Below are positions 1 through 64,000 of a stretch of DNA of 64,000 nucleotides, piece by piece. Location: contig SMSO01000031.1 in assembly GCA_004764695.1 (NCBI GenBank), forward strand, positions 1,486,600 to 1,550,599, written 5' to 3'. The notes below the pieces were generated by a model, which saw only the letters and a program-made list of their open reading frames with translations, ran no database searches and was not told the DNA's origin. The number at the start of each line of letters is the position of its first letter. The first letter of the stretch is position 1. Made by a program: the position numbers and the translations under genes. Source of the DNA: Schizochytrium sp. TIO01. Lineage: Eukaryota > Sar > Bigyra > Thraustochytrida > Thraustochytriidae.

Positions 1-1
1 A

Positions 2-148
2 TGGTTACGCAATGCGATTGCATCTGCCAAAGAGAGGGCACAAAGGGCCTTAAAGGCGACGTCGCATGCTGACGAAAGCACGGCAATAGGGAGTAAGGAG
101 GAGGAAGAGGATATCCTGGAAGGTCGCAGGGGACCCGCGAAGGCCTGA
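2..148 (+). CDS. 3' end of a gene cut by the window edge (tentative)
   Basis: This frame is open from the window edge to a TGA at 146-148 and gives 48 residues, beginning WLRNAIASAK and ending in a basic, glutamate-rich tail. Charged helical composition with an EEEED run looks like the C-terminus of a soluble protein. The DNA after the stop becomes AT-rich, as expected for a 3' untranslated region. Nothing in it identifies a family. It could be chance, because a 48-codon open stretch is not long. Confidence 0.3.
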   Translation, partial: WLRNAIASAKERAQRALKATSHADESTAIGSKEEEEDILEGRRGPAKA

Positions 149-2247
149 TGACGAAAGCATGCTAGGCCGGCCAGCTAAGGGAAATGGTGCTTCTGCTTCT
201 CATGTTTGGTTTTAGTTTACTTTGTTTCGTGTGCAATGCAATGCTTTTATTGTAAGTTCAGCTTTTCTGTTTTAGTTTAATTAAATTAAAATCGATAGAA
301 TAATCATCGCTTCTTTTTCACTTTAAACATTATTGAATTTTTGAATTTAATGATAAAAAGTTGTCCGGCACTGTGAGTGATAGAGCACGGACATATTATG
401 TATGATTGAATTGTAGATGGCGTCTTTCTTTTTTGTCTTTCGTTCGCTTATTCATTCATTCGCTCGTCCACTCTTTCTGCTCCTTCAAGTTGAAGAGTCT
501 TGCGAGCGAAAGCATTTGACAGAGGGAAAATCGTTGCTTGCTTGTTTGCAGCTAGCGAAGGAAGCAAGAGGAATTAAACGTGGCAGTGGCTTGAAGAGCT
601 GCCACTCTGGGTATGATGAAGATCCATCCATCTTGATGCCTTCTTGGTTGGGTTTTAGTTGTTTATAAATTCTCTTCCAAGTTTCGCAGATCGCTGAAAG
701 CTTTGATTTGAAGATGCCACATACAACATCTTGTATACTAGCCATCAAGAATGGGTGCTTAGTTTAGTTTGGTTTGGTTTTCAGGATTCTAAATCATTCA
801 ACGCAAGTCGCAATTTTCCGGAAGCAGGATCAGGTTGTTCTGCTTCAAACGGATCAAATCCCCCACGTGCAGATTGCATCGTGAAGGAGTGAACTTACAT
901 CCACAAGGTTTCTGAGGCTAAAAGCAAATATTTTCAGTTCCGATTTTGTGCAGATCAGATGATTGTAATGTTTCGTTTTTATCTCTTCTTCTGTCTCCAC
1001 ACCATTTACTATGAAATCGAAAAGCCACTATGGCTTCATAGAAACCCCGAATCAGGGTCCAATCCTCTTGATTAAATCAAGTATCTACTCAGAACGTATA
1101 AACAGTTGCCGCCATTTCATGAAAGAATATGACTTTGTTTAATGATGAACGAGGATGCCTTGGAGAGTGTGCTTGAAGTTTGGAATTCTTAACCTTTCGA
1201 GCCCAGTAACTCCCCTTATAAGAGCAAGACTATTAACAACGTATAGCTCAAAAATTGCCACGGCAAGAAGGTCCACCGATTTCCTTTATAAAGGACCCAT
1301 TAATTGTATTTCCGCTCATTGCATTTGTGCTTCCATTCTAGCTTCAATAATGATGCGCTACGCTGCTCAGGTAGAATTATAGGGAATATTACTTTTAAGA
1401 CACCAAAACAAGATCTGATCTGCTTTTTGATGTCGTCAGGTGTTCGCGCGAAGGATTTCTCCTATCTCAATTGATATTTTTCCTTATTTGAAGAAAGAGC
1501 GCAGAGGCATGAAGGATTTAGAACAACCAAGCAAATGAGCCGATGATCACAGTCACATGTCCCCACACAGGTTCTGAAGGAATCAATGAATTAGAGTGGA
1601 TTGCAGGAGTTACAACAGGAATTACCTACCTATAATATATCTAGTGGAGGAAAGGGAAGATAAGCAGCGCGGAAACTGGCATTTTCTATGCTACAAAGTA
1701 AGAAATTGTGCAGTGCTAGCGAAAGGTGACAGAAAGGAATTTATACTTGAGAAAGATAATGTTGGTCAGCTGGAACCTGAATGTAAAGATGCAAGCAAGA
1801 GTCTTGATGCAAGCTTTAAGAAAGTTGATTTTAAGAGTTAGCGAACTGCTCTGCTATACAGGAAATGAATCCCAGAGCAGACTGATTCATTAATCAAACT
1901 AACCCCACCAAGTATCTCTAACACAGCTCAAGAAGGACTTGGCCTCCTAATTACTACAACCCCTTCAACCATCAACCCAAGCTACACCATACTTGGCTCT
2001 AGGAATTGTGTAGTCATACCCTTGGTTCTTAGCTCTATGTCTGATTGTCTGATTCTGCTTTATTGTCGCCCCTACATCTATGAGATCTTTACAAAGGGAC
2101 GCCAAGAACTCTAGCAATGTCTTGTCCACTAGTTCCTTCGATGGGAGATCTCAGCACTGATATCTAAATACATTGAATTATTACAGCATCAAGCTTCAAT
2201 TTCATTTATAGAAACACAGAGGAAAACTGTGATGACCAAACAGAGTA
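149..2247. other. Intergenic, no gene recognised
   Basis: AT-rich DNA with only short open frames (under 90 codons) that show no protein-like composition. I see no RNA gene or repeat of note. Confidence 0.6.
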
Positions 2248-3159
2248 GATTTAAGCAAAAAGAGGTGCTCAAAAAGTGCAGAGAATAGAAACGAGTGAAG
2301 CTCCGATCATTACTTTTGGCCTGTAGTAGGCAGCCATATAACCCTTTACACTTGACTTAAAGGATTACAGAAGCAAAAGAATTTCACTTATTTATAATCT
2401 TACCTTTCCGCTAATTTATCTATGACAAAAAAGAAACCTAAACTGCTCATTGGCAAGCCCAAAAGAGTTCTCCATGAAATTAACGAAGTGAACTTTCTAT
2501 ACTGAAGAAAGTTTGCATCCTCTTTGGAGAAAGCTCGTGTATCCTAGTCACTACAACACTGAGTACTTGATGGTTACATTTGCAGAGATAGATCATAAAA
2601 CCCGAAGATCACTGCAAAATTTGTGTATTTGAAAGCATTCAGAGACCAGATTGTAACTTTTCGGTATTAATGAATGAACAAAGATTGCACTTTTTTTATG
2701 ACATGAGTTTCACATATCATATTATTCAAAAATGGGAAGACAATAGACCTCATTGTCTTGCCAAATACGACACATCATCGGTCACAGCCCAAATCAGCCC
2801 CAGGCTTTAATACCCCCATTCACAATATACCTCAACAGCAGAAATCAACCTATAATCTACTTATCTACTTCAAACATTGAGGCCAAATTTAATACTTCAC
2901 AACTTCAAAAGTCATGCAAGACGATTGCTATAGCGAAAAAATACGTGCAAACGAAGAATACCTTTACGAACATATAATGTCGCTCAAACGGTAAAATGGT
3001 TTTGTCAGAAATTCAACTCTTGTTCAACTTCCGCGAATATATGATTTATCTTTTAACAATAATTCAGACAGATCTCCGTGTCCTTACCCTGAATCCAGGC
3101 ATCTCAAACGCACAGCTTTTGCAGAGGAAGAAATAAGATGAACTTTAGATTAGTAAGCA

Positions 3160-5070
3160 CTATCCAATAGTCTTTCTCTGCTTCTGTCTGCTCCTGCGTG
3201 CGCTCTCCTCCTCATTCGAGTTTCTCATATTTGTATCTATCACCCGCTTCTTGTCTTCATCAGAAATCTTTGTTATTGTCTGCATGGCCGACAACAGAAC
3301 TTCTTCACTTATATAATGAGCTTGCATTGACTCTCCAAGGATATCATATATTCTGAAGTCGCCCACAAGTCTCTTGCGAGTCTCATCATCTTTTGCAAGC
3401 TCTCTTAATATAGAATAAGCGAGCTTCTGAGCTACCGCATTGTTCAGATTGGTTTTCATGATTCGTATTACCTTTTCGCTAACCTCGAAAATTTTCACCA
3501 GGAATTTTGAACTTGGACAGCTACCAAAAAGCTCCGCCAATTCCTCTAAGTACTGCATCTGCATATTAGGATCATTCCAGTCCATGTTTTCCTGAACTAA
3601 ATCGAGGACAGTGTCAAGATCAATTCGTTGCAAAACTACAATGAGCTCATCTAAGGAATAATCAAAAGAAGTCATACCTTTGAATGCTCTGTATGCAACA
3701 TCTCGAGCAGCAGCGTTCGCTACATGTGTCTTGAGAGCCATGCAGATGTATAATACTGCGTTGAGATCTTGAGAAAGAATCTTTCGATTACGGGCATTGT
3801 CATACGTAAAGTTTGCAAGCGCACCACATGCATATTTTTGCACAATGACATCTTCGCGGTGATTGCGCATGGCCTCGACAATGGCTGCCCCGGCCTTGAG
3901 CTCTTGACAAAGAATCACTCGATTTCGAGCATTGCCACAAGTAAAATTCCCAAGCGCATCACACGCCACTTGTCGATGCACCACATCCTCCCTGGGATTG
4001 GACATTTCACGAAACAGCTCTTTTAGACGAGCAATGTTACAAGCAGGACTTGCAAGCGCATCACATGCCTTTTTTTGCACAATGGCATCTTCGCGATGGT
4101 TATGCATGGCCTCGCCAATGTCTGCCCCGGCATTGAGCTCTTGCCGTCGCTCACGATGATTGCCAAAAGTAAAGTTTTTTTGCACAATGGCATCTTCGCG
4201 GTGGTTATGCATGGCTTCGCCAATGTCTGCCCCGGCATTGAGCCCTTGTCGTCGCTCACGATAATTGCCAAAAGTAAAGTTCTCTAGCACAAGACACGCC
4301 TTCCTTTGTAGCTCCGCATCCCCCCTATGATTGAGCATGGCCTCGGCAATGTCTGCCCCGGCTTTGAACTCTTGACAAAGAATCTCTTGATTGCGAGCAT
4401 TGTCCAAAGCAAAACTCCTAAGCGCACCACATGCACTTTGTTGAAGCATCACATCCCCCCTGTGATTGCGCATGGCCTTGACAACGTATGCCCCGGCATC
4501 GAGGTCTTGACAAAGAAGCTCTTGATTACGAGCATTCTCAAAAGCAAGACTTTCAAGCGCACCACATGCATTTCGTTGTAGCACCACATCTTCTCTGTGA
4601 TTGCGCATGGCCTCGACAATGTCTGCCCCGGCATTGAGACCTTGACAAAGAATCTCTCGATTGCGAGCATTGTCACAAGTAAAGTTCGCTAGCACAACAC
4701 ATGCCTTTTGCTGTACCATGGCATCCTCCCTGTGATTGCGCATGGCCTCGACAATGTCTGCCCCGGCATGGAGCTCTTGACAAAGCAGCTCTCGATTACG
4801 AGTATTGCCACTAGTAAACCTTGCAATCGCAAGACATGCATTATGTTGTAGCACTGCATCCCCCCTGTGATTGCGCATGGCCTTGACAAGTGCTTGACTT
4901 ACTTGACGGCAAGAGGCCTCAGAAGAGCCATCGTTAGTGGCAGCAAGTGTAGCAATAGCCCTGCACGCTTCCTGTTGAAGCGCTGCATTCTCAAGATATA
5001 ACTCCATGGTTTTTGCGATGGGCCCAAGCACTTGGCTCGGTGCGCCCGGACGCTCTTCGCTGGCGCTCAT
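3160..5070 (-). CDS. Armadillo (ARM) repeat protein, copy 1 (intact)
   Basis: The product is 636 residues, starting at the ATG at 5070 (MSASEERPGAP). After an N-terminal cap of about 73 residues come roughly nine to ten tandem repeats of 45 residues with the pattern Q-x2-AC-x-AL-x-NF...NARNRE-x-LCQEL-x-AGADIVEAMRNHRED. These are ARM-type helical repeats, as in Vac8-like proteins, which bind partner proteins. Three repeats near 4030-4290 (minus strand order 5-7) are shortened: the AC-helix or the NARNRE helix is partly lost. A non-repeat C-terminal domain of about 190 residues follows and ends in a basic RRSRQKQRK tail, a possible nuclear signal. There is no signal peptide or membrane segment. 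The partner and cellular role are unknown. The gene lies in a tandem duplication with a broken sister at 6620-8736, whose C-terminal region is almost identical. Confidence 0.85.
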   Translation of the reverse strand: MSASEERPGAPSQVLGPIAKTMELYLENAALQQEACRAIATLAATNDGSSEASCRQVSQALVKAMRNHRGDAVLQHNACLAIARFTSGNTRNRELLCQELHAGADIVEAMRNHREDAMVQQKACVVLANFTCDNARNREILCQGLNAGADIVEAMRNHREDVVLQRNACGALESLAFENARNQELLCQDLDAGAYVVKAMRNHRGDVMLQQSACGALRSFALDNARNQEILCQEFKAGADIAEAMLNHRGDAELQRKACLVLENFTFGNYRERRQGLNAGADIGEAMHNHREDAIVQKNFTFGNHRERRQELNAGADIGEAMHNHREDAIVQKKACDALASPACNIARLKELFREMSNPREDVVHRQVACDALGNFTCGNARNRVILCQELKAGAAIVEAMRNHREDVIVQKYACGALANFTYDNARNRKILSQDLNAVLYICMALKTHVANAAARDVAYRAFKGMTSFDYSLDELIVVLQRIDLDTVLDLVQENMDWNDPNMQMQYLEELAELFGSCPSSKFLVKIFEVSEKVIRIMKTNLNNAVAQKLAYSILRELAKDDETRKRLVGDFRIYDILGESMQAHYISEEVLLSAMQTITKISDEDKKRVIDTNMRNSNEEESARRSRQKQRKTIG

Positions 5071-5559
5071 CCTGGCAGAGCTTGCTCTTTCTTATCTAGC
5101 TAGCTACGCCTCGTCAAGGTTCGAATAACTCGTGTCTATGATAGACTTCTCAGAGTATGGGTATTGTTGTAGTTGCTTCTGTCTCTGCGGGCCGCCAGCA
5201 GATTCCAAGCAACATTGAAGGTTGCAAGCTTGAGAGCGCGAGAACGCTCTCAAATACTAATACTACTAGGTATTACTATTAGGTACTGTAGCTACTACTA
5301 TTACGATTACTAATACCCACTACTAATGTACCTGTCTAACTCTCTCTCACAACTAATCCGACTACACTAACCAGCCAGTAGGTAGGTACTAGCTCATAAT
5401 AAATACTGGCACCTTTCAAGGTTCTTCTGCTGTAGCACTTCAGATAAGTACTCCTAACTCTGTAGATGGTGCGCTTTTGTTCTCTAATGAGTTTCTTACT
5501 CCACGATCTGAATATTCAAGCTCCTGATAATAAATTTCATGATCGGAAGCATCGTCTCC

Positions 5560-5865
5560 GTAACTGCATCGAGCTTTTGAGCAGTAGTATCTTCATGGCG
5601 ATTGCTCATGGCCTGAGCTCATGATAATGTACCCCACCAACGTGAACATTACCATAAGTAAAGTTTGTAAGCGCACTACATGCAACTTGTTGTACAATTT
5701 CCATGACGATTTCGTATGACCCCAACAATGTCTGCACCAGCCTTGAGTTCTTGACAAACAGTTCACGGTTACGAGTATTGTTACAATTATAGTTCATAAA
5801 CACACCCAATCTCGTTCCATTCCATTGTAAAATGACATCTGCAAGGCGATTGCGCATATCCGTAC
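5560..5865 (-). pseudogene. Decayed ARM-repeat remnant
   Basis: Minus-strand translation still shows ARM-repeat words such as VACSALTNFTYGN and NTRNRELF in shifting frames, with stops and frame breaks between them. It corresponds to 9110-9490 of the second duplication unit and stops abruptly at the duplication junction near 5865. I read it as the 3' part of an old ARM gene copied along with the segment. Confidence 0.5.
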
Positions 5866-6619
5866 CAATTTATCGCGCTGATGATGAAATGAAGTAGGTT
5901 TGAGCAACAATAAGGCGCAAAGAAAGTGCAGAGACTAGAAATGAGTGAAGTTCCGGTGATTACTTTTGATCTTAGTAGTAGGAAGCCATATAACAATTTT
6001 GTACCTGACTTCAAGGAGGGATGAACAGAAGGACTTCACAAATTTATAAGTCTACCTTTTTTTCTTAATTTATTCATCACAAAAACGAACTGAAAGTGTT
6101 CATTGGCAAAACCAAAAGACTTATCAATGAGATTAACTAAGTGAATTCTATACTGAAGAAAGTTTAAGTCCTCTTTGGAGAAAGCTCGTGTATCCTAGTC
6201 ACTACACGACTGAGTACTTGATGGTTACATTTGCAGAAATAGATCATAAAGCCGAAACCGAAGATCATCGCAAAATTTGTGTATTTGAAAGCATTCGGAG
6301 ACCAGGTATTAATGAATAAACAATATACCTCAACAGCAGAAATCAACCTATAATATACTTCAAACATTGAGCCGAAGTCTAATAATTCACAACTTTAAAA
6401 GTCATGCAACACGTTTTCTGTAGCTGGATACATATAATGTCGCTCAAACGGTAAAATAGTTTTGTCATAAATTCAACTCTTGTTCAACTTCCGCGAATAT
6501 ATGATTTATCTTTTAAGAACAATTTAAGCAGGTCTCCGTGTCCTTACCCTGAATCCAGGCATCTCAAACGCACAGCTTTTGCAGAGGAAGAAATAAGATG
6601 AACTTTAGATTAGTAAGCG
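5866..6619. other. Duplication junction and 3' flank of ARM copy 2
   Basis: The junction between the two 3.6 kb units lies near 5865-5900. From about 5900 onward the DNA repeats the 3' flank of ARM copy 1 (2250-3159). No independent gene is visible. Confidence 0.6.
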
Positions 6620-9490
6620 CTATCCAATAGTCTTTCTCTGCTTCTGTCTGCTCCTGCGTGCGCTCTCCTCCTCATTCGAGTTTCTCATATTTGTATCTAT
6701 TACCCGCTTCTTGTCTTCATCAGAAATCCTTGCTATCGTCTGCATGGCCGACAACTGAACTTCTTCACTTATGAGATGAGCTTGCATTGACTCTCCAAGG
6801 ATATCATATATTCTGAAGTCGCCCACAAGTCTCTTGCGAGTCTCATCATCTTTTGCAAGCTCTCTTAATATAGAATAAGCGAGCTTCTGAGCTACCGCAT
6901 TGTTCAGATTGGTTTTCATGATTCGTATTACCTTTTCGCTAACCTTGAAAATCTTCACCAGGAATTTTGAACTTGGACAGCTACCAAAAAGCTCCGCCAA
7001 TTCCTCCAAGTACTGCGTCCGCATATTAGGATCATTCCAGTCCATGTTTTTCTGAACTAAACCGAAGACGCTGTCAAGATCAATTCGTTGCAAAACTACA
7101 ATGAGCTCATCTAAGGAATAATCAAGTGAAATAATACCTTTGAGTGCTTTGTACGCAGCATCTCGAGGAGCAGCGTTCGCTACATGTGCCTTGAGAGCCA
7201 TGCAGATGTATAATACTGCGTTGAGGTCTTGACAAAGAATTTTTCGATTACGAGCATTGCGACGAGTAAAGTTCCTAAGCGCACGACACGCATATTCTTG
7301 CACAATTGCATCTTCGCGGTGATTTGCATGGCCTCGACAATGTCTGCCCCAGCCTTGAGCTCTTGACAAAGAATCTCTCGATTACGAGCATTGCCCACAG
7401 TAAAGTATGCAAGCGCACGACACGCATATTCTTGCCCAATTGCATCTTCGCGGTGATTGCGCATGGCCTCGACAATGTCTGCCCCGCCATTGAGCTCTTG
7501 ACAAAGAAGCTCTCGATTGCGAGCATTGTTAGAAGCCAAATTCGCAAGCGCTTCACATGCTTTTTTTTGCACAATGGCATCTTTTCGGTGATTGCACATG
7601 GCCTTGACAATGTCTGCCCCAACATTGAGCTCTTGACAAAGAATCTCTCGATTACGAGCATTGCCCAAACTAAAGTATGCAAGCGCACGACATGCATACT
7701 TTTGCACCTTGACATTTTCGCGGTGATTGCGCATGGCCTCGACAATGTCTGCCCCGGCATTGAGCTCTTGACAAAGAATCTCTCGATTACGAGCATTGCC
7801 CAAACTAAAGTATGCAAGCGCACGACATGCATATTTTTGCACCTTGACACTTTCGCGGTGATTTTGCATGGCCTTGACAATGTCTGCCCCAGCCTTGAGC
7901 TCTTGACAAAGAATCTCTCGATTGAGAGCATTGTTACAAGCAAAATTTGCAAGCGCTTCACATGCTTTTTTTTGCACAATGGCATCTTTGCGGTGATTGC
8001 GCATGGCCTCGACAATGTCTGCCCCGCCATTGAGCTTTTGACAAAGAATCTCTCGATTGCGAGCATTGTTAGAAGCCAAATTCGCAATCGCCTCACATGC
8101 TTTTTTTTGCACAATGGCATCTTTCCGGTGATTGCGCATGGCCTCGACAATGTCTGCCCCGGCATTGAGCTCTTGACAAAGAATCTCTCGATTGTGATCA
8201 TTGCCCCAAGTAAAATTCCTAAGCGCACGACACGCCTTTTGTTGTAGCAACACATTCCACCTGTGATTACGCATGGCCTCGACGATGGCGGCCCCGGCCT
8301 TGAGCTCTTGACAAAGCAGCTCTCGATTGCGAGCATTGTCACAGGTAAAGTTCGTAAGCGCGCGACACGCACTTTGTTGTAGCACCACATCCCCCCTGTA
8401 ATTGCGCATGGCATCGACAATGTCTGCCCCGGCATTGAGCTCTTGACAAAGCAGCTCCCGATTACGAGTGTTACTACTAGTAAACTCTGCAAGCGCAAGA
8501 CATGCATTCTGTTGTACATTGATATCTTCGCGGTGATTCCGCATGACCTTGACAAGTGCTTGACTTAATTGACGGCAAGAAGCCTCAGAAGATCCATCGC
8601 TAGTGGCAGCAAATGAAGCAATAGCCCTGCACGCTTCCTGTTGAAGCGCTGCATTCTCAAGATATAACTTCATGGCTTTTGCGATGGGCCCAAGCACTTG
8701 GCTCGGTGCGCCAGGACGCTCTTCGCCGGCGCTCATCTTGGCAGGGCTTGCTCTTTCTTCTCTAGCTACGCCTCGCCAAGGTTCGAATAACTCGTGTCTA
8801 TGAGAGGCTGGTCTGAGTATGGGTATTGATGTAGTTTCTTCTGTCTCTGCGGGCCGCCAGGAAAGCAACATCGAAGGTTGCAAGCTTGAGAGCGCGAGAA
8901 CGCTCTCAAATACTACTACTACTACCATACTGTGTAAGCTTCTATTAGCTACTGCTAGTACTACTACTACCATTACTACTACCACCTGTCCAACTCTCTC
9001 TCTCAACTAATCCGACTACATTAACCAGCTAGTAGGTAGGTACTAGCTCATGATAAATTCTAGCACCTTCTGCCGTAGCACTTCAGATAAGTACTCCTAA
9101 CTATGTAGATGGTGCGCTTTTGTTCTCCAACGAGTTCCTGACTATTCAAGCTCCTGACAATAAATTTCATAATTGAGAACGTAACTGCACCGAGCTCTTG
9201 TGCAATAGCATCTTCACGGTGATTGCTCATGACCTGAGCTCATGATAATGTACCCTTCAAATGCGAGCATTGTCACAAGTAAAGTTTGTAAACGCACTAC
9301 ATGCAATTTGTTGTACAATTTGCATGACGATTTTGCATGACGATTTCGCATGCCCTCACCAATGTCTGCACCAGCCTTGAGCTCTTGACAAAGAGTTCAC
9401 GGCTACGAAGTTTGGTACAAGTAAATTCCCTGAACACACCCAATATCGATCCACTTCTCTGTAAAATAACCTCGGCAAGGCAATTGCGCA
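5895..9490. repeat. Tandem segmental duplication, unit 2
   Basis: Second unit of the 3.6 kb tandem duplication, aligning with 2248-5865. Its upstream end lies inside the ARM remnant 9110-9794, which continues past the duplicated part. This suggests that unit 2 holds the original upstream boundary and that unit 1 is the derived downstream copy. Confidence 0.7.
6620..8736 (-). pseudogene. Armadillo repeat protein, copy 2, with a one-base frameshift
   Basis: The start ATG at 8736 (MSAGEERPGAP) matches the start of copy 1; the frame is open further upstream but that part is not conserved with copy 1. Ten 45-residue ARM repeats follow. In repeat 9, near 7320-7327, the usual GTGATTGCGCATGG pattern (plus strand) has lost one base. 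The first frame then runs into unrelated sequence and stops at 7180, while the correct ARM pattern continues in another frame to the stop at 6620. The span of 2117 bases is one short of a whole number of codons. Without the lesion the product would be about 705 residues. The C-terminal domain is nearly identical to copy 1. This may be a recent pseudogene, a sequencing error, or a gene producing a truncated protein. Repeats 6 and 7 are almost identical, a sign of recent internal duplication. Confidence 0.75.
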
Positions 9491-9794
9491 TGTCCTCAAC
9501 AGTTTATTCACCAGCTTTAAATTATTGACAAAGCATGTCACGATTATGACCATTGTCTGTTGTAAAGCTCCCAAGCGCAATATATGCTTTCTGTTGTAGA
9601 ACTACGTCTTTTTACTGATTGCGCATGGTCTTGATGAGAGATAAACCTATCAAATGACAGAAGACGATACAGGAACCCTCGCACGCAGCAGCAAGTCTAG
9701 CGAATACTTCGCAACTACTCTGATGAATATGAGCACTAACTTTGTGGCTTTCACCATGGGATCGTGGACCTGACTGAGTGTTTTTTTTTGACAC
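9110..9794 (-). pseudogene. Third, older ARM-repeat gene remnant
   Basis: On the minus strand the frame starting at 9794 keeps the N-terminal plan of the ARM genes: a 60-residue stretch ending SLIKTMRNQ parallels SQALVKAMRNH of the intact copy, preceded by a matching ARLAA segment. Further down, words such as LGALQQT, SRELFVK and EFTC recur in changing frames. Several frameshifts and stops break it. The part 9110-9490 is also present at 5560-5865 because it lay inside the duplicated segment. Confidence 0.55.
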
Positions 9795-10396
9795 GAAGGC
9801 ATGGAATATTGAAATCCTAAGATTCTCAACAACCAGTTCTGGTTTTCAAAGTTCACCAGTTTCTGCTCTACATGCCTCACAGAAACTTCTAGGTTTAATG
9901 ACCATCAGTCAGGATGCATACGCATTCTTATAAGATCGTGTGCGTGGGCTGGAGGAAGGTGGCCAAGGTCTATTGCTATATTGAGTCTTCATACTCCTTT
10001 GATAATAGATATTGGCACCAATGCTGCCAGAACTTTTGAACTAGACTCCCTTCACAATTGGATTTAGTTTCAAATACTACATACAATGGGTATATAAGCG
10101 ATGTGGAGATGTTTGATATATATATATATAGATAGATAGATTTATATTTATTTAACGTGGATGTTTTGAGGGTATCGACTCGCGGGCTACAAAACCATCT
10201 ATATACCATTCTAGAAACGGCGGCTCTCCTGTTAGGAATGCCATTTTACGTAGTTTGGCGGTTTACGATCTGCTACAGGTTTTAAAATGATGGTCATGGG
10301 GGTCTTATAAAACACCCCAGATCTCGCTAGGTCAATGTTAAAGAAGGCCCCTCTAATCTTCTCAGGGTTTAATCTGCATGACTACTTCGTTGAATT
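9795..10396. other. Intergenic with a small microsatellite
   Basis: No gene recognised. A (TA)n run followed by (GATA)n lies at about 10116-10141. Confidence 0.55.
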
Positions 10397-11160
10397 TTAC
10401 GGAGTGTCGGCTTGCAGCTTCGACTCATCAGAATTATGTTCTTGCGATGATGAGAATGATGCTTTAAGCGCAGCTTGGAATGCATGCTGCTGGCCAGCAG
10501 AAGGTCCTGCTGCAGCATCGATTACGTTTTGGGGGTCATTCTCTAGGACATCGAACGGGATATCAGCCTTGGCCTCGTTGCTGTAGTCATCGTTGATGAT
10601 ATTTAGGTTACTATTACCATTGCTGAAGGTGCTGTTGTCTCCTTCGTATACCGTGTTGTTGCTGCTCGTGCGACTTTCTTGACGTTGCTTGTCTGCTTCA
10701 TCATGAGACTGCAAGTCTGCATTTTGAGTGAGCCCTAGATCAGACTTTGCTTGGTGATCCGTCTTCATTTCTTCGTGCCGTTGTTGCCCCTGCTCCATGG
10801 TCATGAAAAGGTCTGTATTCCTGTTGCTCAAAACTGTTTTGATGTGGTCGTGTCCTTAAATCAGAATTGGTGAACGATGTTCCCAAGTGAACGTCTTCGT
10901 CGTTGCTGTTCTCGCGGACCAGTCCTGCGACTAGGCCAGTCATTCAAAGTCTGCAAACAAGAGGAGCGAATATCACGGTGTGCTTGGCGGTCTTCTCCAA
11001 CTTGAAGTTTCACTTTGAGTTTCTCTTCGAGTTCCCTTCTACGTTCTTCGAGTTCTTTTATTCTCCTCGCGTTCACAGATTTGTCCGCCGAAAAGTCCTG
11101 CACAGATGCTGGAACATGCGGAACACCCAGCCACAGAACTGCCGCAACGCATTAGAGGAA
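10397..11160 (-). other. Broken or spliced coding candidate with a coiled coil
   Basis: Three overlapping minus-strand frames each look protein-like and follow one another: a charged coiled-coil segment (RRIKELEERRRELEEKLKVK, about 11085-11000), a middle segment about 10943-10830, and a hydrophilic Asn/Ser/Gln-rich tail of more than 130 residues ending at 10397. None has a convincing ATG-to-stop structure alone; the coiled-coil and tail frames open only with GTG or TTG. A TTTGCAG acceptor-like sequence sits at the first frame switch (about 10948). This is either a gene with introns or a decayed gene. No family recognised. Confidence 0.3.
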
Positions 11161-11836
11161 AAAGCACGAACCCGACTTTTTCTCGCTTCGGCTTGAAACC
11201 AATCAAAACCCATGCACCGAGCAGAGACTAAGCTCCGAACCAAGCTGGCGCGACAATGTACGTGCCGTTCAGGTTGCCTGGCATGGCTTGCGAAGCTAAA
11301 ATCTTGAAGAATTCGAGGTCTTCTTCTGCTGCTGCTGCTGCAACGGCGTTCTCGATCGATCGCGGCGATGTCATGTCAATTTGGGCAAGTCGAACGCCGG
11401 GTCACAGCTAACCGCAGTACCTCACTGTGGGGTCCACAGTTCCGCAGTGTGGGAAGCCTAGAAGGCGAACGCCCTTCTCTGCCTAGTTTTACTACTAGGT
11501 AGCTAGCAAGTAACTAGACGCTGTTTCGTGTTGCTTCGCGCTGCCTGCATTCCTTCATGCCAATGCGCAGGTCTGCTGCGAAGTTTCTCATGATAGATAG
11601 GCGTGCCACGAATACAAGACTGGTGGGAGCTGGCAATCTCGAGCACCGCGTCTCTGTAATTGCGCGAATGATGAGGACGAAGAGATCGAGGCCTCCGATG
11701 CGGCCACGCGTTATGCGAATACCAAATGGCAGCAGAAGCTGGCCGTGCCCATGCAGGCTAACTTGCTTCTGGCGCTGTGCTGGTCGCCGTTGCTGATGTG
11801 CAGCGGCCGCATCACGCAGGGCTCACTGGGGCTGCG

Positions 11837-11873
<37 letters not shown>
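11837..11873. repeat. (TGCT)n microsatellite
   Basis: About nine uninterrupted copies of the tetranucleotide seen directly in the sequence. Confidence 0.9.
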
Positions 11874-11875
<2 letters not shown>

Positions 11876-13379
11876 AGGCATGCTTCTGGGAATGATGAAT
11901 AAACTCATGTTGCGCTGGAGATAGACGCTATGCAGTACATCCTCAGCTTGCAGGATGCTCGTCCATTATGATGCTCGGGCTGTGAAGTCTGCCAAGGCTT
12001 GACATCGCGAGCAGAGCGTACTTGAAGGGGTCCGTCCGTAAGCAGCAAAGAGTGGACTCTGATTTGCAGATGCAAAGATGTGCATGCATGGGTTAGTTTC
12101 GATTGGTTTGCAAAGGAAACGCACGTGCTGCTCAAATATCCAAAGCTCGAGTTGCAGCGGGTTTTCCGAAGAGATAGATGAGATCAGCGAGTCGTGCTCC
12201 GTGGAGTTATGATTTCGAGGGGTGGAATGCGCATTTTGACTTGAGTTTGGTTTCGAAATTCGGTGCTTAGGTTACTCTCGCTCACCGCTCGAAGCTCTTC
12301 GGAGAGCTTGATCGTCTGCACGAACCCTGAGGACCGTGTTTGCGTGCTCGCTGCGCTGCAGAAGATGCCATGGTTTGTAGTGCAGTGCAATCTCGAACCT
12401 TGAATTGTCTAAACCTGTACGTGTAAACAACCAAGCTGCTGCGTTGGCAGATTGTAGAAACCTGATGCATATTGAACTCGAGCTAAATTTGCCACTCGGC
12501 CATTGCAAGACTCGCGAGGCGTCGAGGAATCTGCGCCAGCATGGTTGATCTAATTGCACCTCAAGAGACTCGGAGATCGGCCTCGGAGACCGGCCTGGGA
12601 GTGAGTCATTTCTCTTGAGCAAGGAGTTCACCGCAACCCAACCTTCAAGTTCAACGCCTTCATAATGCCGGAATCCTTAACCCCATAATCACTGAGCCTG
12701 TCAAATTCACGAAAATATACAGTGATCACTCAAAGCACAATCCAGAAGTGGACCTGGAATAGCACATCAGCAATTTATTCCTTCGTTCATTCGTTCGTTC
12801 ATCTTCTCGGGCCGGGACGTCTTGAGAGCAGCTTTTAATATCCTTGCTGTTGCTCTGCTTTTGTTATTGATCCCCGTCCGTCTTTCACTCGGCAAGTGAC
12901 CTAAAGAAGCTGCGCTTTAAGTTTAGCACTTGGAGGTCTTCTCTGTGGCCAGAATGGTGCGCGCGAGGAACTTTTGGGACTCAGCTTCTGGCAAGGAATT
13001 CGTAAGATCTTTATTATCTTTTTGTTATACCATAGAGTTCCTGAAAAGGCTATCACGACCTTTAGGCACTAATGATTAGCAGCAAAAAGGAAAACTTACT
13101 TTACCTATATCCTACGAGTGGTTAATTTCTTAAAAGATGCTGATTGATTGATTGACTGACTTTGTAGTCTATCGCATGTCGGCCAGCGAGCCGTTCCAAG
13201 GCCAAGGGAGGGTTCGGAGGCTGCTTCTAGCCAGTCCAGATCATTGTCATCGTCATGCAACCGATTGATCTGGTATACAATCAATCTCGAGGCACTCAAG
13301 TTTCCCTCGCTCGCGAGCAGGTGAAGAGGGCCTACTAGGTACATAGTCACTTCTACGAGGGAGCCACAATACTAGCTAG

Positions 13380-13401
13380 CTACCTACCTACCTACCTACC
13401 A
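13380..13401. repeat. (CTAC)n microsatellite
   Basis: About five copies of CTAC, then a degenerate end. Similar short CTAC/GTAG runs recur at 16751, 39070, 42105 and 57290. Confidence 0.8.
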
Positions 13402-15474
13402 ACCTAGATGGTTATTGAGTTGTTTTAAGCTTCCAAAAGTATTGGATAATACTAAGAAATACCTTGTCGATAGGGGTACACGAGGATTCTTCAAGGTTTT
13501 AGTGTTGCAAGAAAAGAGGAGCTTGGGCTTTGAACTGTATTCGGGCATTAGCACGTGCACAATATGTGTTCAAGCAACAGCCTGTTTTGACTCTAAGGTG
13601 TGTTAAGGACCAAATTCGAAATTCCTTCTATAAACTGCTGTACAGGATGTGGACTCAACAGGATGTGGACTCAGAGGCTCAACCTAAACATTGCAGTTTT
13701 TTTTTGCAGCTCAGTTAAACATAAGATCATCATTAAATTTTACGCTGGTAGTATAACGTATAAATTTCTCAATTTGTGCAATTCCAGTATCCTCTTGGCA
13801 AATATATGCTGATTAATACAAAATACCATTCTTTCCCTTGGTCATTTTAGAAAGAGTCAGTGGATTCATGTTTCGGGGCAAAATTGGTGCTAGGACTGCT
13901 CGTCATTCAATGATTGTATTCTAAGAAATTCGTAGTCCTTAGAAATTTGGCCTATGTAAATCTGATCAAATGAGTGTTGTCTACATAAGTGTGCGGGGCT
14001 TTTTACTTTGTGTCCAATGTAACCACATAATTCTAAAGATAATCTAGATATTGTCATTTCGAATCAAAATCACAATTCGAATCAAAATTATTGACACTCG
14101 TTTTATTTATAATTAGGTGATACCCTTGCCCAATTTCGTTCTCTTACTGCGAGTCAAATGAAACGTCTTGCTTCTGTCGTGAATTTTAGCGTAGGGCCAA
14201 TTTGCAAACATTTACCTTGTATAACCCCAAATCATTTTATTCTCATTCATGCTAATTATTGATACGAGGTGTACAGGTAGCAGTGCGCTACTTCCAAAGT
14301 ACACAATTTCGAATGCATGCCAAGATGAAATGCGAGCTAAATAAAACATGTGGGATTCATGCTTATTTTTATTTTTTGATTTTGTAAGATGGCAATACCA
14401 AGGCGTTATCGATCCAAGACTCGTGGTGCTGCATGACGACATAGGACCAATCTTAATGCTTAGTGCTGTATTGCCTAGAGCTTGTCGATTTTCATTCTTC
14501 AAGAATTTTGAGAACCACTGATATTTAAAAGAAAAGAAAATACTAGGATCCTCTGCTTTCTTCTGGTTCTTTCTTTGAAAAGGTTATTATCTTTTATTTG
14601 AGTGATCCGCTGAAGTGCTAGTGCAATGCTTGAACATTTAAACTCTTGTTTTTGTTTTAATATTCATTATTTACCTTTTTCCTGGGCTGCGAGATGATTG
14701 AGTGATATGGAGGATCCCCAAATCTTCCATCTCAAAACCATGCGATCACGATGTGCCCTACCGATTCCTGGCCCACGAAGAAACCATAGCCACTATTAAC
14801 ATCGATTCGGAGGACCAGTAGTAGTTCAGTCATCGTCATAATTAAGAGAAACTACTCTAGCACTCTTCCGACTCTCTCGTACGAGAGAGGTCACCGCTCC
14901 TCATTGGAAAGCATGCTCATCTCAATCAACTAAGCCCTTTCCCCGCGTTTCTTAACCCCCAATCACTCTGCGCTAGATTCATCGCGCCATTGCACAACCT
15001 CAAGCTGACGATGCCAGCGTCGTTGTGCCTGCAACCTTTATTGCCGCGTACTCTTGACTCGCCACAATTGCGGTAATCCTGCTCTACGCATCGCTCAAAA
15101 GGCTGAGCTTCCCTGTAATCCGGGTCGAGCAGAATGCTCAGTCGCCAGAAATGATTGACATCCAACGCCATCAATGCCGTTTCCTGTCCCATTCACTGCG
15201 AACAAAGATCTCGGTGGCTGCTCCATACCTAGGTGCTCCCAGAGCCTCTCGTCGGCCAGTACAGTAGACTCGAATGCAGCGTCTGTAGGTCTGAAGCTGC
15301 GAGTCATCCTCCACGAACGAGAGCTCCGCCTCGTCTTACGGGTCCTTGGACCTACTACTACGAAGAGCGTCAGTTGTTCACTCCTCCCGGCACCTGAAAC
15401 AGGAACAGAACAGAGGCTCACTGAGTCTAAGCCAGAGTTCGTTTACCTTAGAGTATATGTGAATGTATGATATG

Positions 15475-15578
15475 TGTATGTATGTATGTATGTATGTATG
15501 TATGTATGTATGTATGTATGTATGTATGTATGTATGTATGTATGTATGTATGTATGTATGTATGTATGTATGTATGTA
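15475..15578. repeat. (TATG)26 microsatellite
   Basis: About 26 uninterrupted copies of TATG. Because 4 is not a multiple of 3, it is open in several frames on both strands (Met-Tyr-Val-Cys and Tyr-Ile-His-Thr repeats). Those frames are artefacts. Confidence 0.95.
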
Positions 15579-15700
15579 TACCTGTCCATGGCTCTTTTAT
15601 TTAGCCTCAAGACCATCATGCATTCCCGCACGTTCCTTTGCGGCCGGATCAGAAGTAGACTTTACGAAGACACCGTTCTTGGTTAAAAATAAAATAAAAT

Positions 15701-15721
15701 AGCAAGCAAGCAAGCAAGCAA
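15701..15721. repeat. (AGCA)n microsatellite
   Basis: About five copies of AGCA seen directly. Confidence 0.8.
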
Positions 15722-18569
15722 CAAAATATTGAACAAACAGACGCGCGAAGAAACGAAGAAATAGCTCCCTAGCTTGCAAGAGCGAGCCAAGACTACACCA
15801 CGCACAACAGAGCTCCCCGGGCTCTTCGGAGTCGCGAGGATAGCGGCCCTCAGAGCTTGAACCAGCCCATTCTGAGCTCTACTTTGAAATCCTCGATCCT
15901 CGAGATCGACGCTTTCTTTGAAAAGTTGGACGAAGCTGAGCTTTTCCGGCTCGCGCGTCTGTCGGTTTTGCCCCAAGAGGAAGGTAGGCAGGTAGTACTG
16001 GTAGTGCTACTAGTAGTAGCCGGATTAAAAGATTGATTGATGTTTAGATTTGTTGGTATCATTTAGATGATGATGGAGAACTCAGCTATCTTGGAGAACT
16101 TAGAATTGGAGAGGATGACGATGACGATTGTGGATTGTAATGGTTCTTCGGGTTTGTGCAGATTTGAAGTAGATGGCCGTGAGGACGATGGTGGTTGGCT
16201 TGGGTTGGAGATCCTTGCGGTCTGTCTGGACGCCTGACTGTCTGGTCAAGCATGGTGAAGTCGGAGTTCTTCTCCAGGGCTCGGAGATCTTGGAGCACTT
16301 TCAGAAACTTGAAAAAAGCACGCACGATCGCATTTCATTTTAATCAGAACTGTATATATCATATTTTAATCAGAAAGAGGAAAAGCGGTTTCGTCAAAGT
16401 CAGAGATAGAGAGTGAGAGAGTGAGTGAATCTCAGCGAAATTGCAAACCAAACTGCCGGGAACTCCAAGGTTAGGCCGCTCATGATGCAATCATCCATCC
16501 AGCATGACATAACATCATCGTCCTGGAGCCTTGAAACTCGGACGACACCCCAAAGGACTCGTGAACTCCGAGACTCCCCCCTCGTCTGCATGATTGATGG
16601 CTTCCAGTTCTCCAAGCTGTCACCAAGAATGCCAATTAAATTAAAACCAAGGCATCGTACTCTCTCTCCTACTAACGCAGAAATCACAGCGATGCTGGAG
16701 TCGCACCTAGAGGGATCTCTAGGACTGCCAGCGTGACGAGGATCATTATGGGTACCTACCTACCTACCTCTATCATGCAAATATGACATGTTCATGTCTA
16801 TGGATCGCTGCATACAAACCACATCATACACATGGTAAGTACAGCCCGGTGCTTTACAATGATGGTTTTCCGGAGCCTCACGTGAGCACGGGACGCATCG
16901 TACTTCAGAGAGTATGTATGCATGTATTTCTATATTTATTGAATTAATTAATTGATTAAATTATGCAGACGAGGTACCTATTGGTTGATATAAATAAGGA
17001 ACTGGGCCACAATGAATTGCGCGAACAGTGTAATCCCAAAGTGCATGATAAGTTAGATACCCTCAAGTTCTCTTCACGTTCTCCTCGTAAGTCAATATTA
17101 TGAGCAAGTTGTAGGTAGCTTCACCTATCATGACACATGACACAGAAACCTATCTACCGATCACTAATACTACTACTACCTGCTTCATTCTTATAAAAAA
17201 TATTTTTTTACTTGAATTTTAAAATTGAATTAGAATAAAAATTGTTTTCTCATGTTTCCATATTGCGAAGTGAGCGGGACTAAAACAAAAAGAAAATAGA
17301 AAGAAAGAAATAGCTTTGTCTTCCTTGGTTTGTGAGATTGCCGCCATTTGCTAACTTGAAGATCATAATCGTTAACCCTAACACCTCTACGCGATCACGC
17401 TCTGCTTCGGGAGAGCGTCCCGCCGCTCGATCTTTCGGTCGTCCCGAGGACTCTGCTCTATATCGGGCAGTGCCCGAGTTTTGCAAAGGCGGTGTTCATG
17501 AATGATGTGCAATAGGATTTCAATTAATTAAAAATTAAACACCATCGTGATTAGGCTAGATATTATTGCAGTTTCGCGATGTCTACGAGTCTTCTAGGTT
17601 CCGTAATGAAAGGAGAACACAATCTCTTCGCTTCAAGTGCGCTCTCTCACTTACTCACTCACTTACTCACTCGAAATGGAAACGAGCGCACTCCAAACAA
17701 GGTGAACTTGGAGTGTCAAGATATTCATCGGTGGAGCTACAGCAACAAACGACCTCAGATGTGACACCTATTCAGTTTGGCCTCTAGACTTATAAATCTG
17801 TTAAATCTGTGCGCTGCGATACTTGAACATTCTGCCGCAAATAGACAGATATGCTACATGAAAACTAAGACGAACTTCATGGCTTCGACTTTTGCAGATG
17901 ATCTCAAAATTATCAAGAAAATGATGCATGATTTGATTTGATCAACCTCGGAGCGACCCGCTTTGTTCTTCGTACTTGGGCACGGACCGATGACCTGCTA
18001 TGTGCCTCTATCTAGGTATCCGAGTTTCTTACTTTGCTCTTTCGCTCTCTTTTTAATGATGATGATTGTTATTTTTATTTTCTATTTTACGGAAAACTTT
18101 CAACTTCAATTATCACGCGAAGCTCAGGGGAGACGAAGCACAAGAGAACACCTCCTCTAAGAAAAGTATAACCTAGTGCAGTACGAGAGGAGACCTCCCT
18201 ACGTTTTCGCGCTCTCACTTCGAAGCAGGTGGGTGGAAAACACACAAACTATACTCTCAGTGTTGTTCTGAGGCAGCACCACTGACACAAAATTCAACAA
18301 GCTTCCCTCTCGCTCCACTAACTATGGCGGTCCGTAGTGGCATGTGAGGAGAGGACAAGAGGATTTGGAGGAAACCTGTTCGTGGAAGCAAGAAGAGAGG
18401 GTCCCACTGCGGGGCTTTATGACTTAGAAGTGAGGCAAGGCAATTGAAGAGCGATGATAAAAGCTCGAAATCGCGAGAACTTGGCATCAGCAAATCCGCA
18501 ACTCAAGCATCCAAAGCAACTACAAAAGCAACAGCAGTAGCAACTCAAGTAAACTTACTTTTATCCAAA

Positions 18570-18899
18570 ATGGCTCAGGGTGATATCCAGAACAAGGCCC
18601 AGGAGGTCAAGAACGCCGCCAGCGAGAAGGCCACCGAGCTCGGCAACAAGGCCAGCGAGACCGCCGAGCAGGCCAAGCACACCGCTCAGGAGAAGAAGGA
18701 GCAGGCATCCAACAAGATGCAGGAGGCGTCCAACGACGCCAGCACCACCGGCCAGCAGAAGTCCAACGAGGCTGGCTCCACTCTCGAGTCTGCCAAGAAC
18801 ACCGTGGCTGAGAACCTCGAGTCTGCCAAGAACACCGTCTCCGAGAAGGCCACCGAGGCCGCTGACTTCGTCAAGGAGAAGACCGGCATGGACCAGTAA
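18570..18899 (+). CDS. LEA group 3-like protein, array copy 1
   Basis: A 109-residue hydrophilic protein made of Ala, Lys, Glu, Thr, Asn and Ser, with no Cys, Trp, Pro or Tyr. Imperfect 11-residue periods (for example NTVAENLESAK, NTVSEKATEAA) mark it as a LEA_4/group 3-type protein. Such proteins are disordered in dilute solution, fold into amphipathic helices on drying or on membranes, and protect proteins and bilayers. The start MAQGDIQ is chosen because an upstream in-frame extension (from 18444) exists only in copies 1, 2 and 6; in the others a TAA immediately upstream or a frame change closes it. The ATG context is CCAAAATGG. Codons are strongly biased to AAG, GAG, GCC and AAC, suggesting high expression. 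The protein is identical to copy 2. Unlike the other copies it lacks the promoter-like block about 670 bases upstream. A lipid-droplet or other amphipathic coat role is an alternative. Confidence 0.85.
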   Translation: MAQGDIQNKAQEVKNAASEKATELGNKASETAEQAKHTAQEKKEQASNKMQEASNDASTTGQQKSNEAGSTLESAKNTVAENLESAKNTVSEKATEAADFVKEKTGMDQ

Positions 18900-19025
18900 A
18901 ATGTTAACATTGCAGATATATTCTAGCTAGGGTCAAACCGCGCTTCTGCGCAACATGACTTTCCATTTCAATTTATAAGAAATTTTGGTGCCATTAACAT
19001 TGTTTATCTTTCCCAACTCTTGAAA
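18900..19025 (+). promoter_or_regulatory. Conserved 3' UTR block with a small hairpin (present after all eight LEA genes)
   Basis: About 120 bases after each stop are conserved in all eight units while the spacer beyond is not. It contains a 4-bp stem with a TTCT loop: GCGC-TTCT-GCGC at 18940-18951 (copy 1) and 20718-20729 (copy 2). Copy 4 has a TACT loop. Copies 3, 5, 6 and 7 have GCGT-TTCT-GCGC and copy 8 has GCGT-TTCT-GTGC, changes that still allow G-U pairs in RNA. It may be a 3'-end processing or stability element. Confidence 0.4.
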
Positions 19026-19595
19026 TATTGGCGTGCTCTTTTCATCGCTTATACCTTTGTGATCTCGTTCTTGATTTTTGTTTTTACCTTCTGTGTTTGG
19101 GGCAAAACTTGGCAAGTGCATCATCTTCCAAAGATATGTACTTATTTTCGCAAGCGCAATTATGCTGTGCAAATGAAAAACCAGTCACTAAAGATAGCAA
19201 CATATGCAAGATCTAGCCATGTACAAATACCCGTGCCAGACAACCCAATAATTCAATCCAAGTTTCTTCGAAAAGTCGGAGTCTATTGGGTAATCATCGG
19301 CACTTCTCGCTTAATATTGTGGTGCACGGCCAGATAGTGAAGCAAGCTGTCCTTTACAAGGTTTTAGTGCGGGTTTGAAAAATGGCAAAGCAAAACAAAT
19401 GTAGCCTGGGAATAAAAGCTAATCTGAACCAAAAACACGTCCCTAGCAGGGCGTGCTCCTCAGAGGTTGAGAGCACAATACTTTGCAATAATTAATTCAT
19501 CTCGGCATATTGCGTGACTCCATCAATATAAAAAGGCCATCACCAAACGCAGATATCCTACGGATTTTATCCAAAACTTAATAAATAAGGATCTT

Positions 19596-19690
19596 GTATG
19601 GTACACACCGTCTGTAGGTCACTCTTGACACTTGGGCTGAAAGAAAAAGAGGGAGAGAATGAGGGGTAGAGAAAAGTATAAAAACGCTTA
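19596..19690 (+). promoter_or_regulatory. Promoter-like block of LEA unit 2
   Basis: A GTATGGTACACACCGT box at 19596 is followed about 80 bases later by TATAAAAACGCTTAG at 19677. Both recur in the same order and spacing in every later unit. The distance to the ATG is 671 bases. Confidence 0.45.
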
Positions 19691-20347
19691 GCTCTTTTTT
19701 TCTTCTATGCTCTCACAGAATCAACTTCATCACGAACCGCCTTCTTCTCTGTACTTGAGCATAAAGTTATGACTTGCCACGTACTTCAATCTAACTATCT
19801 GAGCTTCTTACTTTGCTCTTTCTCTCTCGTTCTGAAGATGGTTGATATATAAATATATTGTATGGGAAGCTCTTTTTTTTAATTATCAAGCGAAGCTCAG
19901 ATCAGGCGAGACGAAGCGCACGAGAACACCTTCCTCTCAGAAAATTTCAACTCAGTGCAGACTGAGAGGAGACCTCCGGACGTTCTACGCTTCAATCTTA
20001 GACCAGGTAGGTGGAAAACCCGTCCTTTATCAACTCAGTGTTGGTCTGAGGCAGCACCACTGACACAAAATTCAACAAGCTTTCTCCTGGCTCCACTAAC
20101 TAAGGCGTTCTGTAGTGACATGTGAGGAGAGGACAAGAGACCTCAGAGGAAACCTACTTTCGAAAACAAGAGGAGAGGGCCTCACTGCGGAGCTTTATGA
20201 CTTAGAAGTGAGGCGCAGCGATTGAAGAGCGATGATAAAAGCTCGAAATCGCGAGAACTTGGCATCAGCAAATCCGCAACTAAAGCATCCAAAGCAACAA
20301 CAAAAGCAACAGCAGCAGCAACTCAAGCAAACTTACTTTTATCCAAA

Positions 20348-20677
20348 ATGGCTCAGGGTGATATCCAGAACAAGGCCCAGGAGGTCAAGAACGCCGCCAG
20401 CGAGAAGGCCACCGAGCTCGGCAACAAGGCCAGCGAGACCGCCGAGCAGGCCAAGCACACCGCTCAGGAGAAGAAGGAGCAGGCATCCAACAAGATGCAG
20501 GAGGCGTCCAACGACGCCAGCACCACCGGCCAGCAGAAGTCCAACGAGGCTGGCTCCACTCTCGAGTCTGCCAAGAACACCGTGGCTGAGAACCTCGAGT
20601 CTGCCAAGAACACCGTCTCTGAGAAGGCCACCGAGGCCGCTGACTTCGTCAAGGAGAAGACCGGCATGGACCAGTAA
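20348..20677 (+). CDS. LEA group 3-like protein, array copy 2
   Basis: 109 residues, identical in protein sequence to copy 1, including NLES in the 11-residue repeat region and AADF near the end. The frame is open upstream to 20222, but that part is treated as leader because it is closed in sister copies. A TATAAAAA-type block lies 671 bases upstream (19677), so the transcript either has a very long leader or a leader intron. Confidence 0.85.
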   Translation: MAQGDIQNKAQEVKNAASEKATELGNKASETAEQAKHTAQEKKEQASNKMQEASNDASTTGQQKSNEAGSTLESAKNTVAENLESAKNTVSEKATEAADFVKEKTGMDQ

Positions 20678-21386
20678 AATGTTTACAATGCAAATATATT
20701 TTAGATAGGGTCAAACCGCGCTTCTGCGCAACATGACTTTCCATTTCAATTTATAACAAATTTTGGTACCATTAACTTTGTTTATCTTTCCCAACTCTTG
20801 AAAACCTCTTCATCTCTCATACCTTTTGTGATCTCGTTCTTGGCTCATGTTTCTTGTAAGTTTGACTTTAGGCAAGTGGATCCTCTTCGAAGATATACAC
20901 CTATGATCGCAGGCGCAATGGCACTGTGCGTATGAAAGTCCAGTCCTTGCAGATATTGATAAGCGCAAAAGCTAGCGATGTACGTTTACTCGTTCCAATC
21001 AACTCAATAATTTTATGCAAGTTTATTCGAAAGTTCAGGGTTGTCTTCATCGGCGCTCATTATTTGATAGTGTGGTGCACGGCCAAATAGTGGAGTAAGC
21101 TATCCTTTGCAAGATTGCAAATACAATTCAGCTGCTACAGGTCCCGAAATGGCGAATTAGAATAAATGTGGCCTGAAAATTTAAATACTAGAAAACACGG
21201 TTTTTAAATTATAACAAACGTCTTGCGTTCTTAATTTTTCATACCATTTTTGCTGGAAGTACAGTTCAGGAGATTGAAAACAGTATATATTGATATTAAT
21301 AGATATTTGTCAGTCTTTTGTGTGACTCAATCAATCTATATAAGCCATGCGTAGGTTTTGTCCATATCTTACTAAAAGAGGAAATT

Positions 21387-21497
21387 ATGTGGTACGCACC
21401 GTCTGTAGGTCACTCTTGAGTATCAGTCACACCTATGGGCCGAAAGAGAAAGAAAATGTAGGGGTTCAGTTTCTATAGTAAAGTGTAGAAACGCTTG
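21387..21497 (+). promoter_or_regulatory. Promoter-like block of LEA unit 3
   Basis: Box GTGGTACGCACCGT near 21389 and a degenerate TATA/ACGCTT block (GTGTAGAAACGCTTG) near 21483-21497. Confidence 0.4.
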
Positions 21498-22135
21498 ATG
21501 ATATGGTTTCTCTAAGCTTTCTGAAAACAGACAGAACCAACCTCATAGCGAACTACGTGGTCGTCTGTACTCGAGCATGGCCCAGGCACGTCTAAGTGAA
21601 CATCTGAGCTTCTTACTTTCCGCAATCACTCTCTTCTCTGATGATCGTGATTACTATTATTACAATATTCTACGGAGACCTTTCAAGATCTAATCATCAT
21701 GCGAAGCTCAGATCAAACAAGACGAAGCACAGGAGAATACCTCCCTTCCGAGGAAGTTCAACCCAGTGCCGGCTGAGAGGAGACCTCTCGGCGTCTTTGC
21801 GCTTCCAGCTCAGAGCTGGTAGGTGGGAAACCTGTACAGTGTTGTTCTGAGGCAGCACCACTGACACAAAGTTTAATAGGCTCTCTCTTGCTGCACTGCA
21901 GACCAAGTCTTCCAGTGGCATGTGAGGAGAGAATAAGAGACCTCAGAGGAAACCTACTTTCGAAAATAAGAGAACGGGGCCTTCTGACTGTAAAATAAGG
22001 CGCAGCAATTGAAGAGCGATGATAAAAGCTCGAAATCGCGAGGAATTGGCATCAGCAAATCCGCAACTCAAAACATTCAAAGCAACTACAAAAGCAAAAG
22101 CAGCAGCAACTCAAGTAAACTAACTTTTATCCAAA

Positions 22136-22465
22136 ATGGCTCAGGGTGATATCCAGAACAAGGCCCAGGAGGTCAAGAACGCCGCCAGCGAGAAGGCCAC
22201 CGAGCTCGGCAACAAGGCCAGCGAGACCGCCGAGCAGGCCAAGCACACCGCTCAGGAGAAGAAGGAGCAGGCATCCAACAAGATGCAGGAGATGTCCAAC
22301 GACGCCAGCACCACCGGCCAGCAGAAGTCCAACGAGGCTGGCTCCACTCTCGAGTCTGCCAAGAACACCGTGGCTGAGAACTTCGAGGCTGCCAAGAACA
22401 CCGTCTCTGAGAAGGCCACCGAGGCCGCTGACTTCGTCAAGGAGAAGACCGGCATGGACCAGTAA
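22136..22465 (+). CDS. LEA group 3-like protein, array copy 3
   Basis: 109 residues. It differs from copies 1 and 2 by MQEMS for MQEAS and by NFEAAK for NLESAK. A TAA lies in frame just before the ATG (in GTAAACTAACTT), which fixes the start at MAQGDIQ. Confidence 0.85.
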   Translation: MAQGDIQNKAQEVKNAASEKATELGNKASETAEQAKHTAQEKKEQASNKMQEMSNDASTTGQQKSNEAGSTLESAKNTVAENFEAAKNTVSEKATEAADFVKEKTGMDQ

Positions 22466-23164
22466 AATGTTTACAATGCAAATATATTCTAGATAGGGTC
22501 AAACCGCGTTTCTGCGCAACATGACCTTCCATTTCAATTTATAACAAATTTTGGTACCATTAACATTGTTTATCTTTCCCAACTCTTGAATTCTTTGCGA
22601 GCTCATTTCATCGCTAATACCTTTATGATCTTGTTCTTGACTCCTGATGCTTGCTTGAATCTTGATGCTTGCCAGTTGGACTTGAGCAAGTGGGACCGCT
22701 TTAAAGATACGAATCTATACTCCTAGGCGCGATAACCCTGGCGTATGAAAATAGCAACACGTGCAAGATCTAGCGACGTGCGAATACCCGTGCCAAGCAA
22801 CTCAATAAGTCTATGCAAGTTTGTTCGAAGGTCGGGGTCTATTGAATATTCATTGGCGCTTCTCACTCGATATTGTGATGCATGAAGAGATGGTGAAGTA
22901 AGCTGCCTTTCGCAAGATTGCATACATAATCGAGCCGAGGGTCCCAAATGGCGGAGCAGAATACATGTAGCCTCTAGGGGAATAAAACCTGATTCTCACC
23001 ATACAGACACTCCTGAAAGTGCAGCTCAGGAGATAGAAAACATAATATATCGATATCAATATATATATTCTCAGACTATAGCCTTTTTCCATCAATCTAT
23101 ACAAGTCATCATCAAGCGTAGATGTTCTCTAGATTTTGTCCATTGATATTTATTGAGGATATTG

Positions 23165-23272
23165 CATGGTACACACTGTTGCTAGGTAACTCTTCAGTAC
23201 TAGTTACAATTGGGTACCAAGAGAGAAAGAGAAGGGGGTTAGTTTCTACAGTAAAGTATAAAAGCGCCTAGT
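23165..23272 (+). promoter_or_regulatory. Promoter-like block of LEA unit 4
   Basis: Box CATGGTACACACTGTT near 23165 and AGTATAAAAGCGCCTAG at 23255-23271. This is the best TATA match in the array. Confidence 0.45.
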
Positions 23273-23941
23273 AGTTCTTTTTCTAAGCTTTATGGAAACA
23301 AACAGAAACAAGCAGAAACAAGCAGGATCAACCTTCTCGCGAACCGCCTTCCCCTCTTGAGCATGGACCTATAACTTACCACGTGCTTCTATCTAACTAT
23401 CTGAGCTTCTCACTTTGCTTTGCTCTTTCGCGCTCTTTCTGATGATGGTTATTATAGGTATTTTAAAGATATTTTATGGAAGGGTTTCATTTTCAACTAT
23501 TAAGTGAAGCTCAGATCAAACAAGACGAAGCACAGGAGAACACCTCCCTTCCGAGGAAGTTCAACCCAGTGCAGTCTGAGAGAAGACCTCTCGACATTAT
23601 CGCACTTCTAGTTCAGAGGAGATAGACGAAAAATTTGTACAGTGTTGTTCTGAGACAGCACCACTGACACAAAGTTTAATAGGCTCTCTCTTGCTGCACT
23701 GCAAACCAAGTATTCCAGTGGCATGTGAGAAGAGGACAAGAGACCTCAGAGGAAACCTACTTTCGAAAACAAGAGGAGAGCGTGGCCTTCTAACTTTAAA
23801 ATAAGGTCCCGCAATTGAAGAGCGATGATAAAAGCTCGAAATCGCGAGGAATTGGCATCAGCAAATCCGCAACTCTAAGCATCCAAAGCAACACCAAAAG
23901 CAACAGCAGCAGCAACTCAAGTAAACTAACTTTTATCCAAA

Positions 23942-24304
23942 ATGGCTCAGGGTGATATCCAGAACAAGGCCCAGGAGGTCAAGAACGCCGCCAGCGAGAA
24001 GGCTACCGAGCTCGGCAACAAGGCCAGCGAGACCGCCGAGCAGGCCAAGCACGCAGCTCAGGAGAAGAAGGAGGAGGCATCCAATAAGATGCAGGAGATG
24101 TCCAACGACGCCAGCACCACCGGCGAGCAGAAGTCCAACGAGGCTGGCTCCGCTCTCGAGTCTGCCAAGAACACCGTGGCTGAGAACCTCGAGGCTGCCA
24201 AGAACACCGTGGCTGAGAACTTGGAGGCTGCCAAGAACACCATTTCTGAGAAGGCCACCGAGGCCGCTAACTTCGTCAAGGAGAAGACCGGCATGGACCA
24301 GTAA
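23942..24304 (+). CDS. LEA group 3-like protein, array copy 4, with one extra 11-mer
   Basis: 120 residues, the most divergent copy. It has HAAQEKKEEAS, GEQ for GQQ and SALES for STLES. The 11-residue unit NTVAENLEAAK is present twice in a row, a 33-base in-frame duplication. This adds exactly one LEA helical period, so the copy shows how the 11-mer protein can grow. A TATAAAAG sequence lies 685 bases upstream at 23257. Confidence 0.85.
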   Translation: MAQGDIQNKAQEVKNAASEKATELGNKASETAEQAKHAAQEKKEEASNKMQEMSNDASTTGEQKSNEAGSALESAKNTVAENLEAAKNTVAENLEAAKNTISEKATEAANFVKEKTGMDQ

Positions 24305-24976
24305 AACGTTTACATTGCAAATATATTCTAGATAGGGTCAGACCGCGCTACTGCGCAACATGACCTCCCGTTTCAATTCATAATAATTTTTGGTATCATA
24401 AACATCATTCGTCTTTCCCAACTCTTGAGCTCTCTCCATCGCTTATACCTTTGTGATCTTGTTCTTAACTCCTGTTTCTTGCCAGTTTGACTTTGGGCAA
24501 GTGGATTCTTTTCAAAGATCTGTAGCTATGACCGCAGGCGCAATGACACTGTGCGTATGAAAGTCCAGTCGCTGCAGATACTAACCAATGCAAGATCTAG
24601 TGACGTACGATTACCCGTTCCAAGGAATTCAATAATTATATATAAGTTTGTTCGAGAGACCAGGGTCGCCTTTATCGGTGCTCATCATTTAATATTGTGG
24701 TGCACGACCAAATACTGGAGTAAGCTATACTTTTCAAGATTGCAAACATAGTCCAGCTGTGGGTCCCCAAAAGGCAAAGCAAAATAAATGTAGCCTGGGA
24801 ATAAAAGCTAATTTACACCGCAAAGAGACTCCTAGGAGGGCATACTGAGGATTCGGAACAAGACAAAAATTTAATACTAACAGATATATTCTCAGTTTGT
24901 AGCGTGAATTCATCAATCTAGATAAGCTATGGTCAAGCACAGATGTTTTACGGGTTTTGTGCAAATATTAGACATG

Positions 24977-25080
24977 GCATAGTACACACCGTTCGTAGGT
25001 AACTTTTGAATATTGGTTACAATTATGGCCCAAAAGAGAGAGAGTTCAGTTTCTTCTATCTGAGTAGAGTCCTAGTGAAC
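24977..25080 (+). promoter_or_regulatory. Promoter-like block of LEA unit 5
   Basis: Box CATAGTACACACCGTT near 24978. The TATA position is degraded (GAGTAGAGTCCTAGTG near 25062), which may mean weaker expression of this copy. Confidence 0.35.
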
Positions 25081-25737
25081 TTGATTTTCTATGCTTTCCA
25101 GAAACAAAAGGAATCAAGCCCATAACGAACCGCGCTGCCATTTTAAACCTTGAGCATGCACCTATAACTTACCAGGCACCTCTAACTAGCTATCTGAGCT
25201 TCTTACTGTCTCTTTCTCTCTTTTTTTAAAATGATGAGTGTTATTATTACTACATTCCATAGAAAGCTTCCAATTTTAATGATCAAGCGAAGCTCAGGGG
25301 AGACGAAGCGCAGGAGAACACCTCCTTTCCAAGGAAGTTCTACCCAGTGCCGTCTGAGAGGAGACGTCCGGACGTTCTGCGCTTCCCGCTCAGATCATCG
25401 ATGATAAACAATCACATTGTCAACTCAGTGTTGTTCTGAGGCAGCACCATTGACACAAAATTCAACAAGTTTTACTCTTGCTCTACTAACTAAGGCGTTC
25501 CATAGTGGCATGTGAGGAGAGAATAAGAGACCTCAGAGGAAACCTACTTTCGAAAATAAGAGGAGAAGGTCCCACTGCGGGGCCTTATGACTCAGAAGTG
25601 AGGCGAAGCAATTGAAGAGATATGAGAAAAGCTCGAAATCGCGAGGAATTGGCATCAGCAAATCCGCAACTCAAGCATCCAAAGCAACTACAAAAGCAAC
25701 TACAAAAGCAACTCAAGTAAACTAACTTTTATCCAAA

Positions 25738-26067
25738 ATGGCTCAGGGTGATATCCAGAACAAGGCCCAGGAGGTCAAGAACGCCGCCAGCGAGAAGGCC
25801 ACCGAGCTCGGCAACAAGGCCAGCGAGACCGCCGAGCAGGCCAAGCACACCGCTCAGGAGAAGAAGGAGCAGGCATCCAACAAGATGCAGGAGATGTCCA
25901 ACGACGCCAGCACCACCGGCCAGCAGAAGTCCAACGAGGCTGGCTCTACCCTCGAGTCTGCCAAGAACACCGTGGCTGAGAACTTCGAGGCTGCCAAGAA
26001 CACCGTCTCCGAGAAGGCCACCGAGGCCGCTAACTTCGTCAAGGAGAAGACCGGTATGGACCAGTAA
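25738..26067 (+). CDS. LEA group 3-like protein, array copy 5
   Basis: 109 residues with MQEMS, NFEAAK and AANF variants. The spacers on either side of this copy (about 24730-25000 and 26500-26780) are almost identical to one another, more so than any other spacer pair, so units 5 and 6 share a recent duplication or conversion. Confidence 0.85.
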   Translation: MAQGDIQNKAQEVKNAASEKATELGNKASETAEQAKHTAQEKKEQASNKMQEMSNDASTTGQQKSNEAGSTLESAKNTVAENFEAAKNTVSEKATEAANFVKEKTGMDQ

Positions 26068-26753
26068 AATGTTTACAATGCAAATATAATCTAGCTAGGG
26101 TCAAGTCAAACCGCGTTTCTGCGCAACATGACTTTCCATTTCAATTTATAACAAATTTTGGTAACATTAACATTGTTTATCTTTCCCAACTCTTAAACCT
26201 TTTCGTGCTCTTTCCATCGCTTGCACCTTTACGATTTCGTTCTTGGCTCATCATCCTTGCCAGTTTAACTTTAAGAAAGTGGATCCTCTTCGAAGATATA
26301 TACCTATGCTCTCAGGCGCAACAACACTGTGCGTATGAAAGTCTGCAGATAGCAACGAGTGCAAGGTCCAGCGACGTACGATTACCCGTTCCAAGCAACT
26401 CAATAATTATATGCAAGTTCTCGCGAAAGCCCAAGGTCCATTGAGTACTCATCGGCGCTTCTCACTCGATATTGTGGTGCATGAAGAGATAGTAAAGTAA
26501 ACTATTCTTTCCAAGATTGCAAACATAGTCCAGCTGTGGGTCTCAAAAAGGCAAAGCAAAATAAACGTAGCCTGGGAATAAAAGCTGATTTACACCGCAA
26601 AGAGACTCCTAGGAGGGCATACTGAGGATTCGGAACAAGACAACAATTTAATACTAACAGATATATTCTCAGTTTGTAGCGTGAATTCATCAATCTAGAT
26701 AAGCTATGGTCAAGCACAGATGTTTTACGGGTTTTGTGCAAAACTTAGACATG

Positions 26754-26860
26754 GCATAGTACACACCGTTCGTAGGTAACTTTTGAATATTGGTTACAAT
26801 TATGGCCCAAAAGAGAGGGCGTTCAGTCTCGATCGTAAGAAAGTACAAAACGCCTAGTGA
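26754..26860 (+). promoter_or_regulatory. Promoter-like block of LEA unit 6
   Basis: Box CATAGTACACACCGTT near 26755 and AGTACAAAACGCCTAGTG near 26842-26859. It is 677 bases from the ATG. Confidence 0.4.
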
Positions 26861-27521
26861 ACTTGATTTTCTATGCTTTCCAGAAACAAAAGGAATCAAG
26901 CTCATGGCGAACCGCGTTGCCACTTTTAACCTTGAGCATTCACCTATAACTTACCAGACACCTATATCTAGCTATCTGAGCTTCTTACTCTGCTTTTCTC
27001 TCTCTTTTTTGATGATGATGATGAGTGTTATTATTACTACATTCCATAGAAAGCTTCCATTTTTCAAGCGAAGCTCAGGGGAGACGAAGCGCAGGAGAAC
27101 ACTTCACTTCCGGGAAAGTTCAACCCAGTGCAGTCTGAGAGTAGACCTCTCGGCGTTCGCGCACCTCCACTTCAGAGGAGCTAAATGGAAAACCCGTCCA
27201 ATATTAACTCAGTGTTGTTCTGAGGCAGCACCATTGACACAAAATTCAACAAGTTTTACTCTTGCTCTACTAACTAAGGCGTTCCATAGTGGCATGTGAG
27301 AGAGAATAAGAGACCTCAGAGGAAACCTACTTTCGAAAATAAGAGGAGAAGGTCCCACTGCGGGGCCTTATGACTCAGAAGTGAGGCGAAGCAATTGAAG
27401 AGATATGAGAAAAGCTCGAAATTGCGAGGAATTGGCATCAGCAAATCCGCAACTCAAAGCATCCAAAGCAACAACAAAAGCAACAGCAGCAGCAACTCAA
27501 GCAAACTTACTTTTATCCAAA

Positions 27522-27851
27522 ATGGCTCAGGGTGATATCCAGAACAAGGCCCAGGAGGTCAAGAACGCCGCCAGCGAGAAGGCTACCGAGCTCGGCAACA
27601 AGGCCAGCGAGACCGCCGAGCAGGCCAAGCACACCGCTCAGGAGAAGAAGGAGCAGGCATCCAACAAGATGCAGGAGGCATCCAACGACGCCAGCACCAC
27701 CGGCCAGCAGAAGTCCAACGAGGCTGGCTCCACTCTCGAGTCTGCCAAGAACACCGTGGCTGAGAACTTCGAGGCTGCCAAGAACACCGTCTCCGAGAAG
27801 GCCACCGAGGCCGCTAACTTCGTCAAGGAGAAGACTGGCATGGACCAGTAA
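27522..27851 (+). CDS. LEA group 3-like protein, array copy 6
   Basis: 109 residues with MQEAS, NFEAAK and AANF variants. A longer in-frame start at 27405 exists but is not conserved in other copies. The leader (27200-27420) is nearly the same as that of copy 5 while the coding variants differ, so conversion tracts are patchy. Confidence 0.85.
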   Translation: MAQGDIQNKAQEVKNAASEKATELGNKASETAEQAKHTAQEKKEQASNKMQEASNDASTTGQQKSNEAGSTLESAKNTVAENFEAAKNTVSEKATEAANFVKEKTGMDQ

Positions 27852-28530
27852 AATGTTTACAATGCAAATATATTCTAGCTAGGGTCAAGTCAAACCGCGT
27901 TTCTGCGCAACATGACTTTCCATTTCAATTTATAACAAATTTTGGTACCATTAACATTGTTTATCTTTCCCAACTCTTAAACCTTTTCGTGCTCTTTCCA
28001 TCGCTTGCACCTTTACGATTTCGTTCTTGGCTCATCATACTTGCCAGTTTAACTTTAAGAAAGTGGATCCTCTTCAAAGATGCGTGCTCCCAGGCACAAT
28101 GACGCTGTCGCTGCAGATAGCAACATGTGCAAGATCTATCGATGTACGATTACCCGTGCCAAGCAACTCAATAACTCTATGCAAGTTTGTTCGAAGGTCG
28201 GGGTCTATTGAATATTCATTAGCGCTTCTCATTCGATATTGTGATGCATGTGGAGATAGTGAAGTAAGATATCTTTTGCAAAATTGCAAACCTAATCGAG
28301 CCGAGGGTTCCAAAATGGCGACGCAAAATAAACGTAGCCTAGGAATAAAAGCTGATTTACACCGCAAAGAAACTCAAACGCAGGGCATGCTTAGAGGCTG
28401 GAACAAGACAACACATCGATATTATTAGATATATTCACAGTCTATAGCGTGTTTTCATCATCGTACATAAGCCATTACCAAACGTAGATGTTCTGCGGGT
28501 TTTGTGCAAAACTCAATAAATGAAGACATT

Positions 28531-28642
28531 GTATGGTACACACTGTCGCTAGTAACTCTCGAGTACCAGTCAGAATTATGTACCTAAAGAGAAAGAAAAT
28601 GAGGGCGGTTAGTCTCTATAGTAAAATAAAGAAACGCCTAGT
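28531..28642 (+). promoter_or_regulatory. Promoter-like block of LEA unit 7
   Basis: Box GTATGGTACACACTGT near 28531 and AAATAAAGAAACGCCTAGT near 28624-28642. Confidence 0.4.
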
Positions 28643-29275
28643 AGTTCCTTTTCTAAGCTTTATGGAAACAGACGAAATCAAGCTCATCGTGGACCGCCTT
28701 CTTCTCTTCACTTGAGCTGGACCGATGACTCAGGTAACTCTATCTAACTATCTGAGCTTCTTACTTTGCTCTTTCTCTCTCTTTATTATAGATATATTGT
28801 ATGGAAAGCTCTGATTTATAATTACCAAGCGAAGCTCAGATCAGGCGAGACGAAGCGCAGGAGAACGCTTCCCTTTCGGGAAAGTTCAACCCAGTGCAGT
28901 CTGAGAGACGACCCCCGGACGTTCTGGTGCTTTAATCTTAGTGCAGTAGTGTTGAGCCTTAAATTGTCAAATTAGTGTTGTAAGGGGGGAGCACCACTGA
29001 CACAAAGTTCAAGAAGCTTCCCTCTTGCTCCACTGCGTGCCGATCGTCGAAGTGGTATGTGAGGAGAGGGAAAGAGACGTCTACTTTCGGAAACAAAAGG
29101 AAAGGGTCCCACTGCGGGGCCTTACGACTTAGAAGTGAGGCGAAGCAATTGAAGAACGATGATAAAAGGTCGAAATCGCGAGAACTTGGCATCAGCAAAT
29201 CCGCAACTCAAAGCATCCAAAGCAACTACAAAAGCAACAGCAGCAGCAACTCAAGCAAACTAACTTTTATCCAAA

Positions 29276-29605
29276 ATGGCTCAGGGTGATATCCAGAACA
29301 AGGCCCAGGAGGTCAAGAACGTCGCCAGCGAGAAGGCTACCGAGCTCGGCAACAAGGCCAGCGAGACCGCCGAGCAGGCCAAGCACACCGCTCAGGAGAA
29401 GAAGGAGCAGGCATCCAACAAGATGCAGGAGATGTCCAACGACGCCAGCACCACCGGCCAGCAGAAGTCCAATGAGGCTGGCTCCACCCTCGAGTCTGCC
29501 AAGAACACCGTGGCTGAGAACTTCGAGGCTGCCAAGAACACCGTCTCTGAGAAGGCCACCGAGGCCGCTGACTTCGTCAAGGAGAAGACTGGCATGGACC
29601 AGTAA
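29276..29605 (+). CDS. LEA group 3-like protein, array copy 7
   Basis: 109 residues. It has a unique KNVASEK (Ala to Val) near residue 17, plus MQEMS, NFEAAK and AADF. An in-frame TAA just before the ATG fixes the start. Confidence 0.85.
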   Translation: MAQGDIQNKAQEVKNVASEKATELGNKASETAEQAKHTAQEKKEQASNKMQEMSNDASTTGQQKSNEAGSTLESAKNTVAENFEAAKNTVSEKATEAADFVKEKTGMDQ

Positions 29606-30246
29606 AATGTTTACAATACAAATATATTCTAGCTAGGGTCAAACCCGCGTTTCTGCGCAACATGACTTTCCATTTCAATTTATTACAAATTTTGGTACCA
29701 TTAACATTGTTTATCTTTCCCAACTCTTAAACCTCTCCATGATCTCTTCATCGCTTATACCTTTGTGATCTTATTTTTTATTTTCATTTCTTGCCAGATT
29801 GACCTTGGACCAGTGCATCCCCTTCAAAGATACGTCTATTTGCCTCCAGGCACAATGACGACGTCGCTGCAGATAACAACATGTGCAAGATCTAGCGACG
29901 TACGATGAATCGTGCCAAATAACTCAATAAGTTTATGCAACTTTGTTCGAAAGCTCGGGGTCTATTGGGTATTCATCGGCGCTCCTCACTCGCGATTGTG
30001 ATGCATGAAGAGATAGTGCTGTCTTTTGCAAGATTGCATACATAATCGAGCTGAGGGTTCCAACATGGCGGAGCAGAATGAGGGGGAATAAAAGCTGTTC
30101 TGCACCACAAAGACACTTCTGGCAGGGCATACTAAGAGGTTGGAGCAAGACAATACATCAGAAATATTCTCAGTCTATAGCTTGCTTCTACTATTGTACA
30201 TAAGCCATCATCAAGCGTAGATGTTCTGCAAACCTAAAATGAGAAT

Positions 30247-30352
30247 TGTATGGTACACACCGTTTGAAGGTACCAGTCACAATTATGGACCAAAAGAGAA
30301 AGAGAATAAGGGCAGTTAGTCTCTATAGTAAGAATTACAGGAACGCCTAGTA
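30247..30352 (+). promoter_or_regulatory. Promoter-like block of LEA unit 8
   Basis: Box GTATGGTACACACCGT near 30248 and a degenerate ATTACAGGAACGCCTAGT near 30334-30351, about 647 bases from the ATG. Confidence 0.4.
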
Positions 30353-30981
30353 GTTCTTTTTCTATGCTTTTTACTCAACCTCATCGCGAACTGCTTTGTC
30401 CTCTATACTTGAGCATGGCCCTATGACCTACCAGGCTCCTCTATCTAAACATCTGAGCTTCTTACTTTGCTCTTTCACTCTCTTCTTTGATGATCATGAT
30501 TGTTATTATTACTTTATTTTATGGAAATCATCACGCGAAGCTCAGATCAGGCGAGACGAAGCGCAGGAGAACGCCCCCTTCCGGGAAAGTTCAACCCAGT
30601 GTGGGCAAAGAGGAGAACTGCTTGGCCCCACCTCAGATCACGTAAGTGACAAACAGTCACATTGTCTGCTCAGTGTGGTTGGGAGGTACCACCACTGACA
30701 CAAAGTGCCACCAGATTTCCCCTTGCGTCACTGACAAAATTGTGTGGTAGTGGCATGTGAAGAGAGGACGAGAGAATTCAAAGGAAGGATTTTTTGTTAG
30801 TAAGGGAAGAGGGTTCCACTACGGGGCCTTATGACTTAGAAGTGAGGCGCAGCAATTGAAGAGATATGAGAAAAGCTCGAAATCGCGAGAACTTGGCATC
30901 AGCAAATCCGCAACTCAAGCATCCAAAGCAACTACAAAAGCAAAAGCAGCAGCAACTCAAGTAAACTAACTTTTATCCAAA

Positions 30982-31311
30982 ATGGCTCAGGGCGATATCC
31001 AGAACAAGGCCCAGGAGGTCAAGAACGCCGCCAGCGAGAAGGCCACCGAGCTCGGCAACAAGGCCAGCGAGACCGCCGAGCAGGCCAAGCACACCGCTCA
31101 GGAGAAGAAGGAGCAGGCATCCAACAAGATGCAGGAGGCGTCCAACGACGCCAGCACCACCGGCCAGCAGAAGTCCAACGAGGCTGGCTCCACTCTCGAG
31201 TCTGCCAAGAACACCGTGGCTGAGAACTTCGAGGCTGCCAAGAACACCGTCTCTGAGAAGGCCACCGAGGCCGCTAACTTCGTCAAGGAGAAGACCGGCA
31301 TGGACCAGTAA
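30982..31311 (+). CDS. LEA group 3-like protein, array copy 8
   Basis: 109 residues with MQEAS, NFEAAK and AANF variants. It has GGC instead of GGT at codon 4, which removes the GTG that opens the shifted-frame ORF in other copies and argues that ORF is meaningless. This is the last gene of the array; the following promoter-like block at 31991-32100 has no gene after it. Confidence 0.85.
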   Translation: MAQGDIQNKAQEVKNAASEKATELGNKASETAEQAKHTAQEKKEQASNKMQEASNDASTTGQQKSNEAGSTLESAKNTVAENFEAAKNTVSEKATEAANFVKEKTGMDQ

Positions 31312-31990
31312 GATGTTTACATTGCAAATATATTCTAGATAGGGTCAAACCGCGTTTCTGTGCAACATGACTTTCCATTTCAATTCATAATAATTTTTGG
31401 TAATATTAACATTGTTTATCTTTCCCAACTCTTGAAACGTTTGCGTGCTCGTTTCGTCGCTTATACATTAGTGATCTTAAGTCTTGATTGTTGTTTCTTG
31501 ATTGTTTCTCTTTGGGGCGGAGATTGGCGAGTGAACCCTCTTTTAAGGTATTTACCTATGCTCGCAGGCGCAATTGCGCTGAAGCCAGTGGCTGCAGATA
31601 GCAACGTGTGCAAGATCTAGCAACGAACAATTACCCATGCCAAGCAACTCAATAATTATGTGCAATTTTACTTGAAAGCTTGAGATCAATTGGATATTCA
31701 TCGGCACTTCTCACCCGATCTTGTGGTGCAAGAAGAGGTAGTGAACCAAGCTGTCCTTTGTAAGATTGCAAACATAATCCAGCTGCGGGTCCCGAGATGG
31801 CGAAGCAGAATGGACGTCGCCTAGGAATAAAAGCTGATTTGCACCGCAAACAAAGCCCCTATCAGGGCATGCTAAGAGGTAAAAACAAGACAACACATTG
31901 ATATATATACCAGTCCATAGTTGGCTTCATCAATGAACATATGCTATCCTCAAGCGAAGATGTTCTGCGGGTTTTACTCAATGGGGACTT

Positions 31991-32110
31991 TGTATGGTAC
32001 ACACCGTTTGTAGGTCACTCTTGAGTCCCAGTCAGAACTATTTGCCAAAGAGAAAGAGGGGGGCTAGTTTCTATAGTAAAGTATAGAAATGCCTAGCGAT
32101 TTAGTTTTTC
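31991..32110 (+). promoter_or_regulatory. Orphan ninth LEA promoter-like block
   Basis: The same two boxes occur here (GTATGGTACACACCGTTT near 31992 and AGTATAGAAATGCCTAG near 32080), but homology to the array fades by about 32150 and no LEA gene follows. The next gene, a RING protein, starts about 850 bases on. Confidence 0.5.
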
Positions 32111-32150
32111 TATACATTCTACTAAAACCAGACAGATAGAATCGAAATTG

Positions 32151-32956
32151 ACTATGGACCAGCCCTCTCATCCATGCTACCTCTCAACCATTACATCACT
32201 GCAGCGTTTATAAATATAATCGGAACGATCCCTTGAGTGAAGTTTTTCAGGTCAGAGAGTTCTCTTGATAGGCCGTACGTGGCAGCTTGATGAGGTTGTA
32301 AAAGCATGCTTGATAACGTTGAATAGGCCCCACTGGAATTCAAAATCCCATTTTGGGTTGTTCTCGTTCGTTTTTTCTCTTTAACCAGACAACTACCATA
32401 GTTTTTACTATGCATCCCTACTGCGGTGAGTTTAATAAAATATTGATATTATATAAAGTAAAACCATAACTTTAAAATCAGCACCCTTTCATCATCCAGC
32501 GATCGATAGTATTCATTCCAATGCAGTGACATATTTCTATGCAAGAACCTGCTGACACGAAAGATATGCATCCACGATCGCTCACAATTCAGTCACACTT
32601 CAGAAGGCCTGAGACCCCTGAGTTTCCCCCAAGAATCCCAGATTTAGCCTCGAAGTAGAAATTTCTCGCAAAAGGAGAGAGCATCTCTTTGTCTGATAAG
32701 AGGAACAATAGAAACAAGTAGAAACAGTATCTACCAAACTCTAGAGAACAATAAGAAAGAAAGGAAGAGTTCCTCGGTAGGGCCTATTAATGCACTCTTA
32801 GTGTTTATAACAGGAACAAAGGCCATAAACAAAAGGTTTCAAATTTGAAAAACCAAGTTTTGAACAATTTGAACCAAACAAAAAAGGGTATTGCCAACTC
32901 CGTCGTGGCGCAAACCTCGATCAACGTCGCGGAGGCGCGGCGCTGACCGGAACGCA
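32151..32956. other. Intergenic between LEA array and RING gene
   Basis: No gene or repeat recognised. It probably carries the promoter of the RING gene, and an A-rich stretch lies just before its ORF. Confidence 0.5.
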
Positions 32957-35900
32957 ATGCGGTCGGAGTGGGGCTCTCGAGGCGAGCGAAGCGACGCTTC
33001 GCGCTTCGGAACCACGGCGGTTGCGCCGTCCTCCAAAGCAAGGTCACCGAGCCCAGCCAGACGCGTTCGGCCCCTAAAGCAACTTGCACTGCGAAAAAGG
33101 GGCCAAAGAAGACCCGAAGGAGACGATGACTTCAGATCTGCACTTTGCAATAGGCTGTCGTCGGCTTCCTCCTCCTCTAGTTCTCTCACATCCCTGCACA
33201 TGCACTCCTCCATGACGAGTTCTTTGAGTTCTTCATCGTTTTCTACGTCGGCCTCAGTATCGTCATCATCAAGACCTGTTTCTGCATTCTCCTCATTGTC
33301 CACATTAACATCATCGTCCTCATCTCCAGAACTGGCGGTACATCTTCCGTCACAATCCCTATTAAGCTCTGCATTCACTTCATTATCCTCATCTTCTGCT
33401 ACTTCCTCCTCTTCTCCGTATTTGTCGGCTCCAATGCCCTCCAATTCACTTCTGGCGGATGACCTCCATAGCGAACCATACCAAGCACGAAACTTTGCCC
33501 ATGATGGAGATAAGGGACGCCAAGTCAGATATGAGCATTTGCATGGGCACTATAACATCCATAGTCACCACCGGGAATTATACCCCGAGTTAGCGCGCTG
33601 TATGCTTAAGATTGACCTCAAGCTTAAAAATAGTGTTTCTGCTCAGATTAAAAAGCCTCCTCAATTCCGCAACGAAAAGTTAAACTCTTTGGATGTACAT
33701 TTAGACTTCGCGGCGAGTGTCCTGGCTCCCAAGTCAAGTGCGAAAGTCACAATCGTTAGACTTGAGGACCAAACCAAAGAAGACACATATATCGACCTTT
33801 GTGAGGAAGAGAGTCCAGTAAGGAATACTGAAGATCAGGACATGAGCGCTACCATGACCAAAAAGTCGGAGTACCAAGCACTGAGGAAACTTCACCAAGA
33901 GCTTGGTGATGACCCCATGGACGTGGACGAGGATGAAAATCCGCATACAAATGACGACCTTGCGAAAGCTGATTTGCCAAGTGGCGCAGATGATTCAGTG
34001 TTTCTAGATGCCTCTGCGCCACCGCTCGAATCTTCTGCCCAGAGTGAACAAGACGATATGGGCACTGTAGTCACTCCAAATGAATTGGAGGTGGCAGGTG
34101 ATGATCGCACATGTAATGATGAAAGGAAGAATCAGCGCGATAACGTCGCAAGCAACGACACTTCAGCAGCAGCAATGCTCGAGGTTAGTGGTGAAGGGCA
34201 TAGAAGACCCCCGTCAGATGCTCATCAGAACACGGAAGGTAGTGATGATTGTATATTGAAAAGTAAAAGTGAGGAAGAGGAAACCGAAGAAGAAATTGGT
34301 AGCAAAGACACAATGAAGGAAGCAATCCAGATGCATGCTGTTGAGTCCATCGCAGAGGACGAGAAGTCTACAAGGGAAGAAGCTTCTAATATTATTGTTA
34401 TTGATGACAGTGATATCGAGACTGACGAACAAAAGGAGAAGAGATCCCAAAAACAACACTCACAGCAAATTCTGAATACTGTAGTGACCGAAACAGAAAC
34501 GACAGGCCTCAACATCAGTTCTGAAGCTGTGTGTGGTAAAGGTGGAGAGGGCAGCATCAAGGCTGTGCAGTCCAACAATGCGGATCCTGAACATCCAGAA
34601 AAGAGCATGCAGTCTTCGCAAGCCCAAAATCTAACAGCATCCTCTTCCTCCTCTTTGCTCTTTCCTGATCTCAAAACAAAATCTGCTCTCACACCAGTTA
34701 AATACAAAAAGAAAAATCGGCCATCCTCTTCTGGAATATCAACTCCCATTTCAACAAATCAGAAAGATAAAGGCAGTCACCGTGCACCCCTTTCTTCGAA
34801 CAAACGCAAATCTCGGCTACGAGACCACGACGATAGATCAAGCACAGATGAGAACCACGAAAGAAACAATAGTAACCAAGAAAGCGTCTCAGTTGATGAC
34901 CACTTGCATCAACATAAACGAAGAACGCCAGCAAAGGTGGACAAGACCTTGTCTGCCAAGCAACGCAGAAAAGTCTCCTCTTCATCATCGTCCTCTACCT
35001 TGCCGTTCGCACCGTCTACACCAGATCGCTTAGCCGCTGCAAAGTCTTCATTAACGTCATTGCATTCGCTTTCATCATCGATTAGTGGTCAGACTGATCC
35101 TCCTAAGTCAATGCCAACTTCTGTACCATTTACTCTTGATGTCCTCAACGAACGTTCAGACTCAACAAAAGTAACTCATGCCGAAAGCCCTCCCTTGTCC
35201 ACGAAGGTGAATGTTGTTTTGACCAAGCTCAAATCAATAACTAGTGGCGAACATGAGTCCAAAAACCATGATTCTATCGATGAGGGAGCCCTCGAAAACC
35301 ATATGAAACGACCTGCAAATGGTCAATATTCACACAAAAGTGAGGACTCAACGAATGAGGAACGGGATTCTAGCACCTCAAACATTGAAAATAAAGCAGG
35401 TGCACGCATTAGCAACTCCTCCAATACCAAAGCCTTGGAGCGTAATAGCGAGCTTTGCATGGAATCTGAAAGTCGGGAACGAGTTGGCGTCAATCAGGTT
35501 CTCCCCCAAGAAAATGTTACCGACAGGAAAGAAAGCAATCATTCGCAAAACCCTCTTGACAAGGAGCTGAACGTAGGCGATTCGAAGGGAGGTCGTGTGT
35601 CGGGGAACTCCTCTGTAGCCTCGACATCACCAACGCATACTAGGGATAGCCCTCAAGACGTTCGCGATGACGCAACCGACGCCGCCCCTTTCAGCACTCC
35701 AATTGCAAGAGGAGATTGTGATATAGAAAATGATGGCGTGAAACAAGAAAACCCTTCAGAAACAAGAGAACTGCCTGCAGCCAACGAAGGAGTTACCAAA
35801 AATGCAGAATCTTCATGCCACCAGAACTCGCAGCACTGTGAAAGATCCTCGGTGGCTGACTCGTGTCTGCGTAGCACTGAAGAAACAGAAATATCGCTTA

Positions 35901-36898
35901 ATGAAGATGAAGTGGAAAAAGAGGAAGGCAATGAATTTCAACAGAAGAAAACCCACGAAGAGCTGAATGTTGTTGATAATGCAACAGTCCAAAACAAATT
36001 CTCAAATGATCTTCAAGAGTCACATTATAAGTTGAGCCTCGAACGCAAGACGATTGAAATTGAGCGCACGACAATGGAGAATGAGGATTTTCGTTCACAT
36101 GTGGGCTCGTTGTTGTTATCCGTACGTCAGCTGGAGTCTGAGATGGATAGCGAACGTGCCGCTTCAGTGAAGGCAGCGCATGGATCAGCCGCATTGGTGA
36201 GATCTCTGGAGGGCAAGTTGGAGGAATTGCAGAATGACAAAGTGCAATCAATATCCGAGACTGCGCAATTGCGCAAAGCCCTGGAAAAGATACAGACTAA
36301 GCTCAAAGAAGTGGAGGACCAAAAGTTTATTGCTCAAGAACAAGCGAAACAGCTAATGACAATTGCAATGAAGGAAAAAGATGATCGTACAAGGCTCGCA
36401 GCTTTCGCACAAACCATGTCTAGTCAGCTTTCGGGTGCAGAGAATGAGGCGTTTCGTTTACAAAGTCAGTTACAAGACGAAATGTCTCGTCGCGAGTCCC
36501 TAGAGCGACAAGCGCTTCAAGTTCGAAATTTGGTAAGAATGGCTACTGAGCAATGCCAAGCGTGGGAAGGACACATTTATGGGGTTCTTCGTCAATTCGA
36601 TCATCAAGTAGATGCAATTGATGGCAGGCGGTTAAGGGTTCAAGAAGCACTTGCTAGACAACGAGATGCGCATGCGAATGCGGAGCGCCGGGCTCAGGCA
36701 CTTGAAGAGGAAATTCAGAATCTCCGTTCCTTAGCGCATCCCCGTTGTGTGGTTTGCATGCACGCCCCGGTTACTGTTTGTTATGTTCCGTGTGGACATC
36801 GAAGTGTATGTTCTCTCTGTGATCCCAAGCTTGGTGCATGCCCAGTGTGTCGTTCAGGGATCCGTGAGCGCGTTCGTACTTATGATGCTGGAGTGTAA
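32957..36898 (+). CDS. Large disordered protein with coiled coil and C-terminal RING finger (putative E3 ubiquitin ligase)
   Basis: 1313 residues from the first in-frame ATG (32957); the open frame reaches back to 32873 but without ATG. The N-terminus is Arg-rich, followed by a long Ser-rich tract (about residues 68-170). The middle is acidic and low in complexity. It includes an IIVIDDSDIE motif at about residue 480 that looks like a SUMO-interacting motif. A coiled coil spans about residues 1025-1255. The last 50 residues are a C3HC4 RING: CVVC, then C-G-H, CSLC and CPVC, with the usual spacing. RING fingers of this C-terminal type (as in MIR/IAP/MGRN-like ligases) recruit E2 enzymes. A SIM plus RING would fit a SUMO-targeted ubiquitin ligase, but this is inference. 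There is no membrane segment. Confidence 0.85.
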   Translation: MRSEWGSRGERSDASRFGTTAVAPSSKARSPSPARRVRPLKQLALRKRGQRRPEGDDDFRSALCNRLSSASSSSSSLTSLHMHSSMTSSLSSSSFSTSASVSSSSRPVSAFSSLSTLTSSSSSPELAVHLPSQSLLSSAFTSLSSSSATSSSSPYLSAPMPSNSLLADDLHSEPYQARNFAHDGDKGRQVRYEHLHGHYNIHSHHRELYPELARCMLKIDLKLKNSVSAQIKKPPQFRNEKLNSLDVHLDFAASVLAPKSSAKVTIVRLEDQTKEDTYIDLCEEESPVRNTEDQDMSATMTKKSEYQALRKLHQELGDDPMDVDEDENPHTNDDLAKADLPSGADDSVFLDASAPPLESSAQSEQDDMGTVVTPNELEVAGDDRTCNDERKNQRDNVASNDTSAAAMLEVSGEGHRRPPSDAHQNTEGSDDCILKSKSEEEETEEEIGSKDTMKEAIQMHAVESIAEDEKSTREEASNIIVIDDSDIETDEQKEKRSQKQHSQQILNTVVTETETTGLNISSEAVCGKGGEGSIKAVQSNNADPEHPEKSMQSSQAQNLTASSSSSLLFPDLKTKSALTPVKYKKKNRPSSSGISTPISTNQKDKGSHRAPLSSNKRKSRLRDHDDRSSTDENHERNNSNQESVSVDDHLHQHKRRTPAKVDKTLSAKQRRKVSSSSSSSTLPFAPSTPDRLAAAKSSLTSLHSLSSSISGQTDPPKSMPTSVPFTLDVLNERSDSTKVTHAESPPLSTKVNVVLTKLKSITSGEHESKNHDSIDEGALENHMKRPANGQYSHKSEDSTNEERDSSTSNIENKAGARISNSSNTKALERNSELCMESESRERVGVNQVLPQENVTDRKESNHSQNPLDKELNVGDSKGGRVSGNSSVASTSPTHTRDSPQDVRDDATDAAPFSTPIARGDCDIENDGVKQENPSETRELPAANEGVTKNAESSCHQNSQHCERSSVADSCLRSTEETEISLNEDEVEKEEGNEFQQKKTHEELNVVDNATVQNKFSNDLQESHYKLSLERKTIEIERTTMENEDFRSHVGSLLLSVRQLESEMDSERAASVKAAHGSAALVRSLEGKLEELQNDKVQSISETAQLRKALEKIQTKLKEVEDQKFIAQEQAKQLMTIAMKEKDDRTRLAAFAQTMSSQLSGAENEAFRLQSQLQDEMSRRESLERQALQVRNLVRMATEQCQAWEGHIYGVLRQFDHQVDAIDGRRLRVQEALARQRDAHANAERRAQALEEEIQNLRSLAHPRCVVCMHAPVTVCYVPCGHRSVCSLCDPKLGACPVCRSGIRERVRTYDAGV

Positions 36899-37455
36899 CC
36901 TTGTCATTGTCTCCATCCCTTTTATGATTGTCTGAACATACTACCGCGAAGGTCTTGTGACGAATTGATTAATGGAGATAGCACAGACATTGCAAAGAGA
37001 AACTCGGACTTTGCAAGAACTGATGCTCACTATAGTGCAAAAGGGGGTCTATATTGTAGGAGCAGTTGTGAGAACAGCTACATCTGTCTTTTTTTTGTGT
37101 GTGAAAAGTAAGTCCTCGTGAATGAATATTTTTAAAGAGTATCAGGCCTTCCTTGATAATTCTATTAGATTCATTGATCTATTGTAACGCATAGATTATT
37201 ATCGCAGCACAGTGCTCAAGTTAAGCCTCAGATGCTATGTGCTAGAGATGAAAGCACTGGCCGCAATTTTGTAGTGCTGGCCTGACATTAAAGTTGATTT
37301 TTAAAAACAACGAAATATAAACAAGGTATTGGTTTGTGCTATGTTAGATTGGCAAGCTGCAGCAGTTTGCCATGAGTTGTTTTGTGCTATAAATTTTAAT
37401 ATTGTTTTTTTTTGTTTTTGGTTCTAGAATTGGGTGGGTGAGTTGGTGTACGTAT
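36899..37455. other. Convergent 3' flanks
   Basis: Space between two genes that face each other (RING gene on plus, mitochondrial protein on minus). AT-rich with T runs; no gene seen. Confidence 0.6.
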
Positions 37456-38520
37456 TTAGTTTTTTTTTTGTTGGAGCTTGTTAAGGCGTTTCCAGATAGG
37501 GTGGTCTTCTGAGAGGTCGAGCTGCTCAAAGCGGGCCTCGAGGTGAGCACTGGCCTTGGAGTCAAGCTTGAAGCCGAAGAAGTCGAAGATGTTGAAGAAG
37601 CGCTCAACTGCCTCCGGCTTGATGTTGGAACGGAAAGAGATAGTCTCGCTGACGGCTGCCTCGAGTCCGGCCGGGACCAGCTTGCGGGCGTCCTCCTGAG
37701 AAGTTCCCTGGCGCTCGAACATCTTCATCATGTTCTCAAAAGCAGAGATGGTGTGGAAGATACTGGCACCCTGGAATCGAGAGGCCTCAAAGCTCTTAAG
37801 AAAGGCCTCGAGGGTTGCCTTGCTGAGAACAATATCCTGACGCAGGCAGCCCCAGAGAGCGTCGGACGCCCAGCCGACCTGGAATTTATCCGCACGAGAC
37901 TCAATCTCAGCTGCCACGAGATCTGCAATCGGGGTTCCCGACGGTGCGTGTGCCTTGAGGTCTACACCAAACTTTGAAGCACCATCGAGGAAGATGGAAA
38001 TGAACTTGGGCCTGAAGTCCTTCTCGCGAAGACGCACATCCGCAGCATACATGAGTGTGTCCACCACGCGGTCATCGTGGCCCTCCGTAGCGCGCTTAGA
38101 TGCAGGGAGCTGCGCTGTACGCACAGCGAGAGAGCGAATGGCGCTCGCAACGCAAGCGCCATCGAGCTGTTGAGCATACTGCAAGACAGCACCCTGGAGC
38201 GATGCCAGGCGGCCCTTCTCTTCGTAGGTCACAAACTTGTGATGCAGACGCACAGGCTGAATGGGCTTGACACGGTAAGGAGCAGTGCCACGGTTCTTCT
38301 CTGTACGCCGAGCAGCCTTGAGCTGCGCAGGGGTGCCCTCAGGCTTAATGCGGCCATCGACATGAGACGGACGCAACCAGGGAGCAACGCCAGAAGGAAG
38401 AGGGAGAGGCGCAGGCGCAGGGCGCTTCGGCACGCGGTGCACGGCCTTGGAGAAGTGTCTGCATCCGGAGACCGGTGCAGACTCCAGGGAGCGCGGGCTC
38501 AGCCGCAGCAGGGAGAACAT
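37456..38520 (-). CDS. Mitochondrial protein of unknown function
   Basis: 354 residues from the ATG at 38520. The frame is open for 70 more codons upstream, but those are low-complexity and start with a non-ATG codon. The N-terminus MFSLLRLSPRSLESAP is Arg/Ser/Leu-rich without acidic residues, a typical mitochondrial presequence, followed by a Pro-rich linker. The body from about residue 90 is a series of alpha-helical segments with recurring patterns (VDTLMYAADVRL, FISIFLDGASKF, ASDALWGCLRQD) that recall helical-repeat RNA-binding proteins of organelles (OPR or FASTK-like). I cannot assign a family with confidence. It lies on the same strand as the COX5B-like gene 1.4 kb away, but there is no sign of shared transcription. 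Confidence 0.75.
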   Translation of the reverse strand: MFSLLRLSPRSLESAPVSGCRHFSKAVHRVPKRPAPAPLPLPSGVAPWLRPSHVDGRIKPEGTPAQLKAARRTEKNRGTAPYRVKPIQPVRLHHKFVTYEEKGRLASLQGAVLQYAQQLDGACVASAIRSLAVRTAQLPASKRATEGHDDRVVDTLMYAADVRLREKDFRPKFISIFLDGASKFGVDLKAHAPSGTPIADLVAAEIESRADKFQVGWASDALWGCLRQDIVLSKATLEAFLKSFEASRFQGASIFHTISAFENMMKMFERQGTSQEDARKLVPAGLEAAVSETISFRSNIKPEAVERFFNIFDFFGFKLDSKASAHLEARFEQLDLSEDHPIWKRLNKLQQKKN

Positions 38521-39963
38521 GGTTGCAAAGGGGATTTGAAGTAGTGAATATGAGCAATCCAGTAAATCAACACAAAGCACGTAGCTAGGGACGCAGCAAG
38601 AGTTCGCAGAAGACGTAAGACCTCCTGCCTTCTTGCCGCTTCTGCTGCCTGCCTGCCTGCCTGCCTGGGCTTGCTTTACCTGCTGCGCTCCGGTTTGTGC
38701 GTCCTTCTCTCGCGCAGAAGAGGCTGGCAAACCAGCAGGCCAAGGCGCCGCAGCGGCTATAACCTACTTGTGCACTTCTATAACCCACTTGATAGGCGCT
38801 TTGTTAAATAGAGAATGCCTATACCCCACTTTAAGGAGGCCTATTAAACAGAGGGTAACGCAGGGAACATTCCCGCGAGCGGAAGCCGTAAACTAGTGGC
38901 AGGCAGGTAAGTAGATAATGTAGTATCTATGGTACAATAGGCATAAGAGGGAGAGAGATGTAATAGCAGTTTGTGTACCAATGCGTATGAAGGATGTTAG
39001 ACAGGTCAGGTAGTGATGCATTGTGATAGCTTCAGGTTGTGTATGCATCGCGATGGTGTTGCACCAGGGTAGGTAGGTAGTGACCTACTTGGTAAGCATG
39101 AAGATTCATGAAGCGACATTCTGTAATTTGTATCAGCATAGAGAAGAAGGTTTGTGACGAGTGGAGAAGCACGAAATGTGGGTCATGAACTATTATTATA
39201 TGAGGAGAAATGAGAACCAAGCTTTGGGAATGACAGTGAAAAAGGTGGCTTTCTGCGGCTAAGGTGGATTCTTGTTATGGTTTGACGTGAATATGGAATG
39301 CAAAATGTTGTAGAAAATGCTGAAGAGAGCCAAAGAGAATTCTTGCAAAGAAAAAGTGCCTTGTAAATATAAAATCATCACCAAGAATGATTCTGTTGGG
39401 TGCCCATTCACATCTTGGCAAGGAAAGTGTTGTGTTCTTCTAGACAGATCAAAAATATGTAGTTATTCTGATATAATGATTTTAGTCACATGACTTGGAT
39501 GCGATGCAGACGCCACTGTAAACAGTGCGAGAAATGGAATATGGTGTAACAGTGGCTAGTCACTGCACATCCAAACCAAATTCTTTGCCAGCGACACATG
39601 TTGCACACAAAAAATGTATTTAAGAATAGGAAGAGAAAAGGGGAGAATAATAAAGGGCAAGGCGTAAAGCTTTCTTTATATTCCAAATTGTACTTCATCG
39701 CAATCGCACAGTCATCATGCAATGCACACTCCAATTGTTCGAGTTTTATTCTCAGAAAATTAGATTACAGATGGGAATTAGGAGTTCGTTTCTCTCTGTC
39801 TTTGTTGCACTTGTGCGAGAAACGGTATGCAAGCTGTCCGAGAGAGAGAGGTTGAGTCAAGAAGTTCAAGATAACTATTGAGCGAGATCTCAATGAGAAA
39901 CATTTAAAAAAAAAGGGTCAAGTGAACGGGAAGGGTTTTATGGGTTTCTGATTAATGTGTTGC
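38521..39963. other. Intergenic, with a (CTGC)n run
   Basis: Contains a short CTGC repeat at about 38644-38668 inside the unsupported upstream extension of the mitochondrial gene. The rest is AT-rich with no gene seen. Confidence 0.55.
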
Positions 39964-40359
39964 TCAGGCAAGCGGGTTGTACAGCTTGAAGTGGAGGTCG
40001 AGCTCGGGAACGTAGTTCACCTCGCCAGCGACGACGTTGAACCAGATGGGGCCATCCTGGCCCTTGGGGCAGACACCGACGGTGCGGGAGTCGAGCTCAG
40101 AGGGGACCATGACCGGGTTCTCGAAGGTACCCTGGCCCTTCTCCATCTGGACGGGCTGACGGTTGAAGTACTCGCGGCCCTCGGCGAAGGCCTTGAGCTC
40201 CTCACGCTCACGGCCGGTAGCCTGCTCGGCATCATCAGCGATGTAGCCGGGCTTGCCACCAGGGCCCTGGGAGAGAGGGGGCTGCTTGTAGCCAGCAAGG
40301 GTGCGGACCTGCATGCGGGCGCCCATGCGCATGGTGTTGGAGCTTGCCAAGCGGAGCAT
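39964..40359 (-). CDS. COX5B: Cytochrome c oxidase subunit Vb (COX5B/COX4-type) homologue, zinc site mostly lost
   Basis: 131 residues from the ATG at 40359 (MLRLASSNTMRMGARM). The Arg/Met-rich start ending near VRTLAGYK is a mitochondrial presequence. The core GREREELKAF and GTFENPVMVPSELDSRTVG is the hallmark of the COX5B family, a matrix-facing subunit of complex IV that normally binds zinc through C-x-C and C-x2-C. Here the C-terminal RC-x2-C-x2-HYKL pattern aligns residue for residue with YV-x2-L-x2-HFKL, so both of its cysteines are replaced (Val and Leu). Of the first pair only one Cys remains (GVCPKG). Length and fold motifs are otherwise intact. Strong bias to GC-ending codons suggests high expression. 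Confidence 0.85.
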   Translation of the reverse strand: MLRLASSNTMRMGARMQVRTLAGYKQPPLSQGPGGKPGYIADDAEQATGREREELKAFAEGREYFNRQPVQMEKGQGTFENPVMVPSELDSRTVGVCPKGQDGPIWFNVVAGEVNYVPELDLHFKLYNPLA

Positions 40360-41857
40360 TTTGTTAAAAGTTGGGAGGATATACACCTAAAAAACGGACG
40401 AAGACTGTATTTTCAATAATTTCACATTTTGTATTCATCAACACATTGTTAGTAAACCACCCGAGATCATCTCAATTAAAAAATATATATATACATTTTC
40501 GATTCCACTCCATCAACCTTCCCCCCAGCAGCAGTGCATCCCAGAATGAGACCTAAAGATGACCAAAGACTCAAGAATCTTCTGTAGCAGCACAAGCAGA
40601 CCAACTTGGAACACGAATCTATCGTTCTCACTATCCAGTCGAAAGACCACGCAACAATCATCCTCTGACATACAACCCCAGTCAATTAGGGCAAGCCACC
40701 TTTTGACCAGTACATACATCTGAATCATGCATAATAATCGTAATAGATAGCCAGCGAACACGCACGAATTCCATCACTTCAACCGCCTACAAGAGCTTTT
40801 CAGGCTCACAAAGGCAGAGAATAAGATCATCACGAGAGGTAATTCTTGCAGCGCCGGAGTCTTCGATGCATCTGGTTGCAGTGAGTCCTCGCACGCAATC
40901 TATATCAATACAAAAAATGTATGTCGATATCATTGCTAATGGATAGTGATAATAGTAATAATACACAAAGTCTCGCCTGCTTATTCCTACTATCAAAAAA
41001 ATTCATGGATTGCCCACAAGTGGCCACTTCGGGCCTCGCGAAGGCACAGAGACCGGCGTAGACGAAACCCAGGCCTCACCAAAGCTCCTGATAGTCTCAA
41101 TTGCGGCTGGAGTCCGGATAGAGCGCCAGGGAGACGCTGGGCAGCTTCCATAGCAGCCATGAGGCACCAAGGCCACTAGTAGCGAAGCGTCCGGCGCCTC
41201 ATGAGCGGCCTGCAGCTCATGGCAGCGGGTGCGGCGCAGTATGCGAGTTGAAGGAAGGGAGGTCGATAATGGAGGCCCTCGCGCAACACGCAGCGAGCGC
41301 GAGGGCGAAGGCCTGCGAGCGAACGTACGGCGGACGTGAGCGAAAACGGAGTTTAGCTGCTAAGCAGGTGCCAGCTAGTGCAGTCAAACTGAGGCCGCAG
41401 AAATCAGCCTCAGTGACGTCTCCTCACGGTGCAGAAAACTTTCTCCCAGTGGCGGAAGGTTTGGTGGCCCCTCCCATTCCCACTGGTCCTTAAAACCATG
41501 GAGTACTCCCTCTCGGCTAAATATATACCCAAACAAAATGGGCAATCTCTGCTACATTTTACCGAGAGGGACACCACTCGGAACAACCTTCAGGGAATAG
41601 GGGCGTTAGGGTGCCCTAGTGGAAAGATTTTGCATTGAAATGTTCGTTTGACTCACTCACTCTCAATCGTCCACGAAGCCATCAATGGATCTCTGATCAA
41701 TCCGCGCGTAACCCGCCAGTGGCCGCACTCCGGCCCAGTTTTAGCAGCCGTATCTCAGCTGCCCATCTGCCAGCTCTCCGCCTGCTCCACCATGGTCAAC
41801 CTTCTCCCGCAATTGCAGCGCTGAGGATTTATCCGCGATTTGACTTCGTTATCATAT

Positions 41858-41909
41858 CATTCATATCATTTCATTTCATATCATTTCATTTCATTTCATT
41901 TCATTTCAG
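41858..41909. repeat. (TTTCA)n pentanucleotide repeat
   Basis: Mixed ATATC/TTTCA steps ending in several clean TTTCA copies. Confidence 0.85.
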
Positions 41910-42219
41910 AAGGAACGGCACTTCTAGCAGACTCATAGCTACCCCTACCGCTACTACTACTTACCCTCTGGCTAGCGGCCATTTGCTGCTACTGCTATGG
42001 TTTACCTTAGTAGAGGGCTATTACACTAGAGCAAGGTGTCCAACTGGGGGGCTAGCTGGGCGTAGGTAAGTGCTAGAGGATCCGGCTTAGAGCGATGGAT
42101 TAGGTAGAGGTAGTAGGTGGTAGGTAGTAGTATTGCGTAGGTGATGGGTAAGCAAAGATAAGGTTGATGATGGAAAGTTTAGAAGTTTGATGGAACGTTC
42201 GTACGTCCAAAATAGGATA

Positions 42220-42292
42220 CAATAAATAAATAAATAACTTCAATAAATAAATAAATAACTTCAAATAAATAAATAACTTTAAATAAATAAAC
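42220..42292. repeat. (AAAT)n-type nested repeat
   Basis: Four clusters of AATA/AAAT copies, each followed by AACTT, so an 18-22 base higher-order repeat built from a tetranucleotide. Confidence 0.8.
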
Positions 42293-43347
42293 AAAACTTT
42301 TGTTTTATACTGAAGAATTGAAGTAAATAAATATGCCAATGGATGATGAATAAACTGGAGTAACCACCGCCAAGACTAACGACAAGGCATGCTGGGCCAA
42401 GCCGAGGACTCCGGAGTTGTAAGAGCATCGCGGCTTGCAAGCCGTTTCCTCAAGAGCGACCAGGCTCACCCACTGCCTCTCTAAGTTTTTGTCGCCCTCC
42501 AGGAAACGAACAGAGTCACTGCGGATTGTCATACGACGATGGTGCAACGGCGGCGTTCGGTGTGCGCTAGCTCGGGGCTAGGTGACTCCTAGCATGGCTG
42601 AGCTCATGGGTAACTTGAGAACCACGGAGTTACGGTAAAGCGAAGTACCGTAGCGAAAGCCTATACAGTGGGTCATGGAGTTGATAAGATGGGCCACAGA
42701 AGAGGCGGAAGATCTGTGGGGAAATATCATCATCGCCTGGAGATTAGTAGTCCTGGCGGGATGAGAAGAGTAGAGGGCAGGGTTGGTGATAGTTCGACAA
42801 AGAAGCTTGGAAAGGAGATGGGTCCTCTGACAAGGAAACTTTGCGTTGCTGGTGTGCTGAAAAGTACGGAATACAGGATACGGGACGAGGACTTTGGCTG
42901 GACTTATTAGGTAAGTGTGTCTTGCATTTATTGAGTGTGTATCTTTGAATCTCTGGATTAAGCAAACGAAATCTACTTTCAGACTTGACATAGGGGATAG
43001 CGAGTTTTGCTGCACTTACCATTATAGTAACGTTGTCTTTGTCTTGATTGTGTTGAAAAAATTTGCAAATGCAATTTGCTTTCGGTTTCTACTGACTGTA
43101 GCAAAAGAGAGATCAGAAAAAAAAATTAAAAAAATATAAATATATATAAATATATATATTGTAGATGTGAAGATGTCGCTTCATTGCCCACAACGATAGT
43201 ACAACTCGCCCACTTCCCCCTCTTCCCCTTCCCAAAAAACAAGAAAAGAAAAGACAAATGAAAAAAAAAAAAAAAAAGCTGGATTTAATGATGCAGTTAG
43301 CAAGAATAATTGTTTGGGGTTTTGGTACCACGCATCAGTTTGATAAA

Positions 43348-46300
43348 CTATAAAATGGCAATGCGCTGAGCACGGTGGCGACCATTATGATTTTTCTTAT
43401 TTCTGGGAGAAGGCGTGTCTGCAGCCCTCGCTGCTTCTCCATCTTGCCCTGGTGCCTCAACCTCCGCCGCTGACGATGATTTGACATCTGCGGATGATGG
43501 TACCGATGTAGATTGGTCTGGTGAAGTCACATGAGACAATGGTGTTGAAGGAGGTTCATCTCCACGTTCGGCAGCATCAACAAAACGTTGATGACAATCA
43601 ACACAAGCGTCAAAATTGTTGCACACCAAGCAGCGCCAACGCGATTTGGTGATTTGGCGCTCACAAAAATCACAAAAGAACTCGAGAGGCCCAGCTGGGG
43701 TGAAATCTCGCCCACGCTGGACCTTCTGTGAGGTTGAGAGGCCTAGCACCGGTGAATCCACCGTTCCATGGAACTCCTCTAGAAGATGGGGCAAACATTC
43801 CACGCAATAGTAAGGTTTGTCGCTCGTCGTGAGGCGCGTGCGGAGCTGCTCAATGGTTTCTGTGGCGCCCGCGCCTTTGGCCAGGACATCAACGTTGAGT
43901 CCTAGACGATGCAAGCATTTGAAGTGATAACCCCTATCACAGCCGTCACAAAGGATAGTTGAATCGTCCATGTTACCCACCATCGAGCAGGCACGGCAAC
44001 GAAACCTTTCATCAATATAGGCAGGTTCCGGCAGCTTTTTTGCAGCTTCTAAAGCAAGAGCACTAGCTTTACCTTGAAGCTGTGCTTCTTGCAGCTTTGC
44101 ATGAGCCTTCGAAGCAACACTGAGAGTTGTTCGCGCACGCTTTGTAGGCTTACTATTTTGTAACAAAGAGCTACCACTACTGCTCGTACGTTTCTGAAGC
44201 AACGACGCAGCAGCATTTGCCCGAGCACGCGATGAAGGGCTGGCACGTCCATCGCTACCACTAACCTCGCCCTGCGATGAAACCAGTGCCATCAATGAGT
44301 TGCTCCCTACAGAGGCCGCACTACCGCGGTTCGCAGAGGCCCGGCCACGTTGGCGTGCGGTACGACGAGTGCATGTTTCCAAATGGTTTGCAAAACGAGT
44401 TACGCCTACTTTGAGATTACAAAGCTGACACACACATACTTGCTTGGATGTATCTGAGTCCACATTGAGATGTACATCGCGGTATGAAAGCACATCAGGT
44501 GCATCCTCATCATACCAACAGTATCTAGTTTTCCACCGCCGATGTCGCTCAATATAGCTTTCAAAAGGTTGAGTGGGTTCAGGTGAGATTACGCTTGTTT
44601 CAATACCTCCATCTTGCCACTGCGGGGGAGCCAATCCAACCCGCTTAAGTGATGGCGCGGAAGCAGCGCCATTGCTAGTTGCTTTCCTCTTTGTTTTTTG
44701 TGAAATTTTACTGTCACGTGTTAATTCCTTCTTCAAGCTCTCTTTCGGATTGTTTTCTTGTTTCACTTCTTTCTGCTTCTGATGATCTTCGGGGGCGTTG
44801 AGCTTCAAAAATCTTTCCTGTTTTGTCGGGTCAACAAAAGATGACATCGAAGTCAGAGGCACCGGCATACTTGCTGCGCCACCTTGTGAGGCTTGTTTTG
44901 AGGTTAAGCCATTTGTCTTTGGCGCATAGTCAGTGATGTTAGGTATAGCTGCGTTCCCCATCACCCCAGCTTGTCCACTAAATCCAACTACGGTGTGATT
45001 TTGATCAGGGGCCTCATTGCTTATCTTTGAGGCAGAACGCTTTTTTGGTGCTGGCGTAACGCGAGGTGCCGGGATTACAGTCGCCGCATACACTGGCGCT
45101 GATTGTGTGGTTTTCTTTTTGGAATTGGTAGAAGATCGTGCTTTGGATCCGTTACTGCCGCCACTGGTTCTGGGTTGTAGCGGCTGAGGACGAGGAAATG
45201 ACTGCAACATTGTTGTAGGACCAATTGGTACCGATCGAATGTCGATCGGCTGAGCCAGAGGCAATGGGAACAGGCGCCGAGGATACTACATTAAGCGTAG
45301 ACATAGGCAAAGGTCTCGGGGCCTTGGTTGGAGAAGGTGTTGTCTGTGGAGCCTTCTTTGACTTTGACCCTGAGGTAGCCCTCTTTGGTCCTTTTGGCGC
45401 AGTTGCTACAGCACTGTTCACTGAGGACGCAGGTAATGCTACCATTCGCGGCTGCATAGACCCGAACGTTTGTCTCGCGTCAAGCGAAACAGGCGCAGGG
45501 TAATGATGCATAAAAGCAATTGGGTGAGCCATAGGTTGAGGGTGCACTCCGTAGTGCCCATAGAAATGGTTTGTCATAAAACTTGAATGATACGGCTGGG
45601 GTTGTTGTTGCTGCTGCTTCGCTGGCGAAGCCTTTGTGGCCTTTTTTGGTGCCTTGGCCTTTGTCGTTTTTGGTTGTGCTGGCTGTTTTGGCTGTTGTTG
45701 CAGTTTTGCTTGGTGCTGAGGCTGCTGCCGCGGAAGCGGCTGTGGAAGTGGCTGTGGAAGTGATTGTGGAAGTGGTTGTGGAAGTGGCTGAGGTTGCTGC
45801 TTTGGTTGGGATTGTGGCTTTGGTTGCGGTTGTGGCTTTGGTTGCGGTTGTGGCTTTGCCTGCTGGTGAGGCTTTGGTTGGGGTTGCGGCCTTGGTTGGG
45901 GTTGTGGCTTTGACTGCTGTAGTGGCTGTGTCTGCTGTTGTTGCTTTGATTGGGGTTGTGGCTTTGACTGCTGTACTGGCTGTGTCTGCTGCTGTTGCTT
46001 TGATTGGGGTTGTTGCTTTGGTTGGGGTTGCAGCTTTGCCTGTTGGTGAGGCTTTGAAGGGGGTTGTAAATTTAACTGCTGTTGTTGCTTTAATTGGGGT
46101 TGTTGCTTTGTCTGTTGGTGAGGCTTTGAAGGGGGTTGAAGCTTCGGCTGTGTTGGCTGATTTGGTGGAACGTGCTGTTTTGATTGCGCTTGTGGTTCTG
46201 GATGTAACTTTGGCTGAGGTTGTGACCTTTGTTGTGGTTGGGGTTGTAACTTTGGCTGAGGTTGAGGTTGCAGTTGTGGTGATGACTTCGCTTGCTGCTG

Positions 46301-46407
46301 TTGTTGCTTTTGCTGGTTCTGCTTTTGATTCTTGTGTTGTTGTTGCTTCTGCTGCTGTTGTTGCTTTTGCTGTTGCTGCTGCAAGATGTACTGCATTTGC
46401 TGGTTCT

Positions 46408-46439
<32 letters not shown>

Positions 46440-46912
46440 ATTTGCATTTGCATTTGCTGTTGGAATTGCTGTTGAATCTGCTGCTGCATCTGTTGCTGGA
46501 GTTGTTGTTTCATTTGTTGTTGAACCTGCTGTTGCATCTGCTGCTGTCCTGGATTCGGCTGGGCTTGTATTCGCTCATGCAGCATGGCTGCTAAAGACGA
46601 CGCATCAAACTGGGGCACCATTTGCAATTGTCTAATATGGCCCTGACTTTGATTGATGCTCTGGTTCTGTAGCAAAGCCTGGCCCTGGCCCTGACCCTGG
46701 AATTGGGTTTGACCTTGGGCTTGAACTGGGCCGTGGAGGCCCTGATCCTGCAGAAGCGGAGACGACTGCTGCGGTGTCCGATGTTGCGTCCATGCTGAGG
46801 CCAGTGCAGGGATTCCACGCAAACTGAACGCCTGTAGACTTGCCAGAGCAGATGCCGCCGCGGGAGACCCAGAGTCCGAAGACGGACTGCCCGAGGGCCC
46901 CTCCCCGCGCAT
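43348..46912 (-). CDS. Q-rich nuclear protein with Sgf11-like, PHD and ZZ zinc fingers
   Basis: Two overlapping minus-strand frames appear to be one gene. The first runs from the ATG at 46912 for about 541 residues, largely Gln/Pro/Lys repeats of activation-domain type. The second continues to 43348 and opens only with TTG. Removing 45250-45289 (GT...AG on the minus strand) joins them in frame into about 1174 residues. The second half has a C-x2-C-x7-RFA-x-HLE-x-C finger (about 44365-44435), the signature of Sgf11/ATXN7L3 of the SAGA deubiquitinase module, with an Arg-rich tail after it. A C4HC3 PHD finger (43788-44008) and a ZZ-type finger (43575-43682; C-x2-C, C-x2-C, C-x2-C) follow. PHD fingers read histone tails and ZZ fingers occur in Ada2 and p300. 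A chromatin or SAGA-related role is inferred. The alternative is two genes or a frameshift. Confidence 0.75.
45250..45289 (-). other. Possible 40-base intron (or frameshift point)
   Basis: On the minus strand it starts GTAGTATCC and ends GGCTCAG. Excision joins codon AAT to CCG and restores one continuous frame; a 37-base version starting at the next GTATCC works equally. The window in which the frame must change is about 45152-45290. No other intron evidence is available here. Confidence 0.35.
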
Positions 46913-48880
46913 GCTCGCGCTAGGAACTGCCGCGAGGGCGGAGCGAAAGAACGAAGGACCTTCTTCTGCTGAGCGATGGTTATTTCATTTTTATGTTTTC
47001 TTTTTCTTTTTATTCATAAAAAATATTTCATTTCTCGTCATTCGTTTGTTCTCTGTCTTTTTTCTTTTCTTCTCTTTCATTCCTTTTCATTCCTTGTCTT
47101 CTTTACCATGTTCTTCCTCATTCTTCTTCTGCTTCTTCTGAATTCCCATTCTCATTTTTAAAGTTTCCTTTGTTTTCTTTCTTCAAGATTTTCAAGAACG
47201 GATGCTCTGTGCTTCACCCTTCCAATTGGGAGCATTGTGAGTGCGAGAAGCTCGTCAAGAAGGTATTTAGTTGAGCTCATCGCTTGATAAAGGCTTGGAG
47301 CTTGAAGATACTATACAGATTCACTCACTTGATTATTTCTTCATGATCCCCAAGGGTTGAGAAGTAAATCACTTGTAAGGATTAAGTCTGATTCGTCTGG
47401 CTTTCCTTTATCTGATTTGGGAGAAGTGATTTAGTAGACTTCGAAACAACAGTCCATTAGAAGGTAGTCTGGTTTGCCATGACCTGAAACAGAAAGCAGA
47501 GCTCGTGATCTATCGAAGAAGCTTAAACATGACAACGTAGTCAAGCTGCTCAAGCTAAACTTTATTTGCTGACTGTGTGAGGAATCAGAGGTCACTTGAA
47601 AACTGTCTAGGGTAAAATCAAATCGCACGGTATCGCGCATTGACACCTGAAGATTTCAAATATCACTCAATTCAGCTATGAATCCTCACGAGTCTCTCTT
47701 TGGTGGTATGAAGCACTCTTATCGTTATGGGGAATTTTAGTTCGTCTATGGTTTTGAAGATCGACGACTGCGACATCATTGAGCTCTTTACCTACAGCAG
47801 TCCTATGCTGAAAACTCCGAAACGTTGTTTGGGCTTGGATTCTTCAAAGAGCTCGAGAAATGACCCAATCCCTATTCCAGACACTGGCAATTAGAAAATC
47901 CACTGTGAGAGAATCTTGTCCATACGAATAGGGTGATTTCGGGAAACAGGGGAAGCAATTCTCCAATTTGTAGATGAAAGCTGGGCCTTTGAAATTAGAC
48001 CTTTGCCACTAGTTACCACAACTTCTTTCGTTTTTACTGGAAATCGTTGTACTTCACTTGAAACTCCTCTTAGGTAATGAATGATCAGGATTGGATGCAC
48101 CAGTGCCAGCCTAATTAGGTCACACGAATTTAGTAGTACCAACTCATTCGTTTAATCTGATACAAATGATAATTTTTCCCTCTGTTGCCTATCAACCTCA
48201 CTACTTTTCTATATCTTCTTTGGAGTTGGTGTTTTCAAGAGCGCCCCATTATGGCACCATGTCTACTTACGCCACAGTGCCCTCAGAATTTCAACTCTCT
48301 CTCATCTTGACAGTTTTGGATTAGCATTCCAGTCGTTCTCAAGACGCCCATCATGCATAAAGTGGAATTTCGCCTCTCCAAGAAGAAAGTAGATTTCCTT
48401 TGCACATGGATGATAACGGAGCTCTAAAGATGCAAAAACTCTCGTCACTCCTTCGCATGAATGACATAAGTTCCTAGCGAAGTAGCAAATCGTCGTGCCC
48501 GAGCGTTAGGCCTTTTAGCGCACATTAGTCCTCTTTCCTTCAGTTAATCCTCATTGTGTTCTTAGACTCACTCTAATTCCTTTAGAACACGACCAGCGAA
48601 GATAAGCAGGCTTTAACCCATGGGTTGATGCTATGTACAATATATGCAGTGATTTGTTAACAGAGCATATGAGTAGAAGCTACATAGCTATCCCAGTAAG
48701 AGTGTGAGGTGGCGGCAACGTTGGCGGAAGATGAAGGAATATCTGAAGAGTTCGAGTTGAGGGGCCCTGCAGAGCGCGAACTTGGTGAAGAAGGCCAACA
48801 AAAGAGGCTGAGATCAGAACATACCAGATCACCAGAAATCAGAAGTCGTGGCAAAAAAGTCGTAGCTAGGTTTTTAGAAA
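46913..48880. other. Intergenic with pyrimidine-rich tract
   Basis: A T/C-rich stretch at about 46975-47190 (purine-rich on the minus strand) lies directly upstream of the Q-rich gene and may be part of its leader or promoter. Short open frames elsewhere have no recognisable features. Confidence 0.5.
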
Positions 48881-49510
48881 ATGGCAATGTGGGTAGCAAG
48901 CAGTGGTTCAAGGAGTACCGGAAAGCTCAAGCGTATCTTGGCGCTCGTATCGCTTGTCGTATTGGTGCTGGTGGCGTTGAATGTGGATGCTGTCAAGGCT
49001 GAGGAAATTGATGCCGTTAATGTGGGCAGTGATCAAATTTCGGACGATGATGAAGGAATCCAGGTTGACGATGATGCTGAAGAACACCAAATTGGAGAAC
49101 CTGCTGCAGAAGCCGACGCCGATGAACAGCAGCAGGAGGTTAGCGCAGCCGAGGTTGAGAGACTTCAGAAACTATTTGCAAAGCTCTCACCTGAGTGCAA
49201 TGAAGAGGTGAAGCTTGCCTACACGGAAGGCAAGGAGGTTTCTGACGAATGCAAACAGGAGGTCCAGATGATCATGCAGCAAGAAGCAACCCAGCAGGGC
49301 AAGCCCAAGAAGCCCCGCTCGGACCTCCCTGACCCCACTGGTACCATTGTTGGCTTTGCTGTTCTTCTTGTCGCCGGCCTGGTAGCTTGGGGAGTCTACG
49401 CTCAGAAGAACATTATCTCTAAGATGCCTGAGTCCAAGCCCAAGAAGATCAGCAAGCAGAAGCAGCAGAAGCTGCGCATGAAGGAGCAGCGCAACGCTGG
49501 AATCCAGTAA
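48881..49510 (+). CDS. Small secretory-pathway membrane protein of unknown function
   Basis: 209 residues. The N-terminus has a basic patch (GKLKR) and a hydrophobic stretch of about 18 residues ending VDAVKA, a signal peptide or anchor. A very acidic segment rich in Asp, Glu and Gln follows (about residues 42-90). Next is a short helical region with two Cys (PEC and DEC, 22 residues apart). A Pro-rich hinge (PRSDLPDP) leads into a transmembrane segment at about residues 152-170 (FAVLLVAGLVAWGVYA) and a strongly basic Lys-rich tail. Topology would be an acidic lumenal domain and a basic cytosolic tail, as in ER membrane or translocon-associated proteins. The family is not recognised. Codon bias in the 3' half resembles highly expressed genes. 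Confidence 0.75.
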   Translation: MAMWVASSGSRSTGKLKRILALVSLVVLVLVALNVDAVKAEEIDAVNVGSDQISDDDEGIQVDDDAEEHQIGEPAAEADADEQQQEVSAAEVERLQKLFAKLSPECNEEVKLAYTEGKEVSDECKQEVQMIMQQEATQQGKPKKPRSDLPDPTGTIVGFAVLLVAGLVAWGVYAQKNIISKMPESKPKKISKQKQQKLRMKEQRNAGIQ

Positions 49511-51027
49511 ATATGCACTCCTAGGCTGCGCACGCTGTTCTGCTCTTTCATTCCTTGCCCTGTCCTGCCTTTGCTTTATCATGCTAAACGTTGCCCCGTC
49601 TCTGTCTCTGTGAGTTATACGGAAAGGAGCATTAATAGCGCGAACATCACATCACAGCAATAGAATTTCTTATTGATTTTTGCGAAGGGTCGTGCAGGGC
49701 ATAGAGACAACACATACCAGTAAGCCTTTAGAGGTTCTCTCACCTATTAAGGTAGCGTGTGCTCTTTGATGCGAATACCAAAAGGTTTTCCTCATTCTTG
49801 ACACTGTCACTTATATTAGCCTGAGTAGGATATTTCTCATATACACTTTCACCATTTTTATATAAACTAATAAGATCATTAGAAAGATGGAATGTAAACG
49901 AAGTTCCTCATAATTTGTGATTCTAGTACCTCTTTTAATAAAGCAATTCCCCGTAAACAAACTTACATTTGCTCATCTTAGGAAAGTTTCCTTTGTCAAA
50001 TCAGTCAAAGTCGATTTTTTTTTTTTTTAAATCTCAATCTCAATCCAAATCCGATTTTGTTCGATATTTCCTATCCTAAATTTGATAACTCTCTAATGAA
50101 TACAAACTGGAGCGATTTCGGCAATGCCATGGGTTTAAGAAACAATATTCTTTAGAGAAGCAAGACTGTTTACAAATGGGCGTATAATTCCTAACTTTGG
50201 CAAGATACCTCTTCTACTATGTCCTCGTAGATCACGTTGTATTGATCTAAACATTCTCCACCAAAGCAGCTATTCCATTAAACCTCCCTCCCTGGCATTT
50301 GCTGTGAGGCGCCACATTTGGCTGTTCTATCTACTGCCAAGCAGGCAACCTTTTCTTTTCAAAGAAAATTACTATAAAGGAATGCTGTTCAAGAGTAGGT
50401 AGGGTATCCACGGGGAAATGCCTGCGACAATTTTGATAGTGGCACGATATTCACATCATACTGCAAAGAGATGCATAGGATCTTCAACGACAGCACCCGA
50501 TTTAATCTTTGTCTAGCGATTCTTTCTTTGTTTCTTTCTTTTTTTCAATTTTAAAAATAAAACATAACAAATAAAGTTAATTGCTATGATAACGTCGTGT
50601 ATTAAAACAGCTCTAGTGGTACATACAGAGTACTATAGTAGTCTAAGTGCTGAAAAGAAAGGCAAACGGAGTCTTTATACCTCGAAAATAGCCAAAGAGA
50701 GTTGATTTTTCCCTTGCAGACCGTTTGATTTTCTCAAACAAATCCCTCTGCGCGCTTTGTTTGACGCAAACCAAGGGTGCTCGCGTTCCCTGCGCAGTCG
50801 CCCTCCCCGCTCAGCAGCTTCGGCGCAGCTACGAACAATAAGTCGCGGAGGTTGCGACCGGGCAGTGCTCTCTTTGCTGCGAAAGCAAAGTAGCCTCTGC
50901 CAGATAGGGATACTACATAAATTCAACCCCAGAACCTGAGATTCGCGCTCCTGAAAACAAGTTCAGGTCACGCGCGTTCTATTTTTAAGGGGCCCCTCGA
51001 GTGAAATCTCTTGTGCAAAACACCGCC
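49511..51027. other. Intergenic
   Basis: AT-rich, with a T run near 50017-50028 and no gene seen. I looked for TTAA-flanked inverted repeats that would mark a piggyBac element around the next gene and found none convincing. Confidence 0.5.
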
Positions 51028-54000
51028 ATGGCGTACCTGCTAGAATGCGATGGAGAGTCTGCTGTGAAGATTGCGATTTCCACAGCTTCAAGAACCATTG
51101 GTGGTCAACAAGATGAACTCGACGAAGTCCGTCGAGACATTTTGGGCACTTCAGAAGGTCATAAAAGACGTCAAGAACAACACCAGCACGGGAAAGAAAC
51201 CGTTGAAGGGTCTGAAGAGGTTCTTGGTCCTGACGAAAAACCACAATGGGAATATGAAAGTCCCGGGGAGAATGGCCAAAGCTATTTTGGACCCTTGCCG
51301 ACTCGCAATAGAGCCGAGGGACAAACCCCTAAGATTCTCTACAATGCTGCAAACTGGCAACTGCTTGAAAAGGCAACCCAAGAGGCAGAGGTGATCTTAA
51401 AACGCGTGAAAGACTACCTTGGAGTAGATTCACAAATCCCGCTCACGGCCTTGCAAGCTTTTGCTGCCGCTACCCCTCCTGAGTTCTTTCGAGCGCTCAT
51501 CAACCGAATCAATCATGATGGGGTTAAAGTTTCCTTCAAAATGTTGGTCGGGTTTCTCAGGGTGGAGCTCCTGCTTCGTTTCTACCGTATATCTGCAGAG
51601 GATTTCAGACGTTTTCGCCGATATCATCAGGATACCCCAGACAGGTTCCATCACCAAATGTTCTGTAGTGAAATGGACAGTCTTCAGGATGACACAAGTC
51701 TTCTGCAACCCCAAAATCTAGAGGCGAATGACTCTAATGAAAATCTTCTCTCCGCCATGGCTCGCATGCAGATGGACTCAAGTGAACACTGGCGTAAATT
51801 ATTCTTTGTCCGGAATTGCACCTGGACGGTTCTTGACTACGACATTGTTCCGGCATTGCCCAATTCACAAAAGAGCCGTGTTGAAGGCTCAAAACTGAAA
51901 CAGCAACACGAGTTTGATCGAGCACACCTGGTGACAAGCGCAGCCTCCCAACTTATATTGTGTGGCAACTTAATTCCACCCAGCTCTTCCGGAGATGTAA
52001 TGGCCTCAATAGAAAGTGTTTTGGCGTCTCTAGGCGAGGGAAGTGAGACATCAACCTCTGATTGCAACTCGCTAGAGCCGTTATCACATGGCTCTGAGCC
52101 TCGGGCTTTCCCAGTCACCTTCATCGACCACAGTTTTTTTGATTTTCTACGGGAGACGGAGCCTAATCTCACACCTCACGTTCTTATGAAGCAACTGGCC
52201 TCACAAAAGATAAAGGTCATTGGTACTATTGGTGACACTGGCAAAGCTTTTCCCTTTGAGGAGTCAGACAGTTTTCCTGTAAGTGCCACACTGCAAGAAA
52301 ACAAACCTGTGATTGCATCACATGGTCAAGCCGCATCTTTCCAAGCTTACGACTCTAACTCAACGCAATCAGCATATTTGGTTCGACTTAAGCAGCATGG
52401 CACGAGACGACTTTATACATCGTTACCTCTATTTCAAACAAATGACTGGGTCTTTGAGGCAAACGGTGTTCACATGAACAGTCCTTCCATCCCACGACTG
52501 CCCCATCAATCACCCATGGATAGTCTATCTCACACAGTGGACTCCGACGAGGAGAGATGGGACCGTATGCTTGCAGAGGTCAGAGAGCGCGTGTACATTA
52601 TGGCCAGCTCTAAAGGCTCGGAAGACTGGCAACTTGCCGAGAAGTTCCGTGCCACAGAGCTGGTAACGTTTGCAATTATTAATTGTTTGAAAGCAGACTT
52701 TTTGAGTGATCCGAATCTTCAAGATTTGCACATTTGTGCCAAAAAGGCAGCATGTCTGCATTCAACAGTTGAGGTAGGTACCGACAGCAGGTTGGTAGAG
52801 AAGGTGAACAACAACAAGAGCACTGGGGAGGAGCCTTTGCATGACTCCATAGATGAAGCCACTGCTCCGCAGGTTGTCTCTAAAAGCACCAAAGCAGCAC
52901 CGAGTTACTGGACCGACCGAGGGAGCCTTTGGACAAAGGCCAAGCTAATTGACGAAGCAAATCGACTTAACATTGTGCCTGCTGATGATTTCGACAAACT
53001 TACAAAGAAGCAGCTAGCGGTCATTCTTGCAACTTACTACAAAGACCATGAGGATGCCATGAGTGACAAAGAGTCACCAAGCACCACAACCGAAGCAATG
53101 GGATCGAAGAAACGAGCGCGATCGTCGCGCGCAGCATTAGAACAGTATTCCGAAAGGCGCACAAGGAAGCAAGCCCGAACTCAAACGGATGAAGAATTAG
53201 ATCAAGGCGTCGATATTACCGAAGGCTCCAATGAACAGGGTGGTGTCACAAAGCCTGGAGCAAATAACGAGGAGTTTCTCCCTGATTCTTTACAGGGTCG
53301 TCAGAAGTCCTTCCTTCGTCATCTTGTCCCTTGCTGGTTCCCTGAAAAGCGGGATATAAAAGGTGACTTTCAGAGCGACTCTTTTGATATGGGTAGACTT
53401 GTTAACTTTCTGCAGCAATGCCAAAGTTATCCAAAGTATCATTGCCATGCAGTGCATGATGGTGGTTTGATGATTCGCCGTGACGTTAAGTTCATGGCAA
53501 GCTCAGTCGACAAAATCGCAATTCTCTCTCGGGAAGTTTCTTCAGATGATTCACCAACCCATTTTGTTGTGCCCATCCATGTTCATGATGTGATAAACGA
53601 AAAAGCATTAAAATCTATTAAGGCCAGCGCTCAGAAATATGGCGCTGTTTCTGAGACAAGGGCTGAGGAATCCTCTTTTGAAAACCTTATCAGCAACCCC
53701 CAGACACGAACTCAAATATTGCATCAGGCATCTCTACTAGATGTAGACTACAGTATGCTTATGTTGACTGCAGGTGGTACAATACAGCAAGTTGTTCTCG
53801 TAGAGGTTCCCACGTCGACTCGCCTGTCCTGGCTGGATCTCTTGCGTAGACTGCAAGTCGAGTACATGAATTTTGCCTATGAAGAGGATAATAGTCCTCA
53901 TGAAGAACGTTCGTGTCCACCTTTGGTCCAGAGGTCAGGGGTATTGGCTAGTTCTCCCATCTACGGGTATGCAAGAGACCACTACACTATAGACCAACAA

Positions 54001-54918
54001 CTGCAGCTCTGGCTCGCGCACCAAGCAGATGTCATTAAAAATGGCACACCACCCCCATGTCAGACGTTTTTGCCGCTTATTGCCCACGCCTGGAACAAAG
54101 TTATTGGGGGTGCTGATGAGACACGCAAGTCTCTTGTCATCAGCCGATCATATTCGCACTTGGCAGGAAAGGATTCTCATCGCTGGATAATAACGTTGGG
54201 ATATATCATATACAATGCCTATCGTATATATCAGTTGCAGAACGTACCTTCTCATGCTGGGCCTACTCCACATGTTGGAAATCCGGTAAGCACCTTTGAT
54301 GGTTTCCTGGATGAACTTCATGAATCGCTCAATGAAGCCGGGCTTCACCATTTGTTTCCAGAGCTGCGAAAAGACATTGACGGGGTAGTTCCGTCTATTC
54401 CAGCCAGTGTGAATGAGGCAATAGATTCGCTTCGGGTTGGAGAATCAGAAGTCCTGGATACTAGTTCTGACAAAGCTGTGCAGACATTACCAGGAGTTCC
54501 AGTACCCCCTGAAGTACAGAACGACCCTGGTACAGAGGTAGCTTTGCCTGGCGGGTCCACCAGCGACGAGGTGGTGGCTCCAGGGGGGCGCAAGTATAAA
54601 AAGATTCTTGAATACAACTCTAATTCGGCACTTCGACAGATGCGCCTCGATAAATCACTTAAACATCACCGCCTTCAGTGGACTGCCTCGAGTAAAGGTG
54701 GCACAGCTCAACGAAGATGTATTCTGTGTTGTAAGGACTGCCGACAGCATAAACCGCACAAGGATCGCAACCCGCGTGTTACGAGTTTCTACTGCTCAGT
54801 TTGCAAAGTAAGCTTGTGTCGAAAAGTCTGTTTCGATGAATTTCACCGTTTAGAGAAACTGACTATTCTCCCATGCCAAGGGGGGCCTGCAGCGACCTCC
54901 AAGCAGAGCGCCCCGTAA
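51028..54918 (+). CDS. piggyBac transposase-related protein with large insertion (possibly domesticated)
   Basis: 1296 residues from the ATG at 51028. An N-terminal helical region with FFRALINRIN-type sequence resembles the DDE_Tnp_1_7 (piggyBac) family. Candidate catalytic aspartates are D270 or D272 (VLDYDIVP), D367 (FIDHSFF, followed by IKVIGTIGDTGKAFP, the family's GT-x-R-x-N-x2-P region) and D1030 (GGADETRK, followed by the W/NAY-x-IY helix at about 1050-1070). The C-terminus (about 1231-1275) is a cysteine-rich finger with C-x2-C, C-x2-C and LC-x3-CF-x2-FH, typical of piggyBac. Between D367 and D1030 lie about 660 residues instead of the usual 100 or so. This part contains a SAP-like helix-extension-helix (about 631-671) and a basic nuclear-signal-like stretch (about 694-718). 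Most piggyBac transposases are near 600 residues. Intact length and absence of visible ends suggest a host gene. Confidence 0.65.
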   Translation: MAYLLECDGESAVKIAISTASRTIGGQQDELDEVRRDILGTSEGHKRRQEQHQHGKETVEGSEEVLGPDEKPQWEYESPGENGQSYFGPLPTRNRAEGQTPKILYNAANWQLLEKATQEAEVILKRVKDYLGVDSQIPLTALQAFAAATPPEFFRALINRINHDGVKVSFKMLVGFLRVELLLRFYRISAEDFRRFRRYHQDTPDRFHHQMFCSEMDSLQDDTSLLQPQNLEANDSNENLLSAMARMQMDSSEHWRKLFFVRNCTWTVLDYDIVPALPNSQKSRVEGSKLKQQHEFDRAHLVTSAASQLILCGNLIPPSSSGDVMASIESVLASLGEGSETSTSDCNSLEPLSHGSEPRAFPVTFIDHSFFDFLRETEPNLTPHVLMKQLASQKIKVIGTIGDTGKAFPFEESDSFPVSATLQENKPVIASHGQAASFQAYDSNSTQSAYLVRLKQHGTRRLYTSLPLFQTNDWVFEANGVHMNSPSIPRLPHQSPMDSLSHTVDSDEERWDRMLAEVRERVYIMASSKGSEDWQLAEKFRATELVTFAIINCLKADFLSDPNLQDLHICAKKAACLHSTVEVGTDSRLVEKVNNNKSTGEEPLHDSIDEATAPQVVSKSTKAAPSYWTDRGSLWTKAKLIDEANRLNIVPADDFDKLTKKQLAVILATYYKDHEDAMSDKESPSTTTEAMGSKKRARSSRAALEQYSERRTRKQARTQTDEELDQGVDITEGSNEQGGVTKPGANNEEFLPDSLQGRQKSFLRHLVPCWFPEKRDIKGDFQSDSFDMGRLVNFLQQCQSYPKYHCHAVHDGGLMIRRDVKFMASSVDKIAILSREVSSDDSPTHFVVPIHVHDVINEKALKSIKASAQKYGAVSETRAEESSFENLISNPQTRTQILHQASLLDVDYSMLMLTAGGTIQQVVLVEVPTSTRLSWLDLLRRLQVEYMNFAYEEDNSPHEERSCPPLVQRSGVLASSPIYGYARDHYTIDQQLQLWLAHQADVIKNGTPPPCQTFLPLIAHAWNKVIGGADETRKSLVISRSYSHLAGKDSHRWIITLGYIIYNAYRIYQLQNVPSHAGPTPHVGNPVSTFDGFLDELHESLNEAGLHHLFPELRKDIDGVVPSIPASVNEAIDSLRVGESEVLDTSSDKAVQTLPGVPVPPEVQNDPGTEVALPGGSTSDEVVAPGGRKYKKILEYNSNSALRQMRLDKSLKHHRLQWTASSKGGTAQRRCILCCKDCRQHKPHKDRNPRVTSFYCSVCKVSLCRKVCFDEFHRLEKLTILPCQGGPAATSKQSAP

Positions 54919-55365
54919 TTATTTCCGCAATAAGGCCGGTCCCACTTTCACTTAATAGATGGCCTTTCTTCTCATTAAAAGTAACGTTCTATAAAGACAC
55001 TACCATGGTTGGTAGATCCAGTAATGATGATTCCTTCTCTCGAATGTCCAGAACCTTTTCCGAATAGTATTAACCCAAGCTAAACCAGTACTAATTTTTC
55101 CAAAATAATTGACCGTGTTCTATATTAATTTGATCTTCTGTTTTCCTCTGCACACCACATCGGAAATTGTAGTAATATCTTTTGAAAGAAGAAAACGGAC
55201 GAATCAAGGAATAAAATTTAAAATTTGTTATAGACGTACAGCTAGAAATTGTACAACAACAACAATAACAACAGAAATGATCACCTACTTGAATTCCACC
55301 CCTTCTACACTTGTTTAAGTAATAAAAATAGACAATGTCGAATTGCACGTATTCTCTTCAAGGGT
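54919..55365. other. Convergent 3' flanks
   Basis: AT-rich space between the piggyBac-like gene and the MFS gene, which face each other. No gene seen. Confidence 0.6.
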
Positions 55366-57051
55366 CTAAGCCTGCTCGGCGGTCAATGCTGCAAGCTCCT
55401 CTTGAGCGACTTTCTCACGGCGACTGGAATGACGCGTGGTTGAACTTGGTTCACGAATGTAGCGCTGCAGGAATGTCAACAGAATTGGTGAGAAGAGCGT
55501 CACAAAGGTGATGATGAACCACATGAACTGTGGATGGCTCTCGCGTACAGGAGGGCATTCTGCAAGCAAGTCTTGGCAAGACTCGCCAGCTGCTATAAGC
55601 GATTGTGGGCAGTATTTGCAAGTTGCATCACATTGGCCAGCGTAGGGAGCGGCACACTCAAGGCAAAAGGTACTTGCACAAGTTGCGGCACCTGCCTTGA
55701 TCCATTCTTGGCAGTGGGTCGCACCAGGAGTGCAGAGTGGTGTAAAAGGACAGTAATGTTGCAGAAGATAACCGGACATGTACCCGGCAGGAAGTTTTGA
55801 CAAAAAGAGTGGAGCATTCGCCAATGCCATGAATACAGCCTCCTTCCCTTCTGGTGCCACAGACACCTGGTAATCAAGGAAACGTGGACTCCAAAGCGCC
55901 TCGCCGAGTGAAAGCTGCAGAACAAACATCATGGCTGCCCATAAGCCATTTGAGAAACTAAGGTAGAGTGCACTAAGTGCAGAGATGTAAGCACCCACGA
56001 CAATTACATTAAAAGCATCCATGTGGGCCGTAGATGCAGTCAAAAGAGGAACCACGCTTATGATCACAACAGGATTAATTGCAAAAATCATGCCTTTGTT
56101 TACAGCATCGCCGTGAATGCGCACCAAATATTTAGGTAAGGTAGCATCCAAGTGACGAAACACACTGCGCAAATTCACCATGATGAGAGAGAATGAAAAA
56201 AAACGAAGGAATGACTTATCGCGGAAGAGCGTGACAATTCCATGCAAACTGCTCTCGGAGTTGCCATGCTCAGACGAAGATCCCTTGCGAAGCTGAGGAC
56301 TGTGTAGCCCGAAAGTGGAAAGAACAACACCGAGTACACTAGCTAGCGCACAAGAGAGCATGATCATCCTGTTGCCAGTCATGAATGATGGGGTCCAAGG
56401 CGATGGCTTCCATGCGATGCCAAAGTAATCAATTAAAATACCAGTAAACACACCACCTGCATTCATCATGACATAGAACATGCCAAAGGCAAAACCCCTG
56501 GTTTCATCATTTGTAAGCCGTCTGACAGCAACAGCCATCACCGGGATACCAAGGGCGTCCGACAGTGGAAGCAAGATATACAGGTTTAACTTGATGATGG
56601 AAAGTGACGTAGTCATTGCCATAGAAATTCTCGACAAGACTGCGAGAGCGAAACCAAGCTGCAAGCTTGACCGTACTCCCAGCATGTCTACATATTTACC
56701 CAGAATCATTCCATAAATGGATATGGCAGCACCATATATGCCGTACATGGTGCCAGCATCTTTATCGTTCAAGTGAAACTCCTCTGTGAGAAATATGGTC
56801 ACGAGCTGGCTCACGGTGAAGTAGCCAAATGCGTTCAGCAGCTTGCAGATAAGCACTACAAGAAGCTCGGGAGATTCACGCTGCAATTTTTTCAAATTGT
56901 ACCACACGGAAGCAGATTTTGTGGTGCTGTGCTCAGGTTTCGGATAGTGCTTTCGTGAGTTGTTGCGCAACATATCCTCCACCTCGGCAGCCGCAGCGTT
57001 TGCATCCTCCCTAGAAGTGTGGAAACCACCCAGGGTGCGAGGACGACGCAT
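55366..57051 (-). CDS. Major facilitator superfamily transporter with cysteine-rich loop
   Basis: 561 residues from the first in-frame ATG at 57051; the frame is open to about 57200 without an ATG. About twelve membrane segments. The loop after the second has the MFS signature GKYVDMLGVR (G-x3-D-x2-G-x-R). The overall pattern recalls proton-coupled peptide/nitrate (POT)-like or related carriers, but the substrate is unknown. Between the last two segments lies a loop of about 90 residues with 11 cysteines in a 70-residue stretch (about 55560-55770), probably disulphide-bonded outside or in a lumen. The C-terminus is hydrophilic and basic. The open codons upstream of the ATG encode a presequence-like stretch (VQFGNASFARLSVRALFGA), so a spliced 5' exon or non-ATG start is possible. 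Confidence 0.8.
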   Translation of the reverse strand: MRRPRTLGGFHTSREDANAAAAEVEDMLRNNSRKHYPKPEHSTTKSASVWYNLKKLQRESPELLVVLICKLLNAFGYFTVSQLVTIFLTEEFHLNDKDAGTMYGIYGAAISIYGMILGKYVDMLGVRSSLQLGFALAVLSRISMAMTTSLSIIKLNLYILLPLSDALGIPVMAVAVRRLTNDETRGFAFGMFYVMMNAGGVFTGILIDYFGIAWKPSPWTPSFMTGNRMIMLSCALASVLGVVLSTFGLHSPQLRKGSSSEHGNSESSLHGIVTLFRDKSFLRFFSFSLIMVNLRSVFRHLDATLPKYLVRIHGDAVNKGMIFAINPVVIISVVPLLTASTAHMDAFNVIVVGAYISALSALYLSFSNGLWAAMMFVLQLSLGEALWSPRFLDYQVSVAPEGKEAVFMALANAPLFLSKLPAGYMSGYLLQHYCPFTPLCTPGATHCQEWIKAGAATCASTFCLECAAPYAGQCDATCKYCPQSLIAAGESCQDLLAECPPVRESHPQFMWFIITFVTLFSPILLTFLQRYIREPSSTTRHSSRREKVAQEELAALTAEQA

Positions 57052-58006
57052 CCTAGGCAAAGAACTTGACGATAGAGTGCCCTCGCGAGCGCCAAACAGC
57101 GCCCTAACCGAGAGCCTGGCAAAACTTGCGTTGCCAAACTGCACAGCTAATCGGGATGGCAAAGTCCCAACGGGGAGTGTAATCGGGTCATTAATAAATT
57201 AGACCTATTTGATATAACACACAATTTATAAGTCTTTTAGTCAACGGCTCCTGAGGCGTTCAAGCTTTTTTTAATGAACCATTGAGTATCTACCTACCTA
57301 CTGGGGAGGGAGGGACCAGAGAGTAGCCACTTCGAGATTGAATACAAAAAGTAGGCCTATATAGTTTTAAACACGTACGGGGTAGGAGCCACATAGCGTG
57401 CCAGCATTATTCGTTCTGTGGAAGCAGCTCTAGAACTTAAGGTTGGTTTGTTCTTTCTGGGTGCAGAGGGTCCATCGTTACATTTTTGTTACCGATGTCT
57501 ACATCAAGAGAGCGCTGCCACGTCGAGTCGAAATCAAATACTCTTGTTTTCCTTTGTAACCTTGAATATGATCTTCCGGATTTCCTATAACTTTAGATAG
57601 TGTCCGCACTGTAATTTTTGGAAATTATTTTTCCAGTTCTGCTTTAGTGCACTTCACATTATCATTTAGGGACTTGAAGTTGTTATTAACAACGTGCTTT
57701 GCTAACCTGCAAACAAGCACAAGGGCAAGAGCTTAGCCACTCGGGTGTTGCTTGAAGAGCTGAAAAGAGTTCGCGTTCAATATTTGTACCGAAAAGAGCG
57801 AGAGACGAGCGCCGTTGCGAGCCAAGAAGGAGAGTGCCGCGGGCAGGGTTCATGCCGTTCGTGAGGTGGCCAACGAAAGCATTCGTGCAATACTGCGCAC
57901 TCGTACGAGTCTAAGTTGCGCCTCAAAACTCTGTGTTAGAAAAATTTGCAATTTTTAGATAAGGTGGACTCTCCGGCCATCGCGAAGGATACCTAGGTTG
58001 AGGCTG
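57052..58006. other. Divergent promoter region
   Basis: Space between the MFS gene (minus) and channel gene (plus), which are transcribed apart, so it probably holds both promoters. Possible non-ATG or spliced N-terminal codons of the MFS gene lie at 57052-57200. No repeat besides short CTAC steps near 57292. Confidence 0.55.
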
Positions 58007-61000
58007 ATGGGGAGAGAGGGGGATGGGGCAGCATCGCATGAGTCATCAAAGCCGTACGAAGAAGCGAGGGAGGCTCTTATTAGACGAATGGCAACAATTG
58101 ATGGGGAGCATAGCCTGCAAGAATTTGTAGCATTACTCACAAGCGCCCAGGGGGTGGGGGCGCTAGTACATAATGCTAGATCACGAGGTCCTCCCCTTCG
58201 AGTTGTTTTATACCTTCGATCTTTGCAAGATGGCGCTGCAATCTCGCCAAGAAACTTAGGAGATAGCATCAATGTTCCACAGTTAGTTATTTCACAAAAA
58301 ACGGCATGGCTCCCCTGCAGAAATTCAAAGCAGCAAGACCTTACGTGTATTTCTCTGGCTGATATCAAGGGTATTGTTGTTGGACGCCACACAAAAGATT
58401 TTCAGCGTACAGGCCGATACTTACGAGGAATTGGTGAGCCGCTCCTTGATATGGAGGATCTAGATTCAAGGTGTTTCTCTATAATCATATCCAAGACAAC
58501 AGTGGACAGTAAAGATGTAGATAATAATACTACATCTATGGATATTGAGATCCCATTGAGTCAAGGGGGACCAGCACGGAGGGATCGTCTTGTGCTGGGA
58601 CTTTCAACCTACGTCGGGGTAGACATTCTCAGAGAGCCCCCAGAGTATTTGACCTCATCAATGCACAAACCAGGATTCACGGAGCATCTTCACCGAATTA
58701 TGTATGGAAGACTCATGACTGTTTTCCTTGCTACTTGTATATTTGCTTCTGTAACAATCATGGCGTGTTTATCCCCACTTCTTGAAGTTGATCCTGATCT
58801 AATGGTGCAATATGCCTCTGAGGTAGAAATAGCGAATTCCTTAAACACATGCATTCGTTGGGTGTTTACATTCGAAGCAATTTCAAAAATTGTCAGCTTT
58901 GAAAGCATTACTTTCTATTTGCGGGATCCGTGGAATGCGCTAGATTTTGTGGTTGTGGTTGGTGACTGGCTAAGCGATGCCGTTGCCCTTTTGTCAGTGT
59001 CCTCAAGTGGCGACGGGGTGAGCTTTACAGCACTCCGTGCGTTGCGCGCACTCAGAGTGTTACGAACCTTTAAAATGCTTGAAGGCATTCGCGAGATCGT
59101 GGATACCTTTATCCGGACATTAGTTGCTGTAGTGCAAGGTATCATGATCTATTTCTACTTTGTCGGAATTTTTGCGGTGTGTGCTTTCGAATTCTGGCAG
59201 TCATCATTAAATGCAAAGTGCATGTTGCCGAGCGGGGCAGCAATTGTCCCAGCTCTATACTGTCGACTAGACTTTGCAGATAATTCAACATGTCCAGCCC
59301 CGGCAACATGTCAAGGCATAAGTACAGTTTCCAAGGGTCAGGGCTTCCATGATTTTGGAAACGCCCTAACAACCATGTACAGCATGTCGGTTCGGGCAGG
59401 AATTGGGTCATACGTTCACAATCTCCTCTCTGTATCACCTTCACCAGTCGCTTCGTTTTTTACAATAGCATTTTTTATAATATTCAGCCTATTTGTCAGC
59501 GGCATGGTGTTTGCGACCTTTATTGCTATCATTCGCCACACTTTTGCCACAACAAGAAGACATGCGATTGAACGAAGACGTCGATTAACAGTAACTCGGC
59601 AGCGGCAGTCTGCGATTGTTGCCCCTGCTGATATGACAAGAAGAAGGACGCGAGCAAGCCAAGCTTTTCAGTCCTTGCGAGATTTGCCCAAACAACACCT
59701 AAAGCGACGTCCACCTCTTATACCCTTGGCTGGAGCAATTGTGGACTCTCCTTTTTTCGAGGGATTCGTGAGCTTCGTTATTCTCCTAAATTGTGTCTCG
59801 TTCGCATTTGGATATTACGGACAACCTACTGCGGAGGCTGATGTTCTTGATACTATTGAAATTAGTTTCACATGTATATTTGCAGGGGAATTGATAATAA
59901 AAGTTCTTGGACTCGGCGGGTTTCGAGCATACTGTGCTAGCCCATGGAATGTCTTTGATTTTATTATTGTGGTCAGCTCTCTTGTTGGTGTTTTTGCCGA
60001 ATCATTTGTGAATCTCTCCTTGCTTCGGTTGCTACGGCTGCTACGTGTTGTTAGACTTTTGCGACGGAATCCAGATATTGTGCGAATTCTTTCGGCTCTT
60101 CTCAGTTCATTCCCTCAATTAGGCAATCTAGTTCTTTTTTGTGGTTTAGTGTTTAGTGTCTTTGCAATCATGGGGATGCAGCTTTACGGAGCTAAACTAG
60201 GCTTGCCTTCTGAGGAAGAACTCGTAAATAGTACATTTGCGGCGGTGTATCGTCCACCACGAGCAAACTTTGATACCTTTCCTAACGCATTACTAAGCCT
60301 CTTTCAAATGATGACGGGAGGTGCACAGTGGGCAATCTACTACAATATTCTTGCTAGTAGCATGGCTACCTCAGCCCCGTTCTTTTTCCTTACTTTTGGC
60401 GTGTTTTCAACCTTTATCATTCTTAATTTCATGGTCGTGATCATCATGAGCAATTTCGCCCTCTCAGCAGAAGCTCTTCGCAAACTTCGTGCTGACAGAG
60501 AAGATGTGGCGTTACGCGCGATTTCTCTACGAGAGAAACAACAAGCAAAGAGCTTACATAATATAAAAGCAGCTGAAAAGGTTTGGATCAATAGTCCACT
60601 TCAGGACGATGACATTTCTGAGAAAATAGAAAACAAGAATGTTTTTGGCGAAGCACTGGATCATCAAAATTCAAAAGGATGTTGGGATACTCTTATTGCA
60701 CGATGGGTACCTGAGACGCGTCGAGACTTTGCGCTGCTCTTACTCCCGCCCGAATCCGTGTTTCGACTGAAGATGCAAATGTTCAGTGAGCACGTTATTC
60801 TGCAGGGAACAGTGCTGTTTGCAGTAGCTGCAAGTAGTGTTCTCCTGACTCTCGAGGCACCTGAGACGCAAGATTCACTTGGAAGCTCAATGTTAAAGAT
60901 GATTGCTGCTATGGATATTGTTTTCCTCGTGGTATTTACGCTGGAGTTTCTCGTGAAGATAATTGCACATGGTTTATTCATTCCCAGAGAGGCTTACCTA

Positions 61001-63388
61001 CGTAGCGGGTGGAATTGGCTTGATTTCGTCGTTCTCATTGTAAGTTTCGTAAGCCTCGGTGGCGGAGCAGGGAACACAGGTAAAATGCTACGAATTGGCC
61101 GTATTTTACGGCCTTTGCGTATGATTAATCGTAATGAGGGTCTCAAGGTTATTGTGGATGCTGTATTGCGCGCAGTGCAGCCAGTTTCCTACACAGCAGC
61201 ATTGCTGCTGGTTTACTTTTTTACATTTGGCATGGTTGGAATGGATAGTTATATGGGTCTCTTTTGGCGATGTAATGATAGTAGTGTTGCTGGACGCGGG
61301 CAATGCATTGGTCATTATATTGATTCGTCGTCCGGTATGCTTCGTCCACGAGTTTGGTCGAATCCTGCATTTAGTTTTGATTCTATTGGTGATGCGTTTT
61401 CAGTTCTTGTTGAAACAGTATCCCTAAAGGCATGGCCTGAAAAGCTATATGTACTCATGGATACTACAGAGCTAGGAGTTCAACCGTCTCGTGATGCTTC
61501 GCCAGGGAATTCTCTATATCTTGTTGTGTTTATTTACTTTGGCAGCTTTTTTATGATGAAGTTGTTTGTTGGTGTAATCGTTGGCACGTTTCGCAAGTTT
61601 TCTGGTACTCTTTTGTTGACCCCAGATCAACTTGAATGGCTCGAAATGAAGCGGGTCATGGCGCATATTTCTCCTCGTCTGAGTGCTCCTCCACAGGGCT
61701 TGCGGAAACGTTGTTTTGATGCGTACATAAGCAACCGTCTTCAGCGGATGACAGCAGCATATGTCTTATTGCATTTAGTATATGTGTTTGCATGGGAGAG
61801 TGCGTCTCCTGGCAATGTCACTTCTGTTGAAAGGGTTGGTCATGGGATTTTACTGACAGTGGCAATCTTACTTCAAGGCGCCCAAGTATGGGGAGCTGGG
61901 CTGGTCAATGTATACACGCGCCGAGCATACAATATCCGCACACGGCGTTTATATCGACGCTTGCACAAGTCCAAATCATTCACAGCACTGATGCTTCTGG
62001 CTTGTGTAATCTTACCTCCTTGCACCAACATTTCTATTCGCTTACTTGTCGCCATTAAGGCTCTCAACTTTAGTCATTTACTAAAGATTGTTAGTGCGAT
62101 GTCTCCAACCATGGAAAACGTCTTGAACGTTCTCTGGAGCTGTCTTGTTCCTATGTTAAATGTCACCTTGGTGTTTTTTATGGTGATATTTGTCTATGCT
62201 ATTTTAGGAATGCAACTTTTCGCAGAAGTGCGTAGTGGTGAGGTAATGGGGGTGAGTGCTAGCTTTGCAAATTTCCCCAAGGCTTTATTGACAATGTTTG
62301 AAATCACCGCAGGGGACAACTGGATTACAATTATGCGTGAGTGTGGAATAGCCGAACCTAAATGCACGAGTGGCGAGGACTGCGGATCCTATGTTGGCTC
62401 TCGAGTGTTTTTCTATTCCTTTTTTTTCATTTGCTTTGGAGCTTTTCTAAACTTATACGCCGCGACGATTATTGACGCATATGAATCTAAGCTCAAATCG
62501 CACACTATAAGATGGGACTTTACGGAAGCCCAGCTTGATAAATTTCAAGAGGTCTGGGGCCAAGTTGATCCCCGTTCTACTGGGCGTATCTCCACAAAAC
62601 TTTTTCGTACTCTGTTTTTTGACCTTGGTGTTCCATTTGTTTATGGGAAAAATGAGGAGTTCAGCGAGAGAGATAAAATTGTGCAATATAATCAAGCACG
62701 GCTCGAAATCTTTGATGCCGAAATTGTGGCTTCAGGTTTTCCCTGTGCTTTGCCAAATGGGCAAGTTGCAGAGGCTCACGATAATGAGTCTTCAGTGAGT
62801 TTTTTTGAGGTTCTTCGCGTTGTAGTTTTGATAAATGTAGACAAGGAGAGTCTCTCAACACTTGAAAGGGTAGAACGGTGCCGCAAAGAGCGCCTGATTT
62901 TGGGCATGTTGGCTGCTATGTCGATTCAATCATGGTATCGCGGTGTGATGCACCGCCGTATCTTGCGTGCTATGGTGCACGCGAGCCAATCTCAAGCTGG
63001 TGCTAACGATGATAATATCCGTCAATCCTATGCGGTTCTATACAGCAAGGAACTTTCCATCCATCACCCAGTAATTGGTGTTTTGCGGAGTCGGCGACCA
63101 TCTCAACATGACGAGGTTAATGTTTTAGCGGTTCGAACACTTATGAACACGGATACTACGAGCCCGATGCCAGGATCCGGAAGGGCTGGCTCCGCACGCA
63201 TGTCACTGGATGCTTTAATAGAGGAGCAAGAGACACAACAGCAACTTTCGAACATTCCACGTCGCCATTCTTTGCAAATCGAAGCTCTTTTTGCACATCG
63301 TGCTACGTATGAATCGAGCCAAGATTTAAATCTTACTGCAGAGGAAGTCAAGGCTACTTTCGCAAAGACTAAGCCTGGTACATTCTAA
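58007..63388 (+). CDS. Four-domain voltage-gated cation channel alpha subunit (CaV/NaV/NALCN superfamily)
   Basis: 1793 residues from the ATG at 58007. Four repeats of six membrane segments are visible. S4 voltage sensors with Arg every third position lie in domain I (about residues 343-358), II (671-688) and III (1027-1040). Domain IV S4 (about 1341-1355) keeps only an Arg and two Lys at wide spacing. Pore-loop residues at the selectivity position, aligned on the conserved W or flanking sequence, read R463 (SVRAG), A773 (GGAQW), K1141 (LKAWPE) and D1437 (AGDNW), against E/E/E/E in CaV, D/E/K/A in NaV and E/E/K/E in NALCN. The C-terminus has an EF-hand-like helix pair (about 1505-1535; its loop DPRSTGRIS lacks some ligands) and an IQ calmodulin-binding motif at 1640 (IQSWYRGVMHRR). 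It conducts cations across the plasma membrane by family knowledge; ion selectivity cannot be predicted here. Confidence 0.9.
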   Translation: MGREGDGAASHESSKPYEEAREALIRRMATIDGEHSLQEFVALLTSAQGVGALVHNARSRGPPLRVVLYLRSLQDGAAISPRNLGDSINVPQLVISQKTAWLPCRNSKQQDLTCISLADIKGIVVGRHTKDFQRTGRYLRGIGEPLLDMEDLDSRCFSIIISKTTVDSKDVDNNTTSMDIEIPLSQGGPARRDRLVLGLSTYVGVDILREPPEYLTSSMHKPGFTEHLHRIMYGRLMTVFLATCIFASVTIMACLSPLLEVDPDLMVQYASEVEIANSLNTCIRWVFTFEAISKIVSFESITFYLRDPWNALDFVVVVGDWLSDAVALLSVSSSGDGVSFTALRALRALRVLRTFKMLEGIREIVDTFIRTLVAVVQGIMIYFYFVGIFAVCAFEFWQSSLNAKCMLPSGAAIVPALYCRLDFADNSTCPAPATCQGISTVSKGQGFHDFGNALTTMYSMSVRAGIGSYVHNLLSVSPSPVASFFTIAFFIIFSLFVSGMVFATFIAIIRHTFATTRRHAIERRRRLTVTRQRQSAIVAPADMTRRRTRASQAFQSLRDLPKQHLKRRPPLIPLAGAIVDSPFFEGFVSFVILLNCVSFAFGYYGQPTAEADVLDTIEISFTCIFAGELIIKVLGLGGFRAYCASPWNVFDFIIVVSSLVGVFAESFVNLSLLRLLRLLRVVRLLRRNPDIVRILSALLSSFPQLGNLVLFCGLVFSVFAIMGMQLYGAKLGLPSEEELVNSTFAAVYRPPRANFDTFPNALLSLFQMMTGGAQWAIYYNILASSMATSAPFFFLTFGVFSTFIILNFMVVIIMSNFALSAEALRKLRADREDVALRAISLREKQQAKSLHNIKAAEKVWINSPLQDDDISEKIENKNVFGEALDHQNSKGCWDTLIARWVPETRRDFALLLLPPESVFRLKMQMFSEHVILQGTVLFAVAASSVLLTLEAPETQDSLGSSMLKMIAAMDIVFLVVFTLEFLVKIIAHGLFIPREAYLRSGWNWLDFVVLIVSFVSLGGGAGNTGKMLRIGRILRPLRMINRNEGLKVIVDAVLRAVQPVSYTAALLLVYFFTFGMVGMDSYMGLFWRCNDSSVAGRGQCIGHYIDSSSGMLRPRVWSNPAFSFDSIGDAFSVLVETVSLKAWPEKLYVLMDTTELGVQPSRDASPGNSLYLVVFIYFGSFFMMKLFVGVIVGTFRKFSGTLLLTPDQLEWLEMKRVMAHISPRLSAPPQGLRKRCFDAYISNRLQRMTAAYVLLHLVYVFAWESASPGNVTSVERVGHGILLTVAILLQGAQVWGAGLVNVYTRRAYNIRTRRLYRRLHKSKSFTALMLLACVILPPCTNISIRLLVAIKALNFSHLLKIVSAMSPTMENVLNVLWSCLVPMLNVTLVFFMVIFVYAILGMQLFAEVRSGEVMGVSASFANFPKALLTMFEITAGDNWITIMRECGIAEPKCTSGEDCGSYVGSRVFFYSFFFICFGAFLNLYAATIIDAYESKLKSHTIRWDFTEAQLDKFQEVWGQVDPRSTGRISTKLFRTLFFDLGVPFVYGKNEEFSERDKIVQYNQARLEIFDAEIVASGFPCALPNGQVAEAHDNESSVSFFEVLRVVVLINVDKESLSTLERVERCRKERLILGMLAAMSIQSWYRGVMHRRILRAMVHASQSQAGANDDNIRQSYAVLYSKELSIHHPVIGVLRSRRPSQHDEVNVLAVRTLMNTDTTSPMPGSGRAGSARMSLDALIEEQETQQQLSNIPRRHSLQIEALFAHRATYESSQDLNLTAEEVKATFAKTKPGTF

Positions 63389-64000
63389 TTTCCACAAACA
63401 AAGTGAGTTTACATTGTAGCTTTTTAAAGGTTATAGTTTCATACTTGGTCTTCTTTTGTACGTCAGTAATTTTACATTATTTGACTCAAACAGAATTTAC
63501 CTCACTTCTCGAAGGGAGATTTTACTGTTCACAGTGTCGTGATCTATTAAATGATTAAAACGCGACGTTAAAGATGATTGTAAAATTCCTGTTCAATAGA
63601 ATCGACTCTCCTTCCCCAGAGTTAATCCAGACTGGATGGTTTCTTGAATACTTATGGCAATTCGACTATCATAAGCGACTCCAATCGAACAAGTAAAAGT
63701 ACATAATATATAGATACAAAGTTCTAAGTATAGCTGTTGATCCCAAATTGTTCAAGCCACGCCTTGTTTAATTATCAAAGAAGCAGCGAAGATTGCACGT
63801 AACCAAGAGCGCGCAAAACTTTGAGAACTTCTAGCACTTCTAGAACTAAGAACTTTCGGAACACATACTACTAAGCCATGGAAATAAATTGATCGAAAAA
63901 CTGAATGTGAAAAGGAGAAGATCAACATCACTCGATCGATCAATCGATCAATCGATCAATCAATCAATCAATCACACGATCGATCGGTCTTCGACGCTGC
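63389..64000. other. 3' flank of channel gene
   Basis: AT-rich; no gene seen. It ends in a simple repeat at about 63931-63974. Confidence 0.55.
63931..63974. repeat. (ATCGATCA)/(ATCA)n repeat
   Basis: Alternating ATCG and ATCA steps, partly palindromic (ATCGAT), running into (ATCA)n. Confidence 0.85.

Follow-up and report, generated by a model that had tools for sequence, protein, structure and literature searches.

Tandem clusters of LEA-type genes have been described before. ARId1 of the sleeping chironomid Polypedilum vanderplanki contains 22 LEA and 14 LIL genes (PMC8982440), many of the LEA genes being lined up in tandem along one strand, and is read as an amplification of a protective protein. 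The locus described here, found in a window of 64 kb (the whole stretch of DNA that was analysed), resembles ARId1 in these respects. The ARId1 paralogues, however, are read in that text as subfunctionalised, whereas the present array consists of eight regular units with near-identical products. A sequence-only reading of this DNA had regarded so regular an array as untypical of a desiccation-type protein, a view tempered by the ARId1 precedent.

The array consists of eight intact genes arranged head to tail, all on the + strand, with a unit length of 1,706-1,806 bp and successive start codons spaced 1778, 1788, 1806, 1796, 1784, 1754 and 1706 bp apart.

17941..32136, + strand: whole array of eight head-to-tail units, delimited by direct-repeat families and the blastn limits of flank homology to internal units
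18570..18899, + strand: copy 1, 109 aa, intact reading frame
20348..20677, + strand: copy 2, 109 aa, intact reading frame, protein identical to copy 1
22136..22465, + strand: copy 3, 109 aa, intact reading frame
23942..24304, + strand: copy 4, 120 aa, intact reading frame, one additional 11-residue repeat (33 bp)
25738..26067, + strand: copy 5, 109 aa, intact reading frame
27522..27851, + strand: copy 6, 109 aa, intact reading frame, protein identical to copy 8
29276..29605, + strand: copy 7, 109 aa, intact reading frame
30982..31311, + strand: copy 8, 109 aa, intact reading frame

Searching the flanks (16000-18569 and 31312-33000) by blastn against internal units, we observed homology from 17941 to about 32136, so that the array comprises eight whole units, and no ninth, decayed unit was detected in either interval. 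The eight units claimed by the sequence-only reading were therefore borne out by intact + strand frames at regular spacing, and its limits, 17941-32150, were right to within about 15 bases. A 300-bp reference gave eight regularly spaced matches, the other seven being 95-97% identical to it, which is far beyond chance; no further close copies of the gene were found elsewhere in the same genome. The host is very probably the thraustochytrid Aurantiochytrium limacinum, two of three published primers having exact matches in this genome. The eight copies encode six distinct proteins and include no pseudogenes, and the previously noted variants MQEMS/MQEAS and NFEAA/NLESA were found among them. Copy 4 carries a 33-bp tandem repeat (3.0 copies) at 24155-24252. 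An in-frame ATG lies upstream of copy 6 at 27405 and is listed for that copy only. An N-terminal extension (MKSDDKSSKS..., copies 1 and 2) was rejected, as its frame is lost in the other copies, and coding spacers were rejected, as inspection of the ORF list by eye revealed no spacer ORF of at least 80 aa common to all units. The 64-kb window contains no tRNAs and no Rfam families at gathering score. Among the open-access PubMed Central matches listed, supplementary tables aside, none describes the array.

Comparison of the units revealed two very different levels of conservation. A block of about 590 bp around each gene (CDS and flanks) is 92-99% identical between copies in 60-column bins, against 58-84% outside it; the block corresponds to columns 757-1384 of the eight-unit alignment, with its edges set by eye, and presumably approximates the span of the mRNA.

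18438..19025, + strand: homogenised block of copy 1 (132 bp upstream of the ATG, CDS and 126 bp past the stop)
20216..20802, + strand: homogenised block of copy 2
22003..22591, + strand: homogenised block of copy 3
23809..24428, + strand: homogenised block of copy 4
25606..26197, + strand: homogenised block of copy 5
27389..27981, + strand: homogenised block of copy 6
29143..29731, + strand: homogenised block of copy 7
30850..31437, + strand: homogenised block of copy 8

The mean pairwise difference is 0.024 in the CDS, 0.063 in the 5' flank and 0.080 in the 3' flank, rising to 0.235-0.319 in spacer stretches. The description 'near-identical' holds for the gene block (CDS pairwise differences of 0.3-4.0%) and fails for whole units, whose spacers are 74-88% identical overall. 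That the array might be an artefact of assembly is suggested by its repetitive nature and nothing else, and we consider this very improbable because every spacer differs: each of the seven internal spacers is 12-26% different from every other, the 33-bp insert is private to copy 4, and the array sits inside a 9.8 Mb contig. The assembly could still have collapsed further identical units. Since the spacers have diverged while the gene blocks remain alike, the array is neither an assembly duplicate nor a recent amplification; it is old, and its genes are held alike by exchange, selection or both.

Selection on the protein was evident. With pS at 0.058 and pN at 0.015, the segregating changes comprise 11 synonymous in about 67 sites against 11 nonsynonymous in about 260 sites (Fisher p 0.0013), demonstrating purifying selection that holds amino-acid changes down. 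Exchange between copies can be shown in the spacers that flank the block, where an order-based (PHI-type) test gave p 0.0065 on the upstream side and 0 of 2000 on the downstream side, and where identity between spacer 4-5 and spacer 5-6 flips between 0.73 and 1.00 in 100-column bins. Inside the block, 66% of pairs among 26 informative sites are incompatible with a single tree, with at least 15 breakpoints. However, the order-based test was not significant there (whole block p 0.19, CDS p 0.26, 3' flank p 1.0; the 5' flank alone gave p 0.049), so that the incompatible sites could also reflect recurrent mutation.

These data bear on a reading with a real but less than even chance of being correct, namely that the copies are alike mainly through selection on the mRNA (codons and UTRs), exchange contributing little inside the genes. 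The array would then be an old family of strongly constrained paralogues, a question separate from that of function. The order-based results for the whole block, CDS and 3' flank are in its favor, as is the strong codon bias of the genes, which by itself lowers synonymous divergence, such that the low value observed is due in part to codon bias rather than to conversion. By contrast, the CDS flanks, at 0.06-0.08, are as alike as the synonymous sites while spacers differ by 0.24-0.32, recurrent mutation would have to explain the conflicting pairs of block sites, and exchange is demonstrable in both adjoining spacers. The comparison on which concerted evolution is judged comes from one strain (block 0.02-0.08 against spacers 0.24-0.32). 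We favor, as somewhat probable on balance, a dosage array for a LEA-type protective protein whose copies would be kept alike by exchange combined with transcript-level selection.

The upstream regions, which belong to the divergent part of the unit, retain two short conserved footprints.

18131..18139, + strand: footprint AGACGAAGC (-439 in copy 1), present in all eight units at -416 to -440
18283..18291, + strand: footprint TGACACAAA (-287 in copy 1), present in all eight units at -274 to -287

A genome-wide pattern search revealed that TGACACAAA is the core of a 16-base upstream element nearly confined to the array: allowing at most one mismatch, it occurs at eight sites in the array, of which 5 are exact and 3 have a single mismatch, and at one further site elsewhere with one mismatch, against 3 for the reversed control. 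A shared regulon through this element was rejected, as it appears to be specific to these genes. No heat-shock-type or STRE element conserved across all eight upstream regions was found; strict heat-shock-type sites occur in copy 7 only (two), and STRE-type pentamers lie upstream of all eight copies, at a shared aligned position in copies 1, 5 and 6 only.

Codon usage sets the eight copies apart from other genes of the window. With one gene for actin and another for polyubiquitin, both from this genome, as a yardstick, the fraction of preferred codons reaches 0.75-0.84 in the eight copies (copy 4 scored on its first 109 codons) compared with 0.23-0.46 in 8 other genes of the window, although the restricted composition of the protein could inflate this figure and the yardstick comprises only two genes. 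GC3 is 0.83-0.90 in the array copies, 0.82 in actin, 0.70 in polyubiquitin and 0.40-0.64 in the 8 window genes. The usage of all eight copies is what would be expected of highly expressed genes. Gene-dosage amplification, as proposed in the sequence-only reading, would thus appear well supported, if indirectly, by the actin- and polyubiquitin-like codon bias of every copy and by the purifying selection on the protein.

The encoded protein is built of nine 11-residue repeats (ten in copy 4) with nonpolar positions 2 and 6. In copies 4 and 5, hydrophobicity has a period of 99 degrees per residue, a signal as strong in 0 of 2000 shuffles, and the lag-11 and lag-22 correlations were matched by 0-3 of 2000 shuffles. 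GRAVY is -1.20 in copy 5 and -1.08 in copy 4, and both lack Cys, Trp, Tyr, Pro and Arg; between copies 5 and 4 the hydrophobic moment is about 0.23-0.24, with 29-33% hydrophobic residues and a net charge of -4 to -7. The AF2 model of copy 1 is a single helix spanning residues 3-105 (pLDDT 86, pTM 0.40), the remaining four models averaging pLDDT 73.5-76.0; as the input was eight near-identical sequences, this helix is hardly informative on disorder or on partners. The protein is predicted to form one long, weakly amphipathic helix.

We then consider its family. The protein resembles LEA group 3 in being small, hydrophilic and rich in Ala/Lys/Glu 11-mers with a predicted amphipathic helix, and copies 4 and 5 display the regular 11-residue repeats with an apolar stripe and the high hydrophilicity without Cys or Trp that are characteristic of that group. 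LEA_4 (PF02987) is the best or second-best Pfam match of every copy, aligning to residues from about 8-44 to 8-46, and 9 of 9 shuffles of copy 1 gave no Pfam match at E <=0.05. The scores are nevertheless 18.4-24.4 bits in all eight copies against a cut-off of 51.1, so that of the earlier LEA group 3-like assignment the 11-mer architecture stood (the 99-degree period and the AF2 helix of copy 1) and membership of LEA_4 did not. Charged residues account for 29-31% of the array protein compared with 40-43% in two LEA-like stretches of the same genome. LEA group 3 proteins are further characterised by a shift from disorder in solution to helix upon drying, by protection of enzymes or membranes and by induction under water stress; on these points the array offers the AF2 helix and upstream regions in which no heat-shock or STRE element is shared by all eight copies. 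A separate gene of this genome, on contig C34, passes the LEA_4 cut-off with 59.6 bits; similarity to the adhesin 4tsh in the PDB (E 0.00016) was discarded because it belongs to the C34 gene and not to the array. NCBIfam gave only matches far below cut-offs, and none of 43 pattern matches in viral contigs or 159 in prokaryote genomes was confirmed as a relative. Judged from its primary structure, we class the array protein as LEA group 3-like.

Proteins that act on membranes and droplets offer further comparisons. Yeast HSP12, a hydrophilic stress protein of 109 residues, folds on membranes, and TLDP1 is a thraustochytrid lipid-droplet protein of A. limacinum. The 11-mer region of perilipin, alpha-synuclein and the exchangeable apolipoproteins share with the array protein 11-mers that are read as a 3-11 helix (PMC5889406), but the array protein is less hydrophobic, net negative and without another domain or an above-cut-off family match. 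Working as these proteins do, it might coat lipid droplets or inner membranes peripherally, the array supplying the large coat need of an oil cell. We regard this as unlikely, although several observations are consistent with it: the host is oleaginous; the repeats would form a 3-11 helix of 109 residues, a length between failing and partly working Plin4 lengths; and the Apolipoprotein Pfam match covers nearly the whole protein in all eight copies (E 1.1e-5 to 1.1e-3). Plin4 constructs of 66 residues stay cytosolic and those of 132 reach some droplets, as does an 85-residue synuclein construct, which the array protein exceeds in length (PMC5889406). SHERP of Leishmania (PDB 2x43), likewise small and hydrophilic and described as a peripheral membrane protein, matches weakly over about 50 residues (E 0.007-0.016, missing in 2 of 2 shuffles); the sequence is of low complexity and homology is not claimed.

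Conversely, Apolipoprotein A1/A4/E (PF01442) scores 19.1-25.7 bits in all eight copies against a cut-off of 90, so that the proposed HMM check for an apolipoprotein-like family turned out negative. Pfam perilipin, synuclein and HSP9/HSP12 went unmatched at E <=1 in copies 1, 4 and 5, and gave no match at E <=0.05 in the other five copies, HMMER filters discarding most very weak matches. In addition, copies 5 and 4 lie at or below the Plin4 helix, copy 5 having a moment of about 0.23, a mean hydrophobicity of -0.07, 29% hydrophobic residues and a net charge of -4. That helix, the weakest known lipid-binding one according to its authors, has a moment of 0.257 with 35% hydrophobic residues and a net positive charge (PMC5889406), the Plin4 moments coming from Heliquest and ours from a separate script. 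A lipid-coating role is possible, and it is weakened by the low hydrophobicity and net negative charge of the sequence.

The protein might instead belong to the ectoplasmic net or bothrosome of labyrinthulomycetes and be produced in bulk as zoospores settle, which we consider distinctly improbable. In PMC12221091, A141237 is among 18 settlement-upregulated, lineage-restricted candidates and carries the label 'Late embryogenesis abundant domain-containing protein/Apolipoprotein-like?', and the array protein shows both resemblances. However, the C34 gene, with its 59.6 bits, fits the Pfam label of A141237 better, A141237 may thus lie outside the array, and the array protein starts MAQGDIQNKAQ, without a hydrophobic N-terminal stretch for export. 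A more speculative reading, which we rate a long shot, would equate the homogenised unit with the transcript: correction between copies would be confined to the mRNA span, through conversion that is transcription-coupled or templated by cDNA, and promoters would be left to drift. The product would be a bulk protein specific to thraustochytrids, coating droplets or filling the ectoplasmic net, and derived from LEA-type 11-mers.

In summary, we favor the protective reading. The host inhabits mangroves and coastal waters where salinity changes, and eight working genes of an old tandem family may supply it with one small, soluble 11-mer-repeat protein, probably cytosolic. Gene conversion and unequal crossing-over between copies, with selection on the transcript, would keep the copies alike. 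Probably disordered in dilute solution, the protein may adopt a single long 3-11 helix of weak amphipathicity under crowding, drying or salt, or on a surface, and we infer that by mass action it most likely shields membranes and cell contents in the manner of LEA proteins, a plausible role.

Regular single-gene arrays of near-identical small proteins signal a need for very large amounts of product. In a protist that makes oil and serves biotechnology, such an array suggests that the protein is probably abundant, with salt and drying tolerance or oil packing as candidate roles. Eight differing upstream regions with nearly one product constitute a natural promoter series, and alike gene blocks between free-running spacers offer a clean case for how concerted evolution is bounded.

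Searching with a 300-bp reference copy, we recovered eight copies of the small LEA group 3-like gene, confirming that the eight head-to-tail units described in the sequence-only reading are real. The other seven copies were 95–97% identical to the reference, the spacing between copies was 1,706–1,806 bp, and all eight reading frames were intact, encoding six distinct proteins. The start codons are as follows.

18570, + strand: copy 1
20348, + strand: copy 2
22136, + strand: copy 3
23942, + strand: copy 4
25738, + strand: copy 5
27522, + strand: copy 6
29276, + strand: copy 7
30982, + strand: copy 8

Homology of the outer flanks to the internal units began at 17941 and ended at about 32136, so the array consists of eight whole units; a search of the flanks (16000–18569 and 31312–33000) turned up nothing resembling a ninth unit. 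The window, with an average G+C of about 45%, sits on a 9.8 Mb contig (C30) and also contains the following genes.

3160–5070, − strand: ARM/HEAT-repeat gene with 135-bp (45-aa) tandem repeats
6620–9006, − strand: adjacent, similar ARM/HEAT-repeat gene with 135-bp (45-aa) tandem repeats, in two overlapping frames near 7180–7369
32891–36898, + strand: 1,335-aa ORF adjoining the array downstream, with a low-complexity N-terminal half and a C-terminal C3HC4 RING finger
57998–63388, + strand: 1,796-aa ORF in one uninterrupted frame with four Ion_trans stretches, by its sequence a four-domain voltage-gated-type cation channel

When the eight units were aligned, identity was 92–99% from about 132 bp before the ATG to about 126 bp after the stop codon, and 58–84% outside this gene block. 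The mean pairwise difference rose from 0.024 in the CDS to 0.063 and 0.080 in the adjoining flanks and to 0.235–0.319 in five spacer stretches, with whole-spacer identity between units ranging from 0.74 to 0.88. Because the spacers diverge while the genes stay alike, duplication during assembly is a very unlikely source of the array, and the array is not recent. Spacers 4-5 and 5-6 were the most alike pair, their identity alternating between 0.73 and 1.00 along the length, and order-based incompatibility tests detected exchange in the spacer both before the gene (p 0.0065) and after it (0 of 2000 permutations). We favor conversion between copies, together with selection, as the process keeping the genes alike. 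A serious rival is that strong codon and UTR constraint does so with little conversion inside the genes. In its favor, order-based tests gave no significant signal in the gene block (p 0.19), CDS (p 0.26) or 3′ flank (p 1.0), the 5′ flank being borderline (p 0.049). Against it, 66% of pairs among the 26 informative sites of the gene block do not fit a single tree, the minimum number of breakpoints being 15.

Taking one actin and one polyubiquitin gene of the same genome as the yardstick for codon preference, we found a preferred-codon share of 0.75–0.84 in the eight array copies, compared with 0.23–0.46 in eight other window genes. Protein change was restrained (pN/pS about 0.26; segregating changes, Fisher p 0.0013), and we regard these two features as indirect signs of bulk production. 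The +1 frame over the CDS, which would encode an Arg/Pro-rich protein, is also free of stops in all eight copies, most likely as a side effect of the codon bias. Two 9-base blocks recur upstream.

−416 to −440, all eight units: 9-base block AGACGAAGC
−274 to −287, all eight units: 9-base block TGACACAAA

The 16-base element surrounding TGACACAAA is nearly confined to the array. Strict heat-shock-type sites occurred upstream of copy 7 only, and STRE-type pentamers were present upstream of all eight copies, but only those of copies 1, 5 and 6 coincided in the alignment; since neither type is kept in one position across all copies, the sequence offers no evidence for stress induction.

The encoded protein has 109 residues (120 in copy 4, whose extra segment is one 11-mer) and comprises nine 11-residue repeats (ten in copy 4) in one register from residue 1, followed by a 10-residue tail, with repeat positions 2 and 6 nonpolar. 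Hydrophobicity peaked at 99 degrees per residue (3.64 per turn), near a 3-11 helix, a peak equalled by 0 of 2000 shuffles in copies 4 and 5. With an alignment of the eight copies only, AlphaFold2 predicted a single helix for copy 1 (residues 3–105, pLDDT 86, pTM 0.40), the remaining four models averaging pLDDT 73.5–76.0. The proposed HMM comparison with LEA_4 and apolipoprotein-like families did not support family membership: all eight copies gave weak matches, but every one fell below the cut-off, as did weak matches to Pfam YtxH, also in all eight. Nine shuffles of copy 1 yielded no Pfam match at E up to 0.05. Among solved structures, the sole match with E below 0.1 was SHERP of Leishmania (E 0.007 with the profile, 0.013 with copy 4 and 0.016 with copy 1), and two shuffles gave none at E up to 5.

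Of three primers published for Aurantiochytrium limacinum, two had a single exact match in this eukaryote genome (64.06 Mb, 37 contigs): the polyubiquitin-promoter primer of strain CCAP 4062/1, minus its restriction tail, on C30 (PMC8534400), and primer P5 of MYA-1381 (PMC10141969). Primer P9 of MYA-1381 had no match, which an intron could account for, given that the source study cloned from cDNA/genomic DNA. The host is probably A. limacinum or a very close strain, although the G+C content reported for strain SR21 (49.99%, PMC7179369) is higher than the window average of about 45%. Across the genome, the matches listed for the array protein at E up to 0.001 comprised nothing beyond the eight array copies, one of which was divided in two where its extra repeat lies. 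At E up to 10, at least five more weak matches (E 0.24–2.9) appeared in different, longer open frames, one of which, on contig C34, exceeded the Pfam LEA_4 cut-off of 51.1 bits. The following LEA-like loci lie elsewhere in the genome.

L009:1153–1803 (contig C34, around 150337–150771): LEA_4 gene, Pfam LEA_4 59.6 bits
L020:664–1365 plus next frame (contig C31, 8699800–8703000): LEA-like gene carrying 11-mers of the canonical KAQDAKETAESKAQDAK type
L015:1327–2547 (contig C13, around 6531004–6531252): 407-aa frame with many helical LEA-like stretches and a hydrophobic N-terminal stretch

The N-terminus of the C31 gene, MLRQAIRSAAFLQTRTSLTAPSVPVRAFGSAAG, resembles by eye a mitochondrial targeting sequence, which suggests a mitochondrial LEA protein; its frame is broken part-way (an intron, a true frameshift or an assembly error). 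The C13 protein, possibly secreted or membrane-anchored, matched the apolipoprotein and apolipophorin III models weakly, without reaching their cut-offs. Separately, three actin matches with equal Pfam scores (487.8 bits) on three contigs (C36:63614, C31:7107315 and C30:5328134) possibly represent another homogenised, dispersed family.

Amplification of LEA-type proteins is not a new idea, since tandem LEA clusters such as P. vanderplanki ARId1, reported with 22 LEA genes (PMC8982440), exist; the present array differs in its regular unit, its near-identical products, the confinement of likeness to the gene block, and its lineage. As to function, the main rival to bulk shielding is that the protein might coat oil droplets. 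Perilipin 4 segments of 66 residues are described as remaining cytosolic and those of 132 as reaching a fraction of droplets (PMC5889406), so a 109-residue protein would be borderline, and its hydrophobicity and charge point to weak binding (copy 5: net charge −4, GRAVY −1.20, hydrophobic moment about 0.23). A third possibility is action in the ectoplasmic net, in keeping with the A. limacinum LEA/apolipoprotein-like protein A141237, reported among proteins rising after settlement (PMC12221091). A141237 could be one of the array proteins, but its Pfam label agrees better with the C34 LEA_4 gene, itself a possible counterpart of this published candidate. The mechanism that we infer as most likely is a bulk 11-mer shield, in which a soluble protein produced in quantity from eight genes would work through its amount rather than through catalysis, would be disordered when dilute and become helical when crowded, dried or in weak contact with a surface, and may thereby shield proteins and membranes.
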